DNA of 64,000 nt from Tepidiforma sp. (GTDB lineage: Bacteria; Chloroflexota; Dehalococcoidia; Tepidiformales; Tepidiformaceae), in the NCBI GenBank assembly GCA_026003935.1, contig BPIE01000001.1, forward strand, positions 620,001 through 684,000, read 5' to 3'. Positions 1-64,000 of the stretch are shown in pieces; the stretch's first letter is position 1; the number at the start of each line of letters is the position of its first letter. The translations under genes and the position numbers were made by a program. A model generated the notes under the pieces. It searched no databases and was not told the origin of the DNA. It was given only the letters and a program-made list of their open reading frames with translations.

Positions 1-456
1 GCCGATGATGAAGAGGCGGATGTAGGGCATGGTGAATGCGCCGGTGACGGCGATGCCGCCCTGGAGCCAGGACGGTGTGGTGACCTGGACGTTGGGCGCG
101 CCGAAGATGGAGCGGGCGAGCTGCTGGAGCACGAGGCTGACGCCCCAGGTGGCGAGGAGGGTATCGAGCGGGCGGCCGTAGAGGCGCCGGATGAGGGTGA
201 CTTCGAGGGCCATGCCAACGGCGCCGGCGACGGCAAAGGCGAGGGGGAGCGCAAGGAGGAACGCGATATCGGCGCCGCCGGAGCCCACGAGGTTTTCGGT
301 GAGGTAGGCGCAGTAGGCCCCGATCATGATCATTTCGCCGTGGGCCATGTTGATGACGTTCATGAGGCCAAAGGAGAAGGCGAGGCCGATGGCGACGAGC
401 AGGAGAATGGAGCCGAGGCTGAGGCCGTTGAAGAGCTGCTGCAGCCAGATGTCCAT
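1..456 (-). CDS. urtB: Urea ABC transporter permease UrtB (5' part; runs off the window)
   Basis: First 152 codons of a branched-chain-amino-acid-type permease. UrtB forms one of the two membrane channels of the high-affinity urea importer UrtABCDE. The start reads MDIWLQQLFNGLSLGSILLL, followed by a hydrophobic segment and the stretch FGLMNVINMAHGEMIMIGAY, which is typical of LivH/UrtB permeases. The assignment to urea rather than amino acids rests on its place directly after urtA and the urease genes. The ATG has a good ribosome binding site (GGAGGG, 8 bases upstream). A strong hairpin separates it from urtA. The C-terminal part lies outside the window. Confidence 0.9.
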   Translation of the reverse strand, partial: MDIWLQQLFNGLSLGSILLLVAIGLAFSFGLMNVINMAHGEMIMIGAYCAYLTENLVGSGGADIAFLLALPLAFAVAGAVGMALEVTLIRRLYGRPLDTLLATWGVSLVLQQLARSIFGAPNVQVTTPSWLQGGIAVTGAFTMPYIRLFIIG

Positions 457-460
457 GGAA

Positions 461-482
461 GTTCCCTCCGAAATTCCCCGGG
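461..482 (-). repeat. Leader motif copy 1 (before urtB)
   Basis: A 22-base sequence of the form CCCGGGGAATTT..GGAGGGAAC on the minus strand. It contains the urtB ribosome binding site. Close copies lie in the leaders of urtA and topA. It may be a small conserved leader element or coincidence in GC-rich DNA. Confidence 0.4.
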
Positions 483-497
483 GTGCTGGAATGCTGC

Positions 498-526
498 GGC
501 GGGGATGGTGCCGGCCCATCCCCGCC
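498..526 (-). promoter_or_regulatory. Intercistronic hairpin between urtA and urtB
   Basis: Perfect 11-bp stem (GGCGGGGATGG / CCATCCCCGCC) with a 7-base loop, lying 20 bases after the urtA stop. No T-run follows. Such hairpins after a binding-protein gene commonly stabilise the upstream mRNA or attenuate read-through, so that the binding protein is made in excess over the permease. That role is inferred from position. Confidence 0.6.
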
Positions 527-546
527 GTCTCGGGATACGGCCCCCG

Positions 547-1860
547 CTAGGCTTTTTTCTCTTTGGCGAACTCGGCGCCCCACGGGTAGGTTTCGAGGTA
601 GGGGTCGGGTTCGACGGGGCCGGGAGTGGCCCAGATTTCGTCGATGAGGGCATCGCTCCGGATGCGGCCGATGCGGACCGTCTTGGAGATGTGGTGGTTG
701 GTAGGGTGGACCTTGACCATGCCCTCGGGTGCCGCGAATTGGAGGTTGGCCATCGCTTCTTTGACCTTTTCGACGTCGGTGGTGCCAGCCTTTTCGACGG
801 CCATGGCCCAGAGGTGGACGGAGATGTAGGCGGCCTCGACGGGGTCGGAGGTCGGGCGCTTCTTGCCGGACTTTTCGGTGAAGGCGTGGTAGGCAGGGAC
901 GAATTTTTCGTTTTCGGGGGTTTTCACGGTTTGGAAGTAGTTCCAGGCGACGAGGTGGCCTTCCATGACGTCGCCGCCGATGGCTGCGGCCTCTTCTTCG
1001 GCGATGGAGACGGACATGGTGGTGAGATCGGATGCCTTGATGCCTGCGTCGCGGAGCTGCTTGAAGAAGGCGACGTTGGAGTCGCCGTTCAGGGTGTTGT
1101 AGATGACGTCGGCGTTGGAGGATTTGATCTTGGCGATGAGGGTGGCGTACTCGGTGTGGCCGAGGGGAGTGTATTCCTCAGCGATGACGTTGCCGCCAGA
1201 GGCGCCGAGTTGAGCCTTGATGATCTTGTTGGCGGTGCGGGGGAAGACGTAGTCGGAGCCGACGAGGAAGAAGTTCTTCTTGCCCTCCTGGAGCAGGTAT
1301 TCAACGGAGGGGACAATTTGCTGATTGGTGGTGGCGCCGGTGTAGAAGATGTAGGGCGAGGATTCGAGACCTTCGTACTGGACGGGGTAGTAGAGGAGGG
1401 CTTTGTTGGATTCGAAGACGGGGAGGACGGCCTTTCGCGAGGCAGAGGTCCAGCAGCCGAAGGTGACGGCGACCTTATCGCTCTGGATGAGTTTCTTGGC
1501 CTTTTCGGCGAAGGTTGGCCAGTCGGAGGCGCCGTCTTCGACTTTTGGTTCGAGCTTTTTGCCAAGGACGCCGCCGGCGGCGTTGATCTCCTCGATGGCC
1601 ATGAGGTCGGCATCGCGGACGGCGACTTCGCTGACGGCCATGGTACCGCTGAGCGAATGGAGGATGCCGACCTTGATGGTGTCGCCGGAGCTCGAGCCGG
1701 AGGAGCCGGGGGTGGCGGAGGGCTCGTCGTCGTCGCCACCGCAAGCTGCCGCGAGGGAGGCGAGGGCCGGGGTGACGGCGAGGGCGGCGCCAGCCTTGAC
1801 GATGGCGCGGCGGCCGAGGCGCTTGCGGAGCCAGTAGTTGGTGCGCGGGTCGTTGTTCAT
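547..1860 (-). CDS. urtA: Urea ABC transporter substrate-binding protein UrtA
   Basis: Periplasmic-type urea-binding lipoprotein (437 aa) that feeds urea to UrtBC. The N-terminus has a twin-arginine stretch (Arg17-Arg18 in [10 protein letters not shown]), a hydrophobic segment and a lipobox LAAAC with Cys40 as the lipidated residue, followed by a GDDDE linker. The mature part matches the FmdD/UrtA type: [27 protein letters not shown] and [10 protein letters not shown] chose the ATG at 1860 because GAGGAG lies 10 bases upstream; another in-frame ATG at 1902 has no such site. It is the first transporter gene after ureD, so imported urea goes straight to the urease encoded upstream. Confidence 0.93.
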
Positions 1861-1903
1861 CCAGTTGTACTCCTCTGCGAGATGGCCCGGGGAAGAGCTC
1901 AAT

Positions 1904-1925
1904 GTTCCCCCTGGAATTTCCCGGG
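1904..1925 (-). repeat. Leader motif copy 2 (before urtA)
   Basis: A 22-base sequence on the minus strand that agrees with the urtB leader copy at 18 of 22 positions: CCCGGG, then AAATTC, then GGGGGAAC. It lies between the ureD stop and the urtA start. A second CCCGGG 20 bases further on could pair with its start. Confidence 0.4.
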
Positions 1926-1953
1926 CATGGCGAGAAGGTAGGTGGCGGATGTT

Positions 1954-2745
1954 TCAGTACTCTTGCGGGCCTGTTTCGGGGAGTTTTCCGGGAGATGAAC
2001 AAAACTTCATGAGGGGGGCTTCGCGTAGGTGCGCAATGGCAGCTTCGAAAAAGGTGCGAGCTGCGGTGTAATCGGGCAGGATGGCGCGCACCTGGGTTCC
2101 CCCGGCGCGGAGGTCGGCGGCAGCCGCGAAGGGGAGGGATGCGGCGAGGTTGTTCCACCAGGCGGAAGCGGCGGGCGGCCAGCCGCCGAGGGCGATGACG
2201 CTGGCAACGACGTGGGTGCCACCGGGCCAGTCGGCGGGGAGGATGTGGACGTCTTCGTCGAGGGCCAGTGTGTCGCCAACGCGGAGGGCAGTGCGAAGAC
2301 GGAACTCGCGGAAGGCGGGGGACTCGTGGGCAGTGCGGCCAGCGGTGAAGGCCTGGAGGATGGCGAGCCCCCCGGCGGGGTGCACGGCGGCGTGGAGGAT
2401 GGAGGCGTGGCCGGCGCCAGCGTGGGGAATGAGAGTCCCGGGTGCGTAGATGAGCCGGGCACCGGGCTCGACGGTGATGCGGACGGCCGCGAGCGAAGGC
2501 GGTCCTGCTCGGAGAGGGGTGGCGGCAACGGCGGCCACGAGGGCGCTGGCGCCCTGGCGAACCGTGATGCGCGTGCGGAGGCGTTCACCGGGGAAGCACC
2601 CTTCGCCGATGAGCTGGTGGTGGACGGTGAGCCAGCCGCCGGAGGAGTCGCCGATGGTCCAGCGCTGGGGAGCGGCTGCGGCGGCTTCGAGGATGCGGGG
2701 CGTGCCGCCGGGCGCGCCAACGGCGAGCCGGGCGCTGAACGTCAT
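1954..2745 (-). CDS. ureD: Urease accessory protein UreD (UreH)
   Basis: Scaffold protein (263 aa) that binds apo-urease and recruits UreF and UreG for nickel delivery. Family signs are [18 protein letters not shown] near the N-terminus, [17 protein letters not shown] in the middle, and [17 protein letters not shown] further on. Its ATG overlaps the ureG stop by four bases (ATGA), which fixes the start and shows translational coupling. It is the last urease gene before the urea transporter. UreE is not seen in the window. Confidence 0.9.
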
Positions 2746-3413
2746 GACCGGAGGGCCGCGACCTGCGCGGTGACCCAGGAGGCGACGGCGGTCTGGTCGG
2801 CCGGGTCGTTCATGTTGGTGACGAGGATGGGGCGCTCGCCGCGGGCGGCGCGGGCATCGGCAAGCATCACGTCGACGCTGGCGCCGACGTAGGGGGCGAG
2901 GTCGCGTTTGTTGATGATGAGGAGGTCGGACCAGGTGGTGCCGGGGCCGCCCTTGCGGGGAATCTTGTCGCCGCCGGCGACGTCGATGACGTAGATGATG
3001 CGGTCGACCAGCTCGGGGCTGAAGGTGGCGGAGAGGTTGTCGCCGCCGCTCTCGATGAGGATGAGCTCGAGGCGCGGATGGCGGCTGGCGAGCTCGTCGA
3101 CGGCGGCGAGATTGAGGGAGGGGTCTTCGCGGATTGCGCTGTGGGGGCATGCCCCGGTGGCAACGCCGATGATGCGGTCGTCGGGGAGGGCTGCGTGACG
3201 ACGGAGGATGCGTGCGTCTTCGTCGGTGTAGATGTCGTTCGTGATGACGGCGAGGTCGATGAGTGGGAACAGCTTGCGGCTGAGGGCGAGGAGGGTGGAG
3301 GTTTTTCCGGAGCCGACGGGGCCGGCGACACCGATGCGGACGATACCGCGGGGGTCGATGGGGTGCCGGCGCGGGGCAGCCGGGAGGGCGGTGTGGGGGT
3401 GGCCTGCGGTCAT
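2742..3413 (-). CDS. ureG: Urease accessory GTPase UreG
   Basis: SIMIBI-class GTPase (223 aa) that drives nickel insertion into urease. P-loop GPVGSGKT lies near residue 31. The metal-binding CPH motif is in [11 protein letters not shown] (most homologues have GGCPHTAIRED, so one Gly is Ala here). Switch region [16 protein letters not shown] and guanine motif INKRDLAP are present. A 17-residue N-terminal tail precedes the conserved core. Overlaps of four bases with ureF and ureD point to a tightly coupled operon. Confidence 0.95.
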
Positions 3414-4111
3414 GTGGCGAACATCCTGAAGGGGAGGTAGGGATGGCGCGCGGCGCCGATTTCAAGGGTGGGCAGCCAGCTGCCGAAATGGCGGGGCGGG
3501 CGCTCGGCAAGGACAGCGGCAACGGCTGCGCTGAGGGCGGGGGCCGCGCCCGCGAGGAGGCGGGCGGCAGCCGCGGGGCCGATGACGCCGAGGCGAGTGG
3601 CAGCGCTGATGAGGGATTGCATCATGCCCTGGGCGAGGGCGGCGAGCGTTTCGGGGAGGGGCACGCGGAGCTCGCGTGCTGCGGTCGAGAAGGCGACGGG
3701 GTAGTGGCCCTGGGTCTCCCCGGCGAGGACGGCGAGGCGGAACGGGTGACGGGCGAGGGAGGGCTCGATCTCGGTGACGAGGTCGAGGAGGCGGCGGCCC
3801 ATGGCGCGGCTCGAGGTTCGTTCGCCGGGGAGGGTAAGGGAGGCATCGAGGCGTTGGTCGGCGGCGAGGCGCCCTGCCGTCGAGCCGGCACGCCACGCGG
3901 CGGCGGCCGCGGGGAGGGTTTGCCGGCGGAGGGGCTGGGCTGCGACGCGCTCCAGGAGACGGGCGAGGTCGCTCTCGGCGCGGACGCGGCCCTCAGCGAC
4001 GAGGGTTTCGAGCCCGTGGCTGTAGGCGAAGCTGCCGACCGGGAAGGCGGAATCGGCAAGCTGGAGCAGGCGGAAGAGGGGGAGAACGGGAGGGCTGGAA
4101 TCCATGGGCAT
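3410..4111 (-). CDS. ureF: Urease accessory protein UreF
   Basis: All-helical UreF (233 aa), which bridges UreD-bound urease and UreG and gates GTP hydrolysis. The N-terminal signature [20 protein letters not shown] is clear, followed by a typical [11 protein letters not shown] segment and a C-terminal ASLP-like end ([20 protein letters not shown]). It starts 3 bases after the ureC stop and overlaps ureG by four bases. Confidence 0.93.
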
Positions 4112-4114
4112 GGC

Positions 4115-5815
4115 TCAGAACAGGAAGTAGCGGCGGGCCATGGGGAGGGTTGCGGCGGGTTCGTAGAGAGCGGGCTCGCCGTCGACGGTGACGGCGAAGG
4201 TTTCAGGGTCGACGCGGATTTCGGGGAGGGCGTCGTTGCGGACCATGTCGCGCTTGCCGATGGAGCGGGTTTTTTCGACGGCGACGGCGGGTGTTCGGAG
4301 TCCGAGGCGAGCAGGGACGCCGGCATCGAGCGCGGCGCGGGAGAGGAAGATCCGCCGGGCGGCGGGGACGCGAGCCCCAAACATGGGCCGGTAACGGACC
4401 GGCTCGGGAGTGGGGATGCTGGCGCCGGGGTCGCCCATGGCGGCCCAGGCGATCATGCCGCCTTTGATGACGAGCTCGGGTTTGATGCCGAAGAAGGCGG
4501 GGTGCCAGAGGACGATATCGGCGAGCTTGCCGGCTTCGATGGAGCCGACGGTATGGGCGATGCCCTGGGCGATAGCGGGGTTGATGGTGTACTTGGCGAT
4601 GTACCGCTTGATGCGCTCGTTGTCGGCGCCGGGCGGGTCGCCTGGGAGGGGACCGCGCTGGAGCTTCATCTTGTGGGCGGTTTGCCAGGTGCGGAGGACG
4701 ACTTCGCCCGCTCGGCCCATGGCCTGACTATCGGAGGAGGTCATGGAGATGGCGCCGAGGTCGTGAAGGATGTCCTCGGCGGCGATGGTGCTGGGGCGAA
4801 TGCGCGACTCGGCGAAGGCGACGTCTTCGGGGACGGCGGGGTTGAGGTGATGGCAGACCATGAGCATGTCGAGATGCTCCTGGACGGTGTTGACGGTGAA
4901 GGGCCGGGTGGGGTTGGTGGAGGAGGGGAGGACGTTGGGGAGGCCGGCGACGCGGATGATGTCGGGGGCGTGGCCGCCGCCGGCGCCTTCGGTGTGGAAG
5001 GTATGGATGGTGCGGCCGGCGATGGCTTCGATGGTGGATTCGACGAAGCCGGCTTCGTTGAGGGTATCGGTGTGGATGGCGACCTGGATATCGAAGGCAT
5101 CGGCGACGCGGAGGGCGGTATCGATGGCGGAGGGGGTTGAGCCCCAGTCTTCGTGGAGCTTGAGGCCGCAGGCGCCGGCTTCGACCTGCTCCCAGAGGGC
5201 GGTGACATCGGTGGTGTTGCCTTTGCCGAGGAAGCCGAGGTTGACGGGGTAGGTGTCGGCGGCTTCGAGCATGCGTTCGATGTTCCAGCGGCCGGGGGTG
5301 CAGGTAGTGGCGTTGGTGCCGGTGGCGGGGCCGGTGCCGCCGCCGATCATGGTGGTGATGCCGTTGGTGAGGGCTTCTTCCACCTGCTGGGGACAGATGA
5401 AGTGGATGTGGGCGTCGATGCCGCCGGGGGTGGCGATGAGGTGTTCGCCGGCGATGACTTCGGTGCGGGGACCGATGACGAGGCCGGGGGTGATGCCGTC
5501 CATGGTGTCGGGGTTGCCGGCGGCGCCGATGCCGACGATGAGACCGGCGCGGATGCCGATGTCGGCCTTGACGATGCCCCAGTGGTCGATGATGACGGCG
5601 TTGGTGATGACGAGGTCGAGGGCTTCGGCGGGGGTGGCGATTTGGGCCATGCCGTCGCGGATGGTCTTGCCGCCGCCGAAGCAGGGTTCGTCGCCGGGGG
5701 TGTGGAAGTCGTGCTCGATGAGAGCGTACAGGTCGGTGTCGGCGAGGCGGACGCGGTCGCCGGCGGTCGGCCCGTAGAGATGGGCGTAGCGTTGACGGGA
5801 GAGGGACTGGCTCAC
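4115..5815 (-). CDS. ureC: Urease alpha subunit UreC (catalytic)
   Basis: Nickel enzyme that hydrolyses urea to ammonia and carbamate (566 aa, the usual length). Ni ligands and active-site residues are all visible: HIHF (two His), the carbamylated Lys in LKLHEDWG, His in AIHTDTLNE, His in [12 protein letters not shown], the flap His in MVCHHLN, and Asp in SSDSQAMGR. The N-terminal [16 protein letters not shown] is typical. It overlaps ureB by four bases. Nothing suggests loss of activity. Confidence 0.98.
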
Positions 5816-6192
5816 CGGATGAACCCTTTCGTGCGGGCGGCTTCGAGGGCGGTTTCGAGGGTGCCCCCGGCGGAGAGGCCGTTGAACCCGACGATGCGGC
5901 GGGCCCCTCCAAAGGGGACGAGGCGGACCCTGTGGGTTTGGCCGGCTTCGAACCGGACGGCGGTGCCGGCAGGGATATCGAGACGACGGCCGTAGGCGAG
6001 CCGGCGTTCGAAGCGGAGGGCGGGGTTGGCTTCGAAGAAGTGGAAATGGGAGCCGACCTGGACGGCGCGGTCGCCGGTGTTGGTCACGTCGAGCTCGACG
6101 GTGTCGCGGCCGGCGTTGATGAGGATTTCGCCGTCCCCGAAGAGAATGGCGCCGGGGAGGGAGGGGTCGCGGTCGGGGCCTGCGGTGCTCAT
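5812..6192 (-). CDS. ureB: Urease beta subunit UreB
   Basis: Small structural subunit (126 aa) of the urease (UreABC)3 complex. Typical segments are [38 protein letters not shown] and [10 protein letters not shown]. The beta and gamma subunits are separate genes, as in most bacteria, and not fused as in Helicobacter. Four-base overlaps with ureA and ureC show coupling. Confidence 0.95.
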
Positions 6193-6491
6193 GGGATGGG
6201 CTGGTGGAGGGTGACGAGTTTGGTGCCGTCGGGGAAGGTGGCTTCGACCTGGACGCTCTCGATCATTTCGGGGACGCCTTCGAGGACGTCGTCGCGGGTG
6301 AGGAAGCGGCCTTGCATGGCCATGAGCTCGGCGACGGAGCGGCCGTCGCGGGCGGCTTCGAGGAGGCCGGAGGCGATGATGGCGACGGCTTCGGGGTAGT
6401 TGAGCTTCAGGCCGCGAGCGCGGCGCTCGCGGGCGAGCATGGCTGCGAGGCTAATGAGGAGTTTGTCGACTTCGCGCTCGGTCAGTCGCAT
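6189..6491 (-). CDS. ureA: Urease gamma subunit UreA
   Basis: Smallest urease subunit (100 aa). Nearly the whole sequence follows the family pattern: [42 protein letters not shown] and [20 protein letters not shown]. An AGGAG ribosome binding site lies 7 bases before the ATG. It opens the urease gene set. A 116-base spacer with an inverted repeat separates it from the MoaD-like gene, so an internal promoter is possible there. Confidence 0.95.
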
Positions 6492-6570
6492 CGGTGCTCC
6501 TGCGGGTGTGGTGATGGTTGGACGGTAGGCAGGAGCGGTTTCGGACGTGTTTCGTGGCCGGGTGCGGCTG

Positions 6571-6589
6571 GCGTTCGTAACAGGAACGC
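6571..6589. promoter_or_regulatory. Inverted repeat before ureA (possible operator)
   Basis: GCGTTC and GAACGC flank a 7-base centre in the 116-base gap between the MoaD-like gene and ureA. It could be a regulator site or an mRNA hairpin. No regulator gene lies nearby. Confidence 0.3.
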
Positions 6590-6607
6590 AACAGAGGCGG
6601 TCCCGGG

Positions 6608-6871
6608 TCAGCCGCCGCCGAGGGCGGGGACGATGGTCAGCTCGGCGGCGGGTGCGATGGCGTCGTGAAGGGCGAGGGGGAGGATTTCGCCGTCGACTGC
6701 GAAGGCGAGCTCAGGGCGGAGCCGGCCTTCGTCGACGACGCGGGCGTAGAACCCGGGGCAGCGGGCATCGACGGCGCGGAGGAGCTCGTCGACGGTTGAG
6801 GCGTCGACCTCGAGCTGCTGCGACCCTCCGCAGAGGGTGCGGAGGGTCGCAGGGATGATGATGCGGGCCAT
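6608..6871 (-). CDS. MoaD/ThiS-family sulfur-carrier-like protein
   Basis: Small beta-grasp protein (87 aa) ending in ALGGG, with the Gly-Gly tail that is adenylated and thiolated in MoaD and ThiS. Residues [22 protein letters not shown] fit the MoaD half of the family, and [10 protein letters not shown] the C-terminus. Its ATG overlaps the stop of the molybdenum-subunit gene by four bases. A role in molybdopterin sulfur supply for the adjacent hydroxylase is therefore likely but inferred. It could also serve another pathway. Confidence 0.75.
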
Positions 6872-9131
6872 CAGGCGAGGCCGTTGAGCGCCTCGACGAT
6901 GCGGCGCGGCGACATGGGCAGCTCGGTGAAGCGGTGGCCGGTGGCATCGTAGATGGCGTTGGCGATGGCGGCGAGGGGCGGGACGATGGGGACTTCGCCG
7001 ACGCCGCGGACGCCGTAGGGGTGGCCGGGGTTGGGGACCTCGACGAGGATGGTGTCGATCATGGGGACGTCGAGGGCGGTGGGCATGCGGTAGTCGAGGA
7101 AGCTGGAGTTGACCATGCGGCCCTGTTCGTCGAAGACGTATTCTTCATTGAGGGCCCAACCGATGCCCTGGACGACGCCGCCCTGGATTTGGCCTTCGAC
7201 GTAGGAGGGGTGGATGGCGGTGCCGACGTCCTGGACGGCGGTATAGCGGAGGATGGTAACTTTGCCGGTTTCGGGGTCGACTTCGACATCGACGATGTGG
7301 GTGCCGTAGGCGCCGCCGACGCCGCGTGCGACGAGGGAGGCTTTGCCGGTGATGGGGCCGCCGGTGCGGGCGGACTGGGCGGCGAGCTCTTTGAAGGTGA
7401 GCTGGCGGCCGTCTTTCTTGCTGCGGATGATGCCGTCGGTGTATTCGACGTCGTCTTCGGGGAGGCCCCAGAGCTTGGCGGCGCGGGCGACCATTTCCCT
7501 GCGCACGGCCATGCCGGCTTCGTAGACGGCCATTCCGGTGGCGAAGGTGGTGCGGCTGCCGCCGGTGACGTCGTTGTGGCCGATGGAGTCGGTATCGACG
7601 ACGGAGGGCCGGATGGATTCGTAGGGGATGCCGAGGGTTTCGGCGAGCTGCATGGCGAGGGATGCGCGGGTGCCGCCGATGTCGGTGGAGCCTTCGATGA
7701 GGTTGACGGTGCCGTCGGTGTTGACGGCTACGACGACACTGGACTGCATGCCGCCGTTGAACCAGTAGCCGGAGGCGACGCCGCGGCCGCGGTAGGGGCC
7801 TTCGATGGGGGAGCGGTAGTGGTCGGAGTTGAGGGCGGCCTCGACGCATTCTTCGTGGCCGATGCGGGGGAAGGCGATGCCGTTGACCATCCTGGTGCCC
7901 TTGCGGGCGGAGTTGACCTTGCGGAAGACGAGGGGGTCGACGTCCTGGCGGCGGGCGAGCTCGTCGATGATGCTTTCGATGGCGAAGGCTGCGGCGGGGG
8001 CGCCGGGAGCGCGGTAGGCGGCGGTCTTGGGCTTGTTGACCACGACGTCGTAGGCGTCGATGACGAAGTTTTCGACGTTGTAGGGGGCGAGCATGGTCAT
8101 GGAGCCGGCGCCAACGGAGGAGCCGGGGAAGGCGCCTGCTTCGTAGAAGAGGCTGGCCTGGACGGCGGTGAGACGGTCACCCTTCGCGGCGGCCTTGACG
8201 CGGATGACGGTGCCGGAGGTGGGACCGGTGCCTTCGAAGACTTCGGTCCGCGACATGACGATTTTGACGGGCCGGCCGCTCTTCTTCGAGAGGAGCGCGG
8301 CGACGGGGTCGAGGTAGATTGGCAGCTTGCCGCCGAAGCCGCCGCCAATCTCCATTGGGACGACTTTGACCTGGGCGATGGGCTTCTTGAGGACCTCGGC
8401 GACGAGGTTGCGGACGGCGAAGGCGCCCTGGGTGCTGGTCCAGATGGTGAGGGTGCCGTCGGCATTCCAGTTGGCGGTGGAGTTTTGCGGCTCGATGTAG
8501 CCCTGGTGGACCATTTTGGTGCGGAATTCGCGTTCGACGACGACGTCGGCCTCGGCGAAGGCGGCCTCGACATCGCCAGCCTGGAAGCGGTTGTAGCTGG
8601 CGACGTTGGAAGGCTTTTCGCTGAGCTCGCCGGTCATGAGCGTCCTGGTGCGGCGGGTGTCGTCGAGGAGGGGGGCATCCTCTCGCATGGCGTCGAGGAC
8701 GTCGAGGACGGGCGGGAGGATTTCGTATTCGACACGGATGAGTTTGAGCGCTTCCTCGGCGAGGTGGGGGCTGGTGGCAGCGACTGCGGCGACGGCGTGG
8801 CCGCGGTAGAGGACCTTCTCTGAGGCGAGGATGTTTTCGCTGACTTCTTTGACGTTGACGGCGCTTTCACCGAGCTCTTCGACGCGGTCGGCTGCGGCGG
8901 GGAGGTCGGCGTGGGTGACGACGGCGAGGACGCCGGGCGCCTTTTCCGCATCGGAGGTGTCGATGCGAAGGATGCGGGCATGGGCATGGGGGCTGCGCAG
9001 GATCTTGCCGTGGATCATGCCCGGAAGGCGGACATCGGCGCCGTACAGGGCCTTGCCGGTGACTTTTTCGACGCCGTCGGGGCGGATGGGGCGGGTGCCG
9101 ATGACGCGGTAGGCGGGGCGTTCGATGGTGG

Positions 9132-9135
<4 letters not shown>
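6871..9135 (-). CDS. Xanthine dehydrogenase-family molybdopterin-binding large subunit
   Basis: Mo-cofactor subunit (754 aa) of a three-subunit molybdenum hydroxylase. Motifs: GKALYGADVRLPGM near the N-terminus, Q-loop EPQNSTANW, MEIGGGFGGKLPIYLDP, AAYRAPGAPAAAFAIES, and the catalytic Glu in RGVGEVPIVPP. The form I CO-dehydrogenase loop AYRCSFR is absent (AYRAPG here), which argues against CO oxidation. The substrate cannot be read from sequence; purines are plausible given the urease genes that follow. The start at 9135 overlaps the 2Fe-2S gene stop by four bases; an open frame extends further upstream but lies inside that gene. Confidence 0.9.
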
Positions 9136-9614
<479 letters not shown>

Positions 9615-9633
9615 GGGCGGGTTCGGACTCCTG

Positions 9634-10506
9634 TCAGTTGGCCGCGCGGATGCGGCGGAGGGCGTTTTCGAGGGCGCGGACGGTGAGGACGCGGGCGAGG
9701 TGACGGCGCTGGGCGGCGCTGCCGCGCATGTCGTCGATGGGGCTGGCGGCGTCGTACGCGGCCTGGCCGGCGGCAGCGAAGGCGTCAGCATCGGGAAGGC
9801 GGCCGAGAAGAGCGTCCCGGGCAGCGGGGACGAGGATGGGGGTTGGGGCGACGGCGCCGAGTGCGACGCGGGCGTCGGCGATACGGCCGCCGGGGTCGAG
9901 CGCAAGGAAGGCGCCGGAGGAGGCGACGGCGATGTCCATTTCGTTGCGGGGGATGAATCGGTGGTAGAAGGCGGCGGCATTCGCGGGGAGGGCGGGCACG
10001 CGGATGGAGATGAGCACCTCGCCGGGCTGGAGGGCGTTGCGCCCGGGCCCGAGGAAGAAGCTGGCAACGGGCAGGGTGCGTTCGCCGGAAGGGCCGGCAA
10101 TGCGAAGGTCTGCGCCGAGAACCATGAGGGCGGGCGAGGAGTCGGCGGCGGGGCTGGCGTTGCAGAGGTTGCCGCCGAGGCTGGCGCGCGACTGGATGGC
10201 TATGCCGCCGATGAGGGAGGCGGCATCGACGAGGGCGGGGAAGCGGCTGCGGACGGCGGGGTTCTCGTAGACCTCAGCGAGCGGGACGGCAGCGCCGATT
10301 TCGAGGGAGCCGTCTGGGTGCTCGGTCAGCGCGGTGAGCTCGGGGATCCGCTTCAGGTCGATGAGGAGGTCGCAGGAGCGGCGGCCCTCCCGGAGCTGGA
10401 TGATGACGTCGGTGCCGCCAGCGAGGAAGAGGACGCGGCGGCCATTGCTTGCGAGGGACAGGGCCTCGGCGAGGGAGCCGGGGCGGGCATAGTCGAATGC
10501 TTGCAT
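9634..10506 (-). CDS. Molybdenum hydroxylase FAD-binding subunit
   Basis: FAD subunit (290 aa) of the same hydroxylase. FAD motifs are FLAGGTDVIIQL near residue 27 and IGGIAIQSRASLGGNLCNAS in the middle, with PAADSSPALMVLGA just after. It starts with MQAFDYARPGSLAEAL. The ATG has AAGG upstream and a -10 box TATGAT about 50 bases upstream, so this is the first gene of the hydroxylase block and perhaps of the whole urease block. Confidence 0.92.
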   Translation of the reverse strand: MQAFDYARPGSLAEALSLASNGRRVLFLAGGTDVIIQLREGRRSCDLLIDLKRIPELTALTEHPDGSLEIGAAVPLAEVYENPAVRSRFPALVDAASLIGGIAIQSRASLGGNLCNASPAADSSPALMVLGADLRIAGPSGERTLPVASFFLGPGRNALQPGEVLISIRVPALPANAAAFYHRFIPRNEMDIAVASSGAFLALDPGGRIADARVALGAVAPTPILVPAARDALLGRLPDADAFAAAGQAAYDAASPIDDMRGSAAQRRHLARVLTVRALENALRRIRAAN

Positions 10507-10554
10507 GGACCTTCCCGGGGCAGGATGGCGGCTGAGGCCGCTTCGTAACCGTTG

Positions 10555-10560
10555 ATCATA
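10555..10560 (-). promoter_or_regulatory. -10 box for the hydroxylase/urease block
   Basis: TATGAT on the minus strand, 48 bases before the FAD-subunit ATG. No good -35 box is visible 16-18 bases further upstream, so an activator may be needed. Confidence 0.45.
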
Positions 10561-10623
10561 CGCCGGTTGCCGGGCGGCCGTGTTTGCGAGCTGTGCGACG
10601 GCTGTGCGGTGACGCGGTGGACG

Positions 10624-10629
10624 TAGAAT
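10624..10629 (+). promoter_or_regulatory. -10 box, leaderless promoter of the DUF2207 gene
   Basis: TAGAAT ends 7 bases before the ATG at 10637. This places the transcript start at or next to the start codon. No ribosome binding site is present. The earlier in-frame ATG at 10628 overlaps this box and is unlikely to be used. Confidence 0.5.
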
Positions 10630-10636
10630 GCGGCGC

Positions 10637-12484
10637 ATGGAGTTGCGGACACGGGAGAGGGCGCTGCTTGCGGCAGTGTTGCTGGCGGGGCTGTCGGTGC
10701 TGGCCTTTGGGTGGCTGCGGGGAGCGGAGGCGCAGGAGTCGGGCTGGAGCGTGAGGGAGTTCGCGGCGACGTACCGCGTGGCGGAAGACGGGGCGGTGGA
10801 GGTGGAGGAGCGGATCACGGTGGATTTTCGCAACCTGCAGCGCCACGGGATCTACCGGGACCTGTTCGAAACGGCGAAGTGCAGCGCGCCGGCTGCGGGG
10901 GCCGAGCAACCGCTCATCCCCTGTCCGGAGGGGCACGTTCGGAAGTGGGAGTACACGGCGTTCCGGGTGACCGACGAGACGGGGGCTGCGCGGGAGTTCA
11001 AGCGGGAGTCGGCACCGGGGACCATCCGGCTGCGGATTGGCGACCCTGATGTGACGGTGAGCGGTGTGCAGGTCTATCTGATCAGCTACCGGATAGGGCG
11101 GGCGCTCGACGCTTACGCGGGGCACGATGAGCTGTATTGGAATGTGACGGGGAGCTGGCAGGTGCCGGTCGAGCGGGTTTCGGTCCGCGTGAGTGTGCCG
11201 GGAACGGGGAAACTCCAGGCCGCCTGTCTTGTTGGCCTTGCGGGCTCGCGGCAGACGTGCCAGGCGGCCGCGGGGGGTGGTACGGCCACGTTTGCGGCCG
11301 AAGGATTGGACACGTTCGAGCAGGTGACCATCGTAGCGGGGTGGCCGAAGGGGGTGGTCGCCGTGCAGCCGCCGAAGTTGATCGAACCTGCGCGGGTTAG
11401 CGATTACGTCCAGCTGGATGCCGCGGAGCTTGCGGGGTTCGGGGCTACGGCAGCGGCCGGGCTCGCGGGGGCGGTAGCGCTGTGGTGGCGGCACGGGCGG
11501 GACCGGCAGTACCGGTCGGTCTACTACCTGACGAACGACGCGAGCGAGCAGACGAAACCGCTCTTCGGCGGGCCGCCGCTGGTGGTGGAGTACGTGCCGC
11601 CGGAGGACCTGCGCCCTGCGCAGATGGGAGTGCTGCTGGATGAGCGGGCGGACCCGCTGGACGTGACGGCGACGATCGTGGACCTCGCGGTGCGGGGGTA
11701 CCTGCACATCACGGAGGTTCCGAAGCGGTGGCTGCTGGGGAAGGCGGACTGGGAGTTGGAGAAGCAGCGGCGGGAGGGCACAGATCTGCTGCCCTACGAA
11801 CGGGCGCTGCTCGATTCGCTGTTCGCGAGCGGTGACCGCGTGAAAATTTCGGAGCTGAAGTACAAGTTCGCAGACGATTTAGAACTGGTGCAGCGGCTCC
11901 TGTATGACGACGCGATGGCGCGGGGGTGGTTCGCGATTCGGCCGGGGCGGGCGAAAGCGGCTGCAGCGGTCGCCGGGGTGGGGGTGCTTGCGGGAACAGC
12001 GGGGCTGATGTCGCTCGCAGCAACGTTTCTTGGGCGCGGGTTGCTGCCGGCAGGCTTCGGCGTCGCAGGGGGTGCGTTGCTCGCGCTGGCGCCCTCCATG
12101 GCGCGGCGGACGGCGGCGGGCAGCGAAATGCTGCGCCGGGTGCTCGGCTTCCGGCTGTACATCGACACGGCGGAGACGCACCGGCAGGAGTTCAACGAGC
12201 AGGCAAACATCTTCGAGCGGTACCTCCCCTATGCGATCGTCTTCGGGTGCGTGGAGAAGTGGGCGAAGGCGTTCTCGGGGCTCGACGACCGGGTGCAGCA
12301 ATCTACGTCGGGTTGGTACACGGGGGCGGGCGCGTTCCAGGTGGCGGCGTTCTCGTCAGGGCTGCGGGACTTTTCGACCTCGGTCGGGAGCACGCTCTCG
12401 GCGACGAGGTCAAGCAGCGGCTCCGGGTTTGGGGGCGGCGGAGCGGGCGGGGGAGGCGGCGGAGGCGGGGGCGGCTCGTGGTGA
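10637..12484 (+). CDS. DUF2207 (YciQ-like) membrane protein
   Basis: 615 aa. An N-terminal signal or anchor segment is followed by an extracytoplasmic beta-rich DUF2207 domain (WSVREFAATYRVAEDGAVEVEERITVDF, then HGIYRDLF). Next come a transmembrane segment after about residue 260, a cytoplasmic winged-helix-like region (RPAQMGVLLDERADPLDVTATIVDLAVRGYL), a pair of transmembrane segments near residues 440-490, and a Gly-rich tail ending in GGSW. This domain order is typical of the family, whose function is unknown. It stands alone on the plus strand, divergent from the hydroxylase genes, with its own promoter. Confidence 0.85.
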   Translation: MELRTRERALLAAVLLAGLSVLAFGWLRGAEAQESGWSVREFAATYRVAEDGAVEVEERITVDFRNLQRHGIYRDLFETAKCSAPAAGAEQPLIPCPEGHVRKWEYTAFRVTDETGAAREFKRESAPGTIRLRIGDPDVTVSGVQVYLISYRIGRALDAYAGHDELYWNVTGSWQVPVERVSVRVSVPGTGKLQAACLVGLAGSRQTCQAAAGGGTATFAAEGLDTFEQVTIVAGWPKGVVAVQPPKLIEPARVSDYVQLDAAELAGFGATAAAGLAGAVALWWRHGRDRQYRSVYYLTNDASEQTKPLFGGPPLVVEYVPPEDLRPAQMGVLLDERADPLDVTATIVDLAVRGYLHITEVPKRWLLGKADWELEKQRREGTDLLPYERALLDSLFASGDRVKISELKYKFADDLELVQRLLYDDAMARGWFAIRPGRAKAAAAVAGVGVLAGTAGLMSLAATFLGRGLLPAGFGVAGGALLALAPSMARRTAAGSEMLRRVLGFRLYIDTAETHRQEFNEQANIFERYLPYAIVFGCVEKWAKAFSGLDDRVQQSTSGWYTGAGAFQVAAFSSGLRDFSTSVGSTLSATRSSSGSGFGGGGAGGGGGGGGGGSW

Positions 12485-12487
12485 GCC

Positions 12488-12516
12488 TTGCGGGACTAGG
12501 CCATTTGTTCTACTGT
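12488..12516 (+). promoter_or_regulatory. Promoter of the VOC gene
   Basis: TTGCGG, 17-base spacer, TACTGT. The expected transcript start is about 30 bases before the ATG, leaving room for the ribosome binding site GGAGAAGG. Confidence 0.5.
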
Positions 12517-12552
12517 GCTTGGGCCGCCGCTTGGGCGCGAGAGGAGAAGGCG

Positions 12553-12990
12553 ATGACTGCGAACCTTTCCCACCTGCAGGTGAACATCGACCCGGCACAC
12601 GCCAGTTGGTACCGGGAGCTATTCGCTGCGCTCGGCTGGCCGACCATCTACGATGCGGACGGGGTGCTCGGGGTCGGCCCGGCGGACGGCCCGAGCCTCT
12701 GGTTCGTGCCGCAGGCGAGCGCGGCTGAAAACGATTACGACGGGCGCGGGGTGAACCACATCGCGCTGGCGGCCGACTCGGTCGACGAGGTCGACGCTGC
12801 GGCGGCCTACCTGGCATCGCGCCGCGTGCCCGCGCTGTTCGATACGCCCCGGCATCGGCCAGAGTTCGCGATGGGGCCGGCCCACACCTACTACCAGGTG
12901 ATGTTCGCGACGCCGGACCGGCTGCTGTTCGAGGTCGTCTATTCGGGACCGTTCGCTGGGGGGTCGGAATCGAGCCAGGCGCGGAGCTGA
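12553..12990 (+). CDS. VOC-family (glyoxalase/bleomycin-resistance fold) protein
   Basis: 145 aa, the length of a single VOC unit with two beta-alpha-beta-beta-beta modules. Candidate metal ligands are His in SHLQVNI near residue 7, His in GVNHIALAADS and Glu in LLFEVVYSGP. A substrate cannot be assigned. A strong ribosome binding site (GGAGAAGG) precedes the ATG. The last 52 bases overlap the 3' end of the convergent phosphodiesterase gene. Confidence 0.8.
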   Translation: MTANLSHLQVNIDPAHASWYRELFAALGWPTIYDADGVLGVGPADGPSLWFVPQASAAENDYDGRGVNHIALAADSVDEVDAAAAYLASRRVPALFDTPRHRPEFAMGPAHTYYQVMFATPDRLLFEVVYSGPFAGGSESSQARS

Positions 12991-13694
12991 TGGGGGACGT
13001 TGGTGATGATGCCGCTAACGCCGGCGTCGACGACGCGTTCCCAATCGGCGGGGGTGTCGGCAGTCCAGCACCAGACGGTGACCTGGCGGCGGCGGGCGCG
13101 GAGGACGAGGTCGCGGGTGACGGCGTGGTGTTCGACGGAGATGGCTTGGGCGCTGCGCTTGAGGAGTCCGCCGAGGAGGCGCTCGATGCCGTCGCCGGCG
13201 ACGGGCGGGGAGATGATGGCGGCGGAGATGCGCGGCTCGATGCTGCGGGCGCGAGCGACGATGTCCGGTGAGAAGGAATGGATGGCGGTCCAGCTCTCGG
13301 CGCCGCGGCGGCGGATGGCGGCGACGACGGCTTCGACACAGCGGGCGTCCTGCTCGGGGTCGCCGGGGGTGGACTTGAGCTCGCACATGACGGTGAGGCG
13401 GCCGTCGACGAGGTCGAGCACCTGTTCGAGGGTGGGAACCGGCTCGCCCTGCCCGGCATCAGCGGCCTGGAGCTCGGCCAGCGAGAGGTCGCGGACGCGG
13501 CCCGAGAGGTTGGTGGTGCGGTCGACGGTGTTGTCGTGCATGAGGACGGGGACACCGTCGGCGCAGATCTGGACATCGATCTCCATGGCTTCGGCCCGCG
13601 CGTCGAGGCAGGCGCGGACGCCGGCGAGGGTATTGGCGGGCGCTTCGCCGGCTGCACCTGCGTGTCCGATGACGAGGACGAAGGGTTTTTTCAC
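12939..13694 (-). CDS. ugpQ: Glycerophosphodiester phosphodiesterase
   Basis: GDPD-family TIM-barrel enzyme (251 aa) that cleaves glycerophosphodiesters to glycerol-3-phosphate and an alcohol. Active-site motifs: GHAGAAGEAPANT (an HRG...PENT variant with HAG), MEIDVQICADGVPVLMHD, and MCELKS for the metal-binding Glu. The C-terminal TADTPADWERVVDAGVSGIITNVP is typical. I prefer the GTG at 13694 (MKKPFVLVIGHAG): a TAAAGT -10 box ends 8 bases before it, while the alternative ATG at 13730 lies upstream of that box. The change of Arg to Ala in HRG is unusual for the family. Confidence 0.85.
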   Translation of the reverse strand: MKKPFVLVIGHAGAAGEAPANTLAGVRACLDARAEAMEIDVQICADGVPVLMHDNTVDRTTNLSGRVRDLSLAELQAADAGQGEPVPTLEQVLDLVDGRLTVMCELKSTPGDPEQDARCVEAVVAAIRRRGAESWTAIHSFSPDIVARARSIEPRISAAIISPPVAGDGIERLLGGLLKRSAQAISVEHHAVTRDLVLRARRRQVTVWCWTADTPADWERVVDAGVSGIITNVPHQLRAWLDSDPPANGPE

Positions 13695-13702
13695 GAGCGC
13701 GA

Positions 13703-13730
13703 ACTTTACCGGCGGAGGGGCAACGGGCAA
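13703..13730 (-). promoter_or_regulatory. Leaderless promoter of the phosphodiesterase gene
   Basis: Minus strand: TTGCCC, 16-base spacer, TAAAGT, then 8 bases to the GTG at 13694. There is no ribosome binding site. The promoter sits in the 3' part of the MBL gene as read, but becomes intergenic if that gene's frameshift is corrected. Confidence 0.5.
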
Positions 13731-14551
13731 TTGGGAGTTGGTCGAAGTTGCTTTACGACTTCTTTACCTGAGTCGGTGACCGGCGGCCTGCGAAGGCTGC
13801 GGCGAAACGCATGAGGCGGGCAGCACGTTCGAGGGCGGTGCGGGGGGTGAGGGGACGGCGGGGGGAGGGCGGCGAGGGCGCGGAGGGCAACGTCGAAGCC
13901 GGTGAGGAGCGGTTCGCCGTGGCCGGGGAAGCCTGCCGGCGGGGCGAGGTCGGCGAATTCGGCGATGGACTGGAGGTAGCGGGCGTCGTCGTGGTTGGCC
14001 CAGGCGAGGCAGCGGGTGAGGTCGCCGCGGTGGCTGATCACGAGGTCGCCGACGAATGCTGCGGCGAGGTGGTCGGCGATGAAGCAGAGCGAGCCCGGGG
14101 TGTGGCCGGGCACGGGGATGGCGCGCATCCCGGGGAGGACGTCCATCTCGCAGTCGACCGCGATGGCGACGGGCACGGGTTCCGGGCGGCGGCCGAGAAG
14201 CCCGGCGACGAGCCGGACGGGATGTGTGCGGCCGACGCCGGAGCGAAGGAGGGGACGGCCATCGCGGAGGCGGCAGTCGCCGGCGCCGGCGATGACGGGT
14301 GCCCCGGTGGCGCGTGCGATGGCTGCGGCGGCACCGGTATGGTCGCGGTGGCGATGGGTGAGCAAGATGCCTTCGAGCGGGCGGCCGATGGCTTCGAGGG
14401 CGGCCAGGATGGCGCGGGCGCTCTCGGCGAAGCCGGTGTCGACGAGGGCGACGCCGCCACCGGGGAGGGTGACGAGGAAGACGTTGGAGCCGCGGGTGCC
14501 GTGGAGCCACCAGACACCGGGCAGTGGTTCATCGGCGGGGACGGGCTGCAT
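13706..14551 (-). CDS. MBL-fold metallohydrolase, 3' end frameshifted
   Basis: Metallo-beta-lactamase-fold hydrolase (281 aa as read). Zinc motif THRHRDH lies near residue 68, followed by PGHTPGSLCF, a metal-bridging Asp in FVGDLVI and a final His in GFPGHGEP. The sequence is sound to about residue 230 (VALRALAAL), then turns into a Pro/Arg-rich tail. The neighbouring frame gives a natural end (TALERAARLMRFAAAFAGRR, stop at 13753-13755), so one extra G in a G6 run (13842-13847 or 13860-13865) has probably shifted the frame. The corrected gene would end before the phosphodiesterase promoter. Substrate unknown. Confidence 0.75.
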   Translation of the reverse strand: MQPVPADEPLPGVWWLHGTRGSNVFLVTLPGGGVALVDTGFAESARAILAALEAIGRPLEGILLTHRHRDHTGAAAAIARATGAPVIAGAGDCRLRDGRPLLRSGVGRTHPVRLVAGLLGRRPEPVPVAIAVDCEMDVLPGMRAIPVPGHTPGSLCFIADHLAAAFVGDLVISHRGDLTRCLAWANHDDARYLQSIAEFADLAPPAGFPGHGEPLLTGFDVALRALAALPPPSPHPPHRPRTCCPPHAFRRSLRRPPVTDSGKEVVKQLRPTPNCPLPLRR

Positions 14552-14559
14552 GCGGGACG

Positions 14560-14565
14560 ATCGTA
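14560..14565 (-). promoter_or_regulatory. -10 box, leaderless promoter of the MBL gene
   Basis: TACGAT on the minus strand, ending 8 bases before the ATG at 14551, with no ribosome binding site. The stretch from here to 14746 holds no gene I recognise. Confidence 0.4.
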
Positions 14566-14746
14566 CCGGACGCGGGCGAACGGGGGGCTAGCGGCGCAGG
14601 GGGTCGGCGGCATCGCGGAGGGCATCGGCGAGCGGGCAGGGCGAGGATGCGGGCGCGGCCGCAGCGCTGAACCTCTTGCGAGAGAAGGCCCCGGCAATGG
14701 CGCAGCGGGACGGGGAGCAGCGCCACGTCCTGGGGCAAAGCAAGGC

Positions 14747-14776
14747 TTGGCGGCGGGGCGGGCGGGGTGATAGAGT
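14747..14776 (+). promoter_or_regulatory. Promoter of the first cobalamin operon
   Basis: TTGGCG, 18-base spacer, TAGAGT, placed just before the riboswitch. The second riboswitch has the same -10 hexamer and spacer length, which supports both calls. Confidence 0.6.
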
Positions 14777-14782
14777 CCGGGG

Positions 14783-14925
14783 GACGTTCGTTTGCGAACC
14801 CGGTGGGAATCCGGGGCTGTCCCGCAACTGTGATCCGCCCGCCAGGGCGGTAAGCCAGGTCGCCAGCGACGTCGGTGTCTAGCCCGCGGGGAAACGGGTA
14901 GTGGACACGTGGTTTGGCGAACGCC
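14783..14925 (+). promoter_or_regulatory. Cobalamin riboswitch (upstream of btuC)
   Basis: The conserved core of the B12 aptamer is present: GAACCCGGTGGGAATCC, then GGGGCTGTCCCGCAACTGTG, then the B12-box-like GTAAGCCAGGTCGCC. A closing P1 stem CGTTCG/CGAACG pairs the two ends. It is followed 20 bases on by a terminator hairpin, so adenosylcobalamin binding should stop transcription of the uptake and assembly genes. Confidence 0.93.
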
Positions 14926-14945
14926 TTCCATGTGACGAGCCCACT

Positions 14946-14970
14946 GCCCCTCGAGCGAGAGGGGCTTTTC
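14946..14970 (+). terminator. Riboswitch-controlled terminator 1
   Basis: GCCCCTC / GAGGGGC stem with a 6-base loop followed by TTTTC. It lies between the riboswitch and btuC, so it is the expression platform. The remaining 127 bases before btuC hold only the ribosome binding site. Confidence 0.85.
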
Positions 14971-15097
14971 GTTGCCCGGGATCTCGGGCGGCGGCTCCCG
15001 CGGGTGCTGCTCCGGATGGATGCAGCGCCCGCGTTGCGTTTGGAAGGGAGAGCCGGCGACGTGCTGCGGACTGCGTTCCCACGGGCGGAGGAAGGGA

Positions 15098-16204
15098 ATG
15101 GAACGAGCCGGAATGGTGCTTCAGCAGCCAGGGCAGGCGGGCGCGGTCGGGGCGGCGCTCGCCGGCGGGTGCGGGTTCCGCCGGTTCGCGCTGGTGACGG
15201 CGCTCCTGGCCGCGGCCTGGGCCGGCGCGGCGGTGCTGGCGGTGGCGAATGGGCCGGTCCGGATTCCGCCGGTTCACGTCGTCTCGGCGCTGGCGGACCG
15301 GGTGGGCATCCGCGCCGGGACGTACGAGGAGCGGGAGCGGCTGGTGATCGAACGGCTGCGGCTGCCGCGGGTGGTGCTGGCGACGCTCACGGGGGCGGCG
15401 CTGGCGGCGGCGGGGGCGACGCTGCAGGCGCTGTTTCGGAATCCGCTGGCGGACCCGGGGCTGCTGGGGGTTTCGTCCGGGGCGGCGACGGGCGCCGTCG
15501 CGGCGATTGCTTCGGGGATTGGGGCTGCGTCGATGTGGTGGGTGTGCGGATCGGCGTTTGCCGGGGCGATGGGGGCGGTGACGCTGGTGTATGTGCTGGG
15601 CGCTCCCGGCGGCCGGCCGGTACCTTCGAGCCTGCTGCTGGCGGGTGTGGCGGTGAGTGCGTTTTTGGGGTCGGTGACGTCGGTGGTCATTGCGCTGGTG
15701 CCGCCGGACGAGGCGCTCCGGGGCATCCTGTTTTGGCTGGCGGGCGGGTTCAGCGGTGCGCAGTGGGGCTACGTCCGGGTTGTTGGCATGCCGGTGATAG
15801 CGGGGCTGCTCGTGATGGGGCTGGCGGGGCGCCAGCTGAATTTGCTGGCGGTGTCGGAGGAGCTGGCGGCGACGAGCGGGGTGCGGGTGGGGCTGACGCG
15901 GGCGGTACTGCTGGGTGCGGCGACGCTGGCGACGGCGGCTTCGGTGAGTGTGAGCGGGACGATTGGCTTCGTGGGGCTGGTGGTCCCGCATGTGCTGCGG
16001 CTGGTGCTCGGGCCGGACTACCGGTACCTGCTGCCGGCTTCGATGGTTGCGGGTGCGGCGGTGCTGGTGGGGGCGGACACGGTGGCGCGGACGGTGGTAC
16101 GGCCGGCGGAGCTGCAGGTGGGGATGGTAACGGCGCTGGCCGGGGCGCCGGTCTTTGCGGTGATCCTGCTGCGACAGCGTTCGCGGCTGGCAATCCAGGT
16201 GTAA
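15098..16204 (+). CDS. btuC: Corrinoid/cobalamin ABC transporter permease (FecCD family)
   Basis: BtuC-type inner-membrane permease (368 aa, about ten membrane segments). Family marks are RLPRVVLATLTGAALAAAGA, QALFRNPLADPGLLGVSSGA and the C-terminal SGTIGFVGLVVPHVLRLVLG. The ATG at 15098 is chosen because GGAGGAAG lies just upstream; the open frame runs 42 codons further back into the leader but has no family character there. The riboswitch, the following binding protein and ATPase, and the B12 genes make corrinoid the likely cargo rather than iron-siderophore. Confidence 0.9.
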   Translation: MERAGMVLQQPGQAGAVGAALAGGCGFRRFALVTALLAAAWAGAAVLAVANGPVRIPPVHVVSALADRVGIRAGTYEERERLVIERLRLPRVVLATLTGAALAAAGATLQALFRNPLADPGLLGVSSGAATGAVAAIASGIGAASMWWVCGSAFAGAMGAVTLVYVLGAPGGRPVPSSLLLAGVAVSAFLGSVTSVVIALVPPDEALRGILFWLAGGFSGAQWGYVRVVGMPVIAGLLVMGLAGRQLNLLAVSEELAATSGVRVGLTRAVLLGAATLATAASVSVSGTIGFVGLVVPHVLRLVLGPDYRYLLPASMVAGAAVLVGADTVARTVVRPAELQVGMVTALAGAPVFAVILLRQRSRLAIQV

Positions 16205-16225
16205 CCAGAGGAGGAATGTTCGAAC

Positions 16226-17329
16226 ATGCAACGATTCTTGCAGCGGCTGTTGCCTCTCGCGCTGGCGGCGCTCGCGGTGAGCGCGCTGGTCGCGGGCTGC
16301 GGGGGCGACGACGATGGCGGTGAGCCCCCTTCGACGGGGAGGGCACCGGCGACGGCGGCAGCGACACCAACGGAGCCGGCTGCGAAGCGGATCGAGGAAC
16401 GGCTGAAGGGCGTCCCGGGCATTGTCGACCCGTCGAATCTGTCGTGGCCGCGGGAGGTGGAGGGGCTGAACGGGAAGCGGACGCTGACCGAGAAGCCGAC
16501 GAAGATTCACACGATGTCGGCGGGCATCGACGAGATTACGCTGTCGCTCGTCCCGCTGGAGCGCGTGGTGGGGGTGGGTTCGGCGACGAAGAATCCTGAT
16601 GTTTCGAGTTTTGCCTCGCTCGTCAAGGACCTGCCGACGGTGGCCCGGGAGCCGGAGGCGGTGGTGGCGAGCGGGGCGGAGCTGGTCATCGCGACGCCGA
16701 CGCAGAAGGCGGACGTGGTCGCGGCGATCGAGCAGGCGGGCGTGCCGGTGGTGCAGCTGAATCTCGACCCGACGCCCGCCGGGCGGCTGAATGCCATCCT
16801 GCTGCTGGGCTATATCTACGGGGAGGAGGAGCGGGCGATCGCGCTGGCCGACGAAGTGGAGGCGCGGTACGAGAAGGTGGTCGCGGTGACGGGTAAGAAG
16901 AGCGATTCGGAGAGGCCGGTCGTTGCGCACGTCACGAAGTACACGTCGCTCTACATGGCAGGGTCTGGGACGACCGGTGAAGGGATCATCACGGCGGCGG
17001 GCGCGAAGAACGCGGGGACGGTGAGCGGCATCAAGGGGAACCAGCAAATCGGGCTGGAGGCGGTGGTGGCGGCGAACCCCGATGTGATCATCATCCCGAT
17101 GCCGAGCGAGGCAGGTGAGAAGTTCAAGGCTGAGCTGCTGGCGGAGCCGGCGCTCGCGGGGGTGCCGGCCATCAAGAACGGCAAGGTGTACGTGGTGCCG
17201 CCGGCGCTATACACGACCAATTCGTTTGCGAATGTGCGGGCGGTTGAGCACCTTGCGCATATCCTCTGGCCGTCGGAGTTCCCGGTGGCTGACCCGCCGC
17301 AGTTCAGCCTTGCGGGGCAGGGCGGCTGA
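16226..17329 (+). CDS. btuF: Corrinoid ABC transporter substrate-binding lipoprotein
   Basis: BtuF/FecB-type binding protein (367 aa). Signal peptide with lipobox LVAGC (Cys25), then an acidic and Ala/Thr-rich linker to about residue 55. The two-lobed binding domain shows PTKIHTMSAGIDEITLSLVP, VVGVGSAT and VYVVPPALYTTNSFANVRAVEHLAHIL. An AGGAGGAA ribosome binding site precedes the ATG. It lies between permease and ATPase in one operon. Cargo is inferred from the riboswitch. Confidence 0.9.
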   Translation: MQRFLQRLLPLALAALAVSALVAGCGGDDDGGEPPSTGRAPATAAATPTEPAAKRIEERLKGVPGIVDPSNLSWPREVEGLNGKRTLTEKPTKIHTMSAGIDEITLSLVPLERVVGVGSATKNPDVSSFASLVKDLPTVAREPEAVVASGAELVIATPTQKADVVAAIEQAGVPVVQLNLDPTPAGRLNAILLLGYIYGEEERAIALADEVEARYEKVVAVTGKKSDSERPVVAHVTKYTSLYMAGSGTTGEGIITAAGAKNAGTVSGIKGNQQIGLEAVVAANPDVIIIPMPSEAGEKFKAELLAEPALAGVPAIKNGKVYVVPPALYTTNSFANVRAVEHLAHILWPSEFPVADPPQFSLAGQGG

Positions 17330-17338
17330 GGCCTGGGG

Positions 17339-18160
17339 ATGGCGGCGCCGTTCGCGCTCGTTGCTGATGGGCTGGGATACCGGGCGGGGGGCCGGTGGCT
17401 CCTGCGCGAGGTGTGCCTGCGGGCGAGCCCCGGCGAGGTCGTGGGGCTGATCGGGCCGAACGGCGCCGGGAAGTCGACGCTTGCGAGGCTGCTGGCCGGG
17501 CTGCTGCGCCCGGCCAGCGGCCGGGCGTGGTTCGAGCAAGGCGGCCGGGTCCTGCGGCGTTCCGCTGCGGCGCGCCAGCTCGCCTATGTGGCGCAATCGG
17601 TGCCGGAGGCACCGGGGTTCACGGCGGGTGAGGTGGTGCTGATGGGGCGATACCCGCACCGGGGGGCGCTGGCGCGGGAGACCACGGCCGACCGCGAGGC
17701 GGCGGCGCGGGCGATGGGATGGATGGGGGTGCTCGAGCTGGCAGGACGGCGGTTCGACTCGCTTTCGGGGGGCGAGCGGCAGCGGGTGATGGTGGCGCGG
17801 GCGCTGGCGCAGGCGGAACGGATGGTCATCCTCGACGAGCCGACGTCCGCGCTCGACGTGCGGCACCAGCTCGAGCTGCTGGCGCTGCTGCGGAGGCTGG
17901 CTGAGGAGGGAATGGGGTTCGTGGTGGTGCTGCACGACCTCGCGGCTGCGGGGAGCTGGTGCGACCGACTCGTGCTGCTGGACCGGGGCCGGGTTGCGGC
18001 GGAGGGAGTCCCGCGGGAGGTGCTCCGCGAGGAGGTGCTTGCGGAGGTTTACGGCATCGAGGCTGCCGTGGAATGGGATGGCGAGGGCCGGTGCAGCATC
18101 GCGTTTGCGCTGGCCGGGACACGCGGCGAAGCAGCGGGGGTGAGCCATGTCGGACGGTGA
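17339..18160 (+). CDS. btuD: Corrinoid ABC transporter ATPase
   Basis: ABC ATPase of the FepC/BtuD group (273 aa). Walker [10 protein letters not shown] at residues 39-47, Q-loop in [20 protein letters not shown], signature [17 protein letters not shown], Walker [13 protein letters not shown], and switch His in VVLHDLAAA. The C-terminus overlaps the cobO start by 14 bases, so the uptake and adenosylation genes are coupled. Confidence 0.92.
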
Positions 18161-18707
18161 GCATCAGCCGGTGAAGGGGCCCCGGAAGAAGAAGGGGCTC
18201 CTCATCGTGAACACGGGAAACGGGAAGGGGAAGACGACGGCGGCGCTGGGGATGGTGCTGCGGGCGTGGGGCCGCGGCATGCCGGTCGCGGTCTACCAGT
18301 TCATCAAGCCGCCAACGGCGAACTTCGGGGAGCACCGGGCGGCGAAGCGGCTGGGCATCCCGGTGCATCCGCTGGGGGACGGGTTCACGTGGCGGTCGAA
18401 GGACCCGGAGAAGACGCGGGCGCTGGCGGTTGAGCAGTGGGAGCGGGCGAGGGCGCGGCTGCACGACCCGGAGCTGGCGATGCTGGTGCTGGACGAGTTC
18501 ACGTATCCGCTGCACTACGGGTGGCTGGCGACGGGGGAGGCGGTGGCGGCGCTGTGCGCGCGGCGGCCGCTGCTGCATGTGGTGGTGACGGGGCGGTACG
18601 CACCGCCGGAGCTGATCGAGGCTGCGGATTTGGTGACGGAGATGACGCTGGTGAAGCACCCGTACCGGGAGCAGGGCATCAAGGCACAACCAGGGGTGGA
18701 GTTCTGA
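18147..18707 (+). CDS. cobO: Cob(I)yrinic acid a,c-diamide adenosyltransferase
   Basis: CobO/BtuR-type ATP:corrinoid adenosyltransferase (186 aa). P-loop [21 protein letters not shown] near residue 22; Walker-B-like [39 protein letters not shown]; and the C-terminal [16 protein letters not shown] that marks this family. It adds the 5'-deoxyadenosyl group to imported or new corrinoid. Its stop overlaps the cobT start (TGATG). Confidence 0.96.
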
Positions 18708-19747
18708 TGACGTACGTGATTCCGGAATTCGACCAGGCGGCGGCGCGGGCGGCTGCGGAGCGGCTCGACCGGCTGACGAAACCGCAGGGGAGCCTTGGAC
18801 GGCTGGAGGAGCTGGCCATCCGGCTCGCGGGGATGACGGGCAACGCGCGGTGCAGGTTCGAGCGCAGGACGGTGGTGGTGATGGCGGCGGACCACGGGGT
18901 GACAGAGGAGGCGGTCTCGGCGTATCCCCCGGAGGTGACGGTGCAGATGGTGGCGAACTTCGTCGCCGGGGGTGCCGGGATCAACGTGCTGGCGCGGAGG
19001 GCGGGTGCGCAGGTCGTGGTCGTGGACATGGGTGTCCGGGGGCCTGCTGCGGCGTCAGGGGTGCTCGACCGGCGGCTGGGGAGCGGCACGCGGAACATGC
19101 TCCGCGAGCCGGCGATGACGCGGGCGCAGGCCGAGGCCGCGATTGCGACGGGGCGCGAGCTTGCGGGCCAGCTTGCGGCCGGGGGCACGGAGCTCCTGCT
19201 GACGGGGGAGATGGGCATCGGGAATACGACGGCTGCGAGCGCGGTGACGGCTGCGCTGACGGGGCGGCCGCCAGCGGAGGTGACCGGCAGAGGTACGGGG
19301 CTGGACGATGCGGCGCTGGCGCACAAGGTGAGCGTGGTGGAGCGTGCGCTGGCCCTGCATCGGCCGGAGCCGGGGGACCCGGTGGGGGTGCTGGCGGCGG
19401 TTGGGGGGTTCGAGCTCGGGGGGCTGGCGGGCCTGGTCATCGGGGCGGCGGAGCGGCGCATCCCGGTGGTGCTGGATGGGTTCATCACGGGCGCGGCGGC
19501 GCTGCTGGCGGCGGCACTCGCGCCTTCGTGCAGGGCGTATCTCATCGCCTCGCACCGGTCGGTGGAGCCGGGGCACGGGGCAATCCTGGCGGTGCTGGGG
19601 CTGGAGCCGCTCCTCGACCTGGGGCTGAGGCTGGGGGAGGGCACCGGGGCCGCGCTGGCGCTGCAGCTCATCGATGCGGCACTGGCCGTCCGGGACGAGA
19701 TGGCGACGTTCGACGAGGCGGGTGTGTCGGAGCGAAGCGAGGGATGA
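18707..19747 (+). CDS. cobT: Nicotinate-nucleotide--dimethylbenzimidazole phosphoribosyltransferase
   Basis: Makes alpha-ribazole phosphate from the lower-ligand base and nicotinate mononucleotide (346 aa). Family marks: LDRLTKPQGSLGRLEELA, VVVMAADHGVTEEAVSAYP, LLLTGEMGIGNTTAASA, GRGTGLDDAALAHK and the catalytic Glu region SHRSVEPGHGAIL. Start and stop overlap the neighbours, consistent with one transcript. This is the salvage-type CobT, not the chelatase subunit of the same name. Confidence 0.96.
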   Translation: MTYVIPEFDQAAARAAAERLDRLTKPQGSLGRLEELAIRLAGMTGNARCRFERRTVVVMAADHGVTEEAVSAYPPEVTVQMVANFVAGGAGINVLARRAGAQVVVVDMGVRGPAAASGVLDRRLGSGTRNMLREPAMTRAQAEAAIATGRELAGQLAAGGTELLLTGEMGIGNTTAASAVTAALTGRPPAEVTGRGTGLDDAALAHKVSVVERALALHRPEPGDPVGVLAAVGGFELGGLAGLVIGAAERRIPVVLDGFITGAAALLAAALAPSCRAYLIASHRSVEPGHGAILAVLGLEPLLDLGLRLGEGTGAALALQLIDAALAVRDEMATFDEAGVSERSEG

Positions 19748-20500
19748 ACGGGCTCGCGACAGCGGTCGCGCTGCTGACGCGGATACCGGTCCGGGGCGGG
19801 GCGCGGCATCCGGAGCGTGCTGCGCGATGGGTGCCGGCTGCGGCGGTGGTCGTGGCTGCGCCGCCGGCGCTCGCGGCGTGGGTACTGGGGGAGCTGCTGC
19901 CGGGAGCCCCGGCGGCGGCGCTGACGGTCGCGGCGTGGGTCGCGGTCACGGGAGCGCTGCACCTGGACGGGCTGGCGGACTGCGCCGATGCGGCGTTTCT
20001 GCCGGCGGACCGAGCGCGCCGGTGCGGAGGTGCTCGCGGACGTGCACCATGGGACGTTTGCCACGGCGGCGATTGGGCTGGTCCTGCTGGTGAAGTTCGG
20101 CTGCCTCGCGGGGATGACGCCGGCGACGGCTGGTGCGAGCGTGTTCGCGGCGGTCGTGGCGGCGAGGGGGTGGCTCCCGGCGGCTGCTGCCGGCGCGCCG
20201 CCACTCCGGGATTCGGGGATGGGTGCGGCCTTCAGGGCGGGGTGTACGCGCTTCGCGGTGGCGGGCGGATGCCTCGCGGCGTGTGCGGGCCCGATGGCGG
20301 CGCTGGGCTGGTGGGGTGCGGGAGCAGCGGCGGCGGGCGGGGCGGCGGCAGGGCTGGCGGCATGGGGACTAAGGCGGGCGCTCGGGGGGCTGAATGGCGA
20401 CGGATACGGGGCGTGTGTGGAGATTGGAGAATGCGCGGTGCTGGCGGCGGCTGCGGGATTTGGGGGACGGCTCGCGCCCTGGGGGGTCTTCGGATGGTGA
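19744..20500 (+). pseudogene. cobS: Adenosylcobinamide-GDP ribazoletransferase CobS, frameshifted
   Basis: CobS is the membrane enzyme that joins alpha-ribazole to adenosylcobinamide-GDP. The first frame gives MNGLATAVALLTRIPVRGG and GALHLDGLADCADAAFLPAD (the Asp-rich active-site motif). At about 20015-20027 homology jumps to the next frame (EVLADVHHGTFATAAIGLVL, then GLNGDGYGACVEIGE) and ends at 20500. Removing one base near 20022-20024 restores RARRAEVLADVHHGTF. The first frame stays open into cbiB, so an automatic caller may report a false CobS-CbiB fusion. Either a real lesion or a sequence error. Confidence 0.85.
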
Positions 20501-21405
20501 CGCGGCGGCTGGCGGTGCTCGCGGCGGCGCTGGCGCTGGACGCGGCGGCGGGAGAGCTGCCGAACGGGTGGCACCCGGTGGCGTGGATGGGCAGGTTGAC
20601 CGGGCTGCTGGACCGGGTACTGACCCGCAGCGGCTCTCGCGATACGGTTCGCGCGGGATTCGTGCTGACGGGCATCGCGGCGGGCGGTGCGGCGCTGGCG
20701 GGGTGGCGGCTGGAGCAGTGGACGCGGCGGGCCGGGGTCGCCGGGGTGCTGGTCGAGGCCGCGGCGCTGAAGCAGGCGCTGGCGGTCCGGGGACTGATGG
20801 AGCACGCGGAGGCGGTTCGACGGCCGCTCGCTGCGGGTGATGTGGAGGGGGCGCGGGCTGCCGCCGGGAGGATGGTGAGCCGGGCGACGGCGGGACTTCC
20901 GCCCGACCTGGTGGCCTCGGCGGCGATTGAGTCTGTCGCGGAGAATCTCTCGGACGGGGTGACGGGGACGGCGCTCTGGTATGTGGCCGCGGGGCTGCCC
21001 GGGGCGTTTGCGTACCGGGCGGTGAACACGCTGGATGCGATGGTGGGGTACCACGCGCGGGGGCGGTTCGGGATGGTGCCGGCCAGGCTGGATGATGCGG
21101 CGAACCTGGTCCCGGCGCGGCTGACCGCGCTGCTCATCGTGCTGGCCTGCCCGCGTGCGCTGCGGCGGCTCCCGCTGGTGGTCCGGGACGCTGGCGGGAC
21201 GCCGAGCCCCAATTCGGGGTGGCCGATGGCGGCGATGGCGCACGGGCTCGGGGTGCGGCTGGAGAAGCGGGGGCATCACGTGCTGCATGCGGGCGGGCGC
21301 GCACCGGGCGCGGAAGACATCCGGCGGGCGTGCCGGGCGGGGGTGCTGGCGGTTGGATTGGGTGGGCTGCTGGCGGCAGCGGCCGCGGGCTGGAGGTCTG
21401 CGTGA
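20494..21405 (+). CDS. cbiB: Adenosylcobinamide-phosphate synthase CbiB
   Basis: Integral membrane amidoligase-like protein (303 aa) that attaches the aminopropanol phosphate arm to adenosylcobyric acid. Family marks: DAAAGELPNGWHPVAWMGRL, VSRATAGLPPDLVASAAIES, AENLSDGVTGTALWYVAAGLPGAFAYRAVNTLDAMVGY, and GGTPSPNSGWPMAAMAHGLG. The start lies inside the last codons of cobS. The next gene starts in its stop codon region (GTGA). Its frame continues unbroken from the first part of cobS only because of the cobS frameshift. Confidence 0.94.
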   Translation: MVTRRLAVLAAALALDAAAGELPNGWHPVAWMGRLTGLLDRVLTRSGSRDTVRAGFVLTGIAAGGAALAGWRLEQWTRRAGVAGVLVEAAALKQALAVRGLMEHAEAVRRPLAAGDVEGARAAAGRMVSRATAGLPPDLVASAAIESVAENLSDGVTGTALWYVAAGLPGAFAYRAVNTLDAMVGYHARGRFGMVPARLDDAANLVPARLTALLIVLACPRALRRLPLVVRDAGGTPSPNSGWPMAAMAHGLGVRLEKRGHHVLHAGGRAPGAEDIRRACRAGVLAVGLGGLLAAAAAGWRSA

Positions 21406-22463
21406 CGGGCCGGGTTGTTCACGGCGGGGTTTCGCCGGAAGAGCTCGCGGCGTCAGCAGCGCGGGGGGTCCGTCTCGTCGACCTGAGCGCGAACCTGAAC
21501 CCGTACGGGCCGCACCCGGCGCTGCTGGCGGCGGCGCGGGGTGCCGTGCTCGAACGGTATCCCGCGCCGGACGTGCGGAGCCTCCGGGAAGCTTGGGCAA
21601 GGGCGCTGGGGCTCGAGCCGGGGCAGGTGCTGGCGGGCAACGGGTCGAGCGAGCTGATCTATCTCGTGTGCCGGGCGTTCGGTGCGGCGGGGCGGTGCCT
21701 CGTGTTTGGGCCGACGTTCGGGGAGTACCGGGCGGCGGCGGAGGCGGCGGGGATGGAGGTGGTGGAAGCCCCGCACCCGGGGGGACGTGCGGGAGCGGCG
21801 CAGCCCGGGCGGCTGGTGCGTGAGGTGGAGCCCCGGCTGGTGTTCCTGTGCAATCCGAACAACCCGACGGGGCAGCTCTGTACCCGGGCGGAGGTCGAGG
21901 CGCTGCGGGAGGCGGCGGTCGAGGCTGGGGGCAGGCTGGTGGCGGATGAGGCGTACATGCCGTTCGCGTGGCCGGAAGACGAGGCGGTGCTGCCGCGCGC
22001 GGGGCTGCTGGTGCTGCGGTCGTTGACGAAGCTGCACGCGGTCCCGGGGCTGCGGCTGGGACTGCTGCTGGGTGACGCCGGGGACGTTGCTGCGGTGGCG
22101 GACCAGCAGCCGCCGTGGGCGGTGAGCGCGCCGGCAGCGGCGGCCGGGGTCGCGGCGCTGGAGCTCGAGGAGTTCTGCTGGGAGAGTGTGCGGCGGATTG
22201 CGGCGACGCGGGCCGCGCTGACCGACGGGCTGGAGCGTGCCGGGTTCGAGGTGCGGCCATCGCTGGCGAATTTCGTGCTGGTGCGTGTGGGCGATGCGGG
22301 ACGCTTTCGTTCGAAGCTGCTGGTGCGCGGCTTCGTCGTCCGTGACTGCACGTCGTTCGGGCTGCCGGAGTGGGTCCGGGTCGCGGTTCCAGCGGAGGGT
22401 GAGCTTGGGAGACTGATTCGTGCGATGGAGGAGGTACAGAGATGGCTCGCGGCGGAGTGCTGA
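21402..22463 (+). CDS. cobD: Threonine-phosphate decarboxylase CobD
   Basis: PLP enzyme of the HisC-like class (353 aa) that makes (R)-1-amino-2-propanol phosphate for CbiB. Marks: HGG...LVDLSANLNPYGPHPA at the N-terminus, GNGSSELIYLVCRAF, VFLCNPNNPTGQL, DEAYMPF, and PLP-Lys in RSLTKLHAVPGLRLG. Histidinol-phosphate aminotransferase is the alternative, but location between cbiB and cobQ argues for CobD. GTG start at 21402 with GGAGG 7 bases upstream, overlapping the cbiB stop. Confidence 0.88.
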   Translation: MTGRVVHGGVSPEELAASAARGVRLVDLSANLNPYGPHPALLAAARGAVLERYPAPDVRSLREAWARALGLEPGQVLAGNGSSELIYLVCRAFGAAGRCLVFGPTFGEYRAAAEAAGMEVVEAPHPGGRAGAAQPGRLVREVEPRLVFLCNPNNPTGQLCTRAEVEALREAAVEAGGRLVADEAYMPFAWPEDEAVLPRAGLLVLRSLTKLHAVPGLRLGLLLGDAGDVAAVADQQPPWAVSAPAAAAGVAALELEEFCWESVRRIAATRAALTDGLERAGFEVRPSLANFVLVRVGDAGRFRSKLLVRGFVVRDCTSFGLPEWVRVAVPAEGELGRLIRAMEEVQRWLAAEC

Positions 22464-23944
22464 TGGTCCAGGGGACTGCGTCGTCGGCGGGGAAGAGCCT
22501 GCTGGTGACGGGGCTGTGCCGGCTGTTTGCGCGGCGCGGTCTGCGGGTGGCGCCGTTCAAGGCGCAGAACATGTCGAACAATGCTGCGGTGGTGCCCGGG
22601 GGCGGGGAGATTGGACGGGCGCAGTACGTGCAGGCGCTGGCGGCGCGTGCGCTGCCGCGGGTGGAGATGAACCCGGTGCTCCTGAAGCCGGAAGGGAACC
22701 TGCGTTCGCAGGTAGTCGTGCTGGGCCGGCCGGTCGGCACGCTGCACGCGGCGGCGTACCAGGAGGCGAAGGCGCGCATCTGGGCCGACGTGACACGCGC
22801 GCTGGACCTCCTGCGGGAGGAGTTCGACCTCGTGGTCATCGAGGGGGCGGGGAGCCCGGCGGAGATCAACCTGAAGGCGCGGGACATTTCGAACATGCGC
22901 GTGGCGCGGTATGCGGAGGCGCCGGTGCTGGTCGTGGGGGACATCGACCGGGGCGGGGTCTTCGCGCACCTGTACGGGACGTACCATCTGCTGGAACCGG
23001 AGGAGCAGCGGCTGGTGCGGGGATTCGTGATCAACAAGCTGCGGGGGGACGCCTCGCTGCTGGAGGCCGGCCTCCGGGACATCGAGCGGCTCACAGGTGT
23101 GCCGGTGGTCGGTGTGGTGCCTTGGGTCCGGGACCCGGGGATTGCGGAGGAGGATTCGGTCGCGCTGGACCGGCGGCGAGACGAGCACGGGCCGTTCCGC
23201 GGAGTCGACGTGGCGGTGGTGCGCCTGCCGCGCATTGCGAATTTCGACGATTTCGACCCGCTGGAGCGGGAGCCAGACGTCCGGGTGCGCTATGTGGACT
23301 CGCCGAGGAAGCTCGGTGAGCCGGACGCGGTGGTCATCCCTGGGACGAAAGCGACGCGGGACGACCTCGCGTGGCTGCGGGCGGAGGGCTTCGAGGACGC
23401 GCTTGGAGCGATGCGGCTGCGGGGGGTACCGGTGATTGGCGTATGCGGCGGCTTCCAGATACTGGGGGAGCAGATTGCAGACCCGCTGGGGCTGGAGGGG
23501 GAGCCGGGGACGGCACCCGGGCTCGGTTGGCTGCGGTGCAGAACCGAGTTCGCGCAGGGGAAAGTGACGAGGACGGGTACGGTCCGACTGGGGGAGGGGC
23601 CGGGGCTGCTGGCCGGCTGCGACGGGCTGGAGGCGACAGGGTATGAGATTCATGCGGGGCTGACCGCGGTGACCGAGGGAGCAGCGGCCTGGACCGCGGA
23701 GGGCGAGGCGGTCGGGGCGATTTCGGATGATGGGCTGGTGTTTGGCTGGTATGTGCACGGGGGGTTCGCGGACCGGGAGTTCCGGGCGCGGGTGCTGGGG
23801 AACATCGCCCGGATGCGGGGGAAGCCGTTCGCTCCGGGGGTCGAAACGGACTCCGATGCTGCCTTCGAGCGGCTGGCGGATGTGCTGGAGTCGTCGCTGG
23901 ACGTGGAGCGCATCGCCGGGTGGGCGCTGGGCGGGGGCGGGTGA
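22442..23944 (+). CDS. cobQ: Cobyric acid synthase CobQ
   Basis: Amidates four side chains of adenosylcobyrinic acid a,c-diamide (500 aa). N-terminal dethiobiotin-synthetase-like ATPase domain: MVQGTASSAGKSLLVTGLCR, FKAQNMSNNA, EMNPVLLKPEG, VVIEGAGSPAEINL and GDIDRGGVFAHLYGT. C-terminal class-I glutamine amidotransferase domain with nucleophile Cys in GVCGGFQILGEQI, YEIHAGLT, and the His of WYVHGGF. It overlaps cobD by 22 bases and cobU by one base. Confidence 0.96.
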   Translation: MARGGVLMVQGTASSAGKSLLVTGLCRLFARRGLRVAPFKAQNMSNNAAVVPGGGEIGRAQYVQALAARALPRVEMNPVLLKPEGNLRSQVVVLGRPVGTLHAAAYQEAKARIWADVTRALDLLREEFDLVVIEGAGSPAEINLKARDISNMRVARYAEAPVLVVGDIDRGGVFAHLYGTYHLLEPEEQRLVRGFVINKLRGDASLLEAGLRDIERLTGVPVVGVVPWVRDPGIAEEDSVALDRRRDEHGPFRGVDVAVVRLPRIANFDDFDPLEREPDVRVRYVDSPRKLGEPDAVVIPGTKATRDDLAWLRAEGFEDALGAMRLRGVPVIGVCGGFQILGEQIADPLGLEGEPGTAPGLGWLRCRTEFAQGKVTRTGTVRLGEGPGLLAGCDGLEATGYEIHAGLTAVTEGAAAWTAEGEAVGAISDDGLVFGWYVHGGFADREFRARVLGNIARMRGKPFAPGVETDSDAAFERLADVLESSLDVERIAGWALGGGG

Positions 23945-24501
23945 TGGGACGGCTCGTGCTGGTGACGGGGGGTGCGCGAAGCGGGAAGAGCCGGGTCGCG
24001 GAGCGGCTCGCGGCAGCGGCTGGTGCGCGCGTGGTGTATGTCGCGACGATGGAGGCGGCGGATGCGGAGACGGTGGGGCGGGTGGCGCGGCACCGCGAAC
24101 GGCGGCCGGCGGAGTGGGTGACCGTGGAGGAGCCGGTCGACCTCGCGGGGGCGCTGGAGCGCGCTCCCGGCCATTCGACGGTGCTGGTCGAATGCCTGGC
24201 GACGTGGTGCGGGAACCTGTTCTGGCGGGCGGGGCTCGACGAGGGGGGGCCGGTGGAGCCGTGGGAGCTGCTGGTCGGCGAGGTTGCGGCGAAGGCCCGG
24301 GAGGCGGCGCGGCGGGCCAGATCGCGGGAGGGGCTGGTGGTCGTCGTGACGAATGAGGTCGGGTGGGGGATCGTGCCGATGGGTCGCATGACGCGGTACT
24401 ACCGGGATGCGCTGGGGCTGGCCAACCAGGCGTTCGGGGAGGCGGCGGATGAGGTGGTCCTCGTGGTGGCGGGGAGGAGGCTGGTGCTGGACGGGAGTTG
24501 A
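23944..24501 (+). CDS. cobU: Adenosylcobinamide kinase / guanylyltransferase CobU
   Basis: Bifunctional enzyme (185 aa) that phosphorylates adenosylcobinamide and adds GMP before CobS acts. P-loop GGARSGKS at residues 9-16, YVATMEAADAETVGRVARHRERRP (with the guanylylated-His region), ECLATWCGNLF and VVTNEVGWGIVPMGRMTRYYRDALG. It is the last gene of the first riboswitch operon. Its stop codon overlaps the -35 box of the next promoter, so the two B12 operons are packed end to end. Confidence 0.96.
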   Translation: MGRLVLVTGGARSGKSRVAERLAAAAGARVVYVATMEAADAETVGRVARHRERRPAEWVTVEEPVDLAGALERAPGHSTVLVECLATWCGNLFWRAGLDEGGPVEPWELLVGEVAAKAREAARRARSREGLVVVVTNEVGWGIVPMGRMTRYYRDALGLANQAFGEAADEVVLVVAGRRLVLDGS

Positions 24502-24527
24502 GCGGGCGGTGAGCAGCGTGGTAGAGT
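24498..24527 (+). promoter_or_regulatory. Promoter of the second cobalamin operon
   Basis: TTGAGC (overlapping the cobU stop), 18-base spacer, TAGAGT. Same architecture as the promoter at 14747. Confidence 0.6.
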
Positions 24528-24534
24528 CCGGGCA

Positions 24535-24690
24535 TCAGCGCGGTCACGCGAACCCGGTGCGAATCCGGGGCTGTCCCGCAACTGTGATCCGCCGCCGGGC
24601 GGTAAGCCAGGTCGCCGGGGCCGTGCTGGTGTCTAGCCCGCGGGGAAACGGGTGATGGACACGTGGCTCCAGCCGGTCGCCATGTGCCGC
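24535..24690 (+). promoter_or_regulatory. Cobalamin riboswitch (upstream of cobN1)
   Basis: Same core as the first riboswitch: GAACCCGGTGCGAATCC, GGGGCTGTCCCGCAACTGTG and GTAAGCCAGGTCGCC, plus the shared GTGTCTAGCCCGCGGGGAAA arm. Long stretches are identical to the first copy, so the pair probably arose by duplication. It should shut off the chelatase and cobalt-transport genes when B12 is plentiful. Confidence 0.93.
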
Positions 24691-24693
24691 TTG

Positions 24694-24725
24694 AACGCCC
24701 CTCCTCGCGAGGGGCGTTGCTGTTG
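24694..24725 (+). terminator. Riboswitch-controlled terminator 2
   Basis: Perfect 10-bp stem AACGCCCCTC / GAGGGGCGTT with a 5-base loop, then a weak T-rich stretch (GCTGTTG). Expression platform of the second riboswitch. The 158 bases from here to cobN1 hold no gene I recognise. Confidence 0.75.
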
Positions 24726-24883
24726 ACGGCAGCAGCGCGGCCGCGGGCGGAGGCAGCAGTGCCTTCGCCCCTGCGGCCGATGGACCTGGCGGAGCGACGG
24801 CGGCCCACCTGTCCCGGGCGGGGACGAAGCAGGAGGGCTGCGTCGATGGCGCGAGGGACCAGCACGGCGAGCGGGCAGCTTCG

Positions 24884-27800
24884 GTGAGCGGCCAGGAGCC
24901 AGGTTTCGCGGACATCCTCGTGGTGTCGGCGTACGACGCCGACCTCAGGGCTCTGGCGCAGGTGCGGAGCGGGCTTCCGGCGGGGTTTCCCCGGGTGGTG
25001 AGCTGGCCGGCGGCCGAGGCTGCAGGGGCTCCGGAGCGGGTGGTCGCAGCAGCGGAGCGCGCGGGGGTAGTGGTCGTGCGGCTCCTCGCGGGGCCGGAAT
25101 CGCTCGGCGGGCTGTTCGAGCAGGTGACGGCCGTGTGCCGTTCGCGGGGGACGCCGCTCATCGTGCGGCGGGCGTATCCAATGACGGAGAACACGCTGGC
25201 GGAGCACAGTACGGTGGAGGCGGAGGATGCGGAGCGGGTACTGGAATATCTGCTGCACGGTGGCGAACGGAACGCGGAGCAGCTGCTGCGGTTCCTTGCC
25301 GACCGGTATCTCGGGGGACGGTTTGGGTGGGAGCCGCCGGCGCCGATGCCGTGGGAGGGGTACTTCGTGCCTGGCCGGGCGTTGGCGGTCGAGCGGGGGG
25401 TGCTGGCCGGGGCGCCGTGGTGGCGGCAGGGCAGGCCGGCTGTGGGGGTGCTGTTCTACCGCAACCTCGTGCAGATGGACACGACGGGTGTGGTGGAGGC
25501 GCTCGCGGAGGCGCTGGACCGGCACGAGGTGAATGCGGTCCCGGTGTTTGCGTATGGTCTGCGGGCGAGTTCGAACGGGCGTGACAATGCGGCGGCGGTG
25601 CGGGCGCTGCTGGGGCCCGGCGAGGGGTGGGAGGGGGTCCGGGCGGTCATATCGCTTATGCCGTTTTCGGCGGCGGTGCCGGGACCGGATGGCGTGGCGG
25701 AGGCGGGGGAGGGCCTGGCGCCGCTCGGGGTGGCGGTGGTGCAGGGCGCGATGGCGCAGGGGAGCCTCGATGACTGGCGTAAAAGCCCGGCGGGGCTCGG
25801 GCCGCTGGACGTGGCGACGTCGGCGGCGCTGCCGGAGCTGGACGGCAGGCTGATCTCGGCGCCGGCGGGGTTCCGCGCGGTTTCGGTGGATGGGGAGTTT
25901 CCGGGCCTGGCATGGGAGGGGGACCGGCTGGACCGGCTCGCGGGGCTTGCGGCGGGGTGGGCCAACCTCGCGGCGAAAGCGAACGGGGAGAAGCGGGTGG
26001 CGGTGCTGCTGAACAACCCGAACGGCCGGGAGGCGCGGATTGCGGCGGCGTTCGGGCTCGACGCGCCGGCATCGGTCGTGCGGCTGCTCGAGGGGCTGCG
26101 GGAGGCGGGATACCGGGTGGACGGGGCGCCCGCAGACGGGGACGAGCTGGTGCAGCGGCTCATCGACCTGTGCCCAAATGACCCGGCTGCAGCGACGGCG
26201 GAGCAGGTGCGGGGTGCGCCGTGCCGGGTTTCGGCGGAGCGGTATCGGGAGTGGTTTCGCGAGCTCCCGCGGGAGGTGCGGGAGGAGGTCGAGCGCCACT
26301 GGGGCCCGGCACCGGGCGACGTGTTCGTGGACGGCGGCGACGTGGTCGTCCCGGGGGCGGTCTTCGGGAATGTGTTCGTCGGCCCGCAGCCGCAGCGGGG
26401 GTTCGCGCTGAACCGGGAGGCGATTCTGCATTCGCCCGACCTGCCGCCCTCGCACCAGTACCTTGCGGCGTACCTGTGGCTGCGGGAGGTGTTCCGGGCG
26501 GACGCCATCGTGCAGGTGGGGAAGCACGGGAATCTGGAATGGCTGCCCGGGAAGGCGGTCGGGCTTTCCGGGAGGTGCTACCCGGATATCGCGCTCGGGA
26601 GCCTGCCGCTCATCTACCCGTACATCGTGAACAACCCGGGCGAGGGGACGCAGGCGAAGCGGCGGGGGGCGGCGGCGATCGTGGACCACCTGACCCCGCC
26701 GATGGCGGCTGCTGGCAGTTATGGAGAGCTGGCGACCGCGCGGGCTGCGCTGGAGGCGCTGCAGGAGGCGGTGGAGCGGGGCGACGAAGGGCCGCGGACG
26801 GCGGCGCTTGCGGAGCGGGCGCTGGACGCCGTGCGGGCGGCGCGGCTGGACCGGGACCTGGGCTTCGAGGATGGGGTGCCGGGCCCCGCGGAGCTGGCGC
26901 GGCGGGGGCTTCACTACCTGGATGAGCTCGAGGGCGGACTGATTGCGACGGGTCTTCACGTGCTCGGGAGCGTGCCAGGGGATGATGCGCTCGCGGGGAT
27001 GCTGCTGGCCATCGACGCGGGGCAGGGGAGCCGGTCGCTGGTCCAGGCGGTAGCGCGGAGGCTGGGGGTCGCGTGGGATGGCCGGGGCCGGGTGCCCGAG
27101 GCGGCGGCGAGCATCGCCGGCGATGCGGTGCGCGCGGCGGTGACGGCCGGTGCGCGGGAGGCGGCGGCGGTCCTGGCGGAACGGCTTGGCGGCGACGATG
27201 GGGAGGCATTGGCGGCGCTGGATGAGCTGGCGCTGCGGGTGCTCCCGGCGATTCGGCGGGCGCCGGACGAGCTGGGCCGCGTGGTGGGCGCGCTCGAAGG
27301 GCGTGCCGTCCCGCCGGGCCCGGCGGGGGCACCGACGCGGGGCCAGACGGACTGCCTGCCGACGGGCAGAAACTTCTACTCGTTCGACCCGAGGGTGATG
27401 CCGGGGCGAGCAGCCTGGGAGGCGGGCCGGGCACTCGCGGAGGCGGTGATCGCCCGGTACGCGGCGGAGGAGGGCCGGGTGCCGGAGTCGGTCGCGGTCA
27501 TCGCGTGGGGGACGGCGAACATCCGGACGCGGGGCGAGGACATCGCGCAGGTGCTGCACCTGCTGGGGGTGGAGCCGGTGTGGGATGGCAGGAGCGGGCG
27601 CGTCACGGGGGTCGAGGTGGTGCCGCTGGAGCGGCTGGGGCGGCCGCGGATCGACGTGGTGCTGCGGGCGAGCGGGTTTTTCCGCGATGCCTTCGGGGCG
27701 GTGATTGCCCTGGTGGACGAGGCCGTGTCCAAGGTGGCTGCGCTCGATGAGCCGCCCGAGCTGAACTTCGTGCGCAAGCATCTCCTGGCGGACCTCACGC

Positions 27801-28558
27801 GCGGGGTAGGCGAGGAGGAGGCGCTGTACCGGGTTTTCGCGCCGCGGCCGGGGGCGTACGTGGACGGGGTGGTGCAGGCGGTAGAGACGGGACAGTGGCG
27901 GACGCGCAGGGAGCTCGGGGAGGTGTATGGGGCGTGGGTGGACCACGCGTACGGGCGGAACGTCTATGGGAGCGCGGCGCGGGATGCGCTCGTGCGGCGG
28001 GCAGCGGAGCTAAGCGTGGTGCTGAAGACGCGGGACAACGAGGAGCATGACGTGTTTGACACCGACGATTACTACCAGGACTTCGGGGGGATGGCGGCGT
28101 TCGCGCGGGAAGTGGCGGGTGCGGAGGTGAAGGCGTGGATTGGGGACAGCACGCGGCCGGCGGCGCCGGTGGTCCGGAGCGCAGAGGACGAGGCGCGGCG
28201 GACGCTGCGGCGGCGGGTGCTGAATCCGAAGTGGCTGGAGGGTATGGAGCGACACGGTTACCAGGGAGGTTCGGAGATGCTGAAGACGGTGGAGTACGCA
28301 TTCGGGTTCGATGCGACGGCCGGGGTGCTGGAAGACTGGATGTATGAACGGCTTGCGGAGACGTACGTGCTCGATGGCAGGCGGCGGGAGGTGCTGCTGG
28401 CGCACAATCCCTGGGCGCTGCGGGATATGGCGGCGCGGCTGCTGGAGGCAGTATCACGGGGGATGTGGGAGGCGCCGGGCGCGGAGATGCTGGCGGGCCT
28501 CGAGCAGGCGCTCCTGCAGGCGGACGGTGCGATCGAAGAGCGGGGGTCGGTGCGGTGA
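24884..28558 (+). CDS. cobN: Cobaltochelatase large subunit CobN (copy 1)
   Basis: Large subunit of the ATP-dependent aerobic-type cobalt chelatase (1224 aa), which inserts Co2+ into hydrogenobyrinic acid a,c-diamide. CobN/BchH family marks: VGVLFYRNLVQMDTTGVVEAL, RVAVLLNNPNGREARIAAAFGLD, GNVFVGPQPQRGFALNR, VQVGKHGNLEWLPGK, LPTGRNFYSFDPRVMP, SGFFRDAFGAVIALVDEAVSK, and DNEEHDVFDTDDYYQDFGG. The start is a GTG without a clear ribosome binding site. A second, divergent CobN follows two genes on. ChlH-type magnesium chelatase is less likely given the riboswitch and cbtAB. Confidence 0.92.
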   Translation: MSGQEPGFADILVVSAYDADLRALAQVRSGLPAGFPRVVSWPAAEAAGAPERVVAAAERAGVVVVRLLAGPESLGGLFEQVTAVCRSRGTPLIVRRAYPMTENTLAEHSTVEAEDAERVLEYLLHGGERNAEQLLRFLADRYLGGRFGWEPPAPMPWEGYFVPGRALAVERGVLAGAPWWRQGRPAVGVLFYRNLVQMDTTGVVEALAEALDRHEVNAVPVFAYGLRASSNGRDNAAAVRALLGPGEGWEGVRAVISLMPFSAAVPGPDGVAEAGEGLAPLGVAVVQGAMAQGSLDDWRKSPAGLGPLDVATSAALPELDGRLISAPAGFRAVSVDGEFPGLAWEGDRLDRLAGLAAGWANLAAKANGEKRVAVLLNNPNGREARIAAAFGLDAPASVVRLLEGLREAGYRVDGAPADGDELVQRLIDLCPNDPAAATAEQVRGAPCRVSAERYREWFRELPREVREEVERHWGPAPGDVFVDGGDVVVPGAVFGNVFVGPQPQRGFALNREAILHSPDLPPSHQYLAAYLWLREVFRADAIVQVGKHGNLEWLPGKAVGLSGRCYPDIALGSLPLIYPYIVNNPGEGTQAKRRGAAAIVDHLTPPMAAAGSYGELATARAALEALQEAVERGDEGPRTAALAERALDAVRAARLDRDLGFEDGVPGPAELARRGLHYLDELEGGLIATGLHVLGSVPGDDALAGMLLAIDAGQGSRSLVQAVARRLGVAWDGRGRVPEAAASIAGDAVRAAVTAGAREAAAVLAERLGGDDGEALAALDELALRVLPAIRRAPDELGRVVGALEGRAVPPGPAGAPTRGQTDCLPTGRNFYSFDPRVMPGRAAWEAGRALAEAVIARYAAEEGRVPESVAVIAWGTANIRTRGEDIAQVLHLLGVEPVWDGRSGRVTGVEVVPLERLGRPRIDVVLRASGFFRDAFGAVIALVDEAVSKVAALDEPPELNFVRKHLLADLTRGVGEEEALYRVFAPRPGAYVDGVVQAVETGQWRTRRELGEVYGAWVDHAYGRNVYGSAARDALVRRAAELSVVLKTRDNEEHDVFDTDDYYQDFGGMAAFAREVAGAEVKAWIGDSTRPAAPVVRSAEDEARRTLRRRVLNPKWLEGMERHGYQGGSEMLKTVEYAFGFDATAGVLEDWMYERLAETYVLDGRRREVLLAHNPWALRDMAARLLEAVSRGMWEAPGAEMLAGLEQALLQADGAIEERGSVR

Positions 28559-30543
28559 GCGGACCGGTGTTTCCCTTTGCGGCGATTGTGGGACAGGAGG
28601 AGATGAAGCTCGCCCTGCTGCTGAACGTGATCGACCCGGGGCTGGGCGGGGTGCTGATCCGGGGCGGAAAGGGGACGGCCAAGTCGACGGCGGTGCGTGC
28701 GCTGGCGGAGCTGCTGCCGCCCATCGAGGCCACGGAGGGGTGTCCCTTTGGGTGCGGACCGGGGGAGCAGCCGGAGTGCCCTGGGCGGGACCGGCACGGC
28801 GACGGGCGCATCGTCGCGCGGAGGCCGCGGCTGGTGACGCTGCCGGTGGGGGCTTCGGAGGAGCGGCTGGTGGGTTCGCTGGATATCGAAGCGGCGCTGG
28901 GGCGGGGCGAACGCGTGGTGGAGCCGGGGCTGCTGGCGGCGGCGCACCGCGGCGTGCTGTACGTGGACGAGGTGAACCTGCTGGCGGACCACCTCGTGGA
29001 CGCGCTGCTGGACGCGGCAGCGATGGGGCGGAACTACATCGAGCGGGACGGCATCTCGGCGACGCACCCGGCAAGGTTCGTGCTGGTGGGGACGATGAAC
29101 CCGGAGGAAGGGGAGCTGCGGCCGCAACTGCTCGACCGCTTCGGGCTGATGGTGGAAGCGGAACAGTCGCTGGAGCCAGCACTGCGGGCAGAGGTGGTGC
29201 GGCGGCGGATTGCGTTCGAGCGTGACCCTGAGGGCTTCGCGGCGCGCTGGGCACGGGAGAGCGGGGAACTCGCGGCGCGCATCCGGGCGGCCCGGGAGGC
29301 AGTCGAGGGGGTGGAGGTACCCGACGGGGTGCTGGAGGCGATGGTGAGCGTGTGCGCGGCGTGCGAGGTGGATGGGATGCGTGCCGACCTCGCGCTCTAC
29401 CGGGCGGCCCGGGCGCACGCCGCGTGGGAGGGGCGGCGGCGGGCGACCGTCGCAGACGTTCGGGCGGTGGCGCCGCTCGTGCTCGGGCACCGAAGGCGGC
29501 GGCTACCGTTCGAACAGCCGGGAGTCGACCGGCAGCAGGTCGAGTCGGCGCTGGAGGCATTCGACGAGGAGGGGGATGGCGAGGGGCAGGATGGCGCGCC
29601 CGCGGAACCGGGACCTTCCGGGGGCGGCGAGCCGGGCGGGCAGGGGCCCGCGGAAGGGAGGGGACCGGAGGCTGCGGGCGGGGATGGGCCGGGCGAAGGG
29701 GCGCGGCGGGCGGCGGCGATTGGGGACCCGCGCCGGCTCGAGGGGGGTGTCCTGCTGCAGTCGGGCGGGCGGAGGTCGACCATGACTGGGAGACGCCGGC
29801 GGCGGCGGGCGCCGGGTGTGCGGGGGAGGCACATCGGCGCGGAGCCGTGGCGCGGGGCCGCGGGGGAGGTCGACGCGGCGGCGACCCTTCGGGCGGCAGC
29901 GGTGCGGGGGCCGCGGCGGGCGCTGCCGGTGCCGCGGGAGGACTGGCGGGTGAAGCTGCGGGCGGCGGAAGTCGCGGCGCTGGTGGTGATGGTGGTCGAT
30001 GCGAGCGGGTCGATGGGAGCGCGCCGAAGGATGGAGGCAGCGAAGGGTGCGGTGCTCGGGCTGCTGCAGGATGCGTATCTGCGGCGCGACCGGGTGGCGT
30101 TCGTGGCGTTCGATGGGAAGGGTGCGCGGCTCCTGCTGGGGCCGACGCGGAGCGTGGATGAGGCGCACCGCGCGCTGGGGGAGTTCGGCACCGGGGGACG
30201 GACGCCGCTCTGGGCGGGGCTGGCCGAGGCAGCGGCGGTCACGGCGCGGGCGCGGAGACGGGACCCCGACCTGCCCGTGCTGGTGGTGCTGGTGACGGAC
30301 GGGAGGGCGAACGCCGGGGCGGGCGGGCTGGACCCGGTGAGGGCGGCTGTCGAGCAGGCCCGTGCGCTCCGGGCGGCAGGGGCGGACGCGCTGGTAGTGG
30401 ATACGGAGGAAGGGCCGGTCCGGCTCGGCATCGCGGGGCGGCTGGCGGAGGCGTTGGGAGGGGCGCTGGTGCGCCTAGACGAGCTCGAGCCGCGGCGGCT
30501 TTGGGAGGCCGTGCGGATGCGGCGGGCGGAGGCGGCACGGTGA
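28555..30543 (+). CDS. ChlI-ChlD fused chelatase ATPase (putative cobaltochelatase subunit)
   Basis: AAA+ motor that powers CobN (662 aa). N-terminal ChlI-like ATPase: IVGQEEMKLALLLNVIDP, Walker A RGGKGTAKST, Cys-rich insert GCPFGCGPGEQPECPG, Walker B VLYVDEVNLL, and MNPEEGELRPQLLDRFGL. A Gly/Glu/Pro-rich linker spans about residues 340-400. The C-terminal von Willebrand A domain has the MIDAS motif VDASGSMGA. It joins the small and medium chelatase subunits in one chain. GTGA overlaps join it to both CobN genes, so one motor may serve two CobN proteins. No frameshift is visible here. Confidence 0.88.
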   Translation: MSGPVFPFAAIVGQEEMKLALLLNVIDPGLGGVLIRGGKGTAKSTAVRALAELLPPIEATEGCPFGCGPGEQPECPGRDRHGDGRIVARRPRLVTLPVGASEERLVGSLDIEAALGRGERVVEPGLLAAAHRGVLYVDEVNLLADHLVDALLDAAAMGRNYIERDGISATHPARFVLVGTMNPEEGELRPQLLDRFGLMVEAEQSLEPALRAEVVRRRIAFERDPEGFAARWARESGELAARIRAAREAVEGVEVPDGVLEAMVSVCAACEVDGMRADLALYRAARAHAAWEGRRRATVADVRAVAPLVLGHRRRRLPFEQPGVDRQQVESALEAFDEEGDGEGQDGAPAEPGPSGGGEPGGQGPAEGRGPEAAGGDGPGEGARRAAAIGDPRRLEGGVLLQSGGRRSTMTGRRRRRRAPGVRGRHIGAEPWRGAAGEVDAAATLRAAAVRGPRRALPVPREDWRVKLRAAEVAALVVMVVDASGSMGARRRMEAAKGAVLGLLQDAYLRRDRVAFVAFDGKGARLLLGPTRSVDEAHRALGEFGTGGRTPLWAGLAEAAAVTARARRRDPDLPVLVVLVTDGRANAGAGGLDPVRAAVEQARALRAAGADALVVDTEEGPVRLGIAGRLAEALGGALVRLDELEPRRLWEAVRMRRAEAAR

Positions 30544-31751
30544 ACGCGGGGAAGGAGTGCGGGGACGGCTGCGGCGGGGGGTGTGAGGGCCCGGTGCGCG
30601 GGCGGCGCGGGCAGCGCAACATCGTGACGCGGGCAGACGGCCGGCTGGTCAACGTCAACCGGCAGCTGGGGCAGCTGTTCGTGTGCGCGCACGGATGCTG
30701 CTGCGGGCGGGTGGAGGAGGGGAAGCCGGCGGCGCCGTTCGAGCTGTACCACGCGGAATGGGAGCGCCGGAGGCTGCGGAACCGGGTGCACCTGAACATG
30801 GGCGGCTGCCTTGGGCCGTGCCCGCTGGCGAACGTGTGCATGCTGCTGTTCGACGGGGTCACGGTGTTCTTCCACTCGATGAACTCGGAGCGGGTGGTTG
30901 TCGAGCTGTTCGACTACATCGAGTCGTTGGCGGCGGCGGGGCGGTACCTGCCGCCGGAGGGCGACCTGGGGCAGCTGGCGTTCTCAGCGATGGCGAATGA
31001 CGGACGGGGGCGGGCGGCGGAGGCCGCCGTTTGGGAGCCGCAGGCGCCGCAGCGGGGGTTCGCCGTGCTGACGCACTCGGACACGGATGTGCTGTGTTTC
31101 CGCCAGGCGGCGAAGGAGCTGGGCGATGCGTTCCCACCGGTTACGGTCCGGAACATTTCGGGGTTGCGGGACCGGGAGGATGCGGCGGCGCTGTTCGAGC
31201 TGGTCGTGCCGCGGGCGGATGTGACGGTGCTCATCGTGCACGGGGGCCGGCAATCGGTGCCGGGCGTCGAGCGGCTGGTGCGGCTGGTGGAGGAGCACGG
31301 GGGGTGGCTGGTGGCTGTGCCGGGGACCGAGGAACTCGACGAGGGGCTGGTTGGGCTTTCCACGGGCGGACCGGGGATTGCCCTCGCGGCGCGGGGGGTA
31401 CCTGCAGGAGGGGGGCATCGCAAACTACCGCGAGCTGCTGAAGATGCTGGCGGACCACCTGCTGAGCCTCGGGGTGGGGTACCGGGACCCGGTGCCACAG
31501 CCGCGGACGGGGTTTTACCATCCGCGGTTTGCGAGCCGGGAGGAGTGGGCTCGGGCGCGGGACGGCTCGCGGCCGGCGGTCGGGGTGCTGTTCTACCGGT
31601 CGCTGCTGCTTTCGGGGGACGTGGCGTTCGTGGACGCGCTGGTCGCAGCGGGGGAGGAGCTGGGAGCGGACGTATTGCCGGTGTTCGGGTATTCGCTGAA
31701 GGACGACCCCGACGAACGGGGGCGAACAGCGGTGCTGCGGGAGCTGTGTGA
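30540..31751 (+). CDS. [2Fe-2S] ferredoxin domain fused to CobN N-terminus (5' part of frameshifted cobN2)
   Basis: GTG start overlapping the previous stop, with GGAGG 7 bases upstream. Residues 1-20 hold Cys7, 11 and 15. Residues 45-135 form a thioredoxin-like [2Fe-2S] ferredoxin with Cys49, 53-55, 90, 94 and 100 (FVCAHGCCCGRVEEG, HLNMGGCLGPCPLANVC). From about residue 170 the chain reads as a CobN N-terminus (QRGFAVLTHSDTDVLCFRQA, LIVHGGRQSVPGVERLVRLV). Homology stops at the G6 run 31392-31397; the frame stays open to 31751, but that tail is spurious. Deleting one G joins it to the next entry. Confidence 0.8.
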   Translation: MNAGKECGDGCGGGCEGPVRGRRGQRNIVTRADGRLVNVNRQLGQLFVCAHGCCCGRVEEGKPAAPFELYHAEWERRRLRNRVHLNMGGCLGPCPLANVCMLLFDGVTVFFHSMNSERVVVELFDYIESLAAAGRYLPPEGDLGQLAFSAMANDGRGRAAEAAVWEPQAPQRGFAVLTHSDTDVLCFRQAAKELGDAFPPVTVRNISGLRDREDAAALFELVVPRADVTVLIVHGGRQSVPGVERLVRLVEEHGGWLVAVPGTEELDEGLVGLSTGGPGIALAARGVPAGGGHRKLPRAAEDAGGPPAEPRGGVPGPGATAADGVLPSAVCEPGGVGSGAGRLAAGGRGAVLPVAAAFGGRGVRGRAGRSGGGAGSGRIAGVRVFAEGRPRRTGANSGAAGAV

Positions 31752-34700
31752 CGGCGACGGGCCGCCGCTGGTCGACGTGGTGGTGAACACGATGTCGTTC
31801 GCGCTCGGGAGCGCGGGGCGGGAGCCGGGTGACGACGACTGGCAGGTTCGGGTGCTGGAGGAGCTGGGGATTCCGCAGGTTCAGGGCATCGGGATTTCGG
31901 CTTCGGTGGAGCAGTGGTCGGCGTCGGTGACGGGTGCGGGACCGCTGGATGTGGCGATGTCGGTGGCGATCCCGGAGCTGGACGGGCGGGTCATCGGGGT
32001 GCCGGTTTCGTTCAAGGAGCGGGATGCTGAGGGGGTGGTCCGGCGGGTGCTCCCGGCTGACCGGGCGCGGCGCCTGATGGGGCTGGCGGTGCGGCTGGCT
32101 GCGCTGCGGAGGAAGCCGAATGCCGAGAAGCGGGTGGCCATCATCCTGACGAACCACCATGCGAAGGCTTCGCGGATTGCGAACGCGGTGGGGCTCGATT
32201 CGCCGGAGAGCGTCGTTCGGCTGCTGCGGCGCATGCGAGAGGCCGGCTACACGGTGGGAGAGCTCCCGGAAGACGGCGAGGCGCTAATGCGAGAGCTGAT
32301 GGCGCGCGGGCATTACGAGGAGGAGACGCTGACGGAGGGGATGCTGGCGGGTGCGGCGGCACGCATCCCGGCGGCAAGGTATGCGGAGTGGTTCGCCGAG
32401 CTGCCGGAAAGGCGACGGGAGGAGATGGTGCGCCAGTGGGGTGAGCCGCCCGGCCGGCATTACCTCGACGCGGAGGGGAATCTCGTGGTGGCGGGGGTGG
32501 CGACGGGCAACGTCTTCATCGCCGTTCAGCCGCCGCGGGGCTATTCGATGGACCGGACGGCGATCATGCACCAGCCGGACCTGCCGCCGCCGCACCCGTA
32601 CTACGGGCTGTACCGGTGGCTCCGGGAGCCGCGGGAGCTCGGCGGGTTTGGTGCGGATGCGATTGTCCAGGTGGGGAAGCACGGTTCGGCGGAGTGGCTG
32701 CCGGGGAAGGGGGTTGGGCTCGGTGCAGACTGCTACCCGGACCTGTTCGTTGGGGACCTGCCGGTGGTGTACCCGTTCATCATCGACGGGCCGGGGGAGG
32801 GTGCTGCGGCGAAGCGCCGGACGCACGCGGTGATTGTGGACCACCTTCCGCCGCCGATGACGAATGCGGAGCTGTACGGGGAGCTGGCGGAGCTGGACCG
32901 GCTGGTGGATGACTACTATCTGCTGGAGCGGACGGACCCGGGGCGATTGCCGTATCTGCAGCGGCAAATCTGGCAGGTCATCCGGGAGGCGGGGCTCGCG
33001 GGGGAGCTCGACCGGCTTTTGCAGGACGGGGGCGATGGCCATGTGCACGAGTGGGACCCGCGGGAGCACGAGGACGGCGTACCGTACGCGCTCTCGGACC
33101 TCAGCGGGGAGGGGTTCGCGCACCTGGTGGAGGCGATCCACACGTATACGCATGAGCTGGGGGCGATGCCCATCCGGGCGGGATTCCACATCCTGGGGGA
33201 GCTGCCGGCGGGCGAAGAGCTGGTCGATTTCGCGGCGGCGATCCTGCGGGTGGCGAACGGGCCGGTTCCCGCACTGCTGGATGCCGCGGCGGCATGGTTC
33301 GGCGTGCCGGCGGAGCTGCTGCGCCTCCCGGCAGGAACGCGGCTGGATGGGGCAGCGGCGGTGCCGGATTGCTGCGGCGCGGCGACGGTCGGCGGGCTGC
33401 AGGAGTGGCTGGCCGAGCAGGCGCGGGCGGCGCTGAGGGCGGTCGTGCTGGAGGGTGCGGCAGCGGCGGAGGCGCTTGGGCGGCTTCCGCCGTCGGCGGG
33501 GGGTGAGCGGGGGCCGCTGGAGGCGGTGCTTCGGTTCGCTGCGGAGCGGCTGCTGCCGGCACTGGCGCGGTGCGATGACGAGGTGGAGCACGTGCTAGAC
33601 GCGCTCGGGGGGCGGTACGTGCCGCCCGGCCCTTCGGGCGCGCTGACGCGGGGGATGGCGCATGCACTGCCGACGGGGCGGAATTTTTACGCCGTGGACC
33701 CGCGCGGTATCCCGAGCCGGGTGGCGTGGGAGGTGGGGCGGGAGCTGGCCGCGGAGACGGTTGGGCGGTACCGGAGAGAGACGGGCGGAGTGCCGGCTTC
33801 GGTGGGGATTTCGATGTGGGGCACGACGGCGATGCGGAACGGCGGCGAGGACGTGGCGCAGGTGATGGCGCTGATAGGGGTGGAGCCGACCTGGCAGCGT
33901 GAGGGCCGGCGGGTGACGGGTTTCCGGGTGGTGGGGCTGGAGGAGCTGGGGCGGCCGAGGGTGGATGTGGTGTGCCGGGTGTCGGGGTTCTTTCGGGATG
34001 CGTTCCCGGGCGTGATTGAGCTGCTGGGGGAGGCTTTTGATGCGGTGGCGGCGCTCGACGAGCCGGCAGAGTTGAATCCTATCCGGGCGCACCGGCTTCG
34101 GAGGGCAGAGGAGCTGACGGCAGGGGGGATGGAGCACGGCGAGGCGTGGCGGAGGGCCGGGCTGCGGGTGTTCAGCAGCGCGCCCGGGGTCTACGGGGCA
34201 GGGGTGCTGCAGCTGCTGGACGAGGCCGCGTGGGAGAGCGAGGCAGACGTTGCGGAGACGTTCATGACGTGGGGCGGGCATGCGTATGCGCCGGGGATGT
34301 ACGGGGTGGCGATGGGGGAGGAGCTCCGGGACCGACTGCGGCTGGTGGAGGTGGCGATTCAGAACCAGGACAACCGGGAGCACGACCTGCTGGATGCGGA
34401 CGACTATTTCCAGTTCCAGGGCGGGATGGCCGCGGCGGTGCGTCTGCTGCGGGGCAGGGGGCCGAGGCTGTACTTCGGGGACACGGCGGACCCGGGGCGC
34501 CCGCGTCTGCGGCTGACCGAGGACGAGCTGGACCGGGTGTTCCGGGCGCGGGTGATGAACCCGAAGTGGATTGGGGCGATGCGGGAGCACGGCTACCGGG
34601 CGGGGACGGAGTTCGCGGCGACGGTCGACTATCTGTTCGGCTGGGCTGCGACGGCGGGGATTGTGAAGGACTGGCAGTTCGACCGGGTGGCGGAGCGGTA

Positions 34701-34881
34701 CGTGCTGGACTCGGAGATGCGCGGGTTTCTCGCGGAGCACAATCCGTGGGCGCTGCGGGATATGGCGCGGCGGATGGTCGAGGCTGCGCGGAGGGGGCTC
34801 TGGAAGGCGGGCGAGGGGATGGTGGCTGCCCTCGAATCGGTGCTGCTCGACGCGGAGGGGGCAATTGAAGACCGGATGTGA
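31351..34881 (+). CDS. cobN: Cobaltochelatase large subunit CobN (copy 2), main part after a frameshift
   Basis: Continues the CobN sequence in the next frame from about codon 31396 (GYLQEGGIANYRELLKMLAD); the first 15 codons from the listed ATG are out of place. Marks: VGVLFYRSLLLSGDVAFVDAL, VAIILTNHHAKASRIANAVG, GNVFIAVQPPRGYSMDR, VQVGKHGSAEWLPGKGVG, LPTGRNFYAVDPRGIPS, SGFFRDAFPGVIELLGEAFD, DNREHDLLDADDYFQFQGGM. With the fused 5' part the intact protein would be about 1446 aa. It is clearly different from copy 1 and may prefer another tetrapyrrole or metal. Without the upstream frame it lacks the N-terminal CobN domain. Confidence 0.88.
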   Translation: MGFPRADRGLPSRRGGYLQEGGIANYRELLKMLADHLLSLGVGYRDPVPQPRTGFYHPRFASREEWARARDGSRPAVGVLFYRSLLLSGDVAFVDALVAAGEELGADVLPVFGYSLKDDPDERGRTAVLRELCDGDGPPLVDVVVNTMSFALGSAGREPGDDDWQVRVLEELGIPQVQGIGISASVEQWSASVTGAGPLDVAMSVAIPELDGRVIGVPVSFKERDAEGVVRRVLPADRARRLMGLAVRLAALRRKPNAEKRVAIILTNHHAKASRIANAVGLDSPESVVRLLRRMREAGYTVGELPEDGEALMRELMARGHYEEETLTEGMLAGAAARIPAARYAEWFAELPERRREEMVRQWGEPPGRHYLDAEGNLVVAGVATGNVFIAVQPPRGYSMDRTAIMHQPDLPPPHPYYGLYRWLREPRELGGFGADAIVQVGKHGSAEWLPGKGVGLGADCYPDLFVGDLPVVYPFIIDGPGEGAAAKRRTHAVIVDHLPPPMTNAELYGELAELDRLVDDYYLLERTDPGRLPYLQRQIWQVIREAGLAGELDRLLQDGGDGHVHEWDPREHEDGVPYALSDLSGEGFAHLVEAIHTYTHELGAMPIRAGFHILGELPAGEELVDFAAAILRVANGPVPALLDAAAAWFGVPAELLRLPAGTRLDGAAAVPDCCGAATVGGLQEWLAEQARAALRAVVLEGAAAAEALGRLPPSAGGERGPLEAVLRFAAERLLPALARCDDEVEHVLDALGGRYVPPGPSGALTRGMAHALPTGRNFYAVDPRGIPSRVAWEVGRELAAETVGRYRRETGGVPASVGISMWGTTAMRNGGEDVAQVMALIGVEPTWQREGRRVTGFRVVGLEELGRPRVDVVCRVSGFFRDAFPGVIELLGEAFDAVAALDEPAELNPIRAHRLRRAEELTAGGMEHGEAWRRAGLRVFSSAPGVYGAGVLQLLDEAAWESEADVAETFMTWGGHAYAPGMYGVAMGEELRDRLRLVEVAIQNQDNREHDLLDADDYFQFQGGMAAAVRLLRGRGPRLYFGDTADPGRPRLRLTEDELDRVFRARVMNPKWIGAMREHGYRAGTEFAATVDYLFGWAATAGIVKDWQFDRVAERYVLDSEMRGFLAEHNPWALRDMARRMVEAARRGLWKAGEGMVAALESVLLDAEGAIEDRM

Positions 34882-34933
34882 CCGCTGCGTTGCAGCGAGC
34901 GCAGGGAATTTTGTCCTGAAAGGAGACGGTCCA

Positions 34934-35149
34934 GTGGATACACGGTCAACGGTGATGGTTGGAGGCCGGTTCGGGTGGCCGCGGCTTGCGGTCCGGGACT
35001 GGCTGGCGGTTGCGGCCGCGGTCGGGCTTGCGGGTTCGCTGCTGTACCTCGCGGGCTTCGAACAGGGCGCGGTGGCGCTGTTCGACGGCACGCTGGTTCA
35101 TGAGTTCGTGCACGACGCACGGCACGCGCTGGGCTTCCCATGTCATTAG
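34934..35149 (+). CDS. cbtB: Cobalt transporter subunit CbtB
   Basis: Short protein (71 aa) with one membrane segment (LAVAAAVGLAGSLLYLAGF) and the His-rich C-terminus HEFVHDARHALGFPCH that defines CbtB. The GTG at 34934 is chosen because AAAGGAGA lies 8 bases upstream; an open frame extends back into the cobN2 stop region without family character. CbtB and CbtA are a predicted cobalt importer found with B12 genes. It is co-transcribed under the second riboswitch. Confidence 0.88.
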   Translation: MDTRSTVMVGGRFGWPRLAVRDWLAVAAAVGLAGSLLYLAGFEQGAVALFDGTLVHEFVHDARHALGFPCH

Positions 35150-35925
35150 CAGGGGTGCACGCGGGAAGGGGTGAAGGTGTCGGCGGCAGGGCTGTTGCCG
35201 GGAGGCACCGGCGGCAGACGCTGGACGTGCTGCTGGCGGGTGTGTTGGCCGGGCTGCTGGCTGGCGTGGTCGCGGCGCTGGTTGCGTGGGCGTTCGCCGA
35301 GCCGGCGCTGGAGCGTGCGATCGAGCTGGAGGCGGCAGCGGGAGGCCCCGGGGAGGTCCATGTGCACGAGTCGGAGCCGGTTTCGCGGGACGTGCAGCGG
35401 ACGGCAGGGCTTGCCGCGGGGACGGCGGCTGTGGCGGTCGCCGGGGGGCTGGCGGCGGCGGTTGTCGGGCTGGCGAGCGCGCGATTCGGCTGGAGCCATT
35501 CGGCGCTGGGAGCGGCGGGCTGGGCGGCGCTTGCGGGCGGCTATGCGTTGGGCCTGGTGCCGGGGCTGGCGTACCCGGCGAATCCGCCGGGGGTTGGGAG
35601 CGCGGAGAGCGCGGGGGAGCGGACGCTGGTGTACCTGGGCGTGGCGGCGCTTGGGCTGGCGGCGGCGGTCGGGGCTGCGGTGCTGGCACGGGCTGGGCGC
35701 AGGTTGCCGGTCGGGGGCGAGGTGATGGGGGTGACGGTGCTGGTTGGGGGGCTGTTCCTGGCGATGGCGGCGGCGGAACCGGAGGTGCCTGCGGATGGCT
35801 TCCCTGCGGACGTGTTGTGGGAGTTTCGCCGCGGTGCGCTGCTGACGCAGCTCTCGCTGTGGGGGACGCTGGCGGCCGGCTTTTGGCTGTTTGCGGGCGC
35901 GGCCGGCGAGCGGCGGCCGGGCTGA
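35140..35925 (+). CDS. cbtA: Cobalt transporter subunit CbtA
   Basis: Membrane protein (261 aa as read) with about six hydrophobic segments. CbtA marks: LLAGVLAGLLAGVVAALVAW at the start of the conserved part, a His-containing loop EVHVHESEPVSRDVQRTAG, YPANPPGVGSAESAGERTLVYL and AEPEVPADGFPADVLWEFR. The ATG overlaps the cbtB stop by 10 bases; the first 25 residues are not conserved-looking, so the true start could be a later GTG. It should import Co2+ for the chelatases encoded just upstream. It is followed by a strong hairpin. Confidence 0.85.
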   Translation: MSLAGVHAGRGEGVGGRAVAGRHRRQTLDVLLAGVLAGLLAGVVAALVAWAFAEPALERAIELEAAAGGPGEVHVHESEPVSRDVQRTAGLAAGTAAVAVAGGLAAAVVGLASARFGWSHSALGAAGWAALAGGYALGLVPGLAYPANPPGVGSAESAGERTLVYLGVAALGLAAAVGAAVLARAGRRLPVGGEVMGVTVLVGGLFLAMAAAEPEVPADGFPADVLWEFRRGALLTQLSLWGTLAAGFWLFAGAAGERRPG

Positions 35926-35955
35926 GGCCGTCACCCGGTGAGGGGGTAAACGGAG

Positions 35956-35985
35956 CCGGCCCGGGAGGTTTCCCGGGCCGGTTTG
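35956..35985. terminator. Terminator hairpin between cbtA and the rRNA operon
   Basis: Perfect 11-bp stem CCGGCCCGGGA / TCCCGGGCCGG with a 4-base loop, then TTTGG on the plus strand. The convergent rRNA operon ends just beyond, so it may act in both directions; the T-run is weak on both sides. Confidence 0.7.
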
Positions 35986-36008
35986 GTGTGTGGGGGTTGT
36001 GGTGTGTT

Positions 36009-36083
36009 TGGTAGCGGGGGAGGGATTCGAACCCTCGACCTTCGGGTTATGAGCCCGACGAGCTGCCACTGCTCCACCCCGCG
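36009..36083 (-). tRNA. tRNA-fMet (CAT), initiator
   Basis: 75 bases with CCA encoded. Anticodon loop CTCATAA with three G-C pairs below it (GGG...CCC) and an unpaired first acceptor position (C1 opposite U72) mark it as the initiator; most bacteria have C1-A72. It sits where a 5S gene would be expected, after the 23S gene, and is likely processed from the rRNA transcript. Confidence 0.95.
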
Positions 36084-36111
36084 GAGACGGGCGGCGAGGC
36101 GGGTGCGCCTC

Positions 36112-36131
36112 AAGGACTGAAGAGCGAAGAC
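36112..36131 (-). other. 23S processing stem, trailer arm
   Basis: Pairs with 39189-39208 over 20 bases with one A-C mismatch. This would bring the two ends of pre-23S together for RNase III cleavage. Confidence 0.75.
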
Positions 36132-36168
36132 CTGCGCGGGCGAATCATGCGCGACGAGTCTTGTTGGA

Positions 36169-39113
<2,945 letters not shown>

Positions 39114-39188
39114 TCCACCAAGACTCGGTCGGTATGAATTGCCCGGCCTCTCGGGCGCTGGTTGCCCGCGCCGTCGAGGCGATGCAGT

Positions 39189-39216
39189 GTCTTCGCTCTT
39201 CAGTTCTTAAGGTGCG
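39189..39216 (-). promoter_or_regulatory. 23S leader: processing-stem arm and boxA-like sequence
   Basis: Minus strand reads GCACCTTAAGAACTGAAGAG... The first part resembles a boxA antitermination site, as in the 16S leader; the second is the arm that pairs with 36112-36131. Confidence 0.6.
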
Positions 39217-39338
39217 TGCTCGCCGGCGTTGTGGCCTGCGGCCCGGCTTCGCCGCCGGCCGCTGCCGCGGGGGCAGGGGCCGATTGCGAAGCGCTACGGT
39301 GTCGGGTGCTTTCCGAATCGCCGCGGATGGCGGGCTGC

Positions 39339-39414
39339 TGGTGGAGCCGAGGAGATTCGAACTCCTGACCTCCGCCGTGCAAAGGCGGCGCTCTCCCAAC
39401 TAAGCTACGGCCCC
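39339..39414 (-). tRNA. tRNA-Ala (TGC)
   Basis: 76 bases with CCA encoded, anticodon loop TTTGCAC, acceptor GGGGCCG. It lies in the 16S-23S spacer, a very common place for this tRNA. Confidence 0.97.
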
Positions 39415-39481
39415 ATCCGGGTTGGTTTCGGGCGGGCCTTGCCTGGCTCCGGGGGGGCTGCCGCCGGGGTTTGAGCCAGGA

Positions 39482-39558
39482 TGGTGGGCCATTCTGGACT
39501 CGAACCAGAGACCTCAGTCTTATCAGGACTGCGCTCTAACCAGCTGAGCTAATGGCCC
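39482..39558 (-). tRNA. tRNA-Ile (GAT)
   Basis: 77 bases with CCA encoded, anticodon loop CTGATAA, acceptor GGGCCAT/ATGGCCC. First tRNA of the 16S-23S spacer. Confidence 0.97.
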
Positions 39559-39586
39559 CCGGGCGTGGCCAGTGCACCTTCGACAC

Positions 39587-39605
39587 CTGGATAGCGGACG
39601 AAAGA
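39587..39605 (-). other. 16S processing stem, trailer arm
   Basis: 19 bases perfectly complementary to 41280-41298 across the 16S gene. Expected RNase III substrate. Confidence 0.85.
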
Positions 39606-39732
39606 CGGCTGCTGGGCGCCGTGGTGGTATAACGACCCGGCGGATATGCCGGACCGATCGACCTGGGTGCTGCTCCCGGCCCTCCTGCCCCACCGCTGAG
39701 GCGGGAGGGTGGCTCCGGGGCGTGCTCCCTAG

Positions 39733-41226
<1,494 letters not shown>

Positions 41227-41279
41227 CAGAACCGACCTTGCGGCCGGGATGTTCCGTTTGAACGGGGTCCCAGACGTTC

Positions 41280-41311
41280 TCTTTCGTCCGCTATCCAGTT
41301 GTTAAGGTGCG
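41280..41311 (-). promoter_or_regulatory. 16S leader: boxA-like site and processing-stem arm
   Basis: Minus strand GCACCTTAACAACTGG (boxA-like, nearly the same as in the 23S leader) followed by the 19-base arm pairing with 39587-39605. Confidence 0.65.
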
Positions 41312-41338
41312 CTGGCCTCTCGCAAGGCCCGAACGAGA

Positions 41339-41367
41339 AGATTAACTTCTCTCCGCCAGGCTGTCAA
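41339..41367 (-). promoter_or_regulatory. rRNA operon promoter
   Basis: Minus strand TTGACA, 17-base spacer, TAATCT. The perfect -35 box and position about 30 bases before the boxA fit a strong rRNA promoter. No gene lies between tgt (ends at 41482) and the 16S leader. Confidence 0.75.
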
Positions 41368-41481
41368 CGGGGCCGCCCCTCGCGGGCGCTGCCGCCCTGT
41401 CTCTGGCCGGCGGGGGACTTTCAAGATGGCACGGCTGGCGCTTGTTTGCAAGGGGGGTTTCGGTGCCCGGCGGGGTTTTCT

Positions 41482-42642
41482 TTACGGGTTTCGCCGCTGT
41501 GCGAGGCGCGCGGTTTCGTCGGCGGGGCGGTAGCGGGCGAGGAAGTCGGCGCGGAAGGTTTGGTAGCGGCCTTCGGCGATGGCCTGGCGCGCCCGTTCGG
41601 TGAGCCGGGTGAGGTAGCGGATGTTGTGGTGGGTGGCGAGGCGGTGCCCGAGGAGTTCGTTGTTGCGGAAGAGGTGGTGGAGGTAGGCGAGGCTGAACTG
41701 GCTGCAAGCGAGGCAGTCGCAGGTGGGGTCCGGGGGGTCATTGCGGTCGCGGTTGGCGGCGTTGCGGATGTTGAGCCGGCCGTCGTCGGTGAAGAGGGCG
41801 CCGTTGCGGCCGAGGCGGGTTGCGAGGACGCAATCGAACATGTCGATGCCGCGGGCGATGCCTTCGATGAGGTCTTCGGGGCTGCCGACGCCCATGAGGT
41901 AGCGGGGACTGTCGATGGGGAGTTCGGCGATGGTGGCTTCGGCGGTGGCCCACATGAGGTGTTTGGGTTCGCCGACGGAGAGGCCGCCGATGGCGTAGCC
42001 GGGGGGCCGGAGCTGGATCGCTTCGCGGGCGTGGTAGCGCCGGAGTTCGGGGTGGGTGCCGCCCTGGATGATGGCGAAGGTGGGGAGGTCGGGGGCGGCG
42101 TCGCGGGAGCGGCGATACCAGCGGAGGGTGCGTTCGACGGCGTCGCGGGCGCGGTCGTAGGGGGCGTCGCCGGGGAGGACGTGGTCGAGGGGCATGGCGA
42201 TGTCGACGCCGAGGGCCTGCTGGACGGCCATGGCGAGCTCGGGGGTGTAGTGGTGGAGGGAGCCGTCGATGTGGGAGCGGAAGCGGACGCCGTCTTCGCT
42301 GATGCTGCGGAGGGCGGCGAGGGAGAAGACCTGGAATCCGCCGCTGTCGGAGAGGATGGGGCGGTCCCAGCGCATGAAGTGGTGGATGCCTCCGAGGCGC
42401 TGGACCAGGGCATGGCCGGGCCGGAGGTAGAGGTGGTAGGCGTTGACGAGGATGATGCTGGCGCCTGCGGCTTCGACTTCGCTGGGGAGGAGGGTTTTGA
42501 CGGTGGCGAGGGTGCCGACGGGCATGAAGACGGGGGTTTCGATGGTGCCGCGGGGGGTGGTGATGCGGCCGGTGCGGGGCGCGACGGGCCCGGCGGGGTG
42601 GGAGGTGAGCTCGAAGCTGAAGGCTGCGGCGGGGGAGGTCAC
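41482..42642 (-). CDS. tgt: tRNA-guanine transglycosylase (queuosine pathway)
   Basis: Exchanges the wobble guanine of GUN-anticodon tRNAs for preQ1 (386 aa). Marks: GTLATVKTLLPSEV, NAYHLYLRPGHALVQRLGGIHHFMRW, catalytic Asp in SDSGGFQVFSL, nucleophile Asp region GIDMFDCVLATRLGRNGALF, and zinc ligands CDCLACSQFSLAYLHHLF. GTG start at 42642 overlaps the aroKB stop by four bases (GTGA). A much longer open frame extends upstream but is only GC-driven and lies inside aroKB. Confidence 0.95.
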   Translation of the reverse strand: MTSPAAAFSFELTSHPAGPVAPRTGRITTPRGTIETPVFMPVGTLATVKTLLPSEVEAAGASIILVNAYHLYLRPGHALVQRLGGIHHFMRWDRPILSDSGGFQVFSLAALRSISEDGVRFRSHIDGSLHHYTPELAMAVQQALGVDIAMPLDHVLPGDAPYDRARDAVERTLRWYRRSRDAAPDLPTFAIIQGGTHPELRRYHAREAIQLRPPGYAIGGLSVGEPKHLMWATAEATIAELPIDSPRYLMGVGSPEDLIEGIARGIDMFDCVLATRLGRNGALFTDDGRLNIRNAANRDRNDPPDPTCDCLACSQFSLAYLHHLFRNNELLGHRLATHHNIRYLTRLTERARQAIAEGRYQTFRADFLARYRPADETARLAQRRNP

Positions 42643-44312
42643 GGTTGGGTGACGGTCTCGATGGCGTGGTGGACGAGGGCTTCGGGAACGCCCTGGCGGG
42701 TGACGGCGTGGCCGAGGCGCTCGAGGAGGACCCAGCGGATGGAGCCGGCGCGGGCTTTTTTGTCGCTGAGGGTGGCATCGAAGATGGCGCGGGGGTCGAG
42801 GCCGGGTGCGGTTTCGGGGAGGCCGAAGCGCTGGATGAGGGCTTGCTGGCGCTTGAAGTCGGGGTCGGGCAGGAGGCCGAGCTCGGTGCTGATGATGCCC
42901 GCTGCGCGCATGCCGATGGCGACGGCTTCGCCGTGGAGGTAGGTTTCGTAGCGGGTGACGGCTTCGATGGCGTGGCCGATGGTGTGGCCGTAGTTGAGGA
43001 GGGTGCGGCGGCCGGATTCGCGTTCGTCTTCCGAGACGACGGCGGCTTTGATGGCGACGGAGCGGGCGATGAGGTCGGGGGAGGTGAGTGGCGGGCCTTC
43101 GATGCTGGCGGCTTCGAGGTCGCGGACGAGGGTTTCGTCGAGGATGAAGCCGTGCTTGAGGAGCTCGGCCCAGCCGTTGCGGAGCTGGCGCGGCGGGAGG
43201 GTGCGGAGGAGGAGGGGGTCGATGACGACGGCGCGGGGCTGGGCGAAGGCGCCGATGAGGTTTTTGCCGCGCGGATGGTCGATGCCGGTTTTGCCGCCGA
43301 TGGCGGCGTCGGCCATGGCGAGGAGTGAGGTGGGGGCGTGGATGAAGGGGACGCCGCGGAGGATGGTGGCGGCGGCGAATCCGCCGAGGTCGGTGACGAC
43401 GCCGCCGCCGAGGGTGACGAGGAAGTCGGTGCGTTCGATGCGGTGGTCGAGGAGGAAGTCGTAGACGGCGGCGAGGGTCTGGAGGTTTTTGTGCTGTTCG
43501 CCGGCGGGGATGGTGCAGGTGTTGGCTGGGAACCCGGCGGCTTCGAGTGCGGCGCTGGCGCGGGCGGCGAAGAGGGGACCGACGCCGGTGTCGGTGATGA
43601 TGAAGGCGCGGCCTTCGAGGCGGAGGTCGCGGGCGATGATGCCGAGGGCGTCGAGGGCGCCTTCGCCGACGAGGACGGGGTAGGTGCCGCCCGGGGCGGT
43701 GACGATGGCGGCGGGCTCGGGGATGGATGGGTTGGGGGTTTCGCGCGCGGGTGCGAGGGGGCTGTAGTAGCGCTGGCCTGGCGGGGCGGGGTCGCGCTCC
43801 CATTCGTGCCAGAGGCGTTCGATCTCTTCGGCCTGTTCCTCGGGGGCGAGGTCGTCGCAGTCGACGGCGGCGTCGGCGGCCCGGTAGAGGTCGAGCCGGG
43901 CCTGGAGGAGGGCTTCGAGGCGGGCGCTGGGGTCGCCGGCGAGGAGGGGGCGTTCGGAGGCATTGGGTGCGGCGAGGATGCGGGCGGCGGCGACGGCGGG
44001 GGAGACGGCGAGCCAGACGACGAAGCCGGTGCCGAGGATGGGGCGGGCTGCGGGGATGGTGACGGCTCCGCCGCCGGTGGCGATGACGGCGGGTTCGTGA
44101 GCGGCGGCAGCCTGGAGGGCGCGGAGTTCTCGCTGGCGGAAGGCGGCTTCGCCTTCGCGGGCGAAGAGTTCGGCGACGGTTGCGCCGGCTTCGCGCTCGA
44201 TTTCTTTGTCGGTGTCGATGAATTCCCAGCCGAGGCGTTCGGCGAGGATGCGGCCGGTGGTGGATTTGCCGCTGCCGGAGAGGCCGATGAGGAAGATGCG
44301 GCGGGGGACCAT
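42639..44312 (-). CDS. aroKB: Shikimate kinase / 3-dehydroquinate synthase fusion
   Basis: Two shikimate-pathway enzymes in one chain (557 aa). Residues about 1-175 are shikimate kinase: IFLIGLSGSGKSTTGRILAERLG, FIDTDKEIE, RELRALQ, IATGGGAV and SERPLLAG. Residues about 195-557 are 3-dehydroquinate synthase: TDTGVGPLF, AGEQHKNLQTL, TLGGGVVTDLGGFAAATILRG, zinc-site region NGWAELLKHGFI and NYGHTIGHAIEA. AroB makes dehydroquinate (step 2), AroK phosphorylates shikimate (step 5). It overlaps aroC by one base and tgt by four. Confidence 0.96.
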   Translation of the reverse strand: MVPRRIFLIGLSGSGKSTTGRILAERLGWEFIDTDKEIEREAGATVAELFAREGEAAFRQRELRALQAAAAHEPAVIATGGGAVTIPAARPILGTGFVVWLAVSPAVAAARILAAPNASERPLLAGDPSARLEALLQARLDLYRAADAAVDCDDLAPEEQAEEIERLWHEWERDPAPPGQRYYSPLAPARETPNPSIPEPAAIVTAPGGTYPVLVGEGALDALGIIARDLRLEGRAFIITDTGVGPLFAARASAALEAAGFPANTCTIPAGEQHKNLQTLAAVYDFLLDHRIERTDFLVTLGGGVVTDLGGFAAATILRGVPFIHAPTSLLAMADAAIGGKTGIDHPRGKNLIGAFAQPRAVVIDPLLLRTLPPRQLRNGWAELLKHGFILDETLVRDLEAASIEGPPLTSPDLIARSVAIKAAVVSEDERESGRRTLLNYGHTIGHAIEAVTRYETYLHGEAVAIGMRAAGIISTELGLLPDPDFKRQQALIQRFGLPETAPGLDPRAIFDATLSDKKARAGSIRWVLLERLGHAVTRQGVPEALVHHAIETVTQP

Positions 44313-45487
44313 CAGGGCGTCCTTGCGCGCGGCCCGATGGTGGCGAGGAAGGCTTCGTAGTTGCGGCGCACCTCGTCGAGGGTGTCGCCGCCGAATTTTT
44401 CGAGCCAGGCGTCGGCGAGGACGATGGCGACCATGGCCTCGGCGACGACGCCGCCGGCGGGGACGACGCAGACGTCGCTCCGTTCGTAGTGGGCGAGGAC
44501 TTCTTCGCCGGTGTCGAGGTCGACGGAAGGGAGGGGGTGGGCGAGGGTGGGGATGGGTTTGATGGCGGCGCGGACGATGATGTCTTCGCCGGTGGTGATG
44601 CCGGCTTCGATGCCGCCGGCGTTGTTGGTGGCGTGGCGCCAGGGCCGGCCGCGCCATTGGGCGACGGGGAGGATGACATCGTGGACCTGGGAGCCCTTGA
44701 GGGCGGCGCCTTCGAACCCGAGGCCGAGGCCGACGGCTTTGAAGGCGTTGATGCTGAGGATGGCCTGGGCGATGCGCCCGTCGAGCTTGCGGTCCCAGTG
44801 GACGTGGCTGCCGAGGCCTGGGGGAACGCCCATGACGCGGACTTCGATTTCGCCGCCGACGGTGTCGCCGTCGGGCTTGGCGGCGTTGATGGCGGCGACC
44901 ATGGCTTCGGAGGCGGCAGCGTCGGCACAGCGAACGGGGCTGGCTTCGACGGCGTCCCAATCGATAGGCTCGGCGAGGGGGGCGCGGACGCCGCCGATAG
45001 CGAGGACGTGGCTGCGGATGGTGACGCCGAATTCGGCGAGGAAGCGGCGGGCGACGGCGCCGACGGCGACGCGGGCGGCGGTTTCGCGGGCGGAGGCGCG
45101 TTCGAGGACGTTGCGGACGTCGTCGAAGCCGTACTTGAGCGCACCGGGGAGGTCGGCGTGGCCGGGGCGGAGGCGGGTGACGCGCTCGACTTCGGTGTCG
45201 ATGGGTTCGACGGCCATTTTTTCGGTCCAGTTGACCCAGTCGCGGTTCTGGATCCAGAGCGCGACGGGGGAACCGAGGGTTTTGCCGTGGCGGACGCCGG
45301 CGGTGATTTCGGCGTGGTCTTTTTCGATTTTCATGCGGCCGCCGCGCCCGTAGCCGCCCTGCCGGCGGGCGAGGTCGGGTGCGATGTCGGCTTCAGAGAG
45401 GGGAAGGCCTGCGGGGAGGCCTTCGATGACCATCGTGAGGCCTTTGCCGTGGCTTTCGCCGGCAGTGAGGAAGCGGAAGTGGCCCAT
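44312..45487 (-). CDS. aroC: Chorismate synthase
   Basis: Last shikimate-pathway enzyme, converting EPSP to chorismate with reduced FMN (391 aa). The three signatures are present: GESHGKGLTMVIEGLPAGLP, RHGKTLGSPVALWIQNRDW followed by RPGHADLPGALKYGFDDVRNVLERASARETAARVAVG (shown here only as landmarks), and the C-terminal DVCVVPAGGVVAEAMVAIVL. It starts 2 bases after the stop of the small membrane protein gene. Confidence 0.96.
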   Translation of the reverse strand: MGHFRFLTAGESHGKGLTMVIEGLPAGLPLSEADIAPDLARRQGGYGRGGRMKIEKDHAEITAGVRHGKTLGSPVALWIQNRDWVNWTEKMAVEPIDTEVERVTRLRPGHADLPGALKYGFDDVRNVLERASARETAARVAVGAVARRFLAEFGVTIRSHVLAIGGVRAPLAEPIDWDAVEASPVRCADAAASEAMVAAINAAKPDGDTVGGEIEVRVMGVPPGLGSHVHWDRKLDGRIAQAILSINAFKAVGLGLGFEGAALKGSQVHDVILPVAQWRGRPWRHATNNAGGIEAGITTGEDIIVRAAIKPIPTLAHPLPSVDLDTGEEVLAHYERSDVCVVPAGGVVAEAMVAIVLADAWLEKFGGDTLDEVRRNYEAFLATIGPRARTP

Positions 45488-45489
45488 GA

Positions 45490-46164
45490 CTACTCCGTGG
45501 GGCGCTCGCGGTTGGCGGTGAACCGGGCGGCGGCCTCGGCGGCGGGGCGCGGGGGCTGCCCGGTGATGGGGGGCGGGTCGATGGGGATGGCGCGGCCGGC
45601 GGGGTCGCGGACGTAGTGTGCTTCGAACCGGCCGAGGATTTCTGCGGGTGTGAGGGCGTCCCATGCGAGGTCTTCGGCGACGGCGCGGTCGGCCGTCACG
45701 GTAAGGATGGGGCGCTGGGTGAGGGTGCCGTCGGGTTCGGTGAAGGTGGTGTACACGTCGATGCGGACGGTGCCAAGGCGAAGGTTTGGGACATCGTACA
45801 GCATCATGTCGAGGAGCTTCGCGGCGATGGCGATGGCTTCGTCGAGGGGGGAGGTGACCTGGATGCGGCGGCCGCCTTCGGTGCGGAATTCGCCCTCGGC
45901 GGAGGCGGAGAGGGTGGCGCCATCGGGTTCGACGGCGACGAGCTGGGCCGACTGGACGCCGGCCCAGGTGCCGGGGTGGATGCCTTTTGGGGGGCGTGCG
46001 CGGCGCCAGGTTGCGAGGGCTTCTTCGATGAGCGCGCCGATGATGTCGGTATCGCCGGAGGCGACGCGGCGACGCCACATGCGGTGCTGGAGCATTTCGG
46101 TGGTCACGGCCCAGCCGACGACGAGGAAGATGGTGCCGACGATGAGCATGCCGAGGAGGATCAC
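45490..46164 (-). CDS. Membrane-anchored protein of unknown function
   Basis: 224 aa. One N-terminal membrane segment (ILLGMLIVGTIFLVVGWAV) is followed by a soluble region with IIGALIEEALATWRRARPPKGIHP, SPLDEAIAIAAKLLDMMLYDVPNLRLGTVRID and a Pro/Ala-rich tail. I do not recognise the family. GTG start overlapping the aroE stop (GTGA). It sits between aroE and aroC in a tight operon, which suggests co-expression rather than a role in chorismate synthesis. Confidence 0.75.
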   Translation of the reverse strand: MILLGMLIVGTIFLVVGWAVTTEMLQHRMWRRRVASGDTDIIGALIEEALATWRRARPPKGIHPGTWAGVQSAQLVAVEPDGATLSASAEGEFRTEGGRRIQVTSPLDEAIAIAAKLLDMMLYDVPNLRLGTVRIDVYTTFTEPDGTLTQRPILTVTADRAVAEDLAWDALTPAEILGRFEAHYVRDPAGRAIPIDPPPITGQPPRPAAEAAARFTANRERPTE

Positions 46165-47003
46165 GGCGGCCCCCCGTGGCGGCGGGCGAGCTCGCTGCGG
46201 GCGGCGGCGAACATGACATCGACGGGTGCGGGCAGGCCGGTCCAGTGTTCGAACGCGAGGGCGCCCTGGTAGATGAGCATGGGCAGGCCGCCGAGGGTGG
46301 GAAGGCCGAGGGAGGCGGCGGCGCGCAGGAGGGGCGTCTCGAGCGGAGCGTAGACGATATCGACGACGAGGAGACCGGGGGGAGCAGTCTCGAGGGAGAT
46401 GGGACTGGCGGAGGGGTTGGGGCCGCCCTGCATGCCGATGGTCGTGCAGTTCACGAGGCAATCGTATCCCTGGAGGGAGGGGGGCTCTGCGAGCGGGCTG
46501 GCGGGCGGGCCGAGGTCGGCGGCCAAGAGGGCGGCGCGGTCGGGGGTGCGGTTCCAGATGTGGATGGCGGATGCGCGGACCTCGGCGAGGGCGAGGGCGA
46601 TGCCGCGCGCTGCGCCGCCGGCGCCGAGGAGGAGGAAGGTGCGGCCGGCGGGTTCGAAGACGGCTTCCTGGCGGAGAGCAGCGACGAAGCCGGGGCCGTC
46701 GGTGTTGAAGCCGAAGAGCCGGCCGCCGCGGTTGACGATGGTGTTGACGGCGCCTGCGCGGGCGGCGAGGCCCCCGACTTCGTCAAGGAGGGAGAGGACG
46801 TGTTCTTTGTGGGGGACGGTGACGTTGGCGCCGAGAACGGCCGGGTCGCGGAGGAATTCGACCCGGGCGGGGAGGTCGGCAAGGGGGGTGTCCCAGCGTT
46901 CGTAGACGACGTCGAGGCCGCAATGGGCGAAGGCGGCGGCCTGGAAGACCGGCGAGAGGGAGTGCTCGACGGGATGCCCGATGATGCCGGCGCGGCGCGT
47001 CAT
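46161..47003 (-). CDS. aroE: Shikimate dehydrogenase
   Basis: NADP-dependent reduction of 3-dehydroshikimate (280 aa). Marks: GIIGHPVEHSLSPVFQAAAF, catalytic Lys in NVTVPHKEHVLSLLD, FNTDGPGF, Rossmann loop LLGAGGAARGIALAL, NRTPDR, and VVDIVYAPLETPLLRAA followed by GGLPMLIYQGALAFEHWTG. The start overlaps the mltG stop by four bases. Confidence 0.95.
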   Translation of the reverse strand: MTRRAGIIGHPVEHSLSPVFQAAAFAHCGLDVVYERWDTPLADLPARVEFLRDPAVLGANVTVPHKEHVLSLLDEVGGLAARAGAVNTIVNRGGRLFGFNTDGPGFVAALRQEAVFEPAGRTFLLLGAGGAARGIALALAEVRASAIHIWNRTPDRAALLAADLGPPASPLAEPPSLQGYDCLVNCTTIGMQGGPNPSASPISLETAPPGLLVVDIVYAPLETPLLRAAASLGLPTLGGLPMLIYQGALAFEHWTGLPAPVDVMFAAARSELARRHGGPP

Positions 47004-48085
47004 GGGGACCCGTAGAGCGCGATGTTGCGCTCGTGCTCGGCGAAGGTGACGGCGAAGACGTGGGAGCCATCGCCCTTTTTGGCATCCGCGACGAAGTAGT
47101 AGTAGTCGGTCTCGGCCGGGTTGGCGACGGCTTCGATGGAGGCGAGGCCGGGGCAGGCGATGGGGCCGGGCGGGAGGCCGGGGTGGAGGCGGGTGTTGTA
47201 GGGCGATGGATGTTCGAGGTCGAGGATGGTGAGCTCTTTTTTCCACCAGCCGTAGGTGCGGACGGATTCGGGGTCGAGGGCGACGGCGAACTGGACGGTG
47301 GGGTCGGCGCCGAGGCGGTCGCCTGCGGCGAGGCGGTTGTAGAAGACGCCGGCGATGAGGGGGCGTTCTTCGGGGATGACGGCTTCGCGTTCGACGATGG
47401 AGGCGAGGGTGAGGGCCTCGTGCGGGTTGAGGCCGTGTGCGGCGGCTCCAGCGCGCAGCTCGGGGGTGAAGCGCTCATCAAGCGTCCGGATCATGTAGGC
47501 GACGAGGTCGTCCATGGTGGAGCCGACGGGCATGATGTAGGTATCGGGAAAGAGGTAGCCCTGGAGGCCGACGCCGGGAGGAAGGTATTCGGCAAGCCCG
47601 GGGGGGAGCTGGGCACGGGAGACGGCGGCGAGGAATTCTTCGCGGGGGCCAAATCCGGCCTGCTCGGCGAGGACGGCCATTTCTTCGATGCGGAGGCCTT
47701 CGGGGAAGGTGACGCGGAGGACGGGGACGGCTTCTTTGACGGTGAGCCGGTCGAGGACGGTGAGGGCGCTGGCGCGGGCCGGGAGGAGGTAGTCACCGGC
47801 CGAGAGGCTGCCCTGGACGCCGGTCAGGCGGGCGAGGAGCTCGAACTGGCGGCCGGAGCGGATGATGCCGAGCTGTTCGAGCTGGCGGCCGACTTCACCG
47901 GCGGAGGCGCCCTGGGGGAGGGTGAACGGCACGGTCTCGTCGGCTTTCCCGGCGGCGGCCGGTGAAGCCGGGAGGTTGCCGCGGACCGAGGCAGGGGTAC
48001 CGGCGACGAGCCACGCGGCGAGGATGCAGATGAAGACGGTGACGGCGATGCCTGCCGCTGCGAAGGGGGAGATGGTGCGGGTCAT
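47000..48085 (-). CDS. mltG: Endolytic murein transglycosylase MltG
   Basis: Membrane-anchored lytic enzyme that cuts nascent peptidoglycan strands (361 aa). One N-terminal membrane segment (AAGIAVTVFICILAAWLVAG), LysM-like part around residues 50-115, then the YceG domain with GLQGYLFPDTYIMP, catalytic Glu in LASIVEREAVIPEERPLIAGVFYNRL, LGADPTVQFA, YNTRLHPGLPPGPIACPGLAS and YYYFVADAKKGDGSHVFA. It overlaps ruvX and aroE by four bases each; mltG-ruvX-alaS proximity is common in bacteria. Confidence 0.94.
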   Translation of the reverse strand: MTRTISPFAAAGIAVTVFICILAAWLVAGTPASVRGNLPASPAAAGKADETVPFTLPQGASAGEVGRQLEQLGIIRSGRQFELLARLTGVQGSLSAGDYLLPARASALTVLDRLTVKEAVPVLRVTFPEGLRIEEMAVLAEQAGFGPREEFLAAVSRAQLPPGLAEYLPPGVGLQGYLFPDTYIMPVGSTMDDLVAYMIRTLDERFTPELRAGAAAHGLNPHEALTLASIVEREAVIPEERPLIAGVFYNRLAAGDRLGADPTVQFAVALDPESVRTYGWWKKELTILDLEHPSPYNTRLHPGLPPGPIACPGLASIEAVANPAETDYYYFVADAKKGDGSHVFAVTFAEHERNIALYGSP

Positions 48086-48522
48086 CGCGGGCGCTCCCGG
48101 CGGGCGTCGAGCTCGGCCTGGAGGAGCAGGGCGGCGGCGAGGGAGTCGAGGCTGCCGTCGCGCCGGCGTGCAGCGTCGGGGGCCTGGCGTGCGGCCTGGG
48201 CGGAGGTCAGACGCTCGTCGGCGGTGCGGACGGGCACGGTGACGGCGCCGCGCAGCTCGGCGATGAACGATTCGACGGAGCGGGCCTGGGGACCGCGTCC
48301 GCCGGAAAGTGAGAGAGGGAGCCCGACGAGGACTTCATCGACGGCTTCGGATGTGACGAGGTCGGCGATGGCCCGGAGGGCGCGGCGGCGGTCGCGGGCG
48401 GGGATGGCGGGGCGGGGGTGGGCGAAGAGACCGAGCTCATCGGAGAGGGCGACGCCGATGCGCGCTTCGCCGGGGTCGAGGGCAAGGATGCGGCGGTGCG
48501 CCGCGGGGGGTTGGTGGTTCAT
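48082..48522 (-). CDS. ruvX: RuvX/YqgF-family Holliday-junction resolvase-like protein
   Basis: RNase H-fold protein (146 aa) implicated in 16S pre-rRNA processing and junction resolution. Acidic active-site motifs: ILALDPGEARIGVALSDELG, VDEVLVGLPLSLSGGRGPQA and TADERLTSAQAAR; the last conserved Asp is in SLDSLAAALLLQ. ATG overlaps the stop of the next upstream gene. Confidence 0.92.
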   Translation of the reverse strand: MNHQPPAAHRRILALDPGEARIGVALSDELGLFAHPRPAIPARDRRRALRAIADLVTSEAVDEVLVGLPLSLSGGRGPQARSVESFIAELRGAVTVPVRTADERLTSAQAARQAPDAARRRDGSLDSLAAALLLQAELDARRERPR

Positions 48523-50045
48523 TCGCGAATGGTGGTGCCGACCGTTGCGTTGGCATCGGGCGGGGGCGCAAGCTCGACGTCGAGACGGAACCCGAAGCGT
48601 GGGAGGAAGGGGGCCCAGCCGGGCACGACGCGAACGTCGGCTTCTTGGATAGCATACCGTTCGCGGAGGATCGATTTTGCGTCGGAGGGGCGGCGGCCTT
48701 TGACCGCGTCTTCGATGGCAGCGCTGGTGATATCGCGGGCGAACTCGGCCGAAAGGCGGATGGTGGTGGTGAAGGCGTCGGCCTCGGGGTCGTAGCGGCT
48801 GGCGCCGGTCTCGACGGCGCGGACGGTGCCGGGGAGGAATTCGCCGGCTGTGTCCCCGGGGATGAGCGCGTGGCGGGCGAAGGATTCGATGACGGCGGCA
48901 GGGATGGCGAGCGCGGTGGCGTCGACGGTGACGTCGAGGAACAGGACGGGGGAGGGGGTGCCGATGGGCGGGCGCGGGGTGCCGAGGGTGACTTCGGCCT
49001 GGGCGGTGCGGAGGAAGACAGCGTCGTGTGGGCGGGCGGCGGCGAGGTCGGCGCGCACTTCGTCGGCATCGGCGAGGGAGGCGGCGAGCTGGCGGATGGC
49101 GATGACGTCGGCTTCGGAGGGTGAGGGGCGCGGTTCGCTGGCGCCGCCGGCTGCCGGTTCGGGGTTGGTGACCTGGAGGAAGCGGTATCGTTCTTCGAAC
49201 CAGCCGGTGATGGAGCCGGCGGGGAGGTTGTACCGTTCGCCGGGCTGGCGCGCCACGACGGTAGCGGTGGCGGTGCCGTTGCGGGGAACGGTGACGTCGG
49301 CTTCGAGCTCGAAGTCCAGGAATTCGGGACCGCCGAAGAGAACGGTGCCAGCGACGACGACGACGTCGGCCTGGGTGGTGTTGGTGATGACGATGGCGGC
49401 GCGGGCGGGGGTGGTGCCAACGCGGACGGTCCCGGTCGTTGGGATGGCGAGGGTGTAGGTCCGGGACGCGGAGACGGGGACAGCAGGGAGGCGGGCGGCG
49501 TCGTAGTCGGGGGCTTCGAGGTCGCGGACGACGGTGACGGCCAGGGTTTCCGCGAGTGTTTCGGTCGGGGGATAGGCGACGACGGTGGCGGATGGCGCGA
49601 GGAAGAGGACGAGGAAGAGCGCGACGGCGGCGACGGCGGCGATGACGCCGACCTGGACGAGGCGTCCGATGGCCGGGGCGATGAACGAGACGGGGCCGAG
49701 CCGAACGACGTGGCGGCCGCCGGCATCCCAGCGGACCTGGTGCGGGCGGCGGGCGACGGGCACGCCGGACTGGCGCGCGCGGGAGGCGAGGGCGCGGGAG
49801 CGGGTGGCGACGGCGACGACGCGGCCGGTCTCTTCGGCGTGGCGCAGGAGGCGGCGCATGCCGAGCTCGGTGCTGAGCTGCCGGTTGCCGTCGGGCGCGT
49901 GGAGGACGACGGCCCACGTTGGGGCGGTGTCGAGGCGGCCGCAGATGGCGGCGATGTCTTCGTTGCGGTCGACGAGGACGACGGCGGCGAGGCCTTCGGC
50001 GGTGTCGGCTGGCGGGACGTCCTGCGGGGGTGGCGCGTTCGTCAG
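48519..50045 (-). CDS. One-pass membrane protein of unknown function, probable CTG start
   Basis: Cytoplasmic N-terminal domain with a repeated Rossmann-like pattern (VVLVDRNEDIAAICGRLDTA, VAVATRSRALASRARQSGVPV), a membrane segment (LVQVGVIAAVAAVALFLVLF) and a long beta-rich extracellular part, similar in style to baseplate-J-like proteins. The first ATG is at 49859, but the 62 codons upstream have almost only G or C at third positions and complete the N-terminal domain. The only plausible start there is a CTG at 50045, 7 bases after AAAGGAGG. Function unknown. Confidence 0.7.
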   Translation of the reverse strand: MTNAPPPQDVPPADTAEGLAAVVLVDRNEDIAAICGRLDTAPTWAVVLHAPDGNRQLSTELGMRRLLRHAEETGRVVAVATRSRALASRARQSGVPVARRPHQVRWDAGGRHVVRLGPVSFIAPAIGRLVQVGVIAAVAAVALFLVLFLAPSATVVAYPPTETLAETLAVTVVRDLEAPDYDAARLPAVPVSASRTYTLAIPTTGTVRVGTTPARAAIVITNTTQADVVVVAGTVLFGGPEFLDFELEADVTVPRNGTATATVVARQPGERYNLPAGSITGWFEERYRFLQVTNPEPAAGGASEPRPSPSEADVIAIRQLAASLADADEVRADLAAARPHDAVFLRTAQAEVTLGTPRPPIGTPSPVLFLDVTVDATALAIPAAVIESFARHALIPGDTAGEFLPGTVRAVETGASRYDPEADAFTTTIRLSAEFARDITSAAIEDAVKGRRPSDAKSILRERYAIQEADVRVVPGWAPFLPRFGFRLDVELAPPPDANATVGTTIRE

Positions 50046-50081
50046 CGTGCGGCCTCCTTTGGGGCTGGGCGAGCGGGCGTG

Positions 50082-52778
50082 CTAGCCGGAGAGCGCCTCC
50101 ATCCCGAGGCGGCGGGCCTCTGCGAGGGCGGCGTCGATGCGGGCCGGGTCTTTGGCGCCTGCCTGTGCGAGGTCGGGGCGGCCGCCGCCGCCGCCGCCGG
50201 CTGCCTGGGCGACGGCGCGGATGATGTTCCCGGCATGGATTCCGCGGGAGACGAGGTCGGGGGTGGCTGCTGCGATGAAGGCGGGCCTGTCGTCGATGGC
50301 GGCGGCGAGGATGACGAGGGCGGACTTGAGGCGGCTGCGGACCCGGTCGGCGATGTCGCGAAGGACGTCCTGGCTGAGCGCGTCGACGCGTGCGACGACG
50401 AGGGCAGCATCACCGACCCGGGTTGCATCGGCCACGAGGCCTTCGGTGATGGCGACTGCCTGGACGCGCGCGAGCTGTTCGGCCTGCCTGCGGAGGCGTT
50501 CGAGCTCGGACTGGAGGGATTCGATGCGGTCTTCGAGCTCGGCGGGGGAGGTATTGAGGCGGTCGGCGATACGGAGGAGGCGTTCCTGCTGCTCGAGGAG
50601 GTAGGTTTCGGCGGCGCGGCCGGTGACGGCTTCGATGCGGCGGGTGCCGGCGGCGACGGCGCCTTCGCGGATGATGTGGATGAAGCCGATCTGGCCGGTG
50701 TGGTGGACATGGGTGCCGCCGCAGAGCTCGGCGCTGAAGACGTGGCCGTCGTCGCGGATTTCGACGACGCGGACTTCGCTGCCGTACTTGTCGCCGAAGA
50801 AGGCGAGGGCGCCGGATTCGATGGCCTGCCGGTAGCCGGTGGTGCGCCACTGGACTTCGAGGTCGTGGCGGACTTTTTCGTTGGCGAGCTGCTGGACTTC
50901 GGCGAGCGCTTCGCGGGGGGTTTGTTCGAGGTGGGTGAAGTCGAAGCGGAGGCGGTCGGGGGTGACGAGGGAGCCCTGCTGGCGGACATGGGTGCCGAGA
51001 ATTGCGCGGAGTGCGGCGTGGAGGATGTGGGTGCCGGTGTGGTTGCGGGCGGCGCCGCGGCGCCAATGGAGGTCGACGGTGGCGGTGGCGCGCTGGCTGG
51101 CACGAATCTCTCCTTCGGCGACGCGGCCGCGGTGGACGATGGCGCCGCCGGAGGCCTGGGTGTCCTCGACGAGGAAGACGCCGGTGGGGGTGACGATGTT
51201 CCCGCGGTCGCCGACCTGGCCGCCGCCTTCGGGGTAGAAGGGGGTGAGGGAGAGGACGAGCTCGCCCTCCTGATTTGCGGTGAGGAGGTCGGCGAGGGTA
51301 CCGCCGCGGAGGATGGCGACGACGGCGGCCTCGGCCTCGGTGTGGGTGTAGCCCACGAAGCTGCTGTGGTCGTCGCCGAGCTGCTGGATGACGGGCGAGA
51401 CTTCGCCCTTGAGGAAAGAGCCCTGCTGCCGGGCGCGGGCCCGCTGGGCCTCGAGTGCGGCCTGGAAGCCGGCGTCGTCGAGGGTGAAGCCTTCCGCGGC
51501 GGCGATTTCGCGGGTGAGCTCGACGGGCAGGCCGAAGGTGTCGTAGAGGGTGAAGGCTTCGTCTCCGGGGATGGTGGCGGTGCCGGCGCGGCGGAGTCGT
51601 TCGAGGAGGTCGTCGAGGCGGTGGGAGCCGGCCTCGAGGGTGCGGGTGAAGCGCTCTTCCTCAGCGGAGAGGGCGCGCTGGATGAACTGCTGGTTTTCGA
51701 TGAGGTGGGGGTACGCGTTGCCGAGGCGTCCGATTGCGGCGGCTGCGAGGCGATGGGTGAACGGCTGGCTGACGCCCACTTTGCGGGCGAAGTAGATGGC
51801 GCGGCGGATGACGCGGCGGAGGACGTAGCCGCGGCCTTCGTTGCTGGGGACGACGCCGTCGCCGATGAGGAGGGTTGCGGCGCGGCAGTGCTCGGCCATG
51901 GCGCGGATGGCGTAGGCCTGGAGCTCGGATGCGCGGCCGCCGAGGTAGTCGACGCCGACGACGGCCTGTGCCTCGGCGAGGATGGGGAGGAAGATGTCGG
52001 TTTCGAAGACGGAGCGCCTGTCCTGGAGGACCATCGCGACACGTTCGAGGCCGCTCCCGGTATCGATGTTTTGGGCAGGGAGGCTGGTGCGGCGCCCGTC
52101 GGGGTGCTGGTAGAGCTGCATGAAGACGAGGTTCCAGATTTCGAGGAACCGGTCGCTGTAGCCGACGCCGGCGGGGCGGCCGTCGGGGCCGGTGTGGAGG
52201 CGGGCTTCGGCGGGGTCGCGGGCGGGGTCGAGGTCGTAGTAGATCTCGCTGTCGGGGCCGCAGGGGCCGCTGGCGCCGGGGGTGTCTTTGGGGAAGGAGA
52301 ACCAGTAGTTCAGGTCTTCGTCGCGGCGGTGGATGTGGTCATCGGGGAGGCCGACTTCGCGCCAGAAGCGGTGGCTGTCGTCGTCGTCGAGGTAAATGGT
52401 GGCGTGGAGTCGGGAGGGTTCGAGGCGGTAGACCTCGGTGAGGAGCTCCCATGCCCAGCGGATGGCTTCGCGCTTGAAGTAGTCGCCGAAGCTGAAGTTG
52501 CCGAGCATTTCGAAGGCGGTGAGGTGGGAGAGGTCGCCGACTTCTTCGATGTCGGTGGTCCGGAAGCAGCGCTGGACGGTGACGACGCGGGGTGCGGCGG
52601 GGGGTTCTTCGCCCATGAACTGGGGCTTGAACTGCTGCATGCCGGCCGAGGTGAACATGGAGGTTGGGTCGCCGATCGGGACGAGGGGCCACGGGGGAAG
52701 GAGAACGTGTCCGCGGTCGCGGAAGAAGGAGACGAAGGCGTCGCGGATTTCGTCGGAGGTGCGCGGCGGGGTGGTCAT
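50082..52778 (-). CDS. alaS: Alanyl-tRNA synthetase
   Basis: Full-length class II synthetase (898 aa). Catalytic core: FTSAGMQQFKPQFMGEEPP, VVTVQRCFRTTDIEEVGDLSHLTAFEMLGNFSFGDYF, GPDSEIYYDLD and NTDSGLERVAMVLQ-like NIDTGSGLERVAMVLQ. Editing domain zinc ligands are in RNHTGTHILHAALR and ELCGGTHVHHTGQIGFIHI. The C-terminal C-Ala domain has GGGGGGRPDLAQAGAKD. It has its own short-leader promoter and is the first gene of the minus-strand block. Confidence 0.97.
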   Translation of the reverse strand: MTTPPRTSDEIRDAFVSFFRDRGHVLLPPWPLVPIGDPTSMFTSAGMQQFKPQFMGEEPPAAPRVVTVQRCFRTTDIEEVGDLSHLTAFEMLGNFSFGDYFKREAIRWAWELLTEVYRLEPSRLHATIYLDDDDSHRFWREVGLPDDHIHRRDEDLNYWFSFPKDTPGASGPCGPDSEIYYDLDPARDPAEARLHTGPDGRPAGVGYSDRFLEIWNLVFMQLYQHPDGRRTSLPAQNIDTGSGLERVAMVLQDRRSVFETDIFLPILAEAQAVVGVDYLGGRASELQAYAIRAMAEHCRAATLLIGDGVVPSNEGRGYVLRRVIRRAIYFARKVGVSQPFTHRLAAAAIGRLGNAYPHLIENQQFIQRALSAEEERFTRTLEAGSHRLDDLLERLRRAGTATIPGDEAFTLYDTFGLPVELTREIAAAEGFTLDDAGFQAALEAQRARARQQGSFLKGEVSPVIQQLGDDHSSFVGYTHTEAEAAVVAILRGGTLADLLTANQEGELVLSLTPFYPEGGGQVGDRGNIVTPTGVFLVEDTQASGGAIVHRGRVAEGEIRASQRATATVDLHWRRGAARNHTGTHILHAALRAILGTHVRQQGSLVTPDRLRFDFTHLEQTPREALAEVQQLANEKVRHDLEVQWRTTGYRQAIESGALAFFGDKYGSEVRVVEIRDDGHVFSAELCGGTHVHHTGQIGFIHIIREGAVAAGTRRIEAVTGRAAETYLLEQQERLLRIADRLNTSPAELEDRIESLQSELERLRRQAEQLARVQAVAITEGLVADATRVGDAALVVARVDALSQDVLRDIADRVRSRLKSALVILAAAIDDRPAFIAAATPDLVSRGIHAGNIIRAVAQAAGGGGGGRPDLAQAGAKDPARIDAALAEARRLGMEALSG

Positions 52779-52792
52779 GGCGGTTCGTGGCC

Positions 52793-52822
52793 ATCCTAGG
52801 GGCGGGGTGCGCGGGATGTCGA
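52793..52822 (-). promoter_or_regulatory. Promoter of alaS
   Basis: Minus strand TCGACA, 18-base spacer, TAGGAT, 14 bases before the ATG, giving a leader of only about 7 bases. Confidence 0.55.
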
Positions 52823-52841
52823 GAGGAGGCCGGAGGTTGCC

Positions 52842-52871
52842 TTGACAGGGTTTTGGGGGGCTTCCTAGGAT
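52842..52871 (+). promoter_or_regulatory. Promoter of glmU
   Basis: TTGACA, 18-base spacer, TAGGAT, back to back with the alaS promoter. The roughly 95-base leader contains a small hairpin (GACGGA / TCCGTC near 52887) and no open frame of note. Confidence 0.7.
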
Positions 52872-52972
52872 GGATGACGGACGGGATATCCGTCTGTTAT
52901 GTGCGCTTCACCTGAACCTCCCAGTACGGGCTGGCACGGCGGAACTTCAGCGAGCTGCGGCGAGGCTGCCCG

Positions 52973-54325
52973 ATGAGCGGCGTGGGCGTGGTTGTCCTCG
53001 CGGCCGGCCTTGGTACGCGGATGCGCTCGAAGCTGCCCAAGGTGCTGCACCCGGTGTGTGGTGCTCCGATGGCGTGGCATGTGATCGCGGCGGCGCGGGC
53101 GCTGGAGCCGGCAACGATTGTCGTGGTTACCGGGCACGAAGCTGAGCGGGTCGAGGCGGCGCTCTCACCGGAGGGTGTGACGTTCGTACGGCAGGAGGTG
53201 CTGGACGGGACGGCAGGCGCGGTGCGGCGGTGCCGGGAGGCGCTGGCAGGCTGTGAACGGGTCGTGGTGCTGAACGGGGATGCGCCGCTCATCCGGGGCG
53301 AATCGCTGCGGGCGCTGGCTGCGGCAGCCGATGGGCGTGTGCTGGCGTTCGCGACGTGCCGGGTGGAGGAGCCTAGGCGGCTGGGGCGCGTGCTGCGCGG
53401 CGACGATGGGGAGGTGCGGGGCGTCGTGGAGGCCGCAGATTACGAGGGCCCGCCGGGGCCGGCGGAAATCAATGCGGGGCAGTATGTCTTCGAGGCGGAG
53501 TGGCTCTGGGAACGGCTGCCTGGGGTGCCGAGAAGCGGAACGGGCGAGTACTACCTGACTTCACTCATCGGGACGGCTGCTGCGGAAGGGAGGCCGGCGG
53601 GGACGGTCGCGATCGCGGCGGACGAGGCGCTGGGCGTGGACGACCGGGTGCGGCTGGCGGAGGCCGAGCGGCTGATGCGCCGGCGGGTGCTGGAGCGCCA
53701 CATGCTGGCGGGGGTGACGGTGGAGGACCCGGAGAGCACGTTCATCGACGCGCGGGCTCGGCTGAGCCGGGACGTGACGGTGCTGGCGGGCTCGCGGGTC
53801 GAGGGCGCGAGCGAGGTTGCGGAGGATGCGGTCATTGGGCCGAACACGACGCTTCGTCATGCGCGCATCGGCCGAGGGAGCCGGGTGGAGGCGTCGGTGG
53901 TGGAGGATTCGACCGTGGGCGAGGGGTGCCGCGTTGGGCCGTTCGCGCACATCCGCGGGGGTGCTTCAGTTGGGGATGGTTGCGAGGTGGGGAACTATGC
54001 GGAGATCAAGAACTCGCGGCTGGGGAGAGGGGTGAAGACGCACCACTTCAGCTATCTCGGGGATGCCGAGGTCGGGGATGGGACGAACATCGGGGCGGGG
54101 ACTATCACCTGCAACTTCGATGGCGAGGCGAAGCACCGGACGGTGATTGGGAGGGGGGTCTTCGTGGGTTCGGACACGATGCTGGTGGCGCCGGTGTCGC
54201 TGGGTGATGGCGCATTCACGGCGACTGGCTCGGTGGTCACGCGGGACGTGGCGGCGGGGCAGAGTGTGCGCGGTGTGCCGGCAAAGCCGTTCGAACGGAA
54301 GGAGCGCAGGCAGCCCTCGCCCTGA
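52973..54325 (+). CDS. glmU: Bifunctional UDP-GlcNAc pyrophosphorylase / glucosamine-1-phosphate acetyltransferase
   Basis: Makes UDP-GlcNAc for cell-envelope synthesis (450 aa). N-terminal nucleotidyltransferase: [65 protein letters not shown]-terminal left-handed beta-helix with hexapeptide repeats ([21 protein letters not shown]...), the acetyltransferase site [28 protein letters not shown] and [20 protein letters not shown] with weak GAGG 9 bases upstream. Confidence 0.95.
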
Positions 54326-54343
54326 CGGGCGAAGGAGCCCCCG

Positions 54344-55612
54344 ATGGAAACGGCACATCTCCTTGCGGTTGGCGGTATTGGAGCGGGTTCGCTGGCGCTG
54401 GCAGCGATTGCGGCAACAGAGGCGGCGCTCGAGCGGGCGAACGACGTGCGCATCCGTGCACTGGCGGCGAGGGGCAACCGGGAGGCGCAGCGGATTGCGC
54501 CGAGCGTGGAGCAGCCGGGGCGGTACCTCGGGACGGTTACGGCGGGCCGGGTGCTGACGGCGACGCTGGTGATTGCGCTCTTCGCGTACCTTGGGGCAGA
54601 CCGGTACGGGGCAGCCGCCGGGGGCATCGGGTTCGGGATGGCCGGCGGTGCGCTGATGGCGATGGTGCAGATGGCGGTGGGGATGGTCGTCGCGCGGGCG
54701 CCGGAGTACGCGGCGCTCAAGCTCTCGGGGGTGGCGGTGGCGACGCGGCGGGTGTTTGCGGTGCCAGCGTTCGTACTTGGGCTCCCGGCGGCGCTGGCAG
54801 CGCGGTCGATCCGGCTGGTGACGCCGGAACCGGAGACAGACATCCTTGCGCTGGTGGAGCGGGAGGAGGCGCAAGGAGGTGTAGAGGAGCAGGAGCGGCG
54901 GATGATCCGGGGGGTCATCGCGCTCGAGGACAAGACGGCGCGGGAGATCATGGTGCCGCGCATCGATGTTGCGGCGGCCGAGATTGGGGCGACGGTTGGG
55001 GAGGTGGCCGCGATCGTCACGGAGCGGGGATTCAGCCGGGTACCGGTGTACCGCGAAAACATCGACGACATCGTGGGCATCGTGTATGCGAAGGACCTGC
55101 TCCGGGCGATGGCGAGCGGAGGACGAGACCGGCCGATCAGCGAGCTGGTGCGGGAGGCGTACTTCATCCCGGAATCGAAACGTCTCGACGAGCTGCTGAC
55201 GGAGATGCAGGCGCGCCGGACGCACATGGCGATCGTGGTGGACGAGTACGGGGGCACGGCAGGGATCGTGACGATCGAGGACCTGCTCGAGGAGATTGTG
55301 GGAGAGATCGAGGACGAGTACGACGTTGCGCGGCCGGCGATCGAGGTGATTTCGCCGGACGAGGTGGTGCTGGATGCGAGCACGAGCACGGACGCGCTCC
55401 GGGAGCTGTTCGGGCTGGAGGTGGAGTCGGAGGACTTCGACACGATCGGGGGATTCCTCATCCATCATCTCGGGCGGCTGCCGGCGGTGGGGGACGAGGT
55501 CACGGTGGACGGCCTGACGCTGCGCGTGCTGAGCATGTCGGGGCGGCGCGTGCGGCGGCTGCGGATTTCGCGGCAGCGCAGCGGGGAGCCGGAAGAGGTC
55601 GGGACGCGTTGA
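54344..55612 (+). CDS. CorC/hemolysin-family protein with paired CBS domains
   Basis: 422 aa. N-terminal membrane region with three or four hydrophobic segments (DUF21-like, weakly conserved). It is followed by [29 protein letters not shown], two CBS domains (residues about 200-325; [59 protein letters not shown]) and a CorC_HlyC domain ([21 protein letters not shown]). Members are linked to Mg2+/Co2+ homeostasis. GAAGGAG ribosome binding site. It follows glmU by 18 bases. Confidence 0.88.
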
Positions 55613-55671
55613 GGCAGGCAGGGGAACGCTGCGGCGGAAGTACAGGGGACGCATGGTGGGGGCGGGCCTGC

Positions 55672-55677
55672 TAGGAT
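55672..55677 (+). promoter_or_regulatory. -10 box, leaderless promoter of dprA
   Basis: TGCTAGGAT (extended -10), ending 7 bases before the GTG at 55685, so the transcript would begin at the start codon. No clear -35 box. Confidence 0.5.
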
Positions 55678-55684
55678 TCCGCCG

Positions 55685-56794
55685 GTGATGAGTGAGCGTG
55701 ACGAGCTGCCGTACTGGCTGGCGCTGCGGCGGGCCGGGCTGGGCTCGACGAGTTTTGCGCTGCTGATTGCGAAGTTCGGGTCGATCGGGGAGGCATGGCA
55801 GGCACCGGCGGGTGAGCTGCGGGCGGCGGGCGTCGAGGAGCAGTACGTCCGGAGCATGGCGCGCGTGAGGGCGAGCTTCGATGCGGACCAGGAGCTGGAG
55901 GCGCTCGAGCGGGCAGGCGCGCGGGCGCTGACATGGCGGGACGAGGGATATCCTGAGCGGCTGCGGCAGATTGCGCAGAGTCCGCCGGTGCTGGTGGTGC
56001 GAGGGGCTGCAGGGCCGGAGTTCCCGCAGGCGGTGGCGGTGGTGGGCACGCGGGGGGTGACACCGTACGGGCGGCAGGCGACGGAGAGCTTCTGCGGGGC
56101 GCTGGCGGAACTGGGCGTGGCGATTGTCAGCGGGCTGGCGCGCGGGGTGGACGCCATCGCGCACCGCGTAGCGGTCGAACGGGGTGCGCCGACGGTGGCA
56201 GTGCTGGCGGGCGGCATCGACCGGGTGTACCCCCGGGAGCATGCAGGGCTGGCGGAGCGGATTTGCGAGGTGGGGTGCCTCGTGAGCGAGTATCCGCTGG
56301 GGACGCCGGCGCGGCGGGACTTCTTCCCGCGGCGAAACCGGATTCTGTCGGGGCTGGCGCGGGCGGTACTGGTGGTGGAAGCGGGGGAAGGGAGCGGTGC
56401 GCTTCACACGGCGAACTGGGCGTTCGAGCAGGGGCGGGACGTGTTCGCGGTGCCGGGGAGCGTCTTTTCGCCGCAGAGTGCGGGGACGAACCAGCTCATC
56501 CGGGAGAATACGGCGAAGCTGGTGGCGCGGCCGGAGCAGTTGTGCGAGGAGCTGAACCTCCTCGGGAGCGGGGCGCAATTCCCGCTGCTGCGGGACGCGG
56601 CACCGCCGAAGCCCGCGGGAGCCGGGCGGAGCGACGACCCGATCCTGGCGCTGCTGGCGCGGGGGCCGCTGCATATCGACGAGCTGACGCGTGCGCTGGG
56701 GCAGTCGGCGGCGGAGGTTTCGGGGGCGCTGAGCCTTTTGGAGATTGACGGGCTCATTCGACAGACGGGGCCGATGACCTACGCCATCGCGTAG
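55685..56794 (+). CDS. dprA: DNA-processing protein DprA
   Basis: Loads RecA on incoming single-stranded DNA in transformation (369 aa). Rossmann-like core: AVVGTRGVTPYGRQATESF, VSGLARGVDAIAHRVAVERG, VLAGGIDRVYPREHAGLAERI, FFPRRNRILSGLARAVLVVEAGEGSGALHTANWAFEQGRDVFAVPGS (landmarks), and PQSAGTNQLIRENTAKLV. The C-terminal winged helix (residues about 310-369) is of the DprA_WH type. The start is GTG 55685 or the adjacent ATG 55688; the leaderless promoter favours the GTG. Confidence 0.94.
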   Translation: MMSERDELPYWLALRRAGLGSTSFALLIAKFGSIGEAWQAPAGELRAAGVEEQYVRSMARVRASFDADQELEALERAGARALTWRDEGYPERLRQIAQSPPVLVVRGAAGPEFPQAVAVVGTRGVTPYGRQATESFCGALAELGVAIVSGLARGVDAIAHRVAVERGAPTVAVLAGGIDRVYPREHAGLAERICEVGCLVSEYPLGTPARRDFFPRRNRILSGLARAVLVVEAGEGSGALHTANWAFEQGRDVFAVPGSVFSPQSAGTNQLIRENTAKLVARPEQLCEELNLLGSGAQFPLLRDAAPPKPAGAGRSDDPILALLARGPLHIDELTRALGQSAAEVSGALSLLEIDGLIRQTGPMTYAIA

Positions 56795-56839
56795 GCCGGC
56801 CGAATTTCGGGATGGAGGCAAGGAAACGAGAAACCGCGC

Positions 56840-56869
56840 TGGACAGAGGCGCGCGGGGATCTCTACCTT
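56840..56869 (+). promoter_or_regulatory. Putative promoter of topA
   Basis: TGGACA, 18-base spacer, TACCTT, giving a leader of about 50 bases before the GTG at 56929. Supports the later start. Confidence 0.4.
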
Positions 56870-56895
56870 GGAAAGTCCCGGCTGAATGTCCCGGC

Positions 56896-56916
56896 CCCGG
56901 GGAATTTGAGGGGAAC
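56896..56916 (+). repeat. Leader motif copy 3 (before topA)
   Basis: CCCGGGGAATTTGAGGGGAAC, 21 bases, closely matching the copies before urtB and urtA. It contains a GAGGGG that could serve as ribosome binding site, though 15 bases from the GTG. Confidence 0.4.
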
Positions 56917-56928
56917 AGCGAGAGCAAG

Positions 56929-59400
56929 GTGGCAACAGCAACAGCGACGCGGCAACGGACGCGGAAGGCGGAAGCGCCTTCGGCTGCGCCGGCGCCGGAT
57001 AGAGAACAGCCGAAGGAGCGGGGCCGCAAGGGGCCGCGGTACCTCGTGGTGGTGGAATCGCCGACCAAGGCGCGCACCCTGCAGAGCATCCTCGGGAGCG
57101 ATTACGAGGTGATGGCCTCGCTGGGGCATGTGCGCGACCTGCCGACCTACGGGTATGGCGTAGAGAATGTGGAAGCGCTGGACTTCCGGCCGAAGTACGT
57201 GGTGGTGAAAGACCGCGCGTCGCGGGTCAACAAGGCGGAAGTGATCCGGGAGATTGCGGAGGCGGCGAAGCGGGCGGAGCGGGTGTTCCTGAGCACGGAC
57301 CCCGACCGCGAGGGTGAAGCGATTGCGTGGCACATCAAGGAGGCGGCGGGCATCCCGGACGAGAAAGTGACGCGGGTGGTGTTTCACGAGATTACGCGGC
57401 CGGCCATCGAGGCGGCGTTCGCGGAGGCGCTGGGACAGGCGCCGGCGCAGGATGGGCACGGCCGGCGTGAGCCGGGCAAACTGGACATGCACCTGGTGGA
57501 TGCGCAGCAGGCGCGGCGGGTGCTGGACCGGCTGATCGGCTACCCGCTGACGTGGTTCGTACAGAAGAAGGTGAGCCGCGGAGCGAGCGCGGGGCGGGTC
57601 CAGAGCGTGGCGCTCGGGCTGATCGTGAAGCGGGAGCGGGAGATCCAGGCGTTCCGGCCGGTGGAGTACTGGACGGTCGATGCGGAGCTGGCGAAGAACG
57701 GTGCGCCGTTTGCGGCCGACCTCGTGGCGTTCGAAGGGATGCCGAAAGGGACGAAGGTCCGGCCGGAGTTTGGGCCGGCGGGACCGGCCATTCCGAACGA
57801 GGCGGCGGCGAAGCGGCTGGTGGAGGGGTTCGAGCGGGCGACGTTCCGCGTGACGCAGGTGAAACCGGGCCAGCGGAAGGCGGCTCCGGCTCCGCCGTTT
57901 ACGACGAGCACGTTCCAGCAGGCGGCGGTGAACCGCCTCGGGATGAGCACGGCGCGGGCGATGGCGGTGGCGCAGGAGCTGTACGAAGGCGTGAATGGGA
58001 TGCCGGGCCTCATCACGTATATGCGCACGGATTCGGTGGCGGTTTCGCCGGTGGCGCAGCAGCAGGCGCGGGAGTTCGTTCGGGAGACGTGGGGGCCGGA
58101 GTTCGTGCCGGAGAAGCCGCGCGTGTACCGGACACGTGCTCGGGGGGCCCAGGAGGCGCATGAAGCGATCCGGCCGACGAACCCGGCGCTGCGACCGGAG
58201 GAGCTTCGGCGGGTCCTGAGCGGGGAGCAGCTGCGGGTCTACGAGCTAATCTGGCGGCGCTTCATCGCGAGCCAGATGACGGACGCGGTCTACCGGACGA
58301 TGACGGTGGACATCGAGGCGGCTGCGGAGGATGCGCCGACGGGGACGTTCCGGGCAAAGGCGAGCACGCTGGTGTTCGAAGGGCACCTGAAGGCATACGG
58401 TGCGGAGGCTGCGGAACCGAACGAGGACGGGGAGCAGGTGGTGGATTCGCTGCCGGAGCTGGCCGAGGGCGATGTGCTGGAGCGGCGCGGCGTTGCGGCG
58501 AAGCGGCACGAGACGCAGCCGCCGCCACGGTACACGGAGGCGTCGCTCGTGCGCGCGCTGGAGGAGCTGGGGATTGGGCGGCCGAGCACGTACGCGAGCA
58601 TCGTACAGACGGTGCTGAAGCGGGAGTTCGTGCGGAAGGAGGGGCGCCAGCTGGTGCCGCAGGAGCTCGGGTTCATCGTGCACGACCTGCTGGAGCGGCA
58701 CATGAAGAAGTACGTCGATGTGCCGTTCACGGGCGAGATGGAGGAGGAGCTGGACGAGGTTGCTTCCGGGGAGCGGGATTGGATGGAGGTGCTGCGGGAG
58801 TTCTGGCCGGAGTTCAAGGCGGAGCTGGACCGGGCGGAGGCCTCGGCGGAGAAGGAGCAGCAGGAGACGGATATCCCGTGTGAGGGGTGCGGGCAGGCGA
58901 ACCTCGTGGTGAAGTGGGGGCGGAACGGGAAGTTCTTTGGGTGCCCGCGGTATCCCGACTGCACGTTCACGCTGCCGATGGGGCCCGACGGCAAGCCGCT
59001 GCGGCAGGCCGAACCGACGGCGCTCCCGTACCGGTGCCCGAAGGACGGGGGCCAGCTGCTGAAGAAGTCGGGGCGGTTCGGCGAGTACGTGGAGTGCGCC
59101 AACCGGGAGGGCGGGAACTGCGATTTCCGGAGCGGTGTTCCGGTGGGCGTTGCATGCCCGGAGGAGCCGGAAACGGGCCAGCTGGTGGTGAAGACCTCGC
59201 GGCGGGGCACGTTCTACGCCTGCTGGAACTACCCGAACTGCAGCTACACGACGAATAGTCTCGAGCCCGGCAAGATGGCGCCTGCGCGGCCGCCGGACGT
59301 GCGGGAGGAGGCGAACCGGAAGCTGCAGGAGCGGAGCGCGCGGGGGAAGGCTGCGTTCGCGAAGCGGCGTGCTAACGCGGCGGCGAAGAAGGCAAGCTGA
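56929..59400 (+). CDS. topA: DNA topoisomerase I
   Basis: Type IA topoisomerase relaxing negative supercoils (823 aa from this start). Toprim: YLVVVESPTKARTLQSILG, FLSTDPDREGEAIAWHI; RVVFHEITRPAIEAAF; active-site Tyr in GLITYMRTDS; QEAHEAIRPT; LEELGIGRPSTYASIVQT. Three C-terminal zinc ribbons (CEGCGQANLV...CPRYPDC, CPKDGG...C, CPEEPETG...CWNYPNC), then a Lys/Ala-rich tail. An ATG at 56812 is in frame, but the intervening 39 codons have poor G/C at third positions and hold a promoter and leader motif, so I prefer this GTG. Confidence 0.93.
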   Translation: MATATATRQRTRKAEAPSAAPAPDREQPKERGRKGPRYLVVVESPTKARTLQSILGSDYEVMASLGHVRDLPTYGYGVENVEALDFRPKYVVVKDRASRVNKAEVIREIAEAAKRAERVFLSTDPDREGEAIAWHIKEAAGIPDEKVTRVVFHEITRPAIEAAFAEALGQAPAQDGHGRREPGKLDMHLVDAQQARRVLDRLIGYPLTWFVQKKVSRGASAGRVQSVALGLIVKREREIQAFRPVEYWTVDAELAKNGAPFAADLVAFEGMPKGTKVRPEFGPAGPAIPNEAAAKRLVEGFERATFRVTQVKPGQRKAAPAPPFTTSTFQQAAVNRLGMSTARAMAVAQELYEGVNGMPGLITYMRTDSVAVSPVAQQQAREFVRETWGPEFVPEKPRVYRTRARGAQEAHEAIRPTNPALRPEELRRVLSGEQLRVYELIWRRFIASQMTDAVYRTMTVDIEAAAEDAPTGTFRAKASTLVFEGHLKAYGAEAAEPNEDGEQVVDSLPELAEGDVLERRGVAAKRHETQPPPRYTEASLVRALEELGIGRPSTYASIVQTVLKREFVRKEGRQLVPQELGFIVHDLLERHMKKYVDVPFTGEMEEELDEVASGERDWMEVLREFWPEFKAELDRAEASAEKEQQETDIPCEGCGQANLVVKWGRNGKFFGCPRYPDCTFTLPMGPDGKPLRQAEPTALPYRCPKDGGQLLKKSGRFGEYVECANREGGNCDFRSGVPVGVACPEEPETGQLVVKTSRRGTFYACWNYPNCSYTTNSLEPGKMAPARPPDVREEANRKLQERSARGKAAFAKRRANAAAKKAS

Positions 59401-59481
59401 GAAGCGACGCGGAAGCCTGTCGGGCAACGCCCGGGGGGCGGTGCGGTTGCGCGCGGTTTCTTGACGGAGCAGCATGTCGTT

Positions 59482-60456
59482 ATGCCAACCCGGCCGGCGC
59501 ACCGGACCGCAGAAGCGTATCTCGAGGCGTACCTCCGGGAGCTCGGAGCGGTGGGCGGGCGTTCGCCGCTGACGGTGCGCAACTACCGGAACGACATCGG
59601 GGCGTTTCTGCGGTGGTGCCGGGAGCGTGAGCTGGAGCCGCTGGAGGTGACGCGGGGGGTCTTCCGGGAGTATCTCGGCGAGCTCAAGGGGGCCGGGATG
59701 GCGGCGGCTTCGCTGACGCGGCGGACGAGCACGGTACACGGCTTCTACCGTTGGCTGCAGCGGGAGGGTGCGACGGAGCGCGACCTGCTGCATGGCATCG
59801 CGATGCCGAAGCGGCCCCTGCGCCTGCCGAAGGTCCTTGACCCGGGGACGCTGGACCGGCTGCTGGCGGCGCCGGACCCCTCGACGCCGCAGGGGCTGCG
59901 GGACCGGGCGCTGATGGAGCTGCTGTACGGCGGCGGGCTGCGGGTCTCGGAGCTCGTGAGCCTCGACATGGGGCAGGTGAACATGGCGGAGGGGACGGCC
60001 GTCGTCCACGGGAAGGGGTCGAAGGAGCGGCTGGTGCTGTTTGGGGAGCCGGCGATGCTGGCGCTGGAGCGGTACCTCGCGGAGGGGCGGCCGGCACTGG
60101 CGGCGGGGGCGCGGAACGGGCAGGCGAGCCCGGCGCTGTTCCTGAACCGCTTCGGCGGGCGGCTGACTGCGCGGTCGGTGCAGGAGGCAGTGCGGCGGCA
60201 CGCGGTTGCGGCAGGAATCCCGGCAGACGTTCACCCGCACCTGCTGCGGCATTCGTTCGCGACGCATCTGCTCGACGGCGGAGCTGACCTGCGCATCGTG
60301 CAGGAGCTGCTGGGGCATGCGTCGCCGACGACGACGCAGATTTACACGCACGTGAGCCGGGCCGCGCAGGCGGAGATGGCCCGGGAGGCATGGGAGCGAC
60401 TGGCGGAGGAGGCGCTGGAGGGCGGGCGGCGGCGGCGGGCCCGGGCGGAGGCGTGA
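59482..60456 (+). CDS. xerD: Tyrosine recombinase XerC/XerD
   Basis: Site-specific recombinase (324 aa) for chromosome-dimer resolution at dif. N-terminal SAM-like core-binding domain to about residue 100 (LTVRNYRNDIGAFLRWC). The catalytic domain has RVSELVSLD (Arg), HGKGSKERL (Lys), HPHLLRHSFATHLLDGGADLRIVQELLGHAS (His-x-x-Arg and His) and nucleophile Tyr in TTTQIYTHV. An upstream TTG (59461) is an alternative start; neither has a good ribosome binding site. XerC versus XerD cannot be told apart here. Confidence 0.9.
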   Translation: MPTRPAHRTAEAYLEAYLRELGAVGGRSPLTVRNYRNDIGAFLRWCRERELEPLEVTRGVFREYLGELKGAGMAAASLTRRTSTVHGFYRWLQREGATERDLLHGIAMPKRPLRLPKVLDPGTLDRLLAAPDPSTPQGLRDRALMELLYGGGLRVSELVSLDMGQVNMAEGTAVVHGKGSKERLVLFGEPAMLALERYLAEGRPALAAGARNGQASPALFLNRFGGRLTARSVQEAVRRHAVAAGIPADVHPHLLRHSFATHLLDGGADLRIVQELLGHASPTTTQIYTHVSRAAQAEMAREAWERLAEEALEGGRRRRARAEA

Positions 60457-60490
60457 CAGGGTCATCGCTGCATCGGACAATCGGCGGGCG

Positions 60491-60931
60491 ATGCAGATTC
60501 TGCTTGCGCACGGGCCGAACCTGAACCTTCTCGGGGAGCGGAAGCCGGAGGTTTACGGGACGACGACGCTACTGGACATCGAGGCCGACGTGGCGGGCGT
60601 TGCGAACGCCCGCGGTGCCGCGGTGCTGTGCCTGCAAACGAACCACGAGGGGCGGCTCATCGATGCGCTGCACGAGCTGCGCCGGGTGGTGGATGGGGTG
60701 GTGTTGAACGCGGGGGCGTGGACGCACACATCGGTGGCACTGCGGGATGCGATCGAGGCGGTGGAGCTGCCGGTTGTGGAGGTGCATCTTTCGAACACGC
60801 ATCGGCGGGAGGAGTTTCGGCACCGGTCGCTGATTGCGGCGGTGTGCATTGGGCAGGTGACGGGCCTCGGGCGGGAGGGGTACCGGGTCGCGACGGAGCT
60901 CCTGCTCGACTACCTGGAGGGGCGACGGTGA
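60491..60931 (+). CDS. aroQ: Type II 3-dehydroquinate dehydratase
   Basis: Third shikimate-pathway step (146 aa). Marks: LLAHGPNLNLLGERKPEVYG with the catalytic Tyr, QTNHEGRLIDALHE, VLNAGAWTHTSVALRDAI and VEVHLSNTHRREEFRHRS with the catalytic His. It is separate from the aroKB-aroC-aroE cluster, and lies upstream of the peptidase and efp as in many Gram-positive and Chloroflexota genomes. Its stop overlaps the next start by four bases. Confidence 0.95.
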   Translation: MQILLAHGPNLNLLGERKPEVYGTTTLLDIEADVAGVANARGAAVLCLQTNHEGRLIDALHELRRVVDGVVLNAGAWTHTSVALRDAIEAVELPVVEVHLSNTHRREEFRHRSLIAAVCIGQVTGLGREGYRVATELLLDYLEGRR

Positions 60932-62049
60932 CGGGGCGGCTCGAGCGATTGCGGGAGCTCCTCGAGCGGGGACGGCTGGACGGTCTGCTGGTGGCAGCGC
61001 CGGGAGAGGAGGGGCCGGGCTGGGCCTCGCGGGCATACCTGAGCGGTTTTACGGGCTCGGCGGGGGTCCTACTGGTGACCCGGACTGCGGCGGTGCTGGC
61101 GGTCGATTCGCGGTACTGGGAGCAGGCCGAGCGGGAGACGGCGGGACGGGGCGTGCGGGTCCTCCGCGCGAAGGGTCGGCGGGAGGAGTGGGTTCGCGAG
61201 CTGGTTGCGGAAGCGGGCGCAGCCGGGGGCCGCATCGGGGTATCGCCTGGGGATTTGACGTACGGGGGGTATCTCGCGCTGCGGGCGGCGGTGAACGGCC
61301 TGCCGGCGCATGACCGGCCGAAGCTGCGGGCAGCGCCGGGGCTGGTGGAGCGGCTCCGGCGGGTGAAGGATCGAGAGGAGATTGGGCTGCTCGAGGCGGC
61401 GGTGGGCATTGCGGACCGAGCGTTCGAGCGGCTGGCGGGGGAGCTTTCGCCGGGGATGACGGAGCTGGAGGCCGCGGCGCGCTTCGAGCAGTACGTGCGG
61501 GAGGAGGGCGGCAGCGGGGTATCGTTCCCGAGCATCGTTGCGGGAGGACCGTGGAGCGCGCTGCCGCACGCACAGCCCCGCGATGAGCGGTTTGCGCCCG
61601 GGCAGCCGATCGTGATCGACGTGGGGGCGCGCTACCGCGGGTACTGCTCAGACCTGACGCGGAGCGTGGTCGTCGGGGAGCCGGACGGGCGCTTCCGGGA
61701 GGTGTACGAGGCTGTGCGGGCGGCGCAGGAGGCGGCGATCGCGGGCGTCGAGCCGGGCAGGCGGGCGGCGGAGGTGCACGAGCTGGCGCACGAGGTACTC
61801 CGGCGGGCGGGCTTCGGCGAAGCGTTCGGGCACGGGCTGGGGCACGGGGTCGGGCTCGAGGTGCATGAAGCCCCGTATCTCGGCCCGTCATCGAGCGATG
61901 TTCTCGAAGCGGGAATGGTGTTTACCATTGAACCCGGTGTCTACCTGCCCGGCTGGGGCGGGATACGGATTGAAGACATCGTCGTGCTCGAGGATGGCAA
62001 GGCGCGCGTCCTGAGCCACGCATCGAAACTGACATTCGAAGGGGAGTGA
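60928..62049 (+). CDS. Xaa-Pro peptidase (M24 family, PepQ/PepP-like)
   Basis: Creatinase/prolidase-like metallopeptidase (373 aa). The N-terminal domain has SGFTGSAGVLLVTRTAAVLAVDSRYWEQAE. The catalytic pita-bread domain has the five metal ligands: Asp in VIDVGARYRGYCSDLTRS (two), His in HGLGHGVGLEVHE, Glu in FTIEPGVY and Glu in RIEDIVVL. GTG start overlapping aroQ (GTGA). The aroQ-pepQ-efp order is a common conserved string. Confidence 0.92.
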   Translation: MTGRLERLRELLERGRLDGLLVAAPGEEGPGWASRAYLSGFTGSAGVLLVTRTAAVLAVDSRYWEQAERETAGRGVRVLRAKGRREEWVRELVAEAGAAGGRIGVSPGDLTYGGYLALRAAVNGLPAHDRPKLRAAPGLVERLRRVKDREEIGLLEAAVGIADRAFERLAGELSPGMTELEAAARFEQYVREEGGSGVSFPSIVAGGPWSALPHAQPRDERFAPGQPIVIDVGARYRGYCSDLTRSVVVGEPDGRFREVYEAVRAAQEAAIAGVEPGRRAAEVHELAHEVLRRAGFGEAFGHGLGHGVGLEVHEAPYLGPSSSDVLEAGMVFTIEPGVYLPGWGGIRIEDIVVLEDGKARVLSHASKLTFEGE

Positions 62050-62052
62050 CCG

Positions 62053-62613
62053 ATGATTTCGACGGGAGAGCTGAAGAAGGGCGCGACGATCGAGCTCGAC
62101 GGGAAGCTGTACTCGATTCTCGATTATGCGCACATCAAGATGGGGCGGGGTTCGGCGCAGGTGCGGATCAAGTTCCGGGACGTGCGGAGCGGGGCGATCA
62201 TCGAGCAGACGTTCCAGGCGGGGACGAAGTTCCAGCGGGCGCGGGTGGAGCGCCGCGAGATGCAGTATCTGTACAACGACGGCGAGTTTTTCTACTTCAT
62301 GAACACGGAGACGTTCGAGCAAATCCCGGTCTCGGCGGAGAAGGTTGGGGACGCTGCGAAGTACTTGAAGGAGAACGACACCTGCGAGGTCGTGCTGTAC
62401 GGGGACGAAGTCATCGGGGTGGAGCTGCCGATCACGGTGGAGCTGCTCGTGACGGATACGGAGCCGGGATTCAAGGGCGACACTGCCACGGGCGGGACGA
62501 AGCCTGCGACGCTGGAGACGGGGCTGGTGGTGCAGGTGCCGCTGTTCGTGGAGCCGGGGACGAAGATTCGCGTGAACACGGAGACGGGGCAGTACATCGA
62601 GCGGGTCCAGTAG
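62053..62613 (+). CDS. efp: Elongation factor P
   Basis: Rescues ribosomes stalled on polyproline (186 aa, usual length). MISTGELKKGATIELDGKLY, the loop HIKMGRGSAQVR, and the C-terminal OB domain VVLYGDEVIGVELPITVEL with KIRVNTETGQYIERVQ. The residue at the tip of the modification loop is Arg32, not Lys. It starts 3 bases after the peptidase stop. No modification gene (epmA, earP, ymfI) is recognised in the window. Confidence 0.96.
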   Translation: MISTGELKKGATIELDGKLYSILDYAHIKMGRGSAQVRIKFRDVRSGAIIEQTFQAGTKFQRARVERREMQYLYNDGEFFYFMNTETFEQIPVSAEKVGDAAKYLKENDTCEVVLYGDEVIGVELPITVELLVTDTEPGFKGDTATGGTKPATLETGLVVQVPLFVEPGTKIRVNTETGQYIERVQ

Positions 62614-62660
62614 GAGCCCGTCTCGCGCGACGGACCGGGAACGCGTAGCCTTGGCTGGCC

Positions 62661-63854
62661 ATGCCATCGACTGACCAGGTGGTGCCGGTTTCGGCGCTCG
62701 TGCTGTTCCTGCGCGAGTACATCGAGGCGAACGAGCTGCTTTCGGATGTGTGGGTGACGGGGGAAGTGTCGAACGTCTCGCGGAGCCAGGTCGGCCACCG
62801 GTACTTCACGCTGAAGGATGCGAAGGCGGCGATCCGGTGTGTGATGTGGCGGGACCGGATGCCGCCTGGCTTTCAGTTGAAGGACGGGGAGCGGGTGATT
62901 GCGCACGGGCGCGTTACTGTCTACGTGCAGCGGGGCGAGGTGCAGTTCGATTGCGATTTTGCGCGGCCTGAGGGGGTGGGGGCGCTGGCGGCGAAGCTGG
63001 AGGAGCTGCGGCTGCGGCTGGAGGCGGAGGGGCTGTTCGCGGCCGAGCGGAAACGGCCGCTGCCGCGGTTTCCGATGCGCATCGGGCTGGTGACCTCGGC
63101 TGGCGGGGCGGCACTGCACGATGTGCAGTTCGTACTGCGGAAACGGTGGCCGCTCGCGACGCTGGTATTCGCCCCGGCAATGGTGCAGGGGGAGCAGGCG
63201 CCCGCGCAGATTGTGGCTGCGCTGCGGCGGCTGGCGCGAGAGCCGGGGCTCGACCTGATTCTCGTGACGCGCGGGGGCGGCGCGGCGGAGGACCTGCACG
63301 CGTTCAATGATGAGCGGGTGGCTCGGGCGATTTTTGCTTCGCCCTACCCGGTGGTGACGGGGGTGGGGCACGAAACGGACGTGACGATTGCGGACCTGGT
63401 TGCGGACCTGCGGGCGGCGACGCCGAGCGCGGCTGCGGAGCGGGCGACGCCGGACATTGCCGACCTCGAGCGGGGGCTCCGGGCGCTCGACCGGGCGATG
63501 GCCTCGGCGGTGCGGCACACCATCGGCGGGCTTGCGGCGGACACGGAGGCAGCGGCGGTGCGGCTGGAGCGGGCTGCGCCCCGGGTTGCCGAGCTAAAGG
63601 CGCAGGTGCTGGACCTCGCGCAGGGGATGGAGGAGCAGGTGTCGGAGCGGGTGCGGCGGGAGCGGGGGCGGTTCGATGCGCTGGCGGCGCGGTTCGGCGC
63701 GCTGGACCCGATGGCGACGCTGCGGCGCGGCTTCGCGATTGTGCAGCGGGAAGGGGGCCGCCAGCCGGTGGTGTCGAGCGTGCGGAGCGTTCGCACGGGC
63801 GATCGGCTGCGGGTTTCGGTTGCGGATGGTGCATTCTGGACGGAGGTGCGGTGA
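62661..63854 (+). CDS. xseA: Exodeoxyribonuclease VII large subunit
   Basis: Large subunit of ExoVII (397 aa), which degrades single-stranded DNA with the XseB small subunit. N-terminal OB fold (residues about 10-105; VWVTGEVSNVSRSQVGHRYFTLKD), catalytic domain with GLVTSAGGAALHDVQFVLRKRWP, LVTRGGGAAEDLHAFNDERVARAIF and GVGHETDVTIADLVADLRA, then a helical region and a C-terminal segment (DPMATLRRGFAIVQREGG). Its stop overlaps the xseB start by one base. Confidence 0.95.
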   Translation: MPSTDQVVPVSALVLFLREYIEANELLSDVWVTGEVSNVSRSQVGHRYFTLKDAKAAIRCVMWRDRMPPGFQLKDGERVIAHGRVTVYVQRGEVQFDCDFARPEGVGALAAKLEELRLRLEAEGLFAAERKRPLPRFPMRIGLVTSAGGAALHDVQFVLRKRWPLATLVFAPAMVQGEQAPAQIVAALRRLAREPGLDLILVTRGGGAAEDLHAFNDERVARAIFASPYPVVTGVGHETDVTIADLVADLRAATPSAAAERATPDIADLERGLRALDRAMASAVRHTIGGLAADTEAAAVRLERAAPRVAELKAQVLDLAQGMEEQVSERVRRERGRFDALAARFGALDPMATLRRGFAIVQREGGRQPVVSSVRSVRTGDRLRVSVADGAFWTEVR

Positions 63855-64000
63855 TGGCAAGCGAGGCGAGTGAGCGGTTCGAAGACCTGTACGCGAAGCT
63901 CGAGGAGCATGCGCGACGGCTGGAGCAGGGGAATCTGCCCCTGGAGGAGGCGCTGAAGCTGTACGAGGAGGGTGCAGCCCTGGTGGACCGGCTGCGGCGC
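63854..64000 (+). CDS. xseB: Exodeoxyribonuclease VII small subunit (5' part; cut by window end)
   Basis: First 49 codons. FEDLYAKLEEHARRLEQGNLPLEEALKLYEEGAALVDRLRR matches XseB's helical hairpin (landmark only). ATG follows directly from the xseA stop (TGATG). The family is usually 70-85 aa, so the end lies just outside. Confidence 0.92.
   Translation, partial: MASEASERFEDLYAKLEEHARRLEQGNLPLEEALKLYEEGAALVDRLRR

Follow-up and report, generated by a model that had tools for sequence, protein, structure and literature searches.

The window analysed here, a stretch of 64,000 nucleotides from Tepidiforma sp., holds a cobalt-uptake and B12-assembly cluster, and the CobN gene under study is part of it. 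The features of this cluster are, on the forward (+) strand:

14799–14859, +: cobalamin riboswitch before the uptake and assembly genes (RF00174, 36.5 bits, model positions 51–163 of 189 only)
15020–18160, +: BtuC-like permease, substrate-binding and ATP-binding proteins of a corrinoid/iron-type ABC importer (NCBIfam best matches)
18147–18707, +: CobO/CobA adenosyltransferase (TIGR00708, over cut-off)
18677–19747, +: CobT phosphoribosyltransferase (TIGR03160, over cut-off)
19744–20500, +: CobS, frame-broken, in pieces 19744–20040 and 19988–20497 (PF02654 positions 1–81 and 76–206)
20503–21405, +: CbiB/CobD (PF03186)
21219–22463, +: CobD-like aminotransferase (TIGR01140, 266 bits, under the cut-off of 290.55)
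22442–23944, +: CobQ (TIGR00313, over cut-off)
23920–24501, +: CobU (NF004469, over cut-off)
24524–24639, +: cobalamin riboswitch before the CobN-ChlID-CobN-CbtBA genes (RF00174, 38.7 bits, gathering threshold 31.5)
24884–28558, +: CobN paralogue without ferredoxin domain, CobN1 (TIGR02257, 993.8 bits, cut-off 822.05)
28465–30543, +: ChlID-type AAA+/VWA chelatase subunit (TIGR02442, 741.3 bits, just under the cut-off of 779.45)
30540–31391, +: first piece of the broken gene, whose GTG start codon overlaps the stop codon of ChlID (GTGA)
about 30591–30998, +: cysteine-rich, thioredoxin-like, ferredoxin-like domain (alignment with relatives; PDB profile match 5abr)
about 31041–31364, +: CobN N-terminal domain, preceded by a linker (TIGR02257 positions 22–130; alignment with relatives)
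31393–31398, +: run of six G with the frame-breaking one-base insertion, not a run in the relatives L019, L020 and L021
31351–34881, +: second open frame, with CobN homology from about 31399 to the stop (PF02514; TIGR02257)
34934–35149, +: CbtB, putative cobalt transporter subunit (PF09489, E 9.1e-13)
35140–35925, +: CbtA, putative cobalt transporter subunit (PF09490, E 6.3e-40)

For the importer genes no NCBIfam match shown exceeds its cut-off, and an NCBIfam search with CbtA gave no match. An AAA+/VWA partner of CobN is present, its gene overlapping the start of the broken gene; the Pfam AAA lid, Mg_chelatase and VWA models all match it over their cut-offs, and its true start is probably near 28560, since the similarity begins at residue 36.

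The frame opened by the GTG at 30540 reads VNAGKECGDGCGGGC...FVCAHGCCCGR...GGCLGPCPLANV...IALAARG, and beyond this point the similarity to CobN is lost; the translation of the frame 31351–34881 runs ...GYLQEGGIANYR... up to the stop. As the preliminary description had claimed, the first frame encodes a cysteine-rich ferredoxin-like domain and the N-terminus of CobN. Residues 168–275 correspond to positions 22–130 of TIGR02257 (E 3.3e-07), and in the alignment with relatives the CobN residues extend right to the break; a Pfam search of the first piece matched no family at E 0.001. Against TIGR02257 (cut-off 822.05) the second piece reaches 1033.9 bits, compared with 1085.5 bits for the intact relative L020, and it covers positions 3–1087 of the 1090 positions of PF02514. 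An identity as BchH/ChlH was not borne out, with a TIGR02025 score of 721.6 bits below the cut-off of 829. The predicted function of this CobN is ATP-dependent cobalt insertion into the corrin.

The gene as assembled thus lies in two pieces in two frames, and the run of six G at which the frame had been said to change is present, although its position is not 31392–31397 but one base further on. Such runs are common in the window (56 per 64 kb), and seven runs of at least six G or C start within 30540–34881. The comparison with relatives proposed earlier settles how the pieces belong together: at the break L019 and L020 are shorter by one base and lack the G run, and they carry one uninterrupted gene and not two separate ones. 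The break is therefore a one-base insertion and the fusion of about 1446 residues is real, and since the two parts share one frame in L019 and L020, the join is homologous and not due to chance. L021 has neither the G run nor a break at this site.

Most likely the break is an insertion private to the genome of the window and probably a sequencing or assembly error. We base this on the intact relatives, on low dN/dS on both sides of the break, on the frequency of frame changes in the assembly and on the similarly broken CobS. Before the break dN/dS is 0.25 against L019 and 0.24 against L020, and after it 0.19 and 0.20. The corresponding values for the intact pair L019–L020 are 0.20 and 0.15; the values of the window are above these on both sides, and those of the unbroken neighbour CobN1 are raised as well (0.34 against L019 and 0.30 against L020, compared with 0.22 for the intact pair). 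Across the assembly (G000) we counted 15 frame changes in 163.8 kb, affecting 13 of 133 genes. At six of these 15 junctions a single one-base indel is the sole frame-changing difference; the remaining ones involve longer gaps, the end of a gene or indels that compensate each other. A homopolymer origin of the breaks is not clear. CobS, 11 kb upstream of the fused gene, has one extra base near its junction in comparison with G003. For the cluster of 20.9 kb, with its two breaks, 1.91 would be expected (P(≥2) = 0.57), or 0.77 when only the six clearest cases are counted (P(≥2) = 0.18), a rough comparison with the background because the CobS break was spotted by eye outside the frame-change survey.

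The same data bear on the possibility of a genuine recent mutation, by which the strain would have lost the fused CobN together with CobS and would be shedding B12 assembly. Both genes are indeed broken within one cluster, the dN/dS values are somewhat higher than those of the L019–L020 pair, and G002, G004 and G005 of the genus lack both a CobN match at E 1e-100 and any match to the first piece, so that the locus can be absent. A gene in decay is, however, difficult to reconcile with the low dN/dS on either side of the break and with a second frame that contains no further stop; moreover CobN1, ChlID and the other tested genes of the cluster are open, and the number of breaks corresponds roughly to the assembly background. 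We consider such a mutation unlikely. Programmed +1 frameshifting at the G run, giving a ferredoxin–stub protein in addition to the full fusion, has a published precedent in the partner subunit chlD, where frameshifting yields two subunits (PMC9227772), but the end of the stub would be unrelated out-of-frame sequence, and as a conserved device this mechanism is refuted by the absence of slip site and break in L019, L020 and L021, which leaves it very improbable. Equally improbable is a native gene pair, one gene for a ferredoxin with a stub and one for a shorter CobN: the assembly does show two frames, but the relatives L019 and L020 have a single one and the first frame holds CobN residues up to the break.

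The fused CobN gene of T. flava was also considered as evidence of a conserved break and was rejected, as it is broken at other places. The T. flava stretch 150001–350000 is full of indels, as judged from 8.4 frame changes per 10 kb with queries from G003 (32 of 50 genes) and 8.5 per 10 kb with queries from G000 (61 of 95 genes); two other T. flava stretches offered one comparable gene each, with unchanged frame.

The fusion of this ferredoxin-like domain with CobN is real and not rare. It had been thought an unusual combination, yet of 400 sampled Chloroflexota genomes 29 carry the domain in a long open frame, and in 28 of these the frame also has a CobN match. These 29 genomes gave 31 domain matches in open frames of at least 960 amino acids, and for 29 of the matches, from 28 genomes, a CobN match lies on the same contig in a frame of equal length. 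Seven plasmid records also matched the domain, and six of them, from Deinococcus, Spirosoma and Granulicella, are annotated just as CobN. A search of open-access journal papers found none that pointed to a fusion of CobN with a ferredoxin or thioredoxin-like domain.

When compared with solved chains, a domain profile built from 12 sequences matched 5abr, a [2Fe-2S] protein, with E 2e-06; with 31 sequences the E value was 7.9e-04. The match to 1f37 was weak (E 1). In the alignment of the CobN fusions (31 of 38 fused sequences, leaving out six near-duplicates or short frames and the broken L021) the cysteines C49, C53–C55 of the CCCG motif, C90 and C94 are invariant in all 31. Every one of these fusions has four conserved ligand-type cysteines, the second pair being C-x3-C; for the first pair we infer that a single ligand is chosen among C53–C55. 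In FeSI the ligands are Cys11, Cys24, Cys56 and Cys60 (PMC8561814). As a member of this family the domain would have a thioredoxin-like fold and a bound cluster. Outside the fusions CCCG is not universal, as a stand-alone copy (L133) reads LCCG. Besides the cysteines typical of thioredoxin-like [2Fe-2S] proteins the domain has two further conserved ones, and its contexts point to metal handling; the redox function given to it in the preliminary description is only putative.

These contexts are not restricted to CobN. Of 393 genomes from the class to which the window belongs, five have the same domain, at full length, at the head of the activator of a cobalt-type nitrile hydratase, and all five fusions lie downstream of the nitrile hydratase beta and alpha genes, with the motif CTLCSC in alpha. 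The C-terminal part of the activator protein L026 matches PF21006 (E 2.2e-13). The motif is also of the cobalt type wherever it was seen at unfused nitrile hydratase loci (6 of 10), so that the fusion does not discriminate the metal. None of 106 plasmid records covered 80% of the fused activator protein, and the literature search, of the same scope as above, returned no paper on a fusion of nitrile hydratase with a ferredoxin or 2Fe-2S domain. CbtB and CbtA are found downstream of the fused gene in the window and upstream of it in Granulicella, and CbtA adjoins it in L024. A YHS-fused copy of the domain neighbours CbiM and CbiQ (L127), and two COG0523 GTPases are encoded next to a stand-alone copy (L129). 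As one further copy is situated near a heavy-metal ATPase (L125) and another, again stand-alone, beside the zinc-type genes FUR and ZnuA (L130), cobalt is only a candidate for the specificity of the domain.

Because the domain is common to CobN and to the activator of cobalt nitrile hydratase, we infer that it may be a cobalt-handling module. It could bind cobalt, or alternatively an Fe-S cluster next to a reactive cysteine pair, and might deliver Co(II), in its proper redox state, to the site at which its fusion partner inserts the metal; it would then act as a tethered module and not as a general electron carrier. The reading as a whole, a single fused gene of about 1446 residues interrupted by a private insertion that most likely is an assembly error, with a domain for tethered cobalt handling, we regard as fairly probable. 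An ordinary electron-transfer [2Fe-2S] ferredoxin, which would prepare freshly synthesized cobyrinate for adenosylation by reducing its Co(II) to Co(I), would agree with the profile matches to 5abr and, weakly, 1f37 and with the CobO adenosyltransferase gene within the cluster. Nitrile hydratase cobalt, however, is not in a corrin, and the same domain is found on the activator of this enzyme; an electron donor is not called for in the metal-transport and COG0523 contexts either, and the two extra conserved cysteines would be left unexplained. This role therefore seems rather unlikely to us.

Tentatively, the module for tethered cobalt handling can be generalized, a proposal that we put forward as possible but less than probable. 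The CCCG-type thioredoxin-like domain would be a general module for cobalt delivery or redox control, tethered to two unrelated cobalt-insertion proteins (CobN and the cobalt nitrile hydratase activator), with related copies serving other metals (the YHS fusions and the COG0523/FUR/ZnuA neighbourhoods) and with selenocysteine at the middle cysteine in some variants; the Tepidiforma chelatase would metalate salvaged corrinoids, the tested corrin-ring markers not having been found there. CbiC was absent in G000, G001, G003, G033, G037 and G039 and present in G059 and in 20 of 31 other fusion genomes. TIGR01465 exceeded its cut-off in 19 of 41 genomes, with none among G000–G005, where only sub-threshold matches occurred (120 bits in G000, cut-off 259.65) that we took for other methyltransferases; its absence is not conclusive, since G059 with CbiC lacks a match above the cut-off as well. 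CbiJ was absent in all 41 genomes but is a weak marker, being present in only 3 of 14 controls. The completeness of G000 is only 72.6%. A late cobaltochelatase in salvage is a published suggestion (PMC8305020), which becomes testable in bacteria through the fused CobN of genomes lacking the tested corrin-ring markers.

CobNST depends on the chaperone CobW except when cobalt is abundant (PMC7689651), yet CobW_C gave no match in any of the seven tested fused-CobN genomes of the window's class. We rejected the domain as a replacement of CobW (COG0523): CobW_C is lacking from 15 of 37 fused and from 13 of 22 unfused genomes, and so not more often from the fused ones. The 22 were taken from some 40 genomes in which PF02514 matches an unfused protein, and BchH-only genomes may be among them. 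Joined to a cobaltochelatase as well as to a cobalt nitrile hydratase activator, the domain is a candidate, open to experiment, for a step of cobalt handling that both proteins share. As for the broken frame, its only importance is as a reminder that GC-rich assemblies can carry one-base errors.

Compared with known systems, the fused protein shares the whole length of the CobN of CobNST-type cobaltochelatases (TIGR02257; 9uk9, 7c6o), the N-terminal domain included, and the gene of its ChlID partner is adjacent. It differs by an N-terminal extension of about 150 residues that contains the CCCG domain, and the matches start only after that part: in profile A3, what follows the ferredoxin aligns with 9uk9 from residue 21 onwards and with 7c6o from residue 38. 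With the thioredoxin-like [2Fe-2S] ferredoxins (Shethna proteins and Aquifex ferredoxin; 5abr, 1f37) the domain has the profile match in common and, with FeSI as described in PMC8561814, the C-x3-C second pair, whereas its first pair is 4–6 positions apart instead of 13 and the CCCG motif adds two conserved cysteines. The nitrile hydratase activators of the window's class that carry the same N-terminal domain differ from the annotated accessory proteins of plasmids, which lack it, the Rhodococcus matches covering just residues 155–280 or 191–277. The frame change inside a chelatase gene finally resembles chlD programmed frameshifting as reported in PMC9227772, but here it affects the other subunit, has no conserved slippery site and is found in one genome only.

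The ferredoxin-CobN gene of the window (Fd-CobN, the cobaltochelatase large subunit headed by a cysteine-rich, ferredoxin-like CCCG domain) lies among the following features:

14799, cobalamin riboswitch
24524, cobalamin riboswitch
cluster genes: BtuC-like importer, CobO, CobT, CobS, CbiB, CobQ, CobU, CobN1, ChlID, Fd-CobN, CbtB, CbtA

The single ChlID gene is flanked by two CobN paralogues, the plain CobN1 (24884-28558) and Fd-CobN (30540-34881). The latter starts with a GTG at 30540 which overlaps the ChlID stop codon as GTGA; ATG is the start codon at the corresponding place in the intact fused genes of two relatives (L019 and L020) and in the T. flava copy (L021). From the GTG the frame encodes the cysteine-rich domain and then the N-terminal domain of CobN (positions 22-130 of TIGR02257), and CobN resumes in the next frame beyond a run of six G at 31393-31398, up to 34881, covering nearly the whole of PF02514. 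The preliminary description of a ferredoxin-CobN fusion split by one extra G was accurate as to the split gene, its coordinates for the run being one base low. The Tepidiforma copies carry an additional cysteine-rich N-terminal tail (C-x3-C-x3/4-C, window 30558-30584) ahead of the domain. Elsewhere in the window a match to the 5' ureB sRNA of Rfam (5374-5663, plus strand, 74.2 bits) lies opposite apparent urease genes (2742-6491), which were judged by eye.

The window's genome (G000; 1.6 Mb, 72.6% complete, with the window at C1:620001-684000) has Tepidiforma as its closest named relatives, and in a tree built from 62 copies of the domain the window's copy groups with those of L019, L020 and L022 (support 100/100). 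The first piece is 79% identical to L019 and 75% to L020. The L019 contig, CALLWN010000070.1, is labelled as an uncultured Sphingomonadaceae MAG, yet it bears the CobN-ChlID-FdCobN stretch, with 79% identity to the window across 1.2 kb; its label or binning is probably wrong.

At the break site L019 and L020 have one base fewer, no G run and a single open frame. The T. flava copy is open at this site and broken at other places, and it says little about the biology of the break because the stretch 150001-350000 of that genome is so rich in frame changes (8.4-8.5 per 10 kb). In this stretch of the complete genome of T. flava YIM 72310 (NZ_CP115149.1) 61 of 95 compared genes contain frame changes, at a density of some 8.5 per 10 kb, and the deposited sequence appears to be full of indel errors there. 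For the window's genome we counted 15 frame changes across 163.8 kb of gene alignments; they fall in 13 of the 133 genes compared, 71 of 204 query frames having no accepted counterpart. The reverse comparison gave 14 frame changes, again in 163.8 kb, affecting 11 of 138 genes, and here 75 of 213 frames lacked a counterpart. These counts take in gene ends and compensated indels; only six of the 15 are a lone one-base indel. CobS (19744-20500) is likewise split, its PF02654 match falling into two pieces in different frames; close to where they meet, the window has one base more than the genome G003. This break was spotted by eye outside the survey. Two breaks within 20.9 kb are no excess over the rough background, and a base error is the simplest reading of the Fd-CobN break. 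A recent mutation is a live rival. The dN/dS of Fd-CobN between the window and L019 or L020 is 0.19-0.25 on both sides of the break, against 0.15-0.20 between L019 and L020, and that of the unbroken CobN1 is raised as well (0.30-0.34 with the window versus 0.22 between the relatives); the plain paralogue is the faster evolving of the two. Programmed frameshifting at the G6 run is refuted, since the site is not conserved.

The CCCG domain is present in 52 of 400 Chloroflexota genomes (E 1e-8), in 29 of them within open frames of at least 960 aa (31 places). At 29 of these places, in 28 genomes, contig and frame length are common to a CobN match; the others are G061:C90 and G424:C176, in whose genomes the CobN search scored two candidates each. 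Outside the long-frame count stand G096 and G115, with shorter frames, and the broken G000. PF02514, a family which covers BchH too, matched in 72 of the 400 genomes (E 1e-50). A plasmid search with the domain gave seven matching records, six annotated as CobN and one without a feature at the match. Five were opened: the CDS measures 1429-1460 codons, an ATPase/VWA or chelatase partner follows downstream in all five (directly in four, one gene on in D. ficus), and four have CbtA or a 'nickel transporter' close upstream, either adjacent or with one gene in between, neither being found there in the Spirosoma record. This domain order is therefore widespread, and public records already contain it; our literature search found no description of it.

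Besides CobN, the domain heads a nitrile hydratase activator (Fd-activator) and a YHS-domain protein, the latter identified by Pfam for L027 and by similar tails for the remaining copies. The Fd-activator was found in G009, G525, G449, G469 and G597, each time directly after the beta and alpha genes, and each of these alpha genes contains CTLCSC, which we take to be the cobalt-type motif. Nitrile hydratase loci without the fusion likewise have this motif wherever seen (6 of 10 loci), so that the fusion indicates a link to cobalt enzymes and is not proof of metal choice. The class search with the Fd-activator as query gave matches to one or other part of it in 36 of 393 genomes. In the domain tree, whose deep forks are weak, the activator copies lie among the CobN copies, where they make up one side of an 88/95 branch. 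Stand-alone copies adjoin COG0523 GTPases (L129) or FUR and ZnuA (L130), and YHS-fused copies lie beside CbiM and CbiQ (L127) or a heavy-metal ATPase (L125).

A profile of 12 domain sequences matched the [2Fe-2S] protein 5abr (E 2e-06). Six cysteines (C49, C53, C54, C55, C90 and C94) are invariant in all 31 sequences aligned out of a set of 38 fused ones; the stand-alone copy L133 has LCCG in place of CCCG. Four cysteines are used in the Shethna I structure (PMC8561814), and two of the domain's six are therefore extra. In three distant homologues, L137 (G150:C2:138783-139157), L138 (G318:C164:1680-2045) and L139 (G150:C19:119889-120206), precisely the middle cysteine of CCCG is replaced by an in-frame TGA (VCNGC-TGA-CGSG), with a hairpin 3′ of it (z -2.83, -2.39 and -1.45, respectively), and a fourth distant copy in G318:C281 has the TGA too. 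A tRNA-Sec match of 74.3 bits occurs in both G150 and G318; the cut-off of 47 was passed in all seven searched genomes, barely by G000 (49.9) and G003 (49.4). L137, L138 and L139 are candidate selenoproteins, and they suggest that the middle cysteine is a reactive residue.

The cysteine invariance, the fusions and the neighbourhoods are observed; we infer that the domain may hold, beside the insertion site, either cobalt or a cluster accompanied by a reactive cysteine pair. The main rival, electron transfer to cobalt, is possible. A simple expectation, namely that the domain takes the place of CobW, was not borne out.

CbiC was not found in G000, T. flava (G001) or G003, and no TIGR01465 match above the cut-off was found in these three, although G059 also lacks this marker despite having CbiC; the chelatase of the genus Tepidiforma therefore seems to serve salvage. 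CbiC is present in 20 of 31 other fusion-bearing genomes, and the fusion is therefore not tied to salvage. For haloarchaea a chelatase acting in salvage has been suggested (PMC8305020), and our reading for Tepidiforma is similar.
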